Origin: Candidatus Dormiibacterota bacterium
GTDB taxonomy: Bacteria; Chloroflexota; Dormibacteria; Dormibacterales; Dormibacteraceae
Reading direction: 5' to 3'
Assembly (NCBI GenBank): GCA_003151935.1
Contig: PLYZ01000062.1
Coordinates: 11,460 to 51,782, forward strand
DNA: 40,323 bases
The position numbers were made by a program, and so were the translations under genes. This document shows, one piece after another, positions 1-40,323 of the stretch (the first letter of the stretch is position 1; each line of letters opens with the position of its first letter). Under the pieces are notes generated by a model. That model saw only the letters and a program-made list of their open reading frames with translations, did not search any database and was not told the DNA's origin.

Positions 1-365
1 GTACGCACGAGTCCGTGGTCGACGAGCCAGCGGAGTCGGTACTGGCAGCTCCGCGGACCTGAGAAGAAGAGCGCCTGGAGTTGGCCGCGGTCGAGGTAGC
101 GGTAGGAATCGAGAGCCATCAGCATGGCCATGTCGCGCGGTGTCGGCATGTAGTCGGCTGTCGACCTCGATGGAGCGTCAGCGAGTTGCAGCTCGACGGT
201 TCGAATGGTTCTCGTGGACGATGCAGATAGGGGAGACAGTCCCGGGGACGAAATCGGCCAGCTGGAACTTGGCAGGGGGTTCGCGCCAGGGCGCGAACGG
301 CCGCGCGAAGCCGGCTGGAGTTCGAGGCGCGAAGGGTTGCGCGCAGGGATCGCGGCCAAGGTCAT
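1..365 (-). CDS. Replication-relaxation family protein (partial, 3' end outside window)
   Basis: An open frame of 121 codons starts with ATG at 365 and runs off the left edge. The first ~70 residues are low-complexity, rich in Pro, Ser, Arg and Ala. From about residue 73 the sequence becomes a compact helical domain (RDMAMLMALDSYRYLDRG... then QYRLRWLVDHGLV), which I recognise as the winged-helix start of the replication-relaxation family (PF13814 type). Such proteins sit beside TraG-like ATPases on plasmids and integrative elements of high-GC Gram-positives and Chloroflexi, and are thought to act in element replication or transfer. The start overlaps the stop of the upstream TraG-like gene (ATGA, 362-365), so the two are translationally coupled. 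A later in-frame ATG before MPTPRD is an alternative start that would remove the low-complexity part. Confidence 0.62.
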   Translation of the reverse strand, partial: MTLAAIPARNPSRLELQPASRGRSRPGANPLPSSSWPISSPGLSPLSASSTRTIRTVELQLADAPSRSTADYMPTPRDMAMLMALDSYRYLDRGQLQALFFSGPRSCQYRLRWLVDHGLVR

Positions 366-2980
366 GCGATCTCCTTGAAGCCGCCGGCGGCGCCGAACCG
401 GCCAAGGCGCCCAATGATCTCGGCCTCAACCTCAGCCACCGGCCGCCCATATCGATCCAAGCTGGCAGCCGCCACCGTGGCTGCATGTTCCTCACCCAAA
501 CTCGCCGGCGCCGGCACCGTCGTACCGGTGAATGGCGGCTGGGTGTTGCCGTCCACGCTGAGCCGGACCGCGATCTGGAAGCGATCGAGCGATTGGAGCT
601 GGTGGACAGTCAGCGGCTCGAAGTCGCGGGCCACCTGCCGCGCGTCATCTGGCCCGCACTGGAAAACGATGCGCGTTCGCGCGTTGGAGGCGACCGCCTG
701 TCGGGTGGACTCGTGCAGCTGAGCCAGGTGCTGGTTGGCCAGCGTCAGGTTGAGCCGATAGGCCCGCGCCTCGGCGAGCACATCGTCGATGGACTGGGGC
801 AAATGGAGGTAGTTGTGGAACTCGTCGAGATAGAGGTTGAAGTCCGGTCGCCAAGCCTCCGGACGGCTTGCGCGCGCGAGCGCCGCCTGCCAGATGCGCG
901 ACATCACGAAAGAGCCCACGAGGCGGCTCGTCTCCTCGCCGATCGCGCCTTTGGCGAGGTTTACGAGCAAGATGCCGCCGCCGTCGATCACCTCGCGCAG
1001 GTCAATGGTCGACCGGCTCTGGCCGAGGACGTTGCGCACGGTCGGCCGCATCAGGAAGGTCCGCAGCTTGTTTAGAACCGGTCCCACCATCTGCAATCGT
1101 TGCCCCTCCGTCTGCGCCTCGTACTCCTGCCAGAACGGCTTGAGCCCGACCGGGTCGCCGAGGTTCTTGGTCAGACGAGCCCGGACGCGTTGGTTGAGCA
1201 GCAGAAGCGGCACCTCCGTCAGAGTCGCGCCTGGATGGCGAAGGAGGGTCAGGAGCGCCGCACGGAGCACGTCGTCAGTCCGCGGTCCCCAGAAGCGCTC
1301 GAAGTTCTTGCGAAAGATCGTGACCACGCCGTCGGTGACGAGCTCGCGCTGACTCGGGTCGTCGCACTCGAGAACGTTGAGCCCGACCGGGCGCTCGCGC
1401 GTCGAAGGATCGAGGAGGATGACGCGATTCGCGTGCTGGGTCGGGATGCGCTCGAGGAGGTCGCGGATGAGGTCGCCTTTGGGATCGATGACACCGACTC
1501 CGATGCCGGCCTCGATGTCCTGAAGAGCGAGATTGAGGAGCAGCGTGCTCTTGCCCGCACCGGTCGGTCCGACAGCGTGCAGGTGGTGGCGCCGGTCGGC
1601 TTGGCGGATCTTCACTGCCGCCCCACGATCGTCGTCCAGCCGGCACAGCACGGTGCCCTCGCCCGCGACCAAGGACTGGCGTCGCGGCATCATGCGTACG
1701 CGCGCCGAGTCCATCGGAACCCCGGCCAGCGGCAGGTGGAAGAGCTGCGTCGCTTCGGCTGGCGACAGCACCATCGAGGTGGGCCCGGGTCCCAGGCGCT
1801 TTGTTAGTGCGCTATCGAAACCGAGCGGCCACCACACTCTCGCGACGCGAAGCCGGTTCTCGCCATCGAGCGCCTGGAACGCCGAGACGATCGTGCGCAA
1901 GGAGCCGACCGCCGACGCCCGACGCGGTGCCCAGCAACAGAGACGCACCTCGACCCGCCAGCACGCCTGGCCGGCTTTGTCCGTCGGCGGGAGAGGAGCC
2001 GCGGCGCGCCGCTCCGACGGTGGCTTCGAGGCAGGCTCCGGATAGGAGAACCAGAACTCGAAGAGAAAATCCAGCGGAAGGCGCAGGAGCTTCAGGAAGA
2101 TGCTCTCGTGCGAGTCGAAGCCGGACAGTTGATCAAGCCGCTTGCCGGCACGGGCTTCCCATCCGGTATCCGGCGACATGGCGAGCTGGATCAATCCATC
2201 GCCAGCCCCGGCGAGTGCCTCCGCGGCAGTCGCAACGGCATCCGTCTGGGATGCGCCGAGCGGATAAAGATCCTCTCGCCACAGGCGGAGGCGAGCCCTG
2301 GCGGCCTGAGGTCGAGGCGGCGCCAGGCCATCTTCGGTCGGCACGATGTTGGCGCCGGGGAGTGCGCTGCGGATCGCGGCCGCCACGAGCTTCTCGGCCT
2401 CGGTCGGGAACCAGCAACGGGCGATGACGTGTCCCTCACGGGCCTCGAGTTCAAACACGAGCCAGGCCTGGCCGAATAGAGCGCGTTTCCACGATGGCGC
2501 TGCGATCGCATGGAGCATTCGAAAGAAAGCCACCCAGCTCGCCGAGTCGTACGCGCCGTCGATGGGCGGCACGATTCGCACCGCAGAGACGCGAGACTGA
2601 CCGATCCGCCGATGGAGCAGAGGTACGACGATCTTGCCTACCAGCCAGACCACGGCGGTCGGAATGGCAGCGACCACGGCAACGTGTGCGACCACCACAA
2701 GAGCGTGTCCAAGGACGAATACCAGGCCGTCAAGCGCCGCGTGGATTGCGCTGACGAGCCTCATGAGCTGGTCCACCCGCTGATCGACGCTCTGCTGCGA
2801 GTTCCCGCCGGCGTCGAGTCGCGGCGGGGCGAACGCTAAGGAGGTGAGGACCCGAGAAGCGGGTGCCCGCTGTGCGTCCGCTGAGCGCCCGCTATTTCCG
2901 GGGACAGTGGCATCGGGACGAACGAACCTGAGAAGAAAGTCTCGGAGAGGTTTTGAGCTTGGCTGCGCGAGAGTCTTCAT
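362..2980 (-). CDS. TraG/VirD4-like conjugative coupling ATPase
   Basis: A membrane-anchored hexameric ATPase of the type IV coupling protein/TraG class, expected to pump DNA during conjugation. Of 872 residues, about 84-122 form one or two hydrophobic segments (VFVLGHALVVVAHV...). The Walker A loop GPTGAGKST lies near residues 470-480, followed by a GVGVIDPKGDL segment. The Walker B region (YLDEFHNYL) is near 715-722, with an arginine-rich sensor region and a TraM-recognition-like C-terminus. The N-terminal ~80 residues are weakly conserved in look and overlap an 11-bp DNA repeat cluster, so the true start may be downstream. It is followed immediately by the replication-relaxation gene with a 4-bp overlap. 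No relaxase or other mating-pair gene is in view; they would lie to the left. Confidence 0.8.
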   Translation of the reverse strand: MKTLAQPSSKPLRDFLLRFVRPDATVPGNSGRSADAQRAPASRVLTSLAFAPPRLDAGGNSQQSVDQRVDQLMRLVSAIHAALDGLVFVLGHALVVVAHVAVVAAIPTAVVWLVGKIVVPLLHRRIGQSRVSAVRIVPPIDGAYDSASWVAFFRMLHAIAAPSWKRALFGQAWLVFELEAREGHVIARCWFPTEAEKLVAAAIRSALPGANIVPTEDGLAPPRPQAARARLRLWREDLYPLGASQTDAVATAAEALAGAGDGLIQLAMSPDTGWEARAGKRLDQLSGFDSHESIFLKLLRLPLDFLFEFWFSYPEPASKPPSERRAAAPLPPTDKAGQACWRVEVRLCCWAPRRASAVGSLRTIVSAFQALDGENRLRVARVWWPLGFDSALTKRLGPGPTSMVLSPAEATQLFHLPLAGVPMDSARVRMMPRRQSLVAGEGTVLCRLDDDRGAAVKIRQADRRHHLHAVGPTGAGKSTLLLNLALQDIEAGIGVGVIDPKGDLIRDLLERIPTQHANRVILLDPSTRERPVGLNVLECDDPSQRELVTDGVVTIFRKNFERFWGPRTDDVLRAALLTLLRHPGATLTEVPLLLLNQRVRARLTKNLGDPVGLKPFWQEYEAQTEGQRLQMVGPVLNKLRTFLMRPTVRNVLGQSRSTIDLREVIDGGGILLVNLAKGAIGEETSRLVGSFVMSRIWQAALARASRPEAWRPDFNLYLDEFHNYLHLPQSIDDVLAEARAYRLNLTLANQHLAQLHESTRQAVASNARTRIVFQCGPDDARQVARDFEPLTVHQLQSLDRFQIAVRLSVDGNTQPPFTGTTVPAPASLGEEHAATVAAASLDRYGRPVAEVEAEIIGRLGRFGAAGGFKEIA

Positions 2981-3341
2981 GCGAGCAGCCTAGAAACGAG
3001 GCGCACGCTGACCGCACGCTGACTGCCCGCTAAGCCACCCTAAAGGGCCAAACCTACGTTCTGTCTCGATCTCAGGGTGTCCGCTGACCGCACGCTGACC
3101 GCACGCTGACCGCACGCTGTGCGCCTTTTGACCGGCCGCTGGGTCGCTCACAACGGCCTAGGGACACCGAGGTGAGGGGTGCGAGGAGGTTCTAGCGTGT
3201 CTGCGCGAAAGGCTTCATACCTAATCAATCCCCCGCGGCGGAGGCAAAAGTAACGGTCTGATGCGCCCGCTGTGTAACCCGCTGACAACCCGCCGACAAC
3301 CCGCTGAGCGCCCTTTGTGAGCCCGCTGACCGTCCGTCGAG
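2865..3341. repeat. Four clusters of an 11-bp direct repeat (iteron-like array)
   Basis: Units close to CGCCCGCTGAC or CGCACGCTGAC recur at an 11-bp step. There are three units at 2865-2897 (inside the 5' end of the TraG-like gene), three at 3002-3034 and four at 3078-3121. Seven near-units lie at 3264-3341, one with a 12-bp step. The step equals about one helical turn, so all boxes in a cluster face the same side of DNA, as in replication iterons or partition and operator arrays. Eleven is not a multiple of three, so the cluster inside the gene is not a protein repeat. Function as an origin or control region of the element is inference. Confidence 0.75.
2946..3220. repeat. Imperfect ~36-bp duplicated box (2946-2981 and 3185-3220)
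   Basis: The segment starting GAGGTTTTGAGCTTGGCTGC at 2946, which covers the start codon region of the TraG-like gene, recurs at 3185 as GAGGTTCTAGCGTGTCTGC. Both end in CTTCAT followed by GC or AC. Each box sits between two 11-bp repeat clusters, which suggests that the unit cluster-box-cluster was duplicated. Confidence 0.6.
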
Positions 3342-3515
3342 TTCGAACGGCGACTGCATGTCGGCCGCGCCCCCCCGCTCGGCAGCTGTTCAGGTTTAGC
3401 GATCAGCGCTGTTCAGATTTCGTGAGCGTCCACACTCCCCGCGCTGGTCCTTCCGATTTAGCCTGGGTCAGAGCCCGGCCCCACCGGCGTCTAGGCCCGG
3501 CCTGACTACCAGCGG
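2981..3515. other. Gene-free control region
   Basis: The 535 bases between the TraG-like gene and radC hold no convincing protein gene on either strand. What is visible is the 11-bp repeat clusters, one copy of the duplicated box and a purine-rich stretch (GGCGGAGGCAAAAGTAACGG, 3236-3255). It probably contains the promoter of the leftward TraG operon, but no clear -35/-10 pair could be picked out. Confidence 0.55.
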
Positions 3516-4175
3516 TCAGAGCCGTCCGGACCGTTTGAAGCTGTAGTAGCTCCTGCGGGCGACTATCACGTGGTCGAGCACATCGATGCTAAGTAGGTGG
3601 CCGGCTTGGACCATTGCGCGGGTGAACTCAGCATCCTGAGGACTCGGTTCGACGCTGCCGGACGGATGGTTGTGGGCGATGACGATGGCACTCGCGCGCG
3701 CCGACACCGCGGGAGCAAACACTTCGCGGGCCTCCACAGACACGTGCGCCACCGAACCCAAAGCGATCAGCTCGAGCCCAATTAGGCCCAGTCGCGTATC
3801 CAGTAGCAGCACAGCCAGCGCCTCGCGGTCGAATGAGCGCAGCTCACCGAGGTGGGCGACAGCCTGAGCGGGACCTGTTATGGGTTCCGGAAGGGAAACA
3901 CGCGGCTGGTACCGCCGCGCGACCTCGGCGCAGGCCAAAACTCGACGCCTGGCAACTGGTGCAAGGCCGAATATGGCCAGCTGGCTTTCGTCCGATTCCA
4001 ACAGCTCGGACATCTGAACATTGATGAAACGGGACGCCTGGCGTCCGATCAGCTCTTCCAGCAGGAGGCGGTCGCTCCCCGTCGCGTCCACCAGGTGCAA
4101 GCTAACTCGGAGGAGTGGCCGTCGCCAATCCAGCCGGTTAAGACCCGAGGGACCGTCCAACTCTCCAACCCGCAA
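3516..4175 (-). CDS. radC: RadC-family JAB/MPN-domain protein
   Basis: 219 residues, the usual RadC length. The N-terminal half has a helix-hairpin-helix-like stretch (LAIFGLAPVARRRVLACAEVARR). The C-terminal half is the JAMM metalloprotease-like fold: Glu151, the HNHPSG motif (His168, His170) and Asp181 form the metal site. The cellular role of RadC is unsettled; it is not required for repair as once thought, and it is common on mobile elements. It ends at the repeat-rich control region and is divergent from the HNH endonuclease gene, with only 15 bases between the start codons. The strand and short spacing suggest a shared divergent promoter partly inside the coding ends. Confidence 0.85.
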   Translation of the reverse strand: MRVGELDGPSGLNRLDWRRPLLRVSLHLVDATGSDRLLLEELIGRQASRFINVQMSELLESDESQLAIFGLAPVARRRVLACAEVARRYQPRVSLPEPITGPAQAVAHLGELRSFDREALAVLLLDTRLGLIGLELIALGSVAHVSVEAREVFAPAVSARASAIVIAHNHPSGSVEPSPQDAEFTRAMVQAGHLLSIDVLDHVIVARRSYYSFKRSGRL

Positions 4176-4190
4176 CTAAGATTCCGCCCA

Positions 4191-5096
4191 ATGGGTGCCG
4201 ATCTCGACGGTGCGGTGAGGGTGGCGGCCTTCAACTTCTTGAAGGACCAAACAACCCTGCACGGTGGCTCTGTGCTCCCGCGCCGAGTCCTGGAGCGTGG
4301 ATTCGAGTTCGATAATCGACGCGTCCCGCTGGTGGGCCCTCAAGGCATCTTCAAACCGGCTCTCTGTGAGCTGCCTCTGAGCATCACAACCGTGCCGCAA
4401 GTTCCCGGCAAGGAGAGGCCATACGAAGACGAGGCCACATACGAGGGGGTCAATTACCGATACCGCGGTACAGATCCGCGCCACCCAGATAATGTGGGGC
4501 TTCGGCGTGCGATGGCAGAGGGTGTTCCGCTCGTCTACTTTCATGGCCATCGGCCGGGCATGTATCACGCCGAGTGGCCTGTGTATGTGGTCCGCGACGA
4601 TCCCGACCGGCTCACTTTTACTGTCCTTGCGGCCGAACCACTAGCCACGGAGGGAGCCATCGGGGTTGGCGAATCGCCGCGGCGCGCATATCTCGCGCGG
4701 CTGATGACGCAGCGGCTCCATCAGTCTCTGTTTCGCCTGATGGTCTTGGACGCTTACGACGCCGCATGCGCCGTGTGCCGGCTGCGTCACATGGAGTTGC
4801 TTGACGCTGCCCACATCCTGGCCGACCGCCATCCGCTAGGTGAGCCCGTCGTTCCCAATGGGCTCGCGCTTTGCAAGCTCCACCACGCTGCCTTCGACGC
4901 TGACATTCTGGGCGTGCGTCCGGATCTCCAGATCGAGGTTAGGCAAGATGTGTTGCGGGAGACCGACGGCCCGATGCTCCGACACGGTTTGCAAGGCTTT
5001 GAGGGCCAGTCGATCAGCGTCCCGCGCCGAAAGGCATTGCGCCCGAACACAGACTTCCTGGCGGAACGCTATGAACGTTTCCGCAAGGCGGGCTGA
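4191..5096 (+). CDS. HNH restriction endonuclease (COG3440-like), first of pair
   Basis: Predicted nuclease of about 301 residues with a C-terminal HNH domain. It has CAVCRLRHMELLDAAH (paired cysteines, then the Asp-Ala-Ala-His catalytic start), PNGLALCKLHHAAFD (Asn and the second His) and a short C-terminal tail ending in ERYERF. The N-terminal ~140 residues look like the specificity part seen in putative restriction endonucleases. I chose ATG at 4191 because the frame stays open further upstream only through the radC region on the opposite strand. It is followed after 5 bases by a second HNH gene and then by a DNA methyltransferase, all on the same strand, so it is probably part of a restriction-modification operon. 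Confidence 0.75.
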   Translation: MGADLDGAVRVAAFNFLKDQTTLHGGSVLPRRVLERGFEFDNRRVPLVGPQGIFKPALCELPLSITTVPQVPGKERPYEDEATYEGVNYRYRGTDPRHPDNVGLRRAMAEGVPLVYFHGHRPGMYHAEWPVYVVRDDPDRLTFTVLAAEPLATEGAIGVGESPRRAYLARLMTQRLHQSLFRLMVLDAYDAACAVCRLRHMELLDAAHILADRHPLGEPVVPNGLALCKLHHAAFDADILGVRPDLQIEVRQDVLRETDGPMLRHGLQGFEGQSISVPRRKALRPNTDFLAERYERFRKAG

Positions 5097-5101
5097 CACG
5101 A

Positions 5102-6055
5102 GTGTCTCGCAGGGCAAGGCCCCCGACCGCGTTCGTGGCGATTACCGATGGGGACTGGTTCAGCCAACTCCGCGAGCTTCAGGGCATCGACGAAGTTAAT
5201 TTCTGGCAGCCAAGCCCGCGCGGGTTCCTCGCGCTAGAGCCGGGCGAGCCGTTCTTGTTTAAGCTGCACAGCCCACGCGATCGCATAGTGGGGGTCGGCT
5301 TCTTCGCGCGCCACGTGCAGCTACCTGTAAGCATCGCCTGGGAGGCCTTCGGAGCGAAGAACGGTGCCGGGTCGTTGATCGAGATGCGCCGACGCGTTGC
5401 GCGGTACCGAAGGGTCACGGCTGCCCCGCCTAACGATTATGAGATCGGCTGCATCCTGCTCGAGCAGCCGGTGTTCTTTGAGGAAAGTGACTGGATCGAC
5501 CCTCCCGATTGGAAGCCAAGCATTCAGGTCGGCCGGCGATACAGGCTTGACGAGGAGCCCGGCTTGTCTCTGTGGCAGCAAGTCGAGCGCTTGCTGCAGG
5601 CGAGCCAGCTCGTAGAGATGACTGCAACTCCATCGCTGCGTGAACCCGGCGGACCGCGGTACGGTCCGCCAGCGTTTAAGAGTCCCCGCCTCGGCCAAGG
5701 ATCGTTCCAGGCCGCGATTCTCGATGCGTACGCGCGCAGGTGCGCCGTCACCGGCGAGAGAGTGCTCCCGGTGCTCGAAGCCGCTCACATCATTCCCTAC
5801 GGAGAAGGAGGGGAGCACCGCGTGGACAACGGGCTGTTACTGCGCCGCGACCTTCACGCCCTGTTCGAACGCGGCTATCTGACGGTGGCGCCCGAACTGG
5901 ACATCGTGGTGAGCAAGCGATTGAAGGAGGAGTTCCACAACGGCGACGAATACCTTGCGATGGCCGGCCGCAGGCTCTTGCTCCCGGTGCGTCGAGAGGA
6001 TCGGCCGAACCCGGAGTTTTTGGACTGGCACAACCAGCACCGTTTCGTGGCGTGA
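5102..6055 (+). CDS. HNH restriction endonuclease, second of pair
   Basis: A 317-residue protein starting with GTG at 5102, five bases after the previous stop. The N-terminal ~120 residues (FLFKLHSPRDRIVGVGFF... then EMRRRVARYR) look like a PUA/EVE-like base-reading fold; that assignment is inference. The C-terminal HNH domain has EAAHIIPYGEGGEHRVDNGLLLRRDLHALF, containing the His, Asn and His of the motif. The zinc-binding cysteines of the first protein are reduced to one (CAVTGE). The two neighbours are related in domain type but not near-identical, so this is not a recent duplication. A role in restriction of modified or foreign DNA is likely; the recognition sequence cannot be read. Confidence 0.75.
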   Translation: MSRRARPPTAFVAITDGDWFSQLRELQGIDEVNFWQPSPRGFLALEPGEPFLFKLHSPRDRIVGVGFFARHVQLPVSIAWEAFGAKNGAGSLIEMRRRVARYRRVTAAPPNDYEIGCILLEQPVFFEESDWIDPPDWKPSIQVGRRYRLDEEPGLSLWQQVERLLQASQLVEMTATPSLREPGGPRYGPPAFKSPRLGQGSFQAAILDAYARRCAVTGERVLPVLEAAHIIPYGEGGEHRVDNGLLLRRDLHALFERGYLTVAPELDIVVSKRLKEEFHNGDEYLAMAGRRLLLPVRREDRPNPEFLDWHNQHRFVA

Positions 6056-6102
6056 CCCTCTTGCGAAGCGGCGCCTGCAAGCGCCTTAGGTAGACTGCGG
6101 CA

Positions 6103-7815
6103 ATGCTGGAGACTAATCTCCTCTACTACGGCGATAACCTCGACATCCTTCGCCGGTACATCCCGGATGACTCTGTCGACCTGATCTACCTCGATCCTCC
6201 TTTCAACTCCCAGCGCGACTACAACGTCATCTTCAAGAGCGAGGCAGGACGCCGGTCCGACGCCCAACTCCTGGCGTTCGAGGACACATGGCACTGGGGA
6301 CCGAGCACTGAGGCGACGTACGCCTACCTGACCAACACTACCCGCCACCAAGGCCGGGTACCTGACCCGGCGAGTAGCCTCGTCGCTTCTCTTCGAAAGG
6401 CTATCGGCGAGAACCAGATGATGGCGTACCTGGTTGAGATGGCCGTACGACTTGTCGAGCTGCATCGAACCTTGAAGCCCACAGGGTCTCTGTACCTCCA
6501 TTGCGACCCCACTGCGAGCCACTACCTAAAGGTAATTCTGGATGCAATCTTCGGCCCTACGCGGTTCGTGAATGAGGTGGTCTGGCAGCGAACGAGTGCG
6601 CACAGTGACACGGCTCAGGGGGCGAAACACTTTGGTCGGATTGCAGACTCGCTTCTCTTCTATTCGAAGGGGCCTGATTACGCATGGAATCAACCGGTCG
6701 TGCCACACGACGACAAATACATCAAGAGCCACTACCCATATGTCGAAGAAAAGACTGGGCGACGCTACGGGCATTGGGACATTACCGGCCCGGGCGGAGC
6801 GGCGAAAGGCAATCCCTTCTATGAAGTCATGGGCGTGTCTAAATACTGGCGATACAGCAAAACGAACATGGAGCAGAAAATCGCCGCGGGCCGGATCGTA
6901 CAGCCGAGCCCAGGGTCAGTACCACGTGAGATTCGCTACTTGGAGGATTCACCAGGCACCCCCGTCGGGACGATCTGGACTGACATTCCTCCCATCAACA
7001 GTCAGGCGAAAGAGCGCCTCGGCTATCCGACTCAGAAGCCGATCGCTCTCCTTGAACGGATCATCTCCTCATCGTCGAATCCGGGTGACCTGATCCTCGA
7101 TCCGTTTTGCGGCTGTGGCACTGCGTTGATCGCCGCCGAGACGCTGAAGCGGCGCTGGATCGGTATTGACATCACCTACCTCGCCATCGCCGTGATGCGT
7201 GCCCGCCTCAAGGACAGCTTTGCGATGGAGACCGTCCCGGTAGTGGGTCAACCAACCGAGGTGGAGGGAGCGCGCCAGCTCGCGCAAAGCGCAGAAGGGC
7301 GCTACCAGTTCCAGTGGTGGGCGCTGGGCCTAGTTGACGCGCAACCGTTGGGTGGCGTTGAGAAGAAGGGTGCGGACCGGGGGATCGACGGAGTGATCAC
7401 CTTCACTGACAAGCACGGCGAGCTCACGTCCGTGCTCGTGAGCGTGAAGAGCGGGCACGTGAATTCGAGCATGGTGCGCGACCTTAAAGGGGCGATGGAC
7501 CGGGACAAGGCCGCGATAGGGGTGTTCCTTACCTTGGAGGAACCAAGCAAAGAGATGCACCTCGAGGCAGACACGGCCGGGCTTTGGCGCTCGGACGTCT
7601 GGAAGCGCGACTACCCGAGGATCCAAATTTTCACGATTGAGGAGCTCCTCGCCGGCAAGAAACCGCAACTACCGCCCTTTGTGATGCCGACCTACCAGAA
7701 AGCGCAAAGGGTCGCGGTCCAGGCTGATCAACCAGGACTCTTCGACCTGGCTCCCCGGCTGAAGAAGGTCGCGGAACCTCGTCCGCACGACTACGTCGCA
7801 GAAAACGACAGCTAG
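6103..7815 (+). CDS. Beta-class N4/N6 DNA methyltransferase fused to Mrr-like nuclease domain
   Basis: 570 residues. The methyltransferase part has the catalytic motif IV first (YLDPPFN, residues 30-35) and the SAM-binding motif I later (ILDPFCGCGTAL, about 331-342), the order of beta-class N4-cytosine or N6-adenine enzymes. The target-recognition region lies between them. After residue ~415 a second domain begins: GADRGIDGVITF with an Asp near 427, then VLVSVKSGHV near 445, the D...xxK pattern of an Mrr/PD-(D/E)XK nuclease. The usual Gln or Glu two residues before the Lys is Ser here. Modification and cleavage could thus reside in one chain, with two HNH nucleases encoded just upstream on the same strand. 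Confidence 0.85.
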   Translation: MLETNLLYYGDNLDILRRYIPDDSVDLIYLDPPFNSQRDYNVIFKSEAGRRSDAQLLAFEDTWHWGPSTEATYAYLTNTTRHQGRVPDPASSLVASLRKAIGENQMMAYLVEMAVRLVELHRTLKPTGSLYLHCDPTASHYLKVILDAIFGPTRFVNEVVWQRTSAHSDTAQGAKHFGRIADSLLFYSKGPDYAWNQPVVPHDDKYIKSHYPYVEEKTGRRYGHWDITGPGGAAKGNPFYEVMGVSKYWRYSKTNMEQKIAAGRIVQPSPGSVPREIRYLEDSPGTPVGTIWTDIPPINSQAKERLGYPTQKPIALLERIISSSSNPGDLILDPFCGCGTALIAAETLKRRWIGIDITYLAIAVMRARLKDSFAMETVPVVGQPTEVEGARQLAQSAEGRYQFQWWALGLVDAQPLGGVEKKGADRGIDGVITFTDKHGELTSVLVSVKSGHVNSSMVRDLKGAMDRDKAAIGVFLTLEEPSKEMHLEADTAGLWRSDVWKRDYPRIQIFTIEELLAGKKPQLPPFVMPTYQKAQRVAVQADQPGLFDLAPRLKKVAEPRPHDYVAENDS

Positions 7816-7827
7816 GACTACCTCCTT

Positions 7828-8004
7828 CTACGTTTCGACCGTCGTCGCGGTCTCGACCAGGAGACACAAGGCATTAGCGAGCCGGAGCTGCTCGGGCGTC
7901 CTCGTGCGTACTCTCAACAGCTCAGGGCTGCAGATCAATGCAGCTAGGCTCTGAGCGCGGCTCACGGCCACGTTGAGGCGGTTGAGGCTGAAGAGGAATT
8001 CCAT
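7828..8004 (-). pseudogene. 3' remnant of superfamily 1 helicase/RecB-like nuclease gene
   Basis: An in-frame stretch of 58 residues ending at TAG (7828-7830) reads MEFLFSLNRLNVAVSRAQSL and continues CSPELLRVRTRTPEQLRLANALC. This is the extreme C-terminus, including helicase motif VI (NVAVSRAQ), of DNA2/TM0106-type helicase-nuclease proteins. The rest of the gene is absent. Upstream of the fragment the sequence belongs to the HEPN gene in another frame, and the two overlap at 7962-8004. The stump therefore marks a recombination junction where a module was inserted into, or replaced most of, a helicase gene. Confidence 0.75.
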
Positions 8005-9071
8005 GATGCGGCATCGATCCGGCGCAGGACGTGGCTCATCATGGCCAGCATCTCCATCGCCTCGGCCATGGGGATCTCGCCGGATTCGTGGGTCAGCGGA
8101 TTGCGCACCGCTGCAAGGATCGCCTGCGCGAGGTGAGCGACGCCTCGCTGGATGTTCTGGCCCGTCTCGGTGGTGAGGTCAGCGAGCACGATCGCGGGCG
8201 TCTTGCCTCCGAACGCCCGACCCATGAGGGTGCTGTCGTTCGTTTCACTGAGGTCACTGCGCTCCCGCACGACATTCCGCAAGGCGAGCCCAGCTTCGAG
8301 AACACCCAGCCGAAGCTGCTGCGTGGCGAAGAGGGGAGAGGCGGCATCGCGAACCACTGGATGCAGCTCGTCGAAGGCGAGAGCTGGACTCGAGGTGGGG
8401 AGGAGGGGGGACGGGTACGGCTGGAAGAGGGAGGTGCGCAGTCCGATTCGGGGGATGACCGGCAGGCGAGGAGGCTGGACGCGGTGCTGCTCGTTCTTGA
8501 TCCGCAGGTAGTCGTCCAGGGTGTCGACCGGCCGGAACCTGCGGATGTCCCGGTGGATGAAGACGTGCCAGTCGTGGGGGATTCCCCCGGTTTGTCCGGA
8601 CCCCCATGAGATGTTTTCGCTGGTCAACAAGCTGTAAGCCTTGGCGAGGATGACGTCCGAAACCTCGGCGCCGTCTGCGGTCCAGTCGGCGGCGGCCTCG
8701 GTGCTGGTTAGCTTCAGCTGCTCGGGTTTCGTGGACGCCGGGCGGTGCTCCTTCTGCCGGCGGACGCACCACTTGAGGGCGCGCATGAACAGCTGGACAT
8801 CACCGAGGCTGTGCTTGCATTGCGCGATGCCGGCGATGGTGAGCCGGACCTCGCTGTCGTCGGACGCCGAGGGGATTCGCGTGTACACGACCAGCTCGTC
8901 CGGGACGGTGGAGAGGACGCTGGAGAGCTCGATCTCGTGCTCCTGATCCAGGACGGCGTCGAGGTAGCCGAACAGCGGCCACTTGATCTCGGCGCTCCAC
9001 AGCTCGTAAATGACCTGGAGCACTTGTCGCTGGTCCGGCGACAGTCCCGCCTCACCGGGATCGGTGCTCAT
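7962..9071 (-). CDS. TIGR02391/Ymh-family HEPN protein
   Basis: About 369 residues from ATG at 9071 (MSTDPGEAG...); the frame is open further upstream but that part has no conserved look. The C-terminal ~110 residues match the Ymh family: ELHPVVRDAASPLFATQQLR, then GVLEAGLALRNVVRERS, MGRAFGGKTPAIVLAD and QAILAAVRNPLTHESGE. The RNPLTH hexapeptide (about residues 323-328) is the HEPN R-x4-H motif, which in active members is the RNase centre. The N-terminal ~230 residues are unassigned. The last 13 residues (after RRIDAAS) are read out of frame through a helicase remnant, so the native C-terminus was probably replaced. It lies downstream of the SbcCD-like genes on the same strand and may act as a toxin-like RNase with them. 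Confidence 0.72.
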   Translation of the reverse strand: MSTDPGEAGLSPDQRQVLQVIYELWSAEIKWPLFGYLDAVLDQEHEIELSSVLSTVPDELVVYTRIPSASDDSEVRLTIAGIAQCKHSLGDVQLFMRALKWCVRRQKEHRPASTKPEQLKLTSTEAAADWTADGAEVSDVILAKAYSLLTSENISWGSGQTGGIPHDWHVFIHRDIRRFRPVDTLDDYLRIKNEQHRVQPPRLPVIPRIGLRTSLFQPYPSPLLPTSSPALAFDELHPVVRDAASPLFATQQLRLGVLEAGLALRNVVRERSDLSETNDSTLMGRAFGGKTPAIVLADLTTETGQNIQRGVAHLAQAILAAVRNPLTHESGEIPMAEAMEMLAMMSHVLRRIDAASWNSSSASTASTWP

Positions 9072-9365
9072 CGGTTCAAGAAGGGGAACACGGCCATCGA
9101 GTGATTGTCGGCGCCGCGGGGCAATTCGCGCGGCGGTCGTCGCCCCGATCGCTGCCCGGCCACCTCCAAACCGGTGGGCGTGGCGAGGCGTCCACACCGG
9201 ATTTCCCGTCGAGGTCCCCAGTGACTGCGACCCCAGTGATGAGCCTGGCACCCCCGAGACGGCGCAAACCTGAAGTGCACTCGCTGGGCTGCGACCCGAC
9301 CTCCATCGGATCGCAGATGCACGAAAGCTTGAGGCCCTACCGGGGAGGAGTGGGACGACTTTCCG
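9072..9365. other. Non-coding gap between HEPN gene and SbcC-like gene
   Basis: 294 bases without a convincing gene. Open frames exist on both strands but none has recognisable features. The stretch may carry a promoter for the HEPN gene; no clear terminator hairpin was found. Confidence 0.4.
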
Positions 9366-12074
9366 TTAAGCCGGGACTCCGACTCCCTCTTCTGGCCGCG
9401 CCGTTCCGTTCGCTGTCGCTCGCCTTTCAACATCCGCACCGACCAGAGTGACCACCGTCGCTCCGCCGACGTGCGCATAGCGCTTGGGGTAGGAGGTGAG
9501 CACGATGACCTGGCACTCCCGGCCGGCGCGGGTGAGAATGGCACCCATATATTCGAGCCGATCCTCATCAGTGTGGCCGAGGGTGTCATCGAGGATGATG
9601 GGCACCCCACCGTCGCCGGCGACCAGCATCCCCGCTGCCAGCCGGGCGATCAAGGAGAGTTGCTCCTGCGCCCCAGTGCTGAGCTGCTCAAAAGCGAGGG
9701 TAGTCCCATTCAGGGTTCGCCGGCTGACCGCCAGCCGCTCGTCCAGCTCGATGCTGAAGCTCCTCCCGTGGAGGATGCGGCCGAGTTCGATGATCCCGTC
9801 CCGCAGCGGGCCCTCGCGGCGCCGGCGGGCCTCCTCGCGGCACTCCCGCATAACGGCCAGGAGGCGGGCAGCGGCCGCCGCCCTTCGATCGAGGAGCGCC
9901 AGCTCGCGCTTGCGCCGGTCCAATTTGGCTGTAGCCTCAGCCAGCGCCTCGCCGAGCCCCTCCTGACCGCGGACCTCAAGCTCAGCCGCCAAGCGCAGCC
10001 GCTGGCCGCTCAGGTCCTCCCGCTGCCCGGCCAGGTTGTCGAACGTGCCCCGCGCGATCTCAGCTCGACTCCGAATCCGCTCCGGCTCCAACTCGTCCAG
10101 CTTCCGCTGCCCCGCTACGTAGAGCTCCTGATTCTGCTGCTCCGCTTCCGCGGCTGTGGCCAACTCCTGCTCCAGAACCTCGTCCGTCGTCAACGACCGC
10201 GCTTCGGCGAGCTCGCGAACGAGCTTGTCGCGGTTCTCCGCTTGGAGATTGAGCTGGGCGCTGGCCTCCTGGACCTTCAGACGGAGTTCCTGGAACCGCT
10301 CCCCGGCCGCTTTGGCCCGCTCAGCCAGCCGCTCATGCTCGGTTCTGGCGACGGTTGCCTCGCTCTCCGCGCTCCGACGTAGCTCCTCGCACTGTTCAAT
10401 GCTGGCGCCGATCTCCGGCTGGGCTGCCCGCATAGCCATATACGTGGCAGTCCGTTCTCGGAGGACGGCGATTTTCTCGTCCATCTCCTCGATCGTGAGG
10501 TCGCGAAGGTCCTGCTTCTGCCGACGCTCGGCCTCATGGATCGTTCGTTCCGCCTCCTCCCGCTCCCTGATCCGCCTATCCGCCTCGTCCCGATCGGCCA
10601 CTCCGTAGCTCTTGAAGAGACGAGCCAGCTGCGTTTCGGCGGTGCGGACCTGCTGAGTCAAAGATGCGACGCTGGCGCCCGAGCGAACAGCCAATTTGAG
10701 CAGGTCGGGGATGCGGAGCTCGACGCGATCGGCGACGGTACGCTCGACCACCTGACCGGGAGTTAGCGAGGCTGTCTGTCCGTCGATCTGGAACCTCAGC
10801 TCAGCCTCGGCCTCCAGTCGGAGGCTGGGGCTGCCGGTGTCGAGCGCGGCCCGCGCCCGCTCCAGCGCCAGGCGTTGATCATCTATACGTTTGAGCCCGG
10901 CCCTCGTGATCTTGGTCCGCTCGATGAGCTCACGCGCTCGGATCACCTGTTCTCGGCTCTCCAGCACTCGCCCGTGGCGCTCGCTCAGCTGGGCCAGCCA
11001 GAGCTCATCCTGGCGGAACTCGTAGTCCCGCCGCCGCAGCTCATAGAGCTCTTCGGCCTGCTCCCGTCTCTTCGCGGCCGAACTCGCCTCCTGTGCTCGG
11101 CTCTCGTGCGCTGCGGCTGCGTTCTCGAGATCCGCGGTGAGTTTGCGATGCTTCTGCTCCAGCTCTTGGACCGCTTTCTGGATGCTCTCCACGTTCCCAA
11201 TCAGACGGACGCGGGCGGCCGCGCGCTCTCTCGCCTTGTCTACCTTGGCCTTGACCGCTTCGGCATTGGCGCGGAGTGGCGCCAGGTCGGCCTCGAGCTT
11301 CTCCAGTTGGCGCAGCTCCAACTCCCGCTGCTCGCGATTGCGCTTCGCGTCGGCCAGTTCCTCGTCCAACCCTCGGAGGTGGCGATCCAGCCACTGCAAG
11401 CGCTCGACCGTGGTCTCCAGCTTGTCTAGCTTGTCGGTCAGTTCGCGAACCTGACTCGCAAGCTGCTCGACCTCCGCCCTGGACTTGACCAAGTCTTGAC
11501 CTGGCTGGCCCGATGGCGTGAAGTAGCGAAGCGCCTCCTTCTCGATGCGCTCGAAAAGGCTCAGCTCCCCCTCGCCGGCCGGAACGGTCCCGGCGGCGGC
11601 ATCCAGCGCGGCTAGCAGCGAGCGGGAGTCCGCCAGCCCGCCCTGACCGATCGCCGCACCCTGCTGGACTCGAAGCGCTTTCCAGAGCTCGAGGTCGAGG
11701 TTCTCCTCAAGGATGCTCCTGACCCGCTCGTGCGCTTCCCGCCCGGTCAGCTGCTCTGGATGCGGCCGCTGTATGCGGAGCCAGGTCTCGGGCCGGCGGG
11801 TGTCGAAGCGCTTGAAGTAGGTGAAGGAGTAAGGTCCACAGTCCACCTCCAGCTCGACCTCGGGCGCTACATCGCGGCCGGCCGGCCGCTGAGCCGCGAC
11901 CCGTCGATGGCGGCTGTCGGCTGGGAGCTCAAGCACCAGGTCGAGGGCTTCCTGGAGGGCGGTCTTGCCGATCTCGTTGGGGCCCTGGATAACGATCACG
12001 CCAGAGGGTGGGAACTGGACCTCTCGTAAGAGGATGTCCTTGAAGTTGCCCAGCCGTAGGCGCCTGATCCTCAT
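9366..12074 (-). CDS. Rad50/SbcC-like coiled-coil ATPase lacking a zinc hook
   Basis: 902 residues, typical SMC/Rad50 layout. The N-terminal ATPase half has Walker A GPNEIGKT (residues 31-38). Long heptad-rich coiled coils run from about 180 to 780. The C-terminal half has the ABC signature LSTGAQEQLSL (about 797-807) and Walker B/D-loop IILDDTLGHTDEDR (about 823-836). Rad50 and SbcC have a CxxC zinc hook at the coil apex; here I see none. Instead a short beta-rich insert (LRLEAEAELRFQIDGQTASL and following ~70 residues) sits mid-coil. It overlaps the phosphoesterase gene by ATGA (12071-12074), so the two form an SbcCD/Mre11-Rad50-type nuclease complex. The small size and lack of a hook favour an accessory or defence paralogue over the housekeeping SbcC. 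Confidence 0.82.
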   Translation of the reverse strand: MRIRRLRLGNFKDILLREVQFPPSGVIVIQGPNEIGKTALQEALDLVLELPADSRHRRVAAQRPAGRDVAPEVELEVDCGPYSFTYFKRFDTRRPETWLRIQRPHPEQLTGREAHERVRSILEENLDLELWKALRVQQGAAIGQGGLADSRSLLAALDAAAGTVPAGEGELSLFERIEKEALRYFTPSGQPGQDLVKSRAEVEQLASQVRELTDKLDKLETTVERLQWLDRHLRGLDEELADAKRNREQRELELRQLEKLEADLAPLRANAEAVKAKVDKARERAAARVRLIGNVESIQKAVQELEQKHRKLTADLENAAAAHESRAQEASSAAKRREQAEELYELRRRDYEFRQDELWLAQLSERHGRVLESREQVIRARELIERTKITRAGLKRIDDQRLALERARAALDTGSPSLRLEAEAELRFQIDGQTASLTPGQVVERTVADRVELRIPDLLKLAVRSGASVASLTQQVRTAETQLARLFKSYGVADRDEADRRIREREEAERTIHEAERRQKQDLRDLTIEEMDEKIAVLRERTATYMAMRAAQPEIGASIEQCEELRRSAESEATVARTEHERLAERAKAAGERFQELRLKVQEASAQLNLQAENRDKLVRELAEARSLTTDEVLEQELATAAEAEQQNQELYVAGQRKLDELEPERIRSRAEIARGTFDNLAGQREDLSGQRLRLAAELEVRGQEGLGEALAEATAKLDRRKRELALLDRRAAAAARLLAVMRECREEARRRREGPLRDGIIELGRILHGRSFSIELDERLAVSRRTLNGTTLAFEQLSTGAQEQLSLIARLAAGMLVAGDGGVPIILDDTLGHTDEDRLEYMGAILTRAGRECQVIVLTSYPKRYAHVGGATVVTLVGADVERRATANGTARPEEGVGVPA

Positions 12075-13255
12075 CTCGCCACTCCCGCCAGGCGATACAG
12101 GAGGGCCAGCGACTCCCGGGCCCGCTCCGCGTCAGGCTGACCCGGCTGCGCCTCGGCCATCAGCCTCTCCCGGGCCGCCTCGGCGAAGCCGGAGAGTTCT
12201 AGCGCCCCGAAGTCTCCGTCATCGGACATGACCGCGAGCTCGGATTCCCGCTCCCACCAGTCGATGGCGGCGAAGAGCTCCTGCTCCTCTTCCAGGAGCT
12301 CATCGAGTTCAGCCTTGAGACGAAGCGTGAGCGTTCCGCGGAGCGCAAGCCGGACGATCGTCCGCGCCTTGTCCGGCTGCTCAGTGAGCCACGCCCGGAG
12401 CCCCTCTATGTCTTCAGCGGCTCCGAGGTCGAAGTCCTTTCGCAGGAAGCGCCAAGTGCCGATCGGAACGGGCTCCGCCGAGCAGAACTCCTCATCCAGC
12501 TCCACCAGCAGGGCCTGCCCCGAGGCCAGCTCGCCGAAATCGGTCGCCTCTGGGCCTCCCGAATACCAAATGCGCTCGGCGACCTTCGTCACCGAATGGC
12601 GGTCGCCGAGCGCCACGTAGTGCAGGCAGCCAGAGGCGATCAGCTTCTCCATGGCGTCGAGTTGGATGGTGGCGGGATTGTCGCGGTTGGCCTCAAAGGA
12701 GCTGACCACTCCGTGGCCGACCAGGATTCGGAGACCGGCCGGCACGAGCTCTCGGCAAGCCTCGGCCACAAGGTCGGTGGCAGGCCGTTTGGAGGGCCAA
12801 GGCGCGGCGACCAATTCCAGGCCAGGCTGGAGCTCGATCAGGCCTCGCTGCGTCAGGACTGTCACGTTGCTGGGGCACCGCGAGAGGAAGACTTCAGAAA
12901 GGTAGACGGAGCCCGGATCGAGCGGGTCATGGTTGCCAGGGAGGAGGTACGTGGGGACCGGGATTGATGCCATTGCCTCCAGGCCTCGCACCACCGTCCG
13001 CCGGTCGACCTGGTTCGACTCAAAGACATCGCCAGCGACCACCAGGAACTCGCAGCTACGCTCTGCGGCGAGCTGCCCCAACCTGCGAACGGCATCCAGC
13101 CGAGCTTGGCTGAAGAGTTCGGCCCGGCCCTCGTCAAGGAGATGCGGGCGCATGCCGAGCTGCCAGTCCGAGCTGTGCAAGAAGCGGATCCGAGTCCCCC
13201 GACCCACCGGGTGAGCGTAGGAGGTCTCGGCCCCTTTGTCACGGAGCCCAAGCAC
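12071..13255 (-). CDS. SbcD/Mre11-like metallophosphoesterase
   Basis: Up to 394 residues; a GTG at 13207 (just before GRGTRIRFLH) is an equally good start because the fold begins there. Calcineurin-like motifs appear in order: HSSDWQLGM (Asp30, with Gln in place of the usual second metal His), VVAGDVF (75-76), PGNHDP (107-110), VGHGVV (His180) and ALGDRHSV (216-219). All other metal ligands are present, and Gln at the first motif is known in some subfamilies, so nuclease activity is plausible. It is coupled to the SbcC-like gene by a 4-bp overlap. It starts 12 bases after a small unknown gene, which suggests a single leftward transcript. Confidence 0.83.
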   Translation of the reverse strand: MLGLRDKGAETSYAHPVGRGTRIRFLHSSDWQLGMRPHLLDEGRAELFSQARLDAVRRLGQLAAERSCEFLVVAGDVFESNQVDRRTVVRGLEAMASIPVPTYLLPGNHDPLDPGSVYLSEVFLSRCPSNVTVLTQRGLIELQPGLELVAAPWPSKRPATDLVAEACRELVPAGLRILVGHGVVSSFEANRDNPATIQLDAMEKLIASGCLHYVALGDRHSVTKVAERIWYSGGPEATDFGELASGQALLVELDEEFCSAEPVPIGTWRFLRKDFDLGAAEDIEGLRAWLTEQPDKARTIVRLALRGTLTLRLKAELDELLEEEQELFAAIDWWERESELAVMSDDGDFGALELSGFAEAARERLMAEAQPGQPDAERARESLALLYRLAGVAR

Positions 13256-13267
13256 GGGACCTTGAGG

Positions 13268-13672
13268 TCAGCGGAGCGCCTTCACGGCCGTGATCACTTG
13301 TGCGGCGAATTCCGGGACCCCTCCCTCCGCCTCACGTGCCGCTTGGCGATAGCCCTCTCCCGGCTTTTCGCGCCAATCGCCAGTCTCGGCGGCCAGAGCG
13401 CGCGCCCGCTCCATCATTGCAGGCCAACTCGCTTCAAACTCGTCCTCGAGCCGGTCGGCGACGACGGCGTAGGTCGCCTCAACCCGAGTCTCCGGCCAGT
13501 CCTCCTCGGGAGCGTCGTGGAAGCGGAGCAGCGTGAGGTTCCAGCGGGCCGCCTCCGCCATCGCGGTGGCGATATCTCCCTCCTGCTTGCCCGCGAGGCG
13601 CATGCGATCAGCCTTCCCGCCCCAGTTCTGGTTGGGCCTCTCTCCGAGATGACTGAAACGGGTTAACGGCAC
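13268..13672 (-). CDS. Uncharacterised small protein
   Basis: 134 residues, rich in Ala, Glu, Arg and Trp, predicted mainly helical (AMAEAARWNLTLLRFHDAPE, later VADRLEDEFEASWPAMMERA). There is no signal peptide, membrane segment or motif I recognise. It is only 12 bases upstream of the phosphoesterase gene on the same strand, so it is probably co-transcribed. The spacing and lack of competing frames support a real gene. It could be a regulator or antitoxin-like partner of the nuclease pair; that is only a guess from position. Confidence 0.5.
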   Translation of the reverse strand: MPLTRFSHLGERPNQNWGGKADRMRLAGKQEGDIATAMAEAARWNLTLLRFHDAPEEDWPETRVEATYAVVADRLEDEFEASWPAMMERARALAAETGDWREKPGEGYRQAAREAEGGVPEFAAQVITAVKALR

Positions 13673-13764
13673 ACCCGTAGAAAGCGACCTCAGCCGGCAA
13701 GGCCTGCCAGAAAGAGTTCTGTAGGGGTGGGGCCGGTGTCACGCCCTCATCCTCGACCGGCTAG

Positions 13765-14851
13765 ATCAGGAAGTGTGCGGTCGGTGTCGGGGCCCTATGA
13801 AAGGAGAAGCTGCAGAAAGTCCTTCTCAGGAATGATCTCGATCTTGGCTCCTGCGTCCCGCCAGCTGAGCGCCTTCTCAAGTTTGCCGGTTCGCCAGCCG
13901 TCTGCGAACTGCACGAAGTCCCCATCACCGATCACCAGATAGTCCAGATTCTTCGACACGCTGTTCTTGAAGTCGCAGCCGACGGCTGTCACACGTTCCA
14001 TCGCATCCCGCCGAACCATTGAGGCGAGCGTGCCCGTGAAGCAGATCGACTTGCCGTAGAGGGGATGGTCCGAATCGGCGTCTTCGCGTCCATCGACCGT
14101 CGTTAGACTCGGACTCCCGTGAAAGGGGAGGTACGAATCAGGCGTCAAACGCCCCGGCCAGAAGTGGTGCGCCGCCATGGCCTCGTGCAGCCCACCAACC
14201 CCAAGTGCTCGGCAGATGGTCAACGCCAGCAGCGCGCACGCGCGGGCATCATCTCCAACTTGATGGGGCTCGAACGCAATGCCAAGCGCGGGCGCAACGT
14301 AACCGAGGCTGTAGGAGGGAAGGCCTGGCCACGTAGCTCGCGCCATGCGGTAGGTGCACAGCACGTCGAACCCGGGACCGCCCGAAAGGCCATACCGGGC
14401 AGCTGTGTTTCGCAACACTGACATGTCGAAACTCGCATTGTGCGCGACGACAAGCTGCCCTTCGAGCAATGCGGACAGCGCCGGCCACAGATCCGGCAGC
14501 GTTGGAGCGCCCCGGACGTCAGCCTCTGTGATCCCGTTGACCGCCGAGCAGTAGGGATTGAAGTAGGTTTCCGGATTGATCAGGGTCGAACCCTCGGCCG
14601 CGACCTGTCCGTCTCGCACCTGGGTCACGCCAACCGCGCAGGCGCTTCCTCGCGTCTCATTGGCTGTCTCGAAGTCAATCGCGACGAAGTCGCAATGTGC
14701 CGGATGGGGCAGGCCGGTGGGCTTCGCCGGGCGGCGCCGAAAGAGATCTAGCAGAGCCACCGCGAGCGATCCTGACCGGTCGACTGGCCATCCTGTGGCG
14801 GCGGGGGCGGCTTGCTCATGCGCGGACTATGGACTCCAATCAGGAAGTGTG
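13765..14851. repeat. 13-bp direct repeat flanking the exonuclease gene
   Basis: ATCAGGAAGTGTG occurs at 13765-13777 and again at 14839-14851, just outside the two ends of the exonuclease-BRCT gene. Similarity continues a little further (GCGGTCGGTGTCGG against GGGCCGGCGTTATG). The repeats may mark a past insertion of this gene or be paired regulatory sites. Confidence 0.45.
13795..14760 (-). CDS. DEDDh 3'-5' exonuclease with C-terminal BRCT domain (DnaQ-like)
   Basis: 321 residues. The N-terminal exonuclease has Asp29 and Glu31 (VAIDFET), the second motif HNASFD (Asp112) and a third motif with His166 and Asp170/171 (HQVGDDARAC), the full DEDDh set of the DNA polymerase III epsilon/RNase T group. 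From about residue 235 a BRCT domain follows (GKSICFTGTLASMVRRDAM..., later LDYLVIGDGD). Stand-alone exonuclease-BRCT proteins are usual in high-GC Gram-positives and are thought to act in DNA repair. It is the first gene of the leftward set leading to the SbcCD-like pair, from which it is separated by 122 bases and the small unknown gene. Confidence 0.85.
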   Translation of the reverse strand: MALLDLFRRRPAKPTGLPHPAHCDFVAIDFETANETRGSACAVGVTQVRDGQVAAEGSTLINPETYFNPYCSAVNGITEADVRGAPTLPDLWPALSALLEGQLVVAHNASFDMSVLRNTAARYGLSGGPGFDVLCTYRMARATWPGLPSYSLGYVAPALGIAFEPHQVGDDARACALLALTICRALGVGGLHEAMAAHHFWPGRLTPDSYLPFHGSPSLTTVDGREDADSDHPLYGKSICFTGTLASMVRRDAMERVTAVGCDFKNSVSKNLDYLVIGDGDFVQFADGWRTGKLEKALSWRDAGAKIEIIPEKDFLQLLLS

Positions 14852-15027
14852 GGGCCGGCGTTATGACGACCATTCTCCCACCCGCTCAGAGTCACCCTCG
14901 TCCACGATGACCGACTGCCCAAGGCGTAAAGACGGATCCTTCGCCTCAGCCTGTGCAGACGAATTGGGGTGCCCGGGTACACCGGTACTGAACTCGGCCC
15001 TTGGAAATCACGATTGAATCCATTGCC

Positions 15028-15234
15028 TCAGAGTTGCGCGAGCCTTCTCAGGGTTTTGCGGTATCTGACGATGAACCCCTCCGCGATTTGTTCCTGGGCA
15101 GCCTGGTAGAACACCAGAGAATCGATCCCGTGATCATCATCGAGTTCGAGATCGGCACGGATCTTCTTGATCGTGCTGCGGTCGGCATCGGTCCCGTCTC
15201 CAGCACACTGAACCTGTGTGCGCAGAGCACGCAA
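15028..15234 (-). CDS. Possible small or decayed protein of unknown function
   Basis: A 68-residue frame, acidic and helical in look (STIKKIRADLELDDDHGIDS, then VFYQAAQEQIAEGFIVRYRK). Codon third positions are fairly G/C-rich, but there is no clear ribosome site and no match that I recognise. It may be a remnant of a gene broken at the island border. Confidence 0.25.
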   Translation of the reverse strand: MRALRTQVQCAGDGTDADRSTIKKIRADLELDDDHGIDSLVFYQAAQEQIAEGFIVRYRKTLRRLAQL

Positions 15235-15256
15235 CCTCGGTCTGCCAGGAAGCTAG

Positions 15257-15294
15257 CCGGAGCTCAACGGTAGAGCAGGCGGCTGTTAAGGATG
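15257..15294 (+). pseudogene. tRNA-Asn 5'-half fragment, left copy (putative attL)
   Basis: CCGGAG followed directly by CTCAACGGTAGAGC (D arm) and GGCGGCTGTTAAGGATG, which contains the anticodon loop CTGTTAA (anticodon GTT, Asn). From 15261 to 15294 it is identical over 34 bases to 34497-34530. Relative to that copy it lacks three bases between acceptor and D stem, and no 3' anticodon stem follows. A diverged tail ending GGCCAACTGACC (15362-15373) resembles GCCAAGTGACC after the right copy. It is read as a duplicated attachment site or tRNA pseudogene. Confidence 0.75.
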
Positions 15295-15509
15295 CCGAGC
15301 CGGCCAGGATTGCGCGATTATGGTCGGTTCTGAACTCAAGATTCGCGATTCGTCCCATCGCGGCCAACTGACCTTTTGAGTGCTGCAATTTCAGGACCTC
15401 AGCAGGCGGTTCAGCGCAATCCAACTGGATTTCGTTCAGGTCAAGCGATCGCCTGTCTTGCCATGAATGGCTGCGTAGAATATTGCGATCGCGCGGAGGT
15501 GGACCGAAA

Positions 15510-16259
15510 ATGAATGACCTTTCCGGCAGAGTTGCCATCGTGACGGGTGGGCATCGCCACCTGGGCCGGGCCTACGCGATCGGACTCGCGCGCGCTGGCG
15601 CCCGCGTAGTCGTCGCCGACATCGCCGACGCGGGCTCGGTCGTGGAAGAGATTCGTCGCGGCGGGGGACAGGCTGAGGCCGTGCGGGCAGATGTCACCGA
15701 CGCCGACTCCACGGAAGCGATGGCCCAGTTCGCCATCGATCGCTTCGGCCGCATCGACGTGCTGGTCAACAACGCCGGCTATTTCAAAGGGGTCCGACAC
15801 GGCGCCTGGAATGAAATCCCGATCGACGAATGGGACAAGTCCTTTGCCGTCAACGTCAAAGGGACTTGGCTGGCGTGTCGAGCCGTGTTCCCATACATGA
15901 AGGCGCGCACCTACGGGAAGATCATCAACGTCAGCTCGGGAACGGTGTCGCGTGGGGTCCCTGGTTTCCTCCATTACGTCAGTGCCAAGGCGGCCATTGT
16001 TGGCTTGACGCGGGCGCTCGCGCGAGAAGTCGGGGACTACAACATCTGCGTGAACACCCTCGTGCCCTCCTATGTTCCCGACGACGAAATGCTTCGCGCA
16101 GAGCCGCAGCGTGATCAGCTCAACGTCAGGGAGCGGATCTTCAAGCGGACCCAGGTTCCGGAGGACCTAGTCGGCACCGTGGTCTTTCTAGCAAGCCCAG
16201 CCTCAGATTTCATCACCGGCCAGAGCTTGCTCGTGAATGGCGGCGCATCCTTTCAATAA
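15510..16259 (+). CDS. Short-chain dehydrogenase/reductase (classical SDR)
   Basis: 249 residues from ATG at 15510, with GGAGG 10 bases upstream. NAD(P)-binding start VAIVTGGHRHLG: the motif TGxxxGxG has His instead of the middle Gly, an oddity. Other SDR landmarks are intact: DVLVNNAG, catalytic Ser in NVSSGTVS, YVSAK (Tyr-x3-Lys), and the C-terminal FITGQSLLVNGG. It would oxidise or reduce a hydroxyl or keto group on a pathway intermediate. It is the first gene inside the island, alone on the plus strand, convergent with the O-methyltransferase gene. Confidence 0.85.
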   Translation: MNDLSGRVAIVTGGHRHLGRAYAIGLARAGARVVVADIADAGSVVEEIRRGGGQAEAVRADVTDADSTEAMAQFAIDRFGRIDVLVNNAGYFKGVRHGAWNEIPIDEWDKSFAVNVKGTWLACRAVFPYMKARTYGKIINVSSGTVSRGVPGFLHYVSAKAAIVGLTRALAREVGDYNICVNTLVPSYVPDDEMLRAEPQRDQLNVRERIFKRTQVPEDLVGTVVFLASPASDFITGQSLLVNGGASFQ

Positions 16260-16551
16260 GCCATTCGGCCCGGATTCGGAGGCTTGTCACCAACTCGGCG
16301 TCGCCAAGAGCGTTTCCGACCGCCGACGCAATGGCCGCGCCCGCGCAGGTGGTGCCCGCCTTCGTCCGTTGGGCACCGGAGCCACCCTTCGTACTTCAAG
16401 CCGCCGGTCTTCGCCGGGCCGGATGTAAGCACGATGTGCGATGCATGGCGCCCGCGACCGGTCGGGCGTGCGCTCTTTCGTTGCTTGGCGGTCTTCACCA
16501 CCTCTGCGAGCGGACGGCCTGAAACCTGAATCTACTTTTGCCGCCCCACGC
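16260..16551. other. Convergent intergenic region
   Basis: 292 bases between the convergent SDR and O-methyltransferase genes. No gene, tRNA or clear U-tailed terminator hairpin was found. Confidence 0.4.
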
Positions 16552-17226
16552 CTAATCGTCGCCGGTGACGAGAGCGATCGCGAAGCCGTCGTAGCCTTTG
16601 CTGCCGACGGTCTGAATCGCAGCGGCGCTCACACTCGACTGCGCCGCGAGGAACTCATAGAAGCGGCGCGCTCCCAGCACGGTAGGATCGCTGCTGGCCG
16701 CATCGACCACGGCTCCGCCCCGCACGACATTGTCGGCAATGATCAAACTGCCGTGGCGCGAGAGCTTGAGCGCCCACTCGAAGTACTCCACATAGCCGGG
16801 TTTGTCTGCGTCGATGAAAATCAGGTCAAATGGATCTCGACCCTCGGCAGCGATCTGAGGGAGCGAATCCTGAGCCCGGCCGAGGCGAACCTCGACCACG
16901 TCCGCTAGTCCGGCCCGCGCGATGTTGGTGCGGGCCACTTCTGCATGCTTGGGGCTGGCCTCGAGCGAAATCAGGTGGCCGCCGGCGGGCAGCGCTCGCG
17001 CAAGCCAGATCGTGCTGTAGCCGCCTAGAGTGCCAATTTCGAGGATGTTGCGAGCCCTCTGGATCTGAGCCAGAAGCATCAGTAGCTTCCCTTGGCTCGG
17101 CGAAACATGTATGGGCGGCAGGCCGGCCGCAGCGCTGTCTTGGAGCGCTGCCTCCAGGGCCGGGTCCGGAGGCAACAGTAGATTAGTGATGTAGCGATCG
17201 ACCGCGGTCCATTGCTCCTGGGTCAT
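16552..17226 (-). CDS. Class I SAM-dependent O-methyltransferase (COG4122 type)
   Basis: 224 residues from ATG at 17226 (MTQEQWTAVDRYI). The SAM-binding motif is ILEIGTLGGYSTIWLA (around 62-77), followed by GGHLISLEASPKHAEVAR and the acidic metal-binding motif FDLIFIDADKPGY. This pattern belongs to the caffeoyl-CoA/catechol O-methyltransferase group, which methylates phenolic hydroxyls using a divalent metal. The start codon overlaps the stop of an amidohydrolase remnant (ATGA, 17223-17226). The gene was therefore once the coupled partner of a second amidohydrolase. A role in methylating an aromatic substrate of the island is plausible. Confidence 0.85.
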   Translation of the reverse strand: MTQEQWTAVDRYITNLLLPPDPALEAALQDSAAAGLPPIHVSPSQGKLLMLLAQIQRARNILEIGTLGGYSTIWLARALPAGGHLISLEASPKHAEVARTNIARAGLADVVEVRLGRAQDSLPQIAAEGRDPFDLIFIDADKPGYVEYFEWALKLSRHGSLIIADNVVRGGAVVDAASSDPTVLGARRFYEFLAAQSSVSAAAIQTVGSKGYDGFAIALVTGDD

Positions 17227-17463
17227 CGCAGAGCCCAGATTCCGCAAAACCGTTGAACGTCGCCGACGCAGGTGCTCTCGCGATCCTGTTCACAAATGTC
17301 CATCGCATCCCAGATTAGCGATCGTTGCGGGCAGCCGGTGACCGTTGAAAGGACCGCGCGTGGGTCGTCGTCCGAACTAAAAGGGATATGGTCGACCACC
17401 AAGAACTCCTTCAAGGAACGAACGGCATGTCCCGCCCCAAACAGTGCGGTGTCGGCGTTGCGC
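17223..17463 (-). pseudogene. C-terminal remnant of a second amidohydrolase
   Basis: The in-frame translation ending at 17223 reads NADTALFGAGHAVRSLKEF, then VVDHIPFSSDDD, and ends DVQRFCGIWALR. It aligns along its length with the C-terminus of the intact amidohydrolase at 19164-20174 (YADTALFGAEHAVRCSTEFF, VDHMLFGTDDPYG, NARRLFGLR). Key positions have decayed: FGTDD has become FSSDD. The remnant lies between the CocE-type gene and the O-methyltransferase gene. It shows that amidohydrolase units were duplicated and one copy lost its first three quarters. Confidence 0.8.
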
Positions 17464-19167
17464 CTAAGAGGCACTTGGGCCGATACCGCGCTCATGGTCC
17501 GGCTGGGCCGGGATGACGGGCACCAGCAGATGCGAGTTGTACCTGCCTCCGGCATGGATGACATGCCGGCCACGGTTCCGCGTCTCCGTGTGGCCCGTCG
17601 CGATCACGCCTGGCGGGTAGGTCTGGGTGTCGCTGCCCTGCACGACCACCTGCAGTTGCTCGGCGGCACGGAACAAGGTGCTGGACGGCCAGATCTCGAT
17701 CTCAACCGCCACAATCTCGCCGGGTGTCAGAGGCTGCTCACGACGGTGCGTGTGCCACGGTTGCTCGGGCGTCGAGAGCCGTTCGTCAAGCTCGCGATGG
17801 GAGACCCTCAGGTAGCCGAGCGCCACCGGGCCGTCTTCGAGCGCATAGAAGAAGGAAAACGGAACCAGCCCTCCGTTGGCGTCCAGCTTCCGGACCGCCA
17901 CGAATAGGTCCATGTCGGCAGAACCCTCAGCCTCGACCCACAGCCGCAGTTTCATGTGGCCCGTGAGCTCGGTGTCGGCGCCAAACCGGTGCACGAACTC
18001 CGCGTGCTCGGGTCCGCCGGCCGCATAACTGACCGCATTCTGTCGCGCGGCGAGGGTTGGGGCCAACGTACCGTCGGACGCGTCCAGGTACAAAGTCTCG
18101 TAACGGGTGCGCGCCAGCGGCCACTCCTTCTCGTCTCGGCCCTCGCCGACGTAGAAGCGCTCGCGCACCTCGATGCGGACTCGAGGCCATTTGTCGACCT
18201 CGCTGTCGATGCCTTTCAGGAATCGATCGAAGAAGACACGCAGGCGTTCGACGTTGTCCGGCTGGTAGTAGTACTGCCAGCGCTTGCGCGCATGGACGAC
18301 CAGCCACTTGTCTTTCGATGAGATGCGCTTGAAGCCCTCGAGCGTGCCTCGGGTGTGCAGGCAATGGTCGGACCAGCCGGCGACGACGAACGCCGGCACC
18401 TCGATCTTGGACAGGTCGGGTGTCTTGCTGTCCCAGTAGGCATCCCACAGTGGGTGCTCGGCGTCCATGGCGACCAAGTCTTCGACGCGGGTCGTCGAGT
18501 AGGAGACGCGTCGCAAGCGCCAGGTGGGGCCGAAGCGGTTCTCGGGGATGCCGCCGTGATACGACCACTCCCGGTAGCGGTCGCTCACACCCTCCCACGG
18601 ATTGATGGCCGCAAGGTGAGGTGGATGTTCCGCGGCCGCCCTCCATTGCACTATGGCTAGGTACGAGACGCCCGACATCCCGACCTTCCCGTTGCTCCAC
18701 GGCTGCGTCCCGGCCCACTCGATCAGGTCGTAGACGTCCTCGGCCTCCTGCTGGCTGAAGAAGGTCGCGTCGCCTTGCGAATTCCATACGCCGCGTGGAT
18801 CGACGTTGATGACCGCGTAACCGTGCCGTGTCCAATAGAGCGGGTCTGGCGCTTCGAAGTCCGCGTACTTCGAGAGCGACGTCACGTCGACCCCGTGGTA
18901 TGGAAAGACGTCGTACTTCACCGGGCCATGCTTCCCGTACGGTCCCCAGGCGACGATCACCGGCACGGGACCACCAGTCTCAGGCCGGAAGACGTCGGCG
19001 TAGATCTCGACGCCGTCGCGCATCCGGACCGGCGCGTCGTACTCGATCAACATGCCGTCCGCATGCTCGATGCGGTGGTTGAGCGGCGGGCAGCCCAGCT
19101 GCTCAGGAGGCAAACCTGGCAGGAATCGCATCTCGTACGAGCTTCCCGGATCGGCATTCTCGCTCAC
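17464..19167 (-). CDS. CocE/NonD-family alpha/beta hydrolase (peptidase S15 type)
   Basis: 567 residues, full length for the family. The alpha/beta hydrolase core has GMSGVSY with nucleophile Ser165, the acid in AGWSDH (about 280) and a candidate His in LVVHARKRW. The C-terminal ~220 residues form the jelly-roll domain (ELTGHMKLRLWVEAEGSADM, later LQVVVQGSD). Known members cleave cocaine esters, glutaryl-amide bonds or X-Pro peptides; the preferred substrate here is an ester or amide of unknown identity. There is no signal peptide, so it should be cytoplasmic. It overlaps the upstream amidohydrolase by ATGA (19164-19167) and is probably co-translated with it. Confidence 0.85.
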   Translation of the reverse strand: MSENADPGSSYEMRFLPGLPPEQLGCPPLNHRIEHADGMLIEYDAPVRMRDGVEIYADVFRPETGGPVPVIVAWGPYGKHGPVKYDVFPYHGVDVTSLSKYADFEAPDPLYWTRHGYAVINVDPRGVWNSQGDATFFSQQEAEDVYDLIEWAGTQPWSNGKVGMSGVSYLAIVQWRAAAEHPPHLAAINPWEGVSDRYREWSYHGGIPENRFGPTWRLRRVSYSTTRVEDLVAMDAEHPLWDAYWDSKTPDLSKIEVPAFVVAGWSDHCLHTRGTLEGFKRISSKDKWLVVHARKRWQYYYQPDNVERLRVFFDRFLKGIDSEVDKWPRVRIEVRERFYVGEGRDEKEWPLARTRYETLYLDASDGTLAPTLAARQNAVSYAAGGPEHAEFVHRFGADTELTGHMKLRLWVEAEGSADMDLFVAVRKLDANGGLVPFSFFYALEDGPVALGYLRVSHRELDERLSTPEQPWHTHRREQPLTPGEIVAVEIEIWPSSTLFRAAEQLQVVVQGSDTQTYPPGVIATGHTETRNRGRHVIHAGGRYNSHLLVPVIPAQPDHERGIGPSAS

Positions 19168-20174
19168 CGGAGCCCGAAAAGCCTCCGAGCGTTGCCCTCG
19201 TAGATCTTGCTGCGCTCGGCATCCGAAAAATCCAGCGCATCGAGGTTCGCGATCGTCTCTCGGAGGTTGTAAGCGTTGGGTGGACCATACGGATCGTCTG
19301 TCCCGAACAGCATGTGGTCAACGCCGAAGAACTCAGTCGAGCAGCGCACCGCATGTTCTGCGCCGAACAGCGCGGTGTCCGCGTAGAACTTCTTGAAGTA
19401 GTCCATCGGTCGAAGCGACAGAGGGTAAGTTTCGACGTCCTGGAGCTGGTGAGCGGGAGTGCGGCTGCCCAGCATGTCCAACCCGACGATTCGACCTGCG
19501 AAATGCGGAATCATGCTCCCGCCGTGGTGGATCAACATCTTCAGGTTCGGATAGCGTTCCAGTATCCCGGCGAACACGATGCGGCCCATGAACACGGCGG
19601 TGTCGTACTCCCAGCCGAAGACCCACCAGAGCTCGAACTTCGAGCGCTCCTCCCACGGATAGTCCGGCCACGAGGAGTTCCGGCACGGGTGCACCCAGAT
19701 CATCCGGTCCAGCTCGGCCATCCGCTTGAAGATCGGCTCGAAGCGCGGCTCGTCCATCGGATGCTGCTTGACGCTCGTGAACATCTGGATTCCCAGCGCG
19801 CCGAGCTTCCCGCACGCGTAGTCGATTTCGCCGACCGCAGCGTCGGGATCGTTCACGGGCAGCGATGCGATGAAGCCCGCGAATCGATCCGGGTGCCTGT
19901 CCACCAGCTCCGCCAGGCCCTCGTTGCCGATCCTGGCCAGCTCACGCGCGACAGCGGGCTCGGCGATCTCGTCGACCTGCGGCGCCGGGATGCTGATGAT
20001 CTGCTTGTACTCGCCGAACTCGTCCATGACCTTGAACCTGCGGTCGAGGTCCACCAGCTCGGGAATGCCGGAAATCCGCTTCTGAAGGTTGGCGGCGGAC
20101 GCCATTGGGCCGAGGGCGTTGAAACGATGCGCATACGCCGGCGGCAGGATGTGCGTGTAGGCGTCGATCTTCAT
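19164..20174 (-). CDS. Amidohydrolase of the ACMSD/gamma-resorcylate decarboxylase superfamily
   Basis: 336 residues starting MKIDAYTHILPP. The PF04909 fold is recognisable from the N-terminal metal motif (here Tyr-x-His rather than His-x-His), WVHPCRNSSW, LKMLIHHGGSMIPHFAGRI and the C-terminal FGTDDPYG with its metal or catalytic Asp. Members decarboxylate or hydrolyse aromatic and semialdehyde acids. It heads the leftward operon (amidohydrolase, CocE hydrolase, amidohydrolase remnant, O-methyltransferase). It is divergent from the thioesterase gene with only 38 bases between starts, so both arms probably share control. The loss of the first His may change the metal or reaction; the variant is seen in a subgroup of the family. 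Confidence 0.83.
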   Translation of the reverse strand: MKIDAYTHILPPAYAHRFNALGPMASAANLQKRISGIPELVDLDRRFKVMDEFGEYKQIISIPAPQVDEIAEPAVARELARIGNEGLAELVDRHPDRFAGFIASLPVNDPDAAVGEIDYACGKLGALGIQMFTSVKQHPMDEPRFEPIFKRMAELDRMIWVHPCRNSSWPDYPWEERSKFELWWVFGWEYDTAVFMGRIVFAGILERYPNLKMLIHHGGSMIPHFAGRIVGLDMLGSRTPAHQLQDVETYPLSLRPMDYFKKFYADTALFGAEHAVRCSTEFFGVDHMLFGTDDPYGPPNAYNLRETIANLDALDFSDAERSKIYEGNARRLFGLR

Positions 20175-20191
20175 CTGCTGCAGATGCGTGA

Positions 20192-20210
20192 AAGGTCCGC
20201 AACCTTAAGG
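20192..20210. promoter_or_regulatory. Inverted repeat in the divergent promoter region
   Basis: AAGGT-CCGCA-ACCTT (20192-20206) overlaps the palindrome CCTTAAGG (20203-20210) in the 38-base gap between the amidohydrolase and thioesterase starts. It could be an operator for the two arms. It does not resemble the GntR palindrome at 20704. Confidence 0.3.
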
Positions 20211-20212
20211 TA

Positions 20213-20641
20213 GTGTCCGTGAGTCTCCCCGATCCCGCGCGTGTGATCGTCAAGGTACGCGTGGAATGGCCCGACACCGACGCTGCCACGCACTACCAGT
20301 ACTCCGTTGTCATGCGTTGGATACAGGTCGCCGAAGCAACTCTCCACCAGCGCCTTGGCATTGCGGAGCGCACTTTCGGATCGACGCCCCGCGTTCACCT
20401 CGAGGTCGACTTCAAGCGCCGGCTCTGGTTCTTGGACGAGGTCGATGTCGACTTCTTCGTTGATCGAGTGGGGCGGACCTCCTTGCGTTATGGGTTCAAG
20501 GTCCGCAAAGGCGATGTGGTGGCCGCCCAGGGAGCGATGGTATGCGCCTACATGCCAAGTGGCTGCGAGAGCCCCGTGCCGTGGCCTGAGGACATGCGCG
20601 AGCTGTTCGGCGAGTCCGGGGACGTCACGGACCGGCTCTAA
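20213..20641 (+). CDS. Hotdog-fold acyl-CoA thioesterase (4HBT/YbgC type)
   Basis: 142 residues from a GTG start. The N-terminal hotdog signature is VEWPDTDAATHYQYSVVMRW, with the catalytic Asp region, then LGIAERTFGSTPRVHLEVDF and the long central helix expected for YbgC/4-hydroxybenzoyl-CoA thioesterases. It would hydrolyse an acyl- or aroyl-CoA of the pathway, recycling CoA or releasing a product. It is the first gene of the rightward arm, 75 bases before the GntR gene, and is divergent from the amidohydrolase. Confidence 0.75.
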   Translation: MSVSLPDPARVIVKVRVEWPDTDAATHYQYSVVMRWIQVAEATLHQRLGIAERTFGSTPRVHLEVDFKRRLWFLDEVDVDFFVDRVGRTSLRYGFKVRKGDVVAAQGAMVCAYMPSGCESPVPWPEDMRELFGESGDVTDRL

Positions 20642-20703
20642 CCCCCACGGACGCGAAGGCCCGCCGATCCTGGAAATCAACATCGCTTCTTGACCATCTC
20701 GGA

Positions 20704-20721
20704 TGCATGATGCATCATGCA
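20704..20721. promoter_or_regulatory. 18-bp perfect palindrome, probable GntR operator
   Basis: TGCATGATGCATCATGCA is perfectly self-complementary and overlaps the first ATG (20717) of the GntR gene. FadR/GntR regulators bind such short dyads, and the placement would block initiation of the whole downstream operon. That the encoded GntR binds it is inference. The next ATG, at 20726, lies just outside the palindrome. Confidence 0.7.
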
Positions 20722-21478
20722 CGCAATGGACGACGGGAAGTACTCCGCTCCGATCGCAGAAGCCATGGCCGCGGTCGTTGACCTGGGAGCGCTTCCCTAT
20801 CGGACGGTGGAGGAAGCGGTCGCCGACCGGATCCGGCGAGCCATTCTCCGGGGCGACCTGCGGCCGGGCACCCGGATCCTTCAGGCCGAGCTAGCCGAGC
20901 GCATGGGCACCTCGATCACTCCGATTCGAGCAGCCCTCCGGCAGCTCGCCGGCGAGGGGTTGATCCACATCGAGCCGCAGCGGAGCGTGCTAGTTCACAA
21001 GCCGACCGCCGCGGAACTAGGCGAGATCTATGAAATCCGGCTGCTGATCGAACCCAGCAGCGTCGCGAAGACCGCGGCCGCCATCACGGCCGAGGATCTC
21101 GAGGCGGCCGCGAAGATCCTCGACCGTATGGAGAAGGAAGAAGACCTCGGCGAGTGGTGCATCCTGAACCGCGACTTCCACGCTCTCCTGGTCAAGGCGT
21201 CACAGGCCCCGCGGATGACCACGATCATGACCAACCTTCTAAGCCTGTCCGCCATGCACAACCTCATCTCGTTCTCGCGGTCGCCGCACCGGATTAGGCA
21301 AGCCGACCAAGAACATCGACGCATCCTTGCGGCGTGCCAGGCGCACGACGCTCGGCGTGCGCAGGACATGGCGTTGAAACACCTGGAATCGAGCCGGCGA
21401 ATTGGAACCGACAACCATGTACCGCTGAGCCACCCGACTGAGCGGGGACATTCAACCTTGAAGGAGGGTCGCCAATGA
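20717..21478 (+). CDS. GntR-family regulator, FCD (FadR) type
   Basis: 253 residues, or 250 if ATG 20726 is used. The N-terminal winged helix-turn-helix spans about residues 30-95 (TVEEAVADRIRRAILRGDLR, then LAERMGTSITPIRAALRQLA). The C-terminal FCD ligand domain has the metal-ligand pattern Asp/His in NRDFHALL, QEHRRIL and ALKHLESS. Such proteins usually repress a catabolic operon and release DNA when a pathway acid binds. It sits on an 18-bp palindrome and its stop overlaps the next start (ATGA at 21475). It is therefore co-translated with the transporter operon, giving autoregulation. Confidence 0.88.
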   Translation: MHAMDDGKYSAPIAEAMAAVVDLGALPYRTVEEAVADRIRRAILRGDLRPGTRILQAELAERMGTSITPIRAALRQLAGEGLIHIEPQRSVLVHKPTAAELGEIYEIRLLIEPSSVAKTAAAITAEDLEAAAKILDRMEKEEDLGEWCILNRDFHALLVKASQAPRMTTIMTNLLSLSAMHNLISFSRSPHRIRQADQEHRRILAACQAHDARRAQDMALKHLESSRRIGTDNHVPLSHPTERGHSTLKEGRQ

Positions 21479-22692
21479 GATCGCATCGGTTTGCATGGGC
21501 AATCATCGGCATCCTGGCGGTGGCCGGCTCTGCGTGTAGCAGCTCATCCACAAGCACGACCGGCTCCAAGTCCCCGGTCGTGGTCGGTATTTCCCTGTCC
21601 TTGACTGGAGACTTCTCCGACAGCGGCAAGACGGAACAGCAGGGCTACCAACTGTGGCAGAGCGTCCAGAACGCCAAGGGTGGCATGCTTGGACGACAGA
21701 TCCAATTGAAGATCGTCGATGACGCCAGCAGCCCGGACACGGCGGTCTCCAATTATCAGAACCTCATCACCAGGGACAAGGTCGACCTTGTCTTCGGTCC
21801 TTTTTCCACCCTCTTGACCGCCCCATCCGCGTTGGTCGCGGCCCGTTACGGCTACGCCTTCCCCGATCCTGCGGACGGGGCGCCGAAGACCTTGAACGAG
21901 CACCTACAGAACTTTTTCCTGATGCAGCCGGCCGGTCCACTCGACACGGGACTGACATGGACGCGCTACATCTTGTCGCTGCCCGCCGATCAACGGCCCA
22001 AGTCCGTCGCCTACATCTCGCTCGACGATCCGTTTCTCGTGCCGGCCGTCGCCTTAGACCGGACCGCTTTCACGGCAGCGGGCATAAAGAACGTTTACGA
22101 CAACATCTACCCGACGGAAAACGTCCAGATGACCCCGCTCGTTGCGGCGATAGCGGCCGCTCAGCCTGACATGGTGGTGGCCGGGACCATGGAGGCCGAC
22201 TCTTTCGACATGGTGAAGGCCATGGTGACCGAGAAGTTCAATCCGAAGTACCTGTTCTTTATGAATGGCGCCAGCGACTCGGCGAACTTCCCGACGAACG
22301 TCGGCAAGCAGAACATCGAAGGCATCTTCAGCGCACTTGGCTGGTACCCGGAGGAAAAGACACCGGGAAACGCAGAGTTCGTCGCTGAATACATCAAGAA
22401 ATACGGCGGCGATGCGAGCCAGATCTCCGCCGACACCGCTGAGGCGTACACCATCGGACAAGTCATCACCGAGGTCGTCGAGAAGGTCGGTGCGATCGAC
22501 AACGCCAAGATCATCCAGCAGCTGCATTCCAGCTACTGGCCCAGCATTCAGGGCAGCCTGGCGTGGGACGCCGACGGCAAGCCGGTGGGTACCCTGCTGT
22601 TGGTTGAATGGATCGGTGGAAAGCTCGAGGTGGTCTATCCAGCAACTGATGCGACGCACGCACCGGTCGTGCCAAAGCCTAATTGGCCGTAA
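21475..22692 (+). CDS. Lipoprotein substrate-binding protein of Liv-type ABC importer
   Basis: 405 residues. The N-terminus has a short positive start, a hydrophobic stretch (WAIIGILAVAGSAC) and a lipobox ending at Cys near residue 22, followed by a Ser/Thr linker. It is thus a lipoprotein on the outer face of the cytoplasmic membrane. The mature part is a type I periplasmic binding protein of the branched-chain amino acid family (VVVGISLSLTGDFSDSGKTE..., later AYTIGQVITEVVEKVG). In catabolic clusters these often bind aromatic or short organic acids rather than amino acids. It overlaps the GntR gene by 4 bases and is followed by both permeases and both ATPases. Confidence 0.88.
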   Translation: MRSHRFAWAIIGILAVAGSACSSSSTSTTGSKSPVVVGISLSLTGDFSDSGKTEQQGYQLWQSVQNAKGGMLGRQIQLKIVDDASSPDTAVSNYQNLITRDKVDLVFGPFSTLLTAPSALVAARYGYAFPDPADGAPKTLNEHLQNFFLMQPAGPLDTGLTWTRYILSLPADQRPKSVAYISLDDPFLVPAVALDRTAFTAAGIKNVYDNIYPTENVQMTPLVAAIAAAQPDMVVAGTMEADSFDMVKAMVTEKFNPKYLFFMNGASDSANFPTNVGKQNIEGIFSALGWYPEEKTPGNAEFVAEYIKKYGGDASQISADTAEAYTIGQVITEVVEKVGAIDNAKIIQQLHSSYWPSIQGSLAWDADGKPVGTLLLVEWIGGKLEVVYPATDATHAPVVPKPNWP

Positions 22693-22723
22693 GGAACTTC
22701 AAAACGACTGACGAGGAGCCGAG

Positions 22724-23596
22724 GTGCACCTTCTGATCTACGGATGCATCCTCGGCATCCTCTTGGGCGGCGTCTATGGCCTGATGGCGAGCGGGCTGGC
22801 GCTGGTGTGGGGGATCATGCGAGTCCTCAACATCGCGCAGGCGGTCTGCGTCATCCTCGGCTCGTACCTTGCATTCACTGCGTTCACCGTGCTCCACGTC
22901 GATCCGATGCTCGCGGTCCTCCCGATCAGTGTGGTGATGTTTGTCTTTGGCGTGGGCATCTACTACGCCTTCCTCCGTCCCATCCGGCGGGACCGCGAGT
23001 CGCTGTCCATCCTCGTCACGTATGCCATCGCCATTGGCATCGAGGGAGCGCTGGGGCTTATCTACACGACCAGCCTGCAGCACACGGGTACGAGCTACGC
23101 AACGCAATCGTTCGAGGTCGGTGGCTTTCAGATTCCGACCGTCGAGCTTTATGCGTTCCTGATCTCGGTCGCGATCCTGGGTCTCCTTGCCCTCATGCTG
23201 CAGCGCACACGCCTCGGCCGCGCTCTGCGTGCGGCCACCCAAAATCCGACCGCCGCCCGGCTTCTCGGCGTTGATATCGACCGGGTGTCAGCGGTGGGGT
23301 TTGGAATCGGCATCAGCACGGCCGCGGCGGCCGGTGCCGTCTACGGGATGATCTACTCGTTCAATCCCAATAGCCACTACGACCTAATCGGCATCCTCCT
23401 GGCGATCGTCGTGCTGGGCGGTTTCGGCAGCATGAGAGGGGCGATCGTGGCGGCGCTGATCTTGGGCGTTATTGCATCGGTGGTCTTCATCTACTGGCCG
23501 CTCTGGGCAAACCTGAGCTTTTTTGGGGTCGTCGTTGTGGTGCTGCTGTTCCGGCCGCAAGGACTGTGGGGCGTGCCGAACTGGGCGACACAATGA
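22724..23596 (+). CDS. Liv-type ABC transporter permease (LivH-like)
   Basis: 290 residues from GTG 22724, preceded by GAGGAG. It has about eight hydrophobic segments, starting LLIYGCILGILLGGVYGLMA. The LivH hallmark regions GLALVWGIMRVLNIAQ near the N-terminus, LLGVDIDRVSAVGFGI in the cytoplasmic loop that docks the ATPase, and VVLGGFGSMRGAIVAALILG are present. It forms the membrane channel with the LivM-like protein. Its stop overlaps the next start (ATGA at 23593). Confidence 0.9.
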   Translation: MHLLIYGCILGILLGGVYGLMASGLALVWGIMRVLNIAQAVCVILGSYLAFTAFTVLHVDPMLAVLPISVVMFVFGVGIYYAFLRPIRRDRESLSILVTYAIAIGIEGALGLIYTTSLQHTGTSYATQSFEVGGFQIPTVELYAFLISVAILGLLALMLQRTRLGRALRAATQNPTAARLLGVDIDRVSAVGFGIGISTAAAAGAVYGMIYSFNPNSHYDLIGILLAIVVLGGFGSMRGAIVAALILGVIASVVFIYWPLWANLSFFGVVVVVLLFRPQGLWGVPNWATQ

Positions 23597-24606
23597 GCCG
23601 AGCCACCAAGGCCGGGGCTATCAGGGCGATCCTCGTCTTCGCCCTGCTGCTCGCCCTGCCGTTCGTCTTCACAGATCACTGGATCGTGAACATCGCCTTC
23701 TTTGGATTGATGTTCGCTGTCCTTGCGGTCGCCTGGAATCTCATCGGCGGGTACGCAGGGTACATCTGGCTCGGCAGCATCGCCTTCTTTGGCCTCGGCG
23801 CCTACGCGCTGGCCATCACGTTCCAGCACGTGCCCCTCACCTCCGGCTATCTGCCCTTCTTTGCGCTCATCCCCATCGGCATCGCCATCGGGATCGTCAG
23901 CATTCCGCTCGCCCTTCTTCTCCTTCGAGTGCGCGCGGCCACCTTTGCCGTCGTATCGCTGGCGGTCCTGTTCGTCGCCGAAATCTTTGCGTTCAACCTG
24001 GACGGCCTGACGGGTGGGCCTCAGGGTCTCGGCATGGCGCTGCCGCCGTTCGTGGTGACTACGTTTGAACGGCCCTTCTATCTGGCCATGCTCGTCTTGC
24101 TTGCGGCCGTCATGTTCTGCTCCTGGTACCTGGCCAAGTCCAAGTTCGGCCTCATGCTCTTCGCCATCAAGGGCGACGAGGATCGAGCCCGCGGCCTTGG
24201 GGTCCGGACGACGACCGTGAAAGTCATCGCCTTCGCGCTCTGCTGTGGGTTCACCGGCATGGCAGGCGGGCTGTGGGCGTATTACATAACGTGGATCTAT
24301 CCGCAGTTTGCGATGGACCCCAACACGATGTTCGCGATCATCCTGATGACCTACCTTGGCGGAAAGGGAACGCTGTGGGGCCCGGTGCTGGGCGCGTTCC
24401 TGCTGGCCCCGGCCAAGGAGTACTTCGCCTACACGCTGGGCGGTAGCGCGTTCTATCTGATCGCGTACGCGGCCCTGTTCCTGCTGGTGATGTTCTTCTT
24501 GCCTCGAGGCGTCGTGCCGACGGTGGCTGACTTCCTGGCCCGGCATCGACGCAGGGCGGCGGTCCTCGCCAGCGGCCCGCGGCCCGCGGGGGAGCAGGTC
24601 GCATGA
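23593..24606 (+). CDS. Liv-type ABC transporter permease (LivM-like)
   Basis: 337 residues from ATG 23593, which overlaps the LivH-like stop. Multiple membrane segments are visible (ILVFALLLALPFVFTDHWIV, IAFFGLMFAVLAVAWNLIGG). The LivM signature GYIWLGSIAFFGLGAYA and the docking loop RARGLGVRTTTVKVIAF are present, with a conserved MTYLGGKGTLWGPVLGAF near the C-terminus. It overlaps the LivG-like gene by ATGA (24603-24606). Confidence 0.9.
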   Translation: MSRATKAGAIRAILVFALLLALPFVFTDHWIVNIAFFGLMFAVLAVAWNLIGGYAGYIWLGSIAFFGLGAYALAITFQHVPLTSGYLPFFALIPIGIAIGIVSIPLALLLLRVRAATFAVVSLAVLFVAEIFAFNLDGLTGGPQGLGMALPPFVVTTFERPFYLAMLVLLAAVMFCSWYLAKSKFGLMLFAIKGDEDRARGLGVRTTTVKVIAFALCCGFTGMAGGLWAYYITWIYPQFAMDPNTMFAIILMTYLGGKGTLWGPVLGAFLLAPAKEYFAYTLGGSAFYLIAYAALFLLVMFFLPRGVVPTVADFLARHRRRAAVLASGPRPAGEQVA

Positions 24607-25334
24607 CGGCGATGCTCGAGGTGCGTGGGGTCACGAAAAGCTTTGGTGGCGTAGTGGCAGTCGACCACTGCACGTTCTCTGTCGCAGCTGGCAGCCTCAC
24701 GGGCCTCATCGGCCCGAATGGTTCCGGCAAAACGACTCTGTTTAATGTGATCACCGGGTACCTGCCCTCAGACAGTGGCGAGATTCGGCTGGATGGTCGC
24801 CTCATCCGCAAGCCCGACCCCACCTGGCTGTATCGCCAGGGGGTCGCCCGAACGTTCCAGAACGCTCGCATCTTTCCCGAGCTCACGCTTAGGGAGAATC
24901 TCGCCCTGGCGATCCCGGCAGGGTGGCGGATGCTCCTCAACATCGCGATCAGCAGGGCCGATCGGGAACGGATCGACGAGGCGCTCGAAATCTTCGGCCT
25001 GAGCCCGCTCGCCGATCACCGAGCTGGCGAATTGTCGTACGGGCAGAGCCGCCTGCTGGAGTTCGCCACGACCCTGATGGGACGCCCGCGCCTGGTTCTG
25101 CTCGATGAACCAACGGCGGGCGTCAACCCGATCATGATCGAGATCCTGGAGAACCACATTCGCCGGCTCCACGAAACCGGAGTCACCGTCCTTCTCGTCG
25201 AGCATCGCCTAGAAATCTTGATGCGGCTCTGCGAGACGGTCATCGTCCTGGACCAAGGCGCCCTGATCGCCGAGGGTCCGCCCGAGCGGGTCAGGCGCGA
25301 CCCAAAGGTGCTCGACGCCTACTTGGGCGCCTGA
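24603..25334 (+). CDS. Liv-type ABC transporter ATPase (LivG-like)
   Basis: 243 residues. Walker A is GPNGSGKTT (about 38-46), the signature is LSYGQSRLLEFA, and Walker B is LVLLDEPTAGVNP with the switch His in LLVEHRLEIL. The signature has LSYGQ, as usual for LivG. It pairs with the LivF-like ATPase to drive import. Five bases separate its stop from the next gene, the first non-overlapping junction since the LivH-like gene. Confidence 0.9.
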   Translation: MTAMLEVRGVTKSFGGVVAVDHCTFSVAAGSLTGLIGPNGSGKTTLFNVITGYLPSDSGEIRLDGRLIRKPDPTWLYRQGVARTFQNARIFPELTLRENLALAIPAGWRMLLNIAISRADRERIDEALEIFGLSPLADHRAGELSYGQSRLLEFATTLMGRPRLVLLDEPTAGVNPIMIEILENHIRRLHETGVTVLLVEHRLEILMRLCETVIVLDQGALIAEGPPERVRRDPKVLDAYLGA

Positions 25335-25339
25335 CCCCG

Positions 25340-26089
25340 ATGTCCACTGTGCTGTCGATACGCGGGCTGATCGCCGGCTACGGCTGGGGCGACATCCTCC
25401 ACGGAGTGGATCTTGATGTCGAGGTGGGAAGCATCACCTGCATCATCGGGCCGAACGGGGCAGGCAAATCGACCCTCTTGAAAACGATAAGCGGCCTGCT
25501 CGCGGCCCGAAGCGGCGACATCATGTTTGAAGGGAGGTCGATCGTCGGGTGCACGCCGACCAGCGTCCTGTCGCTGGGCATCGGCCACGTACCCCAAGAT
25601 CGAAGCCTGTTCCCACTCATGTCGGTTTGGGACAACCTCCTGATGGGCGGATACATCCTCAAGGATCAGGCGCTTGTCCGTCGGCGGGCCGATGAGGTCG
25701 CCGAGATGTTCCCAATCGTCAAGGAACGCCGCCATGAGCGCGCTGGCGCCCTCTCCGGTGGGCAGCAGAAGGCGGTCGAAATCGCGCGCAGCCTGATGCT
25801 GCAGCCCAAGGTCGTGCTGATGGACGAGTTGTCGATGGGCCTCGATCCGAAGAGCCGTCACCTCGCCTTCGACACGGTGGTCCGTCTGAACAGAGCTGGG
25901 CGCACCGTGCTGATGGTGGAGCAAAACGCTCGGGCCGGACTCGCGATCGCGGATCATGGGGCCGTGATGGAGGCGGGGACCGTGAAGCTCGAAGGGAGCG
26001 GAAAGAGCCTGCTTGACGACCAGGAGGTGGCCCGTTTGTATCTCGGCAGAATCGATGGTTCAGCACTCAGCGAAGGGAGCACCGCATGA
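25340..26089 (+). CDS. Liv-type ABC transporter ATPase (LivF-like)
   Basis: 249 residues. It begins with the typical LivF opening IRGLIAGYGWGDILHGVDLD, then Walker A GPNGAGKST, the Q-loop region GIGHVPQDRSLFPLMSVWDN, the signature LSGGQQK and Walker B VLMDELSMGLDP. The Walker B Pro of the usual DEPS is Leu (DELSMGL), a common LivF variant. The stop overlaps the next start (ATGA at 26086), linking transport to catabolism. Confidence 0.9.
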   Translation: MSTVLSIRGLIAGYGWGDILHGVDLDVEVGSITCIIGPNGAGKSTLLKTISGLLAARSGDIMFEGRSIVGCTPTSVLSLGIGHVPQDRSLFPLMSVWDNLLMGGYILKDQALVRRRADEVAEMFPIVKERRHERAGALSGGQQKAVEIARSLMLQPKVVLMDELSMGLDPKSRHLAFDTVVRLNRAGRTVLMVEQNARAGLAIADHGAVMEAGTVKLEGSGKSLLDDQEVARLYLGRIDGSALSEGSTA

Positions 26090-27093
26090 AACTTGGGTGG
26101 GCACTCGATCACCACGTACCGGATTCGGTAGAGCGGCAACTGGTGGCGGCGGCAGACCGCGATCGCCTCGACTCCATATGGACGATGGAAAACCACCACC
26201 TGCGTGACGGTGTGACCACGGCTGCGGTGACGCTAGAGCGAACGCACAATGTGCGAGTCGTCATGGGCACGCTGAGCCCATTCTTTCGACATCCGGTCGA
26301 GATCGGCTTGACGCTCGCCAACCTCGTCCGCATGTATCCGGGGCGCTGCGGGCTGAACATTGGGCAGGGGATGCCGGAGACGCTGGAGCGGCTGGGGATC
26401 TCGGTCGCCCACCCGGTGCAGCGGCTCCGCGAGACCATCCAGATCATCCAGCTGCTCTTCAAAGGTGAGCGCTTTGCCTTTGAAGGCGAGCACTTCCACA
26501 TCGAGAAGCACCGCCTCTCAGGCGACCTGCTCGAACTCCCGCCCATCTTCATCGGGGCCATGGGACCGCGGCTCATCAGCCTGGCGGGGGAGATCGCGGA
26601 CGGCGTGAACCTGCCGCTCGCCTCGTCGCCCGAGTATATCGCCGAGTCCGTCAACCGCTTCCTCGAAGGCGCGCGGGCTGCCGGTCGCGACCGGAGCAGA
26701 CTGACCGTGGCCAGCGAAGTGCTGGTGCAGGTTGGAGACGATGGTGACGACCTCGCCGGAGTCCGTCGCCTGCTGGGCTTCCATTTCTCGAGCAAGTACT
26801 TCGAGAAGGTTGCCGCCCCCGCCGGCATCAAGCTGGACCACCCCGCGATCAAGGAGGCGTTCCTCAGCCGCTCGCCGGAGGAACTGCGGAAGGTCCTGCC
26901 GGACGAGGTCGTGCACACGTTCGCCGCTGTGGGAACGGCGCCCCAGATCCTTGCCCGCCTCCGGAAGTACTGGGATTGCGGTCTCGACCTGATCATTCTG
27001 TACACCGCGGGTACGGGCGAAGAGCGCCTGCGGACCATGCACGAGTTGGTCGGCGCCGCCAAGAAAGAGGGCGTGGGGGCGGCCGGCGCATGA
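26086..27093 (+). CDS. LLM-class flavin-dependent oxidoreductase
   Basis: 335 residues, the usual size of luciferase-like F420- or FMN-dependent enzymes. The TIM-barrel fold is recognisable from MKLGWALDHH, VVMGTLSPFFRHPVEIGLTL, GRCGLNIGQGMPETLERLGI, LFKGERFAFEGEHFHIEKHR and PPIFIGAMGPRLISLAGEIA. Members act as monooxygenases or F420-dependent reductases/dehydrogenases. The sequence alone does not say which cofactor, and no flavin reductase partner lies nearby. It would carry out the first oxidation or reduction of the imported compound. It overlaps LivF and the CoA ligase by 4 bases at each end. Confidence 0.85.
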   Translation: MKLGWALDHHVPDSVERQLVAAADRDRLDSIWTMENHHLRDGVTTAAVTLERTHNVRVVMGTLSPFFRHPVEIGLTLANLVRMYPGRCGLNIGQGMPETLERLGISVAHPVQRLRETIQIIQLLFKGERFAFEGEHFHIEKHRLSGDLLELPPIFIGAMGPRLISLAGEIADGVNLPLASSPEYIAESVNRFLEGARAAGRDRSRLTVASEVLVQVGDDGDDLAGVRRLLGFHFSSKYFEKVAAPAGIKLDHPAIKEAFLSRSPEELRKVLPDEVVHTFAAVGTAPQILARLRKYWDCGLDLIILYTAGTGEERLRTMHELVGAAKKEGVGAAGA

Positions 27094-28748
27094 ACAAGTA
27101 CTCCGCGATCTTCGAAGGTGCCGTCCCTAAGCACTCACCAGAGCTGGTAGCGGAGTACACGTCAGCGGGGTTCTGGGGAACCGCCACCATCGGCTCGGAG
27201 TTTCGGCAGGCGGCCGCCCTTAGGCCTGACCGGTTGGCGGTGGTGGACGGCAAGAGGAGATTCACGTATCGGGAGTTTGCCGAGGAGGTCACCGCGATGC
27301 GGGACGGCCTGAGAGCGCTCGGCGTCGACGACGGCGACCGAGTGACTGTGCAACTTCCTAACTGGTGGGAGCAGATGGCCCTCCTATTCGCCATTGTGGA
27401 GCTGGGAGCTGTACTCGTGCCCGTCACCATCCGGGCGCGTGGCGATCTCGAGTATGTGCTGCAGTACACGGACAGCAAGGTTGTCGTGATCCCGCAGGAG
27501 TTCCACGGCTTCTCGCACGTGGACTTGGTCGAGGGCATGCGTCCTCGGCTGCCGGCGCTCAGCCGCGTGGTCGTCGTCCGCGGCCGTGCGGCGAGCGGGC
27601 AAGTCACCTACGAGAGCGTTGCGAAGGAAGCGGCGGCCAGAGGGACCGGCGACGCGCCGCCCGTGGTGTCCCCGAACGATCCGTGGCAAATCATGTTCAC
27701 CTCGGGGACGACCTCTGCGCCGAAGGGCGTCATCCGCACCCACAACGGCACCCTGTACACCCTGCGGAACCTGTCCGGCTTCTATCGGCTGTACCAGGGC
27801 GATGGCACAGACGTGGCGCTCGGGGTCCTTCCCATCTCCTTCATCTTTGCCCAGTACCTGTGCGCGCTCGGCGCCATGTTGTCCGGCGGCGCCCTAGTCC
27901 TGCAGGAGTCGTTCAACGCCTCCGAGACCATCAACCTCATCGAACGGGAGCGGGTCACCTACGCGGGCGTCGTGCCCTCGATGGTGTCGGACTTCGAGCA
28001 GGTGCCGGGCATCGGCGAGCGCGACTTCTCCTCGCTTCGGCTGTTGTCGCCGGCGGGCGAGGCCGTAACCCGAGAGCGCAAAGAGCAGCTGCACGAGATC
28101 TTCAGATGCGATATTCGAGAGTCTTACGGCCTCGCCGAGATGACGTGGCCGCTAGGTCAGCGGGCAGACGCGCCGACAGAGAAGAAGTACGCCACCACTG
28201 GCCAGGCGAGCCCCGGGGCTGAACTGCGCATCGTGGACGACTCCATGGAGGACGCCCCCGTCGGCCAAGTCGGTGAGCTGTATTTGAGGGGTCCGACACT
28301 CTTTCCTGGGTACTACCGCAACCCGGAAGCGACCAAGGCCGCGATCGATGAGGAGGGCTGGTTTCACACCGGCGACCTCGCCATTCTCGACCGGGATGGC
28401 TTCTACGCGATCGCCGGTCGCAAGAAGGACCTGATAAAGCGCGGCGGGATGCCGATCGTCCCCCAGGAACTGGAAGACGCGCTTCAGCGCCACCCGGCGG
28501 TCGTCGGCGTAGCGGTGTTCGGCCTGCCCGACGAGCGGCGCGGCGAGATCGCGTGTGCTTGCGTGGTCCTGGATCCGGCGGTTCACACGACGCCAAGCGA
28601 TCTCCTCCATTTCCTCCGCGGTCAGCTCGCCACCTACAAGATGCCGGAGCGGATTGAGATCATGGAGTCGTTGCCCCTGTCCCCGAACGGCAAGGTGCTA
28701 AAGAGCGAGCTGCGGAAACGGCTCGAGGGTACGAAGACCTCAACATGA
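27090..28748 (+). CDS. Acyl-CoA ligase (AMP-binding enzyme)
   Basis: 552 residues from ATG 27090. The ANL-superfamily motifs are complete: the P-loop MFTSGTTSAPKG (around residue 200), YGLAEMTW (A5 motif), GWFHTGDLA with the ribose-binding Asp, IKRGGMPIVPQELE and the C-terminal catalytic Lys in LSPNGKVLK. It activates an organic acid to its CoA thioester with ATP. The layout is closest to benzoate/cyclohexanecarboxylate/2,3-dihydroxybenzoate ligases, but the substrate cannot be read. It overlaps the LLM gene and the thiolase gene by ATGA at both ends. Confidence 0.88.
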   Translation: MNKYSAIFEGAVPKHSPELVAEYTSAGFWGTATIGSEFRQAAALRPDRLAVVDGKRRFTYREFAEEVTAMRDGLRALGVDDGDRVTVQLPNWWEQMALLFAIVELGAVLVPVTIRARGDLEYVLQYTDSKVVVIPQEFHGFSHVDLVEGMRPRLPALSRVVVVRGRAASGQVTYESVAKEAAARGTGDAPPVVSPNDPWQIMFTSGTTSAPKGVIRTHNGTLYTLRNLSGFYRLYQGDGTDVALGVLPISFIFAQYLCALGAMLSGGALVLQESFNASETINLIERERVTYAGVVPSMVSDFEQVPGIGERDFSSLRLLSPAGEAVTRERKEQLHEIFRCDIRESYGLAEMTWPLGQRADAPTEKKYATTGQASPGAELRIVDDSMEDAPVGQVGELYLRGPTLFPGYYRNPEATKAAIDEEGWFHTGDLAILDRDGFYAIAGRKKDLIKRGGMPIVPQELEDALQRHPAVVGVAVFGLPDERRGEIACACVVLDPAVHTTPSDLLHFLRGQLATYKMPERIEIMESLPLSPNGKVLKSELRKRLEGTKTST

Positions 28749-29902
28749 CCGGGGATGCTTATGTGGCGGGAGTCGGGATGCATCCGTTTGGGAGGTGGCC
28801 CGACGCTTCGATGCGCACCATGGCATCGGAGGCTGTCCTCCAAGCGGTGGGAGACGCCCAGCTCACGGTTCGGGACATTCAGGTCGCCTACTTCGCCAAC
28901 TCGCTAGGAGGTTTGCTCACGGGGCAGGAGTCGATCAGGGGCCAGGTCAGCCTGCATGACGTCGGGATCCGCGATATCCCGATCATCAACGTCGAGAACG
29001 CCTGCGCGAGCGGCTCCACCGCGCTGTGGCTGGCCATCCGGGCGGTGCGTTCCGGAGAGTTTCGGGTTGCGCTTGCGGTGGGCGTGGAGAAGATGTTCGT
29101 CGGCGACACGCAGCGAACGCTCTCCGCACTCCAGACTGCAGCCGATACAGAGGCGACCGCCGGCCAGGGGTTGCAGTTCGTAGCCCTCTATGCAATGAGG
29201 CTTGAAGAGGCCATTCGAACAGGGGCGTTGACGACCGAGCACCTGGCAAAGGTCACGACCAAGAACAAGCGCAACGGCTCGCTCAACCCATACGCGCAGT
29301 TCCGCAAATTGATGACTGAAGGAGAGGTGCTGGCCGGTCGCCCGATCGCAGGCCCGCTCACGCTCCCGATGGTGTCGGCAATCTCCGACGGAGCGGCGGC
29401 GGTAATCGTGACGGCATCTCCCGGTTCGAACGGCGCCGTACGCGTGCGCGCCTCGGTGCTGTCCTCGGGGGCGGTCGACGGCTTGGGCGAGCTAGTCGTC
29501 CGCCGTGCAATAGCTCTCGCATACGAAGAGGCGGGAATCGGCCCCGAAGAACTGAACGTGGCCGAGGTACACGATGCGGTCAGCCCTGCGGAGTTCTTCC
29601 GGTACGAGGAAATGGGCCTGTGCCCGGCCGGCGGGGCGGGGGAACTTTTCGATTCGGGAGCGACCGGCCTGTCGGGCCGCATTCCGGTGAACCCAAGCGG
29701 CGGCCTAAGCGCGCGCGGCCACCCCGTGGCTGCGACCGGCCTGGCCCAGATTTCCGAGCTCGCATGGCAACTGCGGGGCCAGGCCGGCGCGCGGCAGGTC
29801 ACAGGCGCCCGCATTGCCTTCGCCCAGAACTCTGGCGGATGGCTGGATGGAGACGCCGCGGCCTGCGCGGTGCACATCCTCGAAGCCACGAACGCGGCTT
29901 GA
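28745..29902 (+). CDS. Thiolase-family protein (SCP-x/lipid-transfer type)
   Basis: 385 residues. The nucleophilic Cys is in VENACASGSTALW (about residue 84). The second half has NVAEVHDAVSPAEFF with the catalytic-type His and GGLSARGHPVAATG, corresponding to the GGxxxxGHPxGAxG loop. This is the SCP2/thiolase subgroup that works with a DUF35 partner, as the next gene encodes. In characterised systems such pairs act as thiolases or as retro-aldolases in steroid side-chain breakdown. Here the Cys is kept, which favours a true thiolytic cleavage. The overlaps ATGA (28745) and TTGA (29899) couple it to its neighbours. Confidence 0.85.
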   Translation: MTGDAYVAGVGMHPFGRWPDASMRTMASEAVLQAVGDAQLTVRDIQVAYFANSLGGLLTGQESIRGQVSLHDVGIRDIPIINVENACASGSTALWLAIRAVRSGEFRVALAVGVEKMFVGDTQRTLSALQTAADTEATAGQGLQFVALYAMRLEEAIRTGALTTEHLAKVTTKNKRNGSLNPYAQFRKLMTEGEVLAGRPIAGPLTLPMVSAISDGAAAVIVTASPGSNGAVRVRASVLSSGAVDGLGELVVRRAIALAYEEAGIGPEELNVAEVHDAVSPAEFFRYEEMGLCPAGGAGELFDSGATGLSGRIPVNPSGGLSARGHPVAATGLAQISELAWQLRGQAGARQVTGARIAFAQNSGGWLDGDAAACAVHILEATNAA

Positions 29903-30264
29903 AACGCACACTCGTTGTCGAAGGCGAACTGCGCTTGACTGGCGGACGGTGCGCCGCCTGCGGCCACATGACCATCCCCATCCGAAGGGTCTGTCCCGCC
30001 TGCGGAAACCAGCCGGTCGCGGAGACGACCTACGGCCCACGGGGCACGGTCGAGAGCTGGGTGGACCTGCAGGTGTCGACGGACGCTTACCAGGCTCCAT
30101 ACCAGGTCGGCTTCGTCACCTTGAGTGAGGGGCCCCGCCTTTTCACCCGTCTCGAGAGCGTTCGCTCGCGCGACCAGGCGGTGCGCCTGGCCGGTGAGCC
30201 GGATCGAGACACCTATTGGTTCGTGGCAGATCCGACGACAACACCTATCGGAGGTCAGGGATGA
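29899..30264 (+). CDS. DUF35 Zn-ribbon/OB-fold partner of thiolase
   Basis: 121 residues starting with TTG at 29899, which overlaps the thiolase stop as TTGA. The rubredoxin-like zinc knuckle is visible as RCAACGHMTIPIRRVCPACG. After it comes an OB-fold (GTVESWVDLQVSTDAYQAPY, then VGFVTLSEGPRLFTRL). Proteins of this family bind the SCP-x-like thiolase and channel the acyl-CoA. No ATG start is available at the right place, so TTG is likely. It overlaps the acyl-CoA dehydrogenase start by ATGA (30261). Confidence 0.85.
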   Translation: MKRTLVVEGELRLTGGRCAACGHMTIPIRRVCPACGNQPVAETTYGPRGTVESWVDLQVSTDAYQAPYQVGFVTLSEGPRLFTRLESVRSRDQAVRLAGEPDRDTYWFVADPTTTPIGGQG

Positions 30265-31445
30265 ACGTGAAATCGCCGACAACAGAGCGTGGAGCCGACA
30301 TTTATGGCTTCACGGACCAGGAGCGAGCCCTTCGGGAGCGCGCGCGAGAGACCGCCGACAGCCTGAACGAACTGGCGCGCAAGTCGGACGCGACGCCCGG
30401 CTACGACGCTGCCTGGCACGAAGCGGTTGATCGGCTGCACAAGGATGGGTATTTCGCGATGACGGTCCCTCCTGAGTACGGGGGGACACCGGCCAACCTG
30501 CTCTCGCTCGTCATCGTGCAGGAGTCCCTGTCCCGCGTCGACGGTGGGCTTGCGAACTCGATCTCTCACGAAGCTTGCGCCGCCCGCGCGCTGGCCAGCG
30601 CCTCGGAGGAAATCCGCCGGCGCGTCTTTGCCCAGATGCTCGCCGGATCGCTTACCTGCATCGCCATCACGGAGCCTGACGCTGGCTCTGACCTTGGCGC
30701 GATGGCCACCACCGCCACCAAGAACGGCGCGGGCTACGTGATCAACGGGAACAAGTCCATCTCCTCCCTCGCCGGAGTCGCCGACATTTTCCTGATCTGG
30801 GCCAAGACAGATCCGGCCGCCGGCACGCGCGGTATCTCGACTTTTTTCGCTCCCCGGGGCACGCCTGGGATCACGGTCGGAGAGGCGCGCGACACCCTGG
30901 GTTTCCGGCAGCTTCCTCACCACGATGTGTCGTTCGTGGACGTTCAGGTTCCGGAAGGCGCGCGCATCGGCGACGAGGGCCAGGGTCTTGCGATCTTTGC
31001 CGAAGCTCTCAACGTAGGACGTCTGGGAGGCGGGGCCCAAGCGCTTGGCCTAGCGGTGGGCGCCTACGAGCGGGCCCTCGACTTCGCCAAGAAACGCCAA
31101 GCGTTTGGACAGCCGATCAGCAAGCACCAGGCGATCCAGTTCAAGCTCGCGGACATGTTCATGGCCATCGAGGCGGGTCGCGCGCTGATCTACTCGGTGG
31201 CTCGGTTCATGGATGCGAGCGAACTTGGCTCGCGCGAGGTCGGCACGTACGCGGCCGCCGTGAAGGCGTACGAATCAGACATGGCGGTGCGAGTGACGGA
31301 GGAAGCGGTCGAGATCTTCGGGGCGCAGGGTATCTGGAAGAGTAACGACGTCGAAAGGCTTTTCCGCGACGCTAAAGTCACCCAGCTGGTCGATGGCCCG
31401 AACGAGCTGATGCGGATGCGCATCGCCCACGCGCTGATCCGTTGA
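30261..31445 (+). CDS. Acyl-CoA dehydrogenase
   Basis: 394 residues with the three-part ACAD fold: the N-terminal helical domain (FTDQERALRERARETADSLN), the middle beta domain (CIAITEPDAGSDLGAMAT, then VINGNKSISSLAGVADIFLI) and the C-terminal helical domain (FGQPISKHQAIQFKLADMFM, EIFGAQGIWKSNDVERLFRD). FAD-linked alpha,beta-dehydrogenation of an acyl-CoA is expected. The catalytic Glu seen in YEGT of MCAD aligns with Asp in LVDGPNELMRM, so the base may be an Asp or lie elsewhere, as in the isovaleryl-CoA group. It overlaps neighbours at both ends (ATGA 30261, TTGA 31442). Confidence 0.87.
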   Translation: MNVKSPTTERGADIYGFTDQERALRERARETADSLNELARKSDATPGYDAAWHEAVDRLHKDGYFAMTVPPEYGGTPANLLSLVIVQESLSRVDGGLANSISHEACAARALASASEEIRRRVFAQMLAGSLTCIAITEPDAGSDLGAMATTATKNGAGYVINGNKSISSLAGVADIFLIWAKTDPAAGTRGISTFFAPRGTPGITVGEARDTLGFRQLPHHDVSFVDVQVPEGARIGDEGQGLAIFAEALNVGRLGGGAQALGLAVGAYERALDFAKKRQAFGQPISKHQAIQFKLADMFMAIEAGRALIYSVARFMDASELGSREVGTYAAAVKAYESDMAVRVTEEAVEIFGAQGIWKSNDVERLFRDAKVTQLVDGPNELMRMRIAHALIR

Positions 31446-32230
31446 CCAAGCGGGCTGAGCTGATCTCGGTCCAGATTCTGGGACGGATCGCCGTCGTTAC
31501 ACTCAACCGACCCCACGTCCTCAATGCTATCTCGATGGATATGGCCGAGCAACTCGCAAATGGCTTATCGGCTATCGGTGAGAACCGGGCGGTGTGGGTG
31601 GTCGTAGTGGCGGCGGCTGGCGAGCGCGCGTTTTGCGTCGGCGCCGATCTGAAGGAGGCGGCTTCGCTGTCCGACGCAGCACAGCTCGAGCGCCGGCGCC
31701 TGATCCGGGAACTTTTCAAGACGCTCAGGTCAATCCCGCAGCCGACTATTGCCTCGGTATTCGGTTACGCGCTTGGAGGTGGTTGCGAACTGGCACTCAG
31801 CTCGGATCTCGTCGTTGCATCCGAGGACGCCGTCTTTGGCCTCACGGAGACGCGTGTCGGGCTCGTTCCGGGCGGTGGAGGGATGCTGCTGATGCCGCGC
31901 GCCATTGGTGTAACGCGGACGAAGGAACTGCTCTTCACGGGCAAGCACGTCGAGGCTAGGAAGGCCGCCGAGCTCGGCTTCGTGAATAGCGTGGTGGAGC
32001 GTCAAAACCTCCAGCCAGCGACCATGGAGCTTGCTGGCGCGATCTTGCGCAGTTCGCCATCCGCCGTTGCGGAGGTGAAACGAACCATCGACCAGTCGGT
32101 TGGGCTACCGCTCGAGAGAGGCCTCGAGCTTGAGGAAGCGGCCGCACTACGAGTGCTTCGCTCACGAGATCGGGCAGAGGGTATAGCCGCCTTCAACGAC
32201 AAGCGAGAGCCCGAGTGGGAAAACCGGTGA
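31442..32230 (+). CDS. Enoyl-CoA hydratase/isomerase (crotonase family)
   Basis: 262 residues from TTG 31442. The crotonase fold is clear: VVTLNRPHVLNAISMDM, CVGADLKEAASL (oxyanion-hole region) and FGYALGGGCELALSSDLVVA with the first catalytic Glu. ETRVGLVPGGGGMLLMPRAI carries the position of the second Glu. Hydration of the 2-enoyl-CoA made by the adjacent dehydrogenase is the simplest role. It is the last of the run of 4-base-overlapping genes; 13 bases separate it from the SDR. Confidence 0.88.
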   Translation: MTKRAELISVQILGRIAVVTLNRPHVLNAISMDMAEQLANGLSAIGENRAVWVVVVAAAGERAFCVGADLKEAASLSDAAQLERRRLIRELFKTLRSIPQPTIASVFGYALGGGCELALSSDLVVASEDAVFGLTETRVGLVPGGGGMLLMPRAIGVTRTKELLFTGKHVEARKAAELGFVNSVVERQNLQPATMELAGAILRSSPSAVAEVKRTIDQSVGLPLERGLELEEAAALRVLRSRDRAEGIAAFNDKREPEWENR

Positions 32231-32243
32231 GCGGCTGAGATAG

Positions 32244-33167
32244 ATGGGAACACTGGACGGCAAGGTGGCCGTCATCACGGGTGCCGGACGGGGGATAGGA
32301 CGCGAAGAAGCCCTCCTGTTCGCGCGAGAGGGGGCCCGCGTCGTAGTCAACGATCTTGGCGTCGCGATGGATGGGGCTGGCTCAGATGCCGGGGTCGCGG
32401 CCCAGCTGGTGGAGGAGATCCGTGGACAGGGTGCGGGCGCAATAGCCCATACCGAAGACGTGTCTGAGCCCGAGGGCGCCGGTTCCCTTATCAAGCTGGC
32501 GCTGGACACGTGGGGGCGGCTCGACGTCGTCGTCAACAATGCGGGTGTCCTCCGCGACCGCATGATCTTCAACATGTCGATCGAGGAGTGGGACACCGTA
32601 ATCAAGGTCCACCTTCGCGGCCACTTCCTGATCACCCGGGAAGCCTGCAGGCACTGGAAGGCACAAGCAGCAGCCGGGGAGCCAGCCGCAGGGCGGATCA
32701 TCAACACCAGCTCGACCTCCGGACTGCTGGGTAGCGCCGGCCAGGCGAACTACGGCGCGGCAAAAGCGGGGATCGCCGCCTTCACCCAGATCGTGGCGAT
32801 CGAGATGCGCCGCTATGGCGTGACCGTCAATGCGATTGCGCCGGGAGCGCGCACGCGGCTGACCGAGAAGGCCTACGGCCAGGCGACAAGCCAGCCGGCC
32901 ACATTTGATCACCTGGCGCCGGAGCATGTGGCGGTTCTGGTTGCGTACCTTGCCGGCGACAAAGCGAGTCACATCACGGGCCAAGTATTTCGGATCCGAG
33001 GTGGCTTGGTCCAGCTTTACGAGGGCTGGAAGCCGATCGCCGCGCAGCAAAAAGGCGGTCCGTGGACGGTGTCGGAGATGGCCGCGGTGGTGGACCAGCT
33101 GTTCATCGGTCGCCCCACCATCTACGACCCGCCGAGCGTTATCGAGGAAGGGCTCTTCAAAGACTGA
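32244..33167 (+). CDS. SDR dehydrogenase, peroxisomal MFE-2 (HSD17B4)-like
   Basis: 307 residues. Nucleotide motif VITGAGRGIG, then VVVNDLGVAMDGAGSDAG, DVVVNNAGVLRD, catalytic Ser in NTSSTSGLLG and Tyr-x3-Lys in NYGAAKAG. The long C-terminal tail (IAAQQKGGPWTVSEMAAVVD and beyond) is typical of (3R)-hydroxyacyl-CoA dehydrogenases of the multifunctional-enzyme type 2 group. It would oxidise the hydroxyacyl-CoA from the hydratase. Together with the ligase, dehydrogenase, hydratase and thiolase it completes a beta-oxidation-like cycle. Confidence 0.87.
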   Translation: MGTLDGKVAVITGAGRGIGREEALLFAREGARVVVNDLGVAMDGAGSDAGVAAQLVEEIRGQGAGAIAHTEDVSEPEGAGSLIKLALDTWGRLDVVVNNAGVLRDRMIFNMSIEEWDTVIKVHLRGHFLITREACRHWKAQAAAGEPAAGRIINTSSTSGLLGSAGQANYGAAKAGIAAFTQIVAIEMRRYGVTVNAIAPGARTRLTEKAYGQATSQPATFDHLAPEHVAVLVAYLAGDKASHITGQVFRIRGGLVQLYEGWKPIAAQQKGGPWTVSEMAAVVDQLFIGRPTIYDPPSVIEEGLFKD

Positions 33168-33214
33168 AGGGAACACGATGACGCTGCGTGGTCTTGTTCT
33201 GGGGGTCTGACGAG

Positions 33215-34327
33215 ATGACCAGGGCAATGCGTCCGGCCGCCTTTCCGTGGTTTGACTACTCACGTTACAAGTTCTCTCTGGGGGTCGACCTTGGCTCTGT
33301 TGCCTTTCTCTCGGGGCAGGCCGCATCTGAATACGACCCGCGCGAGAAGCGAATCGTGGTTAGAGGTCGGCTCGCCGATCAGACACGCACTGCTTTCGCA
33401 AAGATTGGCGCCATCTTGGAAGCCGGTGGCTACGAACCCAGCGATATCGTCCTATTAGTCGAGTATCTGACTCCGCGAGGTCTCGATGGGCACCATAAGG
33501 TCGAGCAGATCCGTCGAGAATTCTTGGGTCATGGTGTCGCCGTTCGCACGGTCTGTGTCAACAGGCTCGTGCGCGCGAATGCATTGATCGAGATCGAGGT
33601 CGTCGCCTCGCGAAGTGGCGCAGCCAACAACAACCCTGATGGCCTCGTTTACCTCCCCTCGTGCCTTCCGTTGGATGAAAAGGATCGACTGGTCGGCGAG
33701 GGGGACGTCGTGGCCCAAATCAACGCAGTATTCGATCGCGCAGGCAGGCTCCTGGCCGGTGCCGGCCTCCCGCTGTCTCAGATAGCCAAGACGGTCGAAT
33801 ACATCACCCCCGCTGCGCTAGCTGCCTACCAGCTGGCGGTGCCGGCAAGCCGCGAACGCCTCGGGCCGGTTTTCCCTAGCGCGACGGCCATCGTGATGCC
33901 CCGTTTGGCACACCCGGGGGCCATGATCCAACTCGACCTCGTGGCCAGCCGCAATCCTTTGGAAGCCGTGAACGTAGCTCGGGAGAGCGACCACAGCCCG
34001 GCGGTGAAGGCCGGCAACGCCATCTTCATGTCGGGTAGGGCGCTCGATCCCGCAACTGGGCTGGCGATGCACAGGGGCGATGTGGGGGCCCAGGCTGAGC
34101 ACGTATACACCGACATCATTGACACGTTGAAGGCTGCAGGGGGAGAGGTCGATGACCTCGTGAAGCTGGTCGAATACATAACTCCGGAGGGGTTCGACCA
34201 CTATCGAGAAACGGGCGCGGTCCGATCCAGGCTTTTGGCACAGCCTTATCCCGCCTCAACGGGCGTGATTTGCGAGCGCCTCCTCTCAGAATCCTGCATT
34301 GAGATCGAGGCTGTCGCCGTCCTGTGA
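33215..34327 (+). CDS. Triple-domain RidA/YjgF protein
   Basis: About 370 residues from ATG 33215. Three RidA-like repeats follow one another: roughly residues 12-120 (VAFLSGQAASE ... ALIEIEVVAS), 125-235 (AQINAVFDRAG ... MIQLDLVAS) and 245-370 (AIFMSGRALDP ... CIEIEAVAVL). Single RidA proteins hydrolyse imines and enamines or deaminate 2-aminomuconate using a conserved Arg. At the aligned position I read Val, Ala and Ser in the three repeats, so canonical deaminase activity is doubtful. It closes the rightward arm. A 10-codon frame (MTLRGLVLGV, 33178-33210) with its own stop lies just before it and may be a leader. Confidence 0.8.
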   Translation: MTRAMRPAAFPWFDYSRYKFSLGVDLGSVAFLSGQAASEYDPREKRIVVRGRLADQTRTAFAKIGAILEAGGYEPSDIVLLVEYLTPRGLDGHHKVEQIRREFLGHGVAVRTVCVNRLVRANALIEIEVVASRSGAANNNPDGLVYLPSCLPLDEKDRLVGEGDVVAQINAVFDRAGRLLAGAGLPLSQIAKTVEYITPAALAAYQLAVPASRERLGPVFPSATAIVMPRLAHPGAMIQLDLVASRNPLEAVNVARESDHSPAVKAGNAIFMSGRALDPATGLAMHRGDVGAQAEHVYTDIIDTLKAAGGEVDDLVKLVEYITPEGFDHYRETGAVRSRLLAQPYPASTGVICERLLSESCIEIEAVAVL

Positions 34328-34753
34328 CGAGTGGCCGCTCGGCGTGGATTGAACACTGACGGTTTGCATGTCGCTCGGAGCCCGTGGCCAGACGTACGCA
34401 ATTCGTTGTGCAGTTGCTGCGTCATAAGCCGGCATTGCTGGTACTGGCGGCAATCCGAACTCAGCACCTACAATTCAGAACACCCTTTTCCGGAGTAGCT
34501 CAACGGTAGAGCAGGCGGCTGTTAAGGATGGTTGCGCGGTCACAATCCGAGCAGTAGCCTAGAAACTGCGAGTTCAAGTCCTCGTGGTGCAGCCAAGTGA
34601 CCATTCTTCGTACTACAGTTTCAGCGCCGATCGAGCGGTTCCGCACAATCCCACCGCCATTTCTGACTTGCTCATCCGAGATCTCTTCGACCACTCCCCG
34701 CAATGCATAACCAGCGTCGTTGGCGACATGGTCGCGGCGGATAATGGGAAGTC
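34328..34753. other. Intergenic region at right end of catabolic island
   Basis: 426 bases containing the right tRNA-Asn fragment (34489-34530) and a tRNA-like tail around 34571-34595 (AGTTCAAGTC ... GCAGCCA). An inverted GTTCTGAATT site is at 34472-34481, and GGGAAG lies before the SIR2 start. No credible protein gene was found. Confidence 0.55.
34489..34530 (+). pseudogene. tRNA-Asn 5'-half fragment, right copy (putative attR)
   Basis: TCCGGAG (acceptor 5' strand), TA, GCTC-AACGGTA-GAGC (D arm), A, GGCGG, then CTGTTAA (anticodon loop, GTT). After this the expected CCGCC stem strand is replaced by GGATG and unrelated sequence, so no cloverleaf can form. 34497-34530 is identical to 15261-15294. 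Only this copy keeps the normal acceptor-to-D-arm spacing. It marks one border of the 19.3-kb catabolic island. Confidence 0.78.
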
Positions 34754-35911
34754 ATGCTTGGACACGACCCTGTTCGTTTCACGCGTGACCTGAGCGCCAA
34801 ACTCGCCAGTCGCTCGCGCCACGTATGCGCCTTCCTGGGCGCAGGCACATCGCACGCCTGTGGCCTACCTGATGTCGGGCAACTTCAGACGCTGGTGTTG
34901 GAACGCTTGTCGGATCCCCGAAAGAAGCTATTCGCTGAACAGCTTCAGGGCCGAAACCTGGAAGGGGCTCTCAGTCGGATTCGCAGCATCGCCTCCATCC
35001 TCGGACCGAACCAGGAGCTTCAAAGCTTGACCCGCGAGACTGCCCACGAGCTTGACCGAGCAGTCTGCAGTGCCATCGCCACTGAGCTCCGGAGCGACAG
35101 AGCGGACCTGAAGCCGATGGTGCGCTTCGCCGCCTGGGTTGCTAGGTCCCAATACCACTGGCCGTTGGAGATTTTCTCCGTCAACTACGACTTACTCCTT
35201 GAACAGGCGCTCGAGAAGCTACACGCGCCATACTTCGACGGGTTCGTAGGTACGCTAAAAGCCTCCTTCAGTGCGGAGATGGTCGAAGCGGTGCCGGGTG
35301 AACCACTCTGGCTGCCCTCAAGGCTTGCCCGTGTATGGAAACTACATGGATCGGTCAACTGGGCATGGGAAAACCACGACGTGGTCCGACTGGGAACGCA
35401 CATTGACGATGGCCCAGCGGCGATCTACCCGGCTGAGACTAAGTACGAAGAGTCTCGTCGAGTTCCCTTCCTGGTGTTGCAGGATCGGTTCCGCCGAGCC
35501 CTTCAGCAGCCGGAGACTCTCTTCCTGGTCAGCGGTTACTCGTACTCGGATCAGCATCTGAACGAGTCGTTCTTTGACGCGGCGACCCGTTATCAACGGT
35601 CCGAGATTGTCGCTTTCTGCTACGAGGACGAGATTCCGGCGACGCTTGCTGAGCGGGCGCTGGCCACTCCGAACCTCCAGGCAGCTGCTGGTAAGGAGGC
35701 GATCCTGGGAGGCCTCCGGCAGAAATGGATCAGTCCGGAGGAGGCGCCTCCGGATGTCTGGCATGAGGACCGTTTTGGTCTCGCCGACTTCGGCCATCTT
35801 GCGGCATATCTTGGTCGCACGTCTGTCGCGGATCTTCCAATTGACGATCGCCTCCGTAGCCTGATTGAAGGCGAACCCAAGAACCCCACTCCCGAAGTCT
35901 CTGATGCCTGA
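34754..35911 (+). CDS. SIR2-family NADase-type defence protein
   Basis: 385 residues. The SIR2 fold is visible from AFLGAGTSHACGLPD (NAD-binding, residues 26-40), FSVNYDLLLEQ (about 139-149; the Asn-Tyr-Asp motif), WKLHGSVNW with the catalytic-type His (about 195) and SGYSYSDQHLNESFF (about 259-273). Paired with a HerA ATPase, such SIR2 proteins act as NAD+-degrading (and in some cases DNA-cleaving) effectors that abort phage infection. The HerA start lies inside its last codons (ATGCCTGA, 35904-35911). This coupling, together with the island-border position just after the tRNA-Asn fragment, fits a mobile defence module. Confidence 0.87.
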   Translation: MLGHDPVRFTRDLSAKLASRSRHVCAFLGAGTSHACGLPDVGQLQTLVLERLSDPRKKLFAEQLQGRNLEGALSRIRSIASILGPNQELQSLTRETAHELDRAVCSAIATELRSDRADLKPMVRFAAWVARSQYHWPLEIFSVNYDLLLEQALEKLHAPYFDGFVGTLKASFSAEMVEAVPGEPLWLPSRLARVWKLHGSVNWAWENHDVVRLGTHIDDGPAAIYPAETKYEESRRVPFLVLQDRFRRALQQPETLFLVSGYSYSDQHLNESFFDAATRYQRSEIVAFCYEDEIPATLAERALATPNLQAAAGKEAILGGLRQKWISPEEAPPDVWHEDRFGLADFGHLAAYLGRTSVADLPIDDRLRSLIEGEPKNPTPEVSDA

Positions 35912-37664
35912 ACCGGAGCCCACGTGTATCGGACGTGTGCGGCACGTTCTCGGTTCAACTGTGACCGTGGCTCTCGACCCCGATTTGGCTGGCGTCGCCC
36001 CCCTGTACCGAGGGCGACTACAGCCTGTTGGCCAAATTGGCTCCCTCGTACGAATCCCTCAAGGTTTGGTGGATCTCGTAGCGGTTGTCACCCTGGTTGG
36101 TATCGCCGAACTGGCTGGCAACTTAAGTCCAGCCGATGTTGCCCAGCGTGGTGAGCGCTGGCTTCGAGTCGAGCTGCTGGGGGAGATCGATCGCGCGACC
36201 CACCTGTTCCATCGAGGCGTGGGGACGTACCCAGGCCTCGATGATCCGGTGCACTTCGCGACGCCCGAGCAACTGGGCGCCGTTTTTCCAATGCCCGACA
36301 GTGAACACTTACGCTTGGGCCGCCTCGCTGCAGCCGAGGACATCCCAGTGTCGCTGCACGCAAACCGACTTGTCGTGCGCCATGCAGCCGTGGTCGGATC
36401 GACGGGTTCGGGCAAGACGAGCGCTGTCGCGGCGATGCTGCAGAGCTTCGTGCGGGGCGGTTGGAGTCGCGCACACATTCTAGTCATCGATCCTCACGGG
36501 GAATACTCACGGGCGATGGAGAAGTACGCGTCCGTTCGCAGTGTGCTTGGCGCCGGGGCCAAGCAACTTCGTGTTCCGTATTGGGCACTACCTGCCCGGG
36601 AAATTCTGAGGATATTCACCGCGTCGATACCGGGCGCCACTGCGGCAAATCGGTTCAGTGAACTTGTGGGAGAGGGTCGCCGCAAATTCGTTGAGGCGGC
36701 CGAGTGGATATCGTTGGACCCTTCTGCCGTCACGCCGGACACGCCTGTCCCGTTCGACATCAGACCAATCTGGCGGCAGATGGATCGTGAGAACCGTGAG
36801 ACTCGAACGACCGTCGGCGATCCCGCAACTGCACGCGTGATTGATGAGGGGGACGAAGCGACGCTCCGGCCGACACAATTCGAGCCTTATGGACCCGCTG
36901 GCCACCCGCCTCAAAAGGGTCCCCTCTACAGTGCGCACGGCACCATCCCCGATCTCCTCAGACTGGGATTGCTCGACCCGAGAATGCGCTTCTTTCAGGA
37001 ACCGGTGGGAGATGTTGCGGGTCCAGATCCGCTAGTACAAGTCATGGTTGAGTGGCTAGGTAGCGGCCGGCCGGTCTCAGTCCTAGATTTCAGCGGGGTC
37101 CCAGGAGAAGCCGCCGATGTTGCCATTGGCGTCGTGCTGAATTTGGTATTCGAGGTCGCGTTGCGGACACAGAGCGGCGACAAGGGAATCGGCAGGCCAA
37201 GCCCGGTGATGGTAGTGCTAGAAGAGGCTCATCGTTACTTGGGCGGAGAGGCAACAGCGCTGACAAGGGAATCGGCTAACCGAATCGCACGAGAGGGCCG
37301 GAAGTATGGGGTGGGGTTACTCATGGTGTCCCAGAGACCAACAGAGTTACCGAAAACCGCGCTAGCGCAATGTGGAACTATCGTGGCTCTGAGGCTCTCC
37401 AACGCTGAAGATCAGGGAGCCATACGGGCGGCCTTGCCCGATTCGGTGGCAGGTCTGGCCGCAATACTGCCCTCCCTGCGAACAGGTGAGGCAATTGTTA
37501 GTGGGGAGGCCGTTGTTATCCCGAGTCGCTTGCTAATTGATCAACCTGATCCAAAACCCCTGGCAGAGGATCCTTCGCTGGCCTCTTGGCGCAGCTCGGA
37601 CTATGAGATGGATCTGGCGCCCGCCATCAAGGCTTGGCGCGGAACGTACCAGGGGGAAACATGA
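35904..37664 (+). CDS. HerA-like DUF87 hexameric ATPase
   Basis: 586 residues from ATG 35904, overlapping the SIR2 stop by 8 bases. An N-terminal HAS-barrel (CIGRVRHVLGSTVTVALDPD ... GRLQPVGQIGSLVRIP) is followed by Walker A VGSTGSGKTSA (about 164-174), VIDPHGEYS (about 194-202), Walker B VVLEEAHRYLGGE (about 437-449) and sensor-like MVSQRPTELPK (about 475). This is the complete HerA/FtsK motor. With SIR2 it forms the known SIR2-HerA (Nezha) antiphage assembly, in which the ATPase scaffold activates the NADase. Its stop overlaps the next start (ATGA at 37661). Confidence 0.9.
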   Translation: MPEPEPTCIGRVRHVLGSTVTVALDPDLAGVAPLYRGRLQPVGQIGSLVRIPQGLVDLVAVVTLVGIAELAGNLSPADVAQRGERWLRVELLGEIDRATHLFHRGVGTYPGLDDPVHFATPEQLGAVFPMPDSEHLRLGRLAAAEDIPVSLHANRLVVRHAAVVGSTGSGKTSAVAAMLQSFVRGGWSRAHILVIDPHGEYSRAMEKYASVRSVLGAGAKQLRVPYWALPAREILRIFTASIPGATAANRFSELVGEGRRKFVEAAEWISLDPSAVTPDTPVPFDIRPIWRQMDRENRETRTTVGDPATARVIDEGDEATLRPTQFEPYGPAGHPPQKGPLYSAHGTIPDLLRLGLLDPRMRFFQEPVGDVAGPDPLVQVMVEWLGSGRPVSVLDFSGVPGEAADVAIGVVLNLVFEVALRTQSGDKGIGRPSPVMVVLEEAHRYLGGEATALTRESANRIAREGRKYGVGLLMVSQRPTELPKTALAQCGTIVALRLSNAEDQGAIRAALPDSVAGLAAILPSLRTGEAIVSGEAVVIPSRLLIDQPDPKPLAEDPSLASWRSSDYEMDLAPAIKAWRGTYQGET

Positions 37665-37879
37665 TCGATTGGAGGCCTGTCGCTGGATCGTTACGAATTC
37701 TGGCGGAGGCCTACGATGCGGAAGGCGAGCGAATCCTCGTTCGCTTTCACAACGGCGTTGAGTGGTGGTATGCAGCATGCCCTCCGCACGTTTGGGAGGA
37801 GTTCACTCGACCGCAGCAGTCTCGGGGGGCCTACATCCGCAACGTACTCGATCACAAGCCCAACGGGCGACTGGCATAG
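37661..37879 (+). CDS. KTSC-domain small protein
   Basis: 72 residues beginning MIDWRPVAGSLRILAEAYDA, then GERILVRFHNGVEWWYAACP, and ending in the RGAYIRNVLDHK tail. Length and pattern (x-W-x-x-V, Y-D-x-E, F-x-x-G, W-Y-x-x-x-P-P, S-R-G-x-Y) match the KTSC domain, whose function is unknown though it is found near phage and lysyl-tRNA synthetase contexts. It overlaps the HerA stop by ATGA, so it is translated with the SIR2-HerA pair and may regulate or extend it. This third member is not part of the described minimal system. Confidence 0.75.
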   Translation: MIDWRPVAGSLRILAEAYDAEGERILVRFHNGVEWWYAACPPHVWEEFTRPQQSRGAYIRNVLDHKPNGRLA

Positions 37880-37975
37880 GCCGGCGACGGACACGACTCG
37901 ACACATTCGCGAAGAGAGGAGGGACCTGTTTGCCCGGTTGAACTGAAGGGCTCGCGTCTCCTGAAGGTCCGAGCA

Positions 37976-38770
37976 ATGGGATTCCCACGCCTATATGGTC
38001 GGAACGTGAGGCTGACTACTTGGAATGTCGGCATGGCTCTGCGCAAGAAGTGGCCGGCACTCTCGAGTCTGCACCCCGACGTCGCCATCCTTCAGGAGGT
38101 CAGCGAACAAGACGTCTCCAAACATGCGGAGTCGTGCTGGATCGGGAACGACCCTCATAAGGGCCTGGCTGTAGTCGGTTTTAACGGCTTCAAGGTTCGA
38201 GTGCATCCGGCGTGGGACCCCATGATCGAGTTTGTCGTCCCGATTGAGGTGACTGGGCCAGTCGAATTCTTGCTATTTGCGGTATGGGTTATGTACAAGC
38301 GATCGGTGAAGCGACTTCAAGAACGCCCGAACCGCTGGCAGATGCTCCAGGGGCTCGAGATCTACGAGCCCCTGTTGCTTTCTCGAAAGTCTGTCGTAGC
38401 GGGAGACTTCAACAACGCTGTCCGCTGGGACCGCCCGCGCAAGGCCGACAATCACTCGCTGGCGGCTCAAAAGCTCAGCGACCTCGGCCTGGTGAGCGCA
38501 TACCACGCCAATTGGGCGACCGCCCAGGGAAAGGAGGAGCACCCCACCCTGTACTGGATGCGGCACAAGGACGCCCCGTACCATATCGACTACATCTGGT
38601 TGCCCCAAGTCTGGATCTCCGGGTTGAGAGCAGTTGAGATCGGTGACTACTCGACCTGGGTCCAGGGCGGGCTCAGCGACCATGTTCCACTCACCGTGGA
38701 GATGGATGATGCTGTTATCGGGCTAGTGGATCCCGGAGCTGTCGACCCCGCGCACAGCTGGCCGGGATAG
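37976..38770 (+). CDS. Endonuclease/exonuclease/phosphatase (EEP) family protein
   Basis: 264 residues from ATG 37976; GTG 38006 just before RLTTWNVG is an alternative. EEP motifs appear in order: LTTWNVGM with the metal-binding Asn, LQEVSEQD with catalytic Glu (about 40-47), AGDFNNAV (about 141-148), YHIDYIWLP (about 201-209) and LSDHVPL with the C-terminal Asp-His pair (about 233-239). DNase I-like nuclease or phosphodiesterase activity is expected. It follows the KTSC gene after 96 bases on the same strand, so it may be part of the defence block without being tightly coupled. Confidence 0.82.
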   Translation: MGFPRLYGRNVRLTTWNVGMALRKKWPALSSLHPDVAILQEVSEQDVSKHAESCWIGNDPHKGLAVVGFNGFKVRVHPAWDPMIEFVVPIEVTGPVEFLLFAVWVMYKRSVKRLQERPNRWQMLQGLEIYEPLLLSRKSVVAGDFNNAVRWDRPRKADNHSLAAQKLSDLGLVSAYHANWATAQGKEEHPTLYWMRHKDAPYHIDYIWLPQVWISGLRAVEIGDYSTWVQGGLSDHVPLTVEMDDAVIGLVDPGAVDPAHSWPG

Positions 38771-38776
38771 GTTTGT

Positions 38777-38833
38777 CGCGATGGCAACGAATCGCGCCGG
38801 AGTCTAGGTCAGCTGGTTAGGATTCCGGTCACG
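38777..38833 (+). other. Hairpin and tRNA-Glu-like 5' fragment
   Basis: CGCGAT-GGCAACGA-ATCGCG (38777-38796) lies 6 bases after the EEP stop and could be a weak terminator, without a T tail. It runs into GTCTAGGTCAGCTGGTTAGG (38802-38821), followed by ATTCCGGTCAC. This resembles the D arm and following stem of tRNA-Glu, but no anticodon loop or T arm follows. It is read as a possible tRNA fragment. Confidence 0.3.
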
Positions 38834-38965
38834 ATCTATCACGTGTCCTGGCGTGATCCATACCGGTCGTGGCGGCTCCGACAGCGGCGACCTGGGTTTG
38901 GTGACTGCGCAGCGCGGCTTCCGAGTCTTGCGTGAGCCGGTACTGCCTGCTATGAGTTGCGGTTG

Positions 38966-39769
38966 ATGTCCCCTTCAGGATCCAGAAAATCTCTTCTCGA
39001 GCAGTACGCGGAGCCTTTCGCGGACCTCCCGCCCCTTGCTGGCATCCTCGCAGCCATCCTGCTGGTGGTCATCGGCTGGGCGGCGCCCTTATTCGCTGGA
39101 GCCTCAGTCATCGCAGGGATATGGCTGCAGTTCGGCAGATGGCTCGTGTGGTTTCTGGCGGTTTTCGTTCTCGCCTACACGATGGTGGGCGTCTGGCGAC
39201 GGGACATCGACCGCCGGACTTTCGATGCCACTGACGACCCCGCTGGCCTGACCTGGAGCCAGTTCGAGAGGCTCATCGCCGAGTTCTACCGGCGTAAGGG
39301 AGCGACGGTAACGCCTCGTGGTGGTCCAACATCGGACGGCGGCGTTGACCTGAACCTAACGGATGCAACGGGTGACCGACTGATTGTCCAGTGCAAGCAT
39401 TGGAAGAGCCGCCATGTGGGGGTGAAACCGCTTCGGGAGCTCTGGGGCGTGTTGTCTGATGAGAAGGCTGACGGCGCAGTCTTCATCACCAGCGGATCGT
39501 TCACAAACGACGCGATTGCGTTTGCGCGCGGGAAACGGTTGGAGCTTATCGACGGAGCCAGGTTGCGCAGCATGATCGCCGCCGTGAAGGGAACCCGGGA
39601 AGCTGCGTCGGTTGCTGAGCCCCCGCCAGCCGCTAGTGTCCCTCGATGCCCGCGCTGCGGTTCCTCAATGGTGCTTCGGACCGCGAAGCGCGGTAATCAT
39701 TCAGGCGAGCAGTTCTGGGGCTGCTCCACGTATCCGGCATGCGGAGCCACGCTGTCCGCGTCTGCCTGA
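38966..39769 (+). CDS. Membrane-anchored Mrr-like restriction endonuclease with C-terminal zinc ribbon
   Basis: 267 residues from ATG 38966. Two hydrophobic segments (about 23-45 and 47-75: LAGILAAILLVVIGWAAPLF, then WLVWFLAVFVLAYTMVGVW) precede an Mrr_cat domain. That domain has SQFERLIAEFYRRKGATVTP, SDGGVDLNL (metal Asp) and IVQCKHW (Gln-x-Lys). The C-terminus is a topoisomerase-type C4 zinc ribbon (CPRCGSSM ... FWGCSTYPACGATL). Such proteins are type IV-like nucleases held at the membrane, possibly to attack incoming DNA. It is the last gene before the tRNA-Ser attachment site. Confidence 0.87.
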   Translation: MSPSGSRKSLLEQYAEPFADLPPLAGILAAILLVVIGWAAPLFAGASVIAGIWLQFGRWLVWFLAVFVLAYTMVGVWRRDIDRRTFDATDDPAGLTWSQFERLIAEFYRRKGATVTPRGGPTSDGGVDLNLTDATGDRLIVQCKHWKSRHVGVKPLRELWGVLSDEKADGAVFITSGSFTNDAIAFARGKRLELIDGARLRSMIAAVKGTREAASVAEPPPAASVPRCPRCGSSMVLRTAKRGNHSGEQFWGCSTYPACGATLSASA

Positions 39770-39879
39770 GTACTTCGGACATTGGTGCCGCTGCGCATTT
39801 ACACGATCACCAAACGCGCGGACGCCTCAAGACTTTGATACTCTGTGAGGCGCCTCCGCTGACGAGAAAAGTGGGGGAA

Positions 39880-39972
39880 TAGCGGTCTTTCGACCGCTAA
39901 CCAAATGGCCCTGTTGGCCGGTTCTGAATTCAAAACCTGAGGGTCGTTCGAGCGTCGGGCTCGAAAACCGTT
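39880..39972. other. Hairpin-rich segment ending in inverted repeat at the tRNA-Ser anticodon (putative att core)
   Basis: Three dyads follow one another: TAGCGGTC-TTTC-GACCGCTA (39880-39899), GGCC-CTGTT-GGCC (39907-39919) and TTCGAGC-GTCGG-GCTCGAA (39947-39965). The last one includes the tRNA-Ser anticodon loop CTCGAAA (39960-39966). Short inverted arms around a 5-8 base spacer at an anticodon loop are typical of tyrosine-integrase core sites. The first dyad resembles a 6-8 bp/4-nt D arm but no tRNA can be folded around it. Confidence 0.5.
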
Positions 39973-40018
39973 ATGGGTCACTGGCCCATCGAGAGTTCAA
40001 ATCTCTCCCTCTCCGCCA
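39960..40018 (+). tRNA. tRNA-Ser(CGA) 3' half, 5' half displaced
   Basis: The anticodon loop CTCGAAA (39960-39966, anticodon CGA) is followed by the 3' anticodon stem ACCGT. Then come a long variable arm ATGGG-TCACTGG-CCCAT (39973-39989), a perfect T arm GAGAG-TTCAAAT-CTCTC (39991-40007), acceptor strand CCTCTCC, discriminator G and encoded CCA. The long variable arm identifies a Ser-type tRNA. Upstream there is no matching acceptor GGAGAGG and no complementary anticodon stem, so the 5' half is missing here. It is followed by the tRNA's own terminator. The simplest reading is the chromosomal 3' end of a tRNA-Ser split by an integrated element lying to the left. Confidence 0.6.
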
Positions 40019-40056
40019 ACACTTTTTGGAGAGGCACTCGAGCGGTAGCCTGTATT

Positions 40057-40091
40057 CGAAACCTGGTCTTTGGGACCGGGTTTTGTGTTTT
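40057..40091 (+). terminator. Rho-independent terminator of the tRNA-Ser locus
   Basis: CGAAACCTGGTC-TTTGG-GACCGGGTTTTG forms a 12-bp stem with two or three wobble pairs and a 5-base loop, followed by TGTTTTC. Hairpins of exactly this type (AAACC..GGTC/GACC..GGTTT) commonly follow tRNA genes. Confidence 0.75.
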
Positions 40092-40323
40092 CAGGACCCG
40101 CGATGCCGGGCTCCAAGGAGGCTGCAAGGCTGTGGAAAAGAGGGTGGAAAAACCGTCAAAACCGTTGGGTTTTTCGAAAACCGTTGTCACACGTTATCTG
40201 GCCCCGGAGGCTGCCCCGGCGCGCCGTTCAAAGCCTGTGGGATGCAAATATCCCGTGACGGGTCAACCAGCCTCTTGAGCCAGTCGTCGGTTACCATCCC
40301 GGGCGCCCTTGGTCCTTGCTTGC
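40092..40323. other. Right-end flank without a clear gene
   Basis: No convincing gene. The 12-mer TCGAAAACCGTT of the tRNA-Ser anticodon region recurs at 40174-40185, and AAAACCGT-type boxes also occur at 40149 and 40158. A leftward frame enters from the right edge and stops at 40187 (ending NGAPGQPPGPDNV); it may be the C-terminus of an outside gene but is not recognised. Confidence 0.35.

Follow-up and report, generated by a model that had tools for sequence, protein, structure and literature searches.

At the right end of the stretch of DNA analysed here (40,323 nucleotides, referred to throughout as the window; C38:11460–51782), the 3′ part of a tRNA-Ser gene stands alone, which raises the question of what displaced it and what it adjoins on either side. 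The sample is a draft genome, from an uncultured soil bacterium of the Dormibacterota, of 2.94 Mb in 97 contigs, with an estimated contamination of 3.85%. The piece (positions 39960–40018, + strand) comprises the anticodon loop, the variable arm, the T arm and the acceptor 3′ strand with CCA of tRNA-Ser(CGA). ARAGORN called no tRNA in the window, which indicates that the 5′ half is missing there, as the original prediction from the sequence had read it. That prediction also proposed a search for a complete tRNA-Ser(CGA) with the same 3′ part. Such a gene occurs in the same genome (C18:2923–3015, called by ARAGORN), and its portion at C18:2957–3015 is identical to the displaced piece at 59 of 59 nucleotides, reading CTCGAAAACCG...CTCTCCGCCA. 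A relaxed search of the genome returned these two copies of the 59-nucleotide 3′ part and no third; the next match, of 14 nucleotides, is a chance one. The left flanks of the two copies agree only in part (GCGTCGGG versus GCGACGGT), so that full identity stops at the anticodon loop.

A tyrosine integrase gene begins 125 bp 3′ of the intact tRNA-Ser(CGA) and leaves the end of its contig, C18. The terminal 25 bases of C18 are the initial 25 of C38, the contig of the window, and this 25-mer is found nowhere else in the genome; from the overlap we infer that the two contigs are adjacent. Joined in frame, they yield an intact integrase open reading frame (ORF) of 342 amino acids (Pfam PF00589, 2.1e-27). 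Together, the join and the intact frame would delimit an element, here element A, that extends from C18:2957 to C38:51418 and measures 52,286 bp in the joined sequence (~52.3 kb), its right-hand 40 kb occupying positions 1–39959 of the window. After joining, the intact tRNA-Ser(CGA) and the displaced piece lie on the same strand (+). Element A thus has the make-up of a tRNA-integrated genomic island: an intact tRNA at one end, a fragment of it in the same orientation at the other, and a tyrosine integrase inside the element and beside the tRNA. The expectation that a TraG-bearing element runs leftward from the piece agrees with the contig join and the element ends, and the tRNA-Ser(CGA) and tyrosine integrase that were placed left of position 1 are located there by the contig overlap.

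The right end of element A has features that recur elsewhere. The inverted repeat TTCGAGC/GCTCGAA, remarked on earlier, is present at 39947–39953/39959–39965 and reaches from the element end into the anticodon loop; its core, TCGAGC...GCTCGA, is also found at the end of a sister element in another genome of the same genus (G002). Upstream lies a right-end motif of the element family, GGCCGGTTCTGAATTCAAAA (39916–39935, +), a putative arm site. It stands a few tens of base pairs 5′ of displaced tRNA-Ser(CGA) pieces in G002, G024 and G075, and likewise 5′ of tRNA-SeC pieces in G005 and G025.

The sister element in G002 occupies tRNA-Ser, lies on one contig and spans 28,477 bp (28.5 kb), with an integrase 93% identical to that of element A and a displaced tRNA-Ser piece. 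The two elements share their first 1.2 kb, the Replic_Relax/TraG module (91–93% nucleotide identity) and the right end; outside these blocks they differ, and their cargo is different. In G002 the variable arm of the restored tRNA-Ser differs from that of the displaced piece, as expected if the island supplied a replacement 3′ part of the tRNA. The site holds a different, 28.5-kb island in G002, and other relatives have an intact tRNA-Ser(CGA) without such an integrase. A conserved gene lies ~6 kb to the right; G002 and G008 likewise have it close to the site, but in G002 its orientation is reversed. Two further loci show variations on this arrangement. In one (G024:C1:13632–29779, L041), tRNA-Ser(CGA) has a displaced 3′ piece 16 kb downstream, and element left-end sequence 2.9 kb from the tRNA suggests a nested insertion. 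In the other (G043:C38:7814–8889; L067, L070), a Ser(TGA)-type integrase in two frames lies directly 3′ of a tRNA 3′ part; the intact tRNA was not found there, and the locus is apparently another tandem or decayed copy.

To the right of the displaced piece, the next 190 bp (40022–40210, +) match, at 88% identity, the left end of an element (L050) that sits in tRNA-Tyr in another genome of the same genus; the match takes in a terminator and the first part of an integrase gene. This segment is the left end of a second, presumably older tandem element, element B. The intrinsic terminator at 40062–40084 (+), previously taken to be native to the tRNA, belongs to that left end by hairpin comparison: a strong hairpin and T run follow the CCA by 60–99 nucleotides in 9/9 element left ends examined, and a comparable hairpin occurs in 0/9 relatives that have tRNA-Ser(CGA) without such an integrase, which argues that the terminator was brought by the element. 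What is left of the element B integrase gene is its 5′ part (40132–40278, +), which reads VEKRVEKPSKPLGFSKTVVTRYLAPE, similar to VEERLEKPSKPLGVSKTVVTRYMAPE in L050; the homology stops near 40210. Neither the right end of element B nor the remainder of its integrase was found; beyond the window there is an assembly gap (NN) and then an rve-type transposase. By these sequence comparisons, element A and the remnant of element B stand in tandem and meet at the displaced piece. The earlier view that it marks the right end of an integrated element stands, and what lies beyond is a remnant of a related element, not plain chromosome.

We therefore consider it very probable that the 52.3-kb element A sits in tRNA-Ser(CGA), with the piece as its right attachment site, in tandem with the remnant of the older element B. 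Weighing against this are the contig join, which depends on the overlap, the missing remainder of element B, the reversed orientation of the conserved gene in G002, the assembly gap beyond the window and the draft state of the genome with its estimated contamination. The tyrosine integrase of element A would recombine in the anticodon loop of tRNA-Ser(CGA), with the attP of the element giving the tRNA gene a replacement 3′ part and the prior 3′ part being displaced to the far end of element A (39960–40018). The displaced part would itself have come earlier from element B, the left end of which (3′ part, terminator and integrase start) still follows. A 3′ part previously supplied by a related element would account for the identity between the displaced and restored copies. 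On this model B inserted before A, element A is presumably mobile, and the predicted attP is the right-end sequence GTCGGG joined to CTCGAAAACC..CCACACTTTC. From the break point we infer integrase-mediated strand exchange inside the 7-nucleotide anticodon loop, consistent with the anticodon subsite described for Islander (PMC4383910).

Other accounts of the locus fare less well. If there were a single element, native chromosome would begin to the right of the piece and the terminator would be that of the native tRNA. The terminator does lie where a tRNA terminator is expected, and genes of housekeeping type, which we take from reading the sequence to be UbiB-like and CorA-like, lie ~1.5–5 kb to the right. 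However, the first 190 bp to the right correspond to an element left end in which an integrase gene begins, and the terminator goes with such left ends (9/9) and is lacking in relatives without such an integrase (0/9); we regard a single element as improbable. Far less credible still is a permuted tRNA, with the 5′ half after the 3′ half. The sequence GGAGAGG at 40027 could pair with CCTCTCC, and GGAGAGG...CGAGCGG is similar to the 5′ part of tRNA-Ser, but this stretch has its homologue in the left end of the tRNA-Tyr element, which has GGCGAGG there, an intact tRNA-Ser(CGA) exists, and ARAGORN calls no tRNA here. This reading of GGAGAGG was dropped, the stretch being an element left end. We give equally little credence to an intact tRNA disrupted by an error in sequencing or assembly, or to a chance tRNA-like sequence: the genome is a draft with gaps, yet the sequence upstream of the piece is a conserved end of the element family that lies 5′ of displaced tRNA pieces in several other genomes.

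The portion of element A in the window encodes transfer, defence and catabolic functions. A TraG/TrwB-like coupling ATPase of the transfer module (362–2980, −; Pfam PF10412 and PF12696), with ~90% amino acid identity in the G002 sister element, is followed by a RadC/JAB protein (3516–4175, −; PF04002). The cargo includes a DNA methyltransferase with an Mrr-like domain (6103–7815, +; PF01555, PF04471 and PADLOC MTase models) and a long catabolic region (15483–34327), in which Pfam recognizes a branched-chain ABC transporter, acyl-CoA ligase, acyl-CoA dehydrogenase, thiolase, hydratase, luciferase-like monooxygenase, amidohydrolase and GntR regulator. A SIR2–HerA defence pair follows (34754–37664, +; PADLOC, SIR2 1.4e-98 and HerA 2.6e-129), and the last gene of the element encodes an Mrr-type endonuclease with a Zn ribbon (38957–39769, +; PF04471, PF01396). 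Also in the window are HNH proteins, a pair comprising an SMC-like ATPase and a phosphoesterase, and an RNase T/BRCT exonuclease. Left of the window, element A carries IetA/IetS (PADLOC 4e-71 and 2e-34; L003 651–4175) and a HamB-like helicase. One element is thereby predicted to hold two anti-phage defence systems, SIR2–HerA and IetAS, and the family brings these and restriction genes together with a catabolic gene cluster.

Because Pfam matched no VirB4-type ATPase among those element A ORFs that were scanned, which were a part of the total, element A is probably a mobilizable element, with transfer via the TraG-like ATPase and the Replic_Relax protein. The latter was scanned in its G002 form, as the gene in the genome of the window is interrupted by an assembly gap. 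In these respects element A resembles integrative and mobilizable elements, with an integrase, a TraG-like ATPase, Replic_Relax and no recognized mating-pore ATPase among the ORFs scanned.

Relatives of the integrase adjoin five tRNA genes: Ser(CGA), Ser(TGA), Tyr, SeC and Leu(CAA). All five are class II tRNAs, and AAAACC is common to their anticodon 3′ arms. The integrase family is narrow in a phylum-wide search, and no close relative was found in the viral contigs and plasmids searched; more distant integrases of the class adjoin Gly, Pro, Phe, Arg, Lys and Thr tRNAs. The integrase tree did not resolve the order of target switches. Five class II targets in one family provide a natural set of target-switched integrases, and an integrative element family is hereby defined to the base in Dormibacterota, a little-studied soil phylum.

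Every integrase ORF in the family opens with two direct copies of AAACC[G/A], 19 bp apart. Throughout the 81 kb of both complete elements, the pair is confined to the integrase starts, and in the whole window it occurs once, at 40159, where direct copies of the tRNA anticodon 3′ arm (AAAACCGTT) lie in the integrase ORF start (40148–40186, +). By eye, no comparable repeats were seen in the starts of the more distant integrases named above. The repeats read ACCGTT for Ser-CGA and SeC, ACCGAT for Leu and ACCACT for Ser-TGA. In these four of the five classes, the three letters after ACC are those of the integrase's own tRNA arm in at least one copy. The Tyr class has no match on the anticodon 3′ side; by reading of the sequence, the other strand of the Tyr 5′ arm, ACCGTT, does match. 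The summed own-target match was reached by 2/120 target permutations, and those two are nearly equivalent, as Ser-CGA and SeC have a common motif. The Ser-TGA integrases retain the peptide KPL but encode it with CCA CTG in place of CCG TTG, tracking the tRNA. As a control, AAA lysine codons number 2/81 in integrase bodies versus 9/28 among early codons of the elements' other genes, a bias that weakens the codon argument for the repeats. Given this bias and the few independent lineages, the agreement is suggestive, not proof, that the integrase repeats follow the tRNA target.

We tentatively propose a joint reading, which we hold to be plausible but slightly short of probable. The first integrase codons would double as integrase binding sites, reproducing the anticodon 3′ arm (the core half-site) of the tRNA in use and differing from one target to the next. 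Integrase specificity, target and a site for autoregulation or the intasome would then evolve in concert, and the element-borne terminator would insulate int from tRNA transcription. Possible roles of the repeats are negative autoregulation or assembly of the recombination complex. Should they prove to be binding sites, they would reveal how the retargeting of an integrase to a new tRNA comes about. We found no description of target-tracking repeats within an integrase ORF in the open-access literature.

Islands of this kind in tRNA genes are common, and the family is distinctive for the tRNA-target copies inside the start of its own integrase gene. Islander catalogues genomic islands in tRNA genes, including the anticodon subsite, and records tandem arrays (PMC4383910). 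Like those islands, element A has a regenerated tRNA and a tyrosine integrase at one end and a displaced 3′ fragment at the other; unlike them, it has a Dormibacterota host, and the second member of its array is only a remnant. In KplE1, attL overlaps the promoter of the integrase gene intS, which is negatively autoregulated by sites at attL (PMC2951348). There, too, int lies directly downstream of the tRNA, is read in the same direction and has putative integrase sites close to its start, whereas the Dormibacterota repeats are inside the int ORF, resemble core half-sites and mostly follow the tRNA target. Integration of ICEKp1 in Klebsiella displaces the tRNA terminator, and tRNA transcription enters int (PMC13023037). 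The integrase gene is again downstream of the tRNA gene in the same direction of transcription, but the Dormibacterota family does the opposite and brings a terminator between tRNA and int.

tRNA-SeC, one of the five targets, is probably also occupied in the genome of the window. A second integrase of the family (~58% identical) lies beside tRNA-SeC (G000:C85:42849–44100; L051, L113) and probably belongs to a second island of related kind. Three more tRNA-SeC 3′ parts (G000:C79:97280–97358, 102825–102896 and C55:3396–3470; L115, L118 and L120) have different upstream sequences, rich in GGACG repeats, and are possibly the ends of a different element type in tRNA-SeC.
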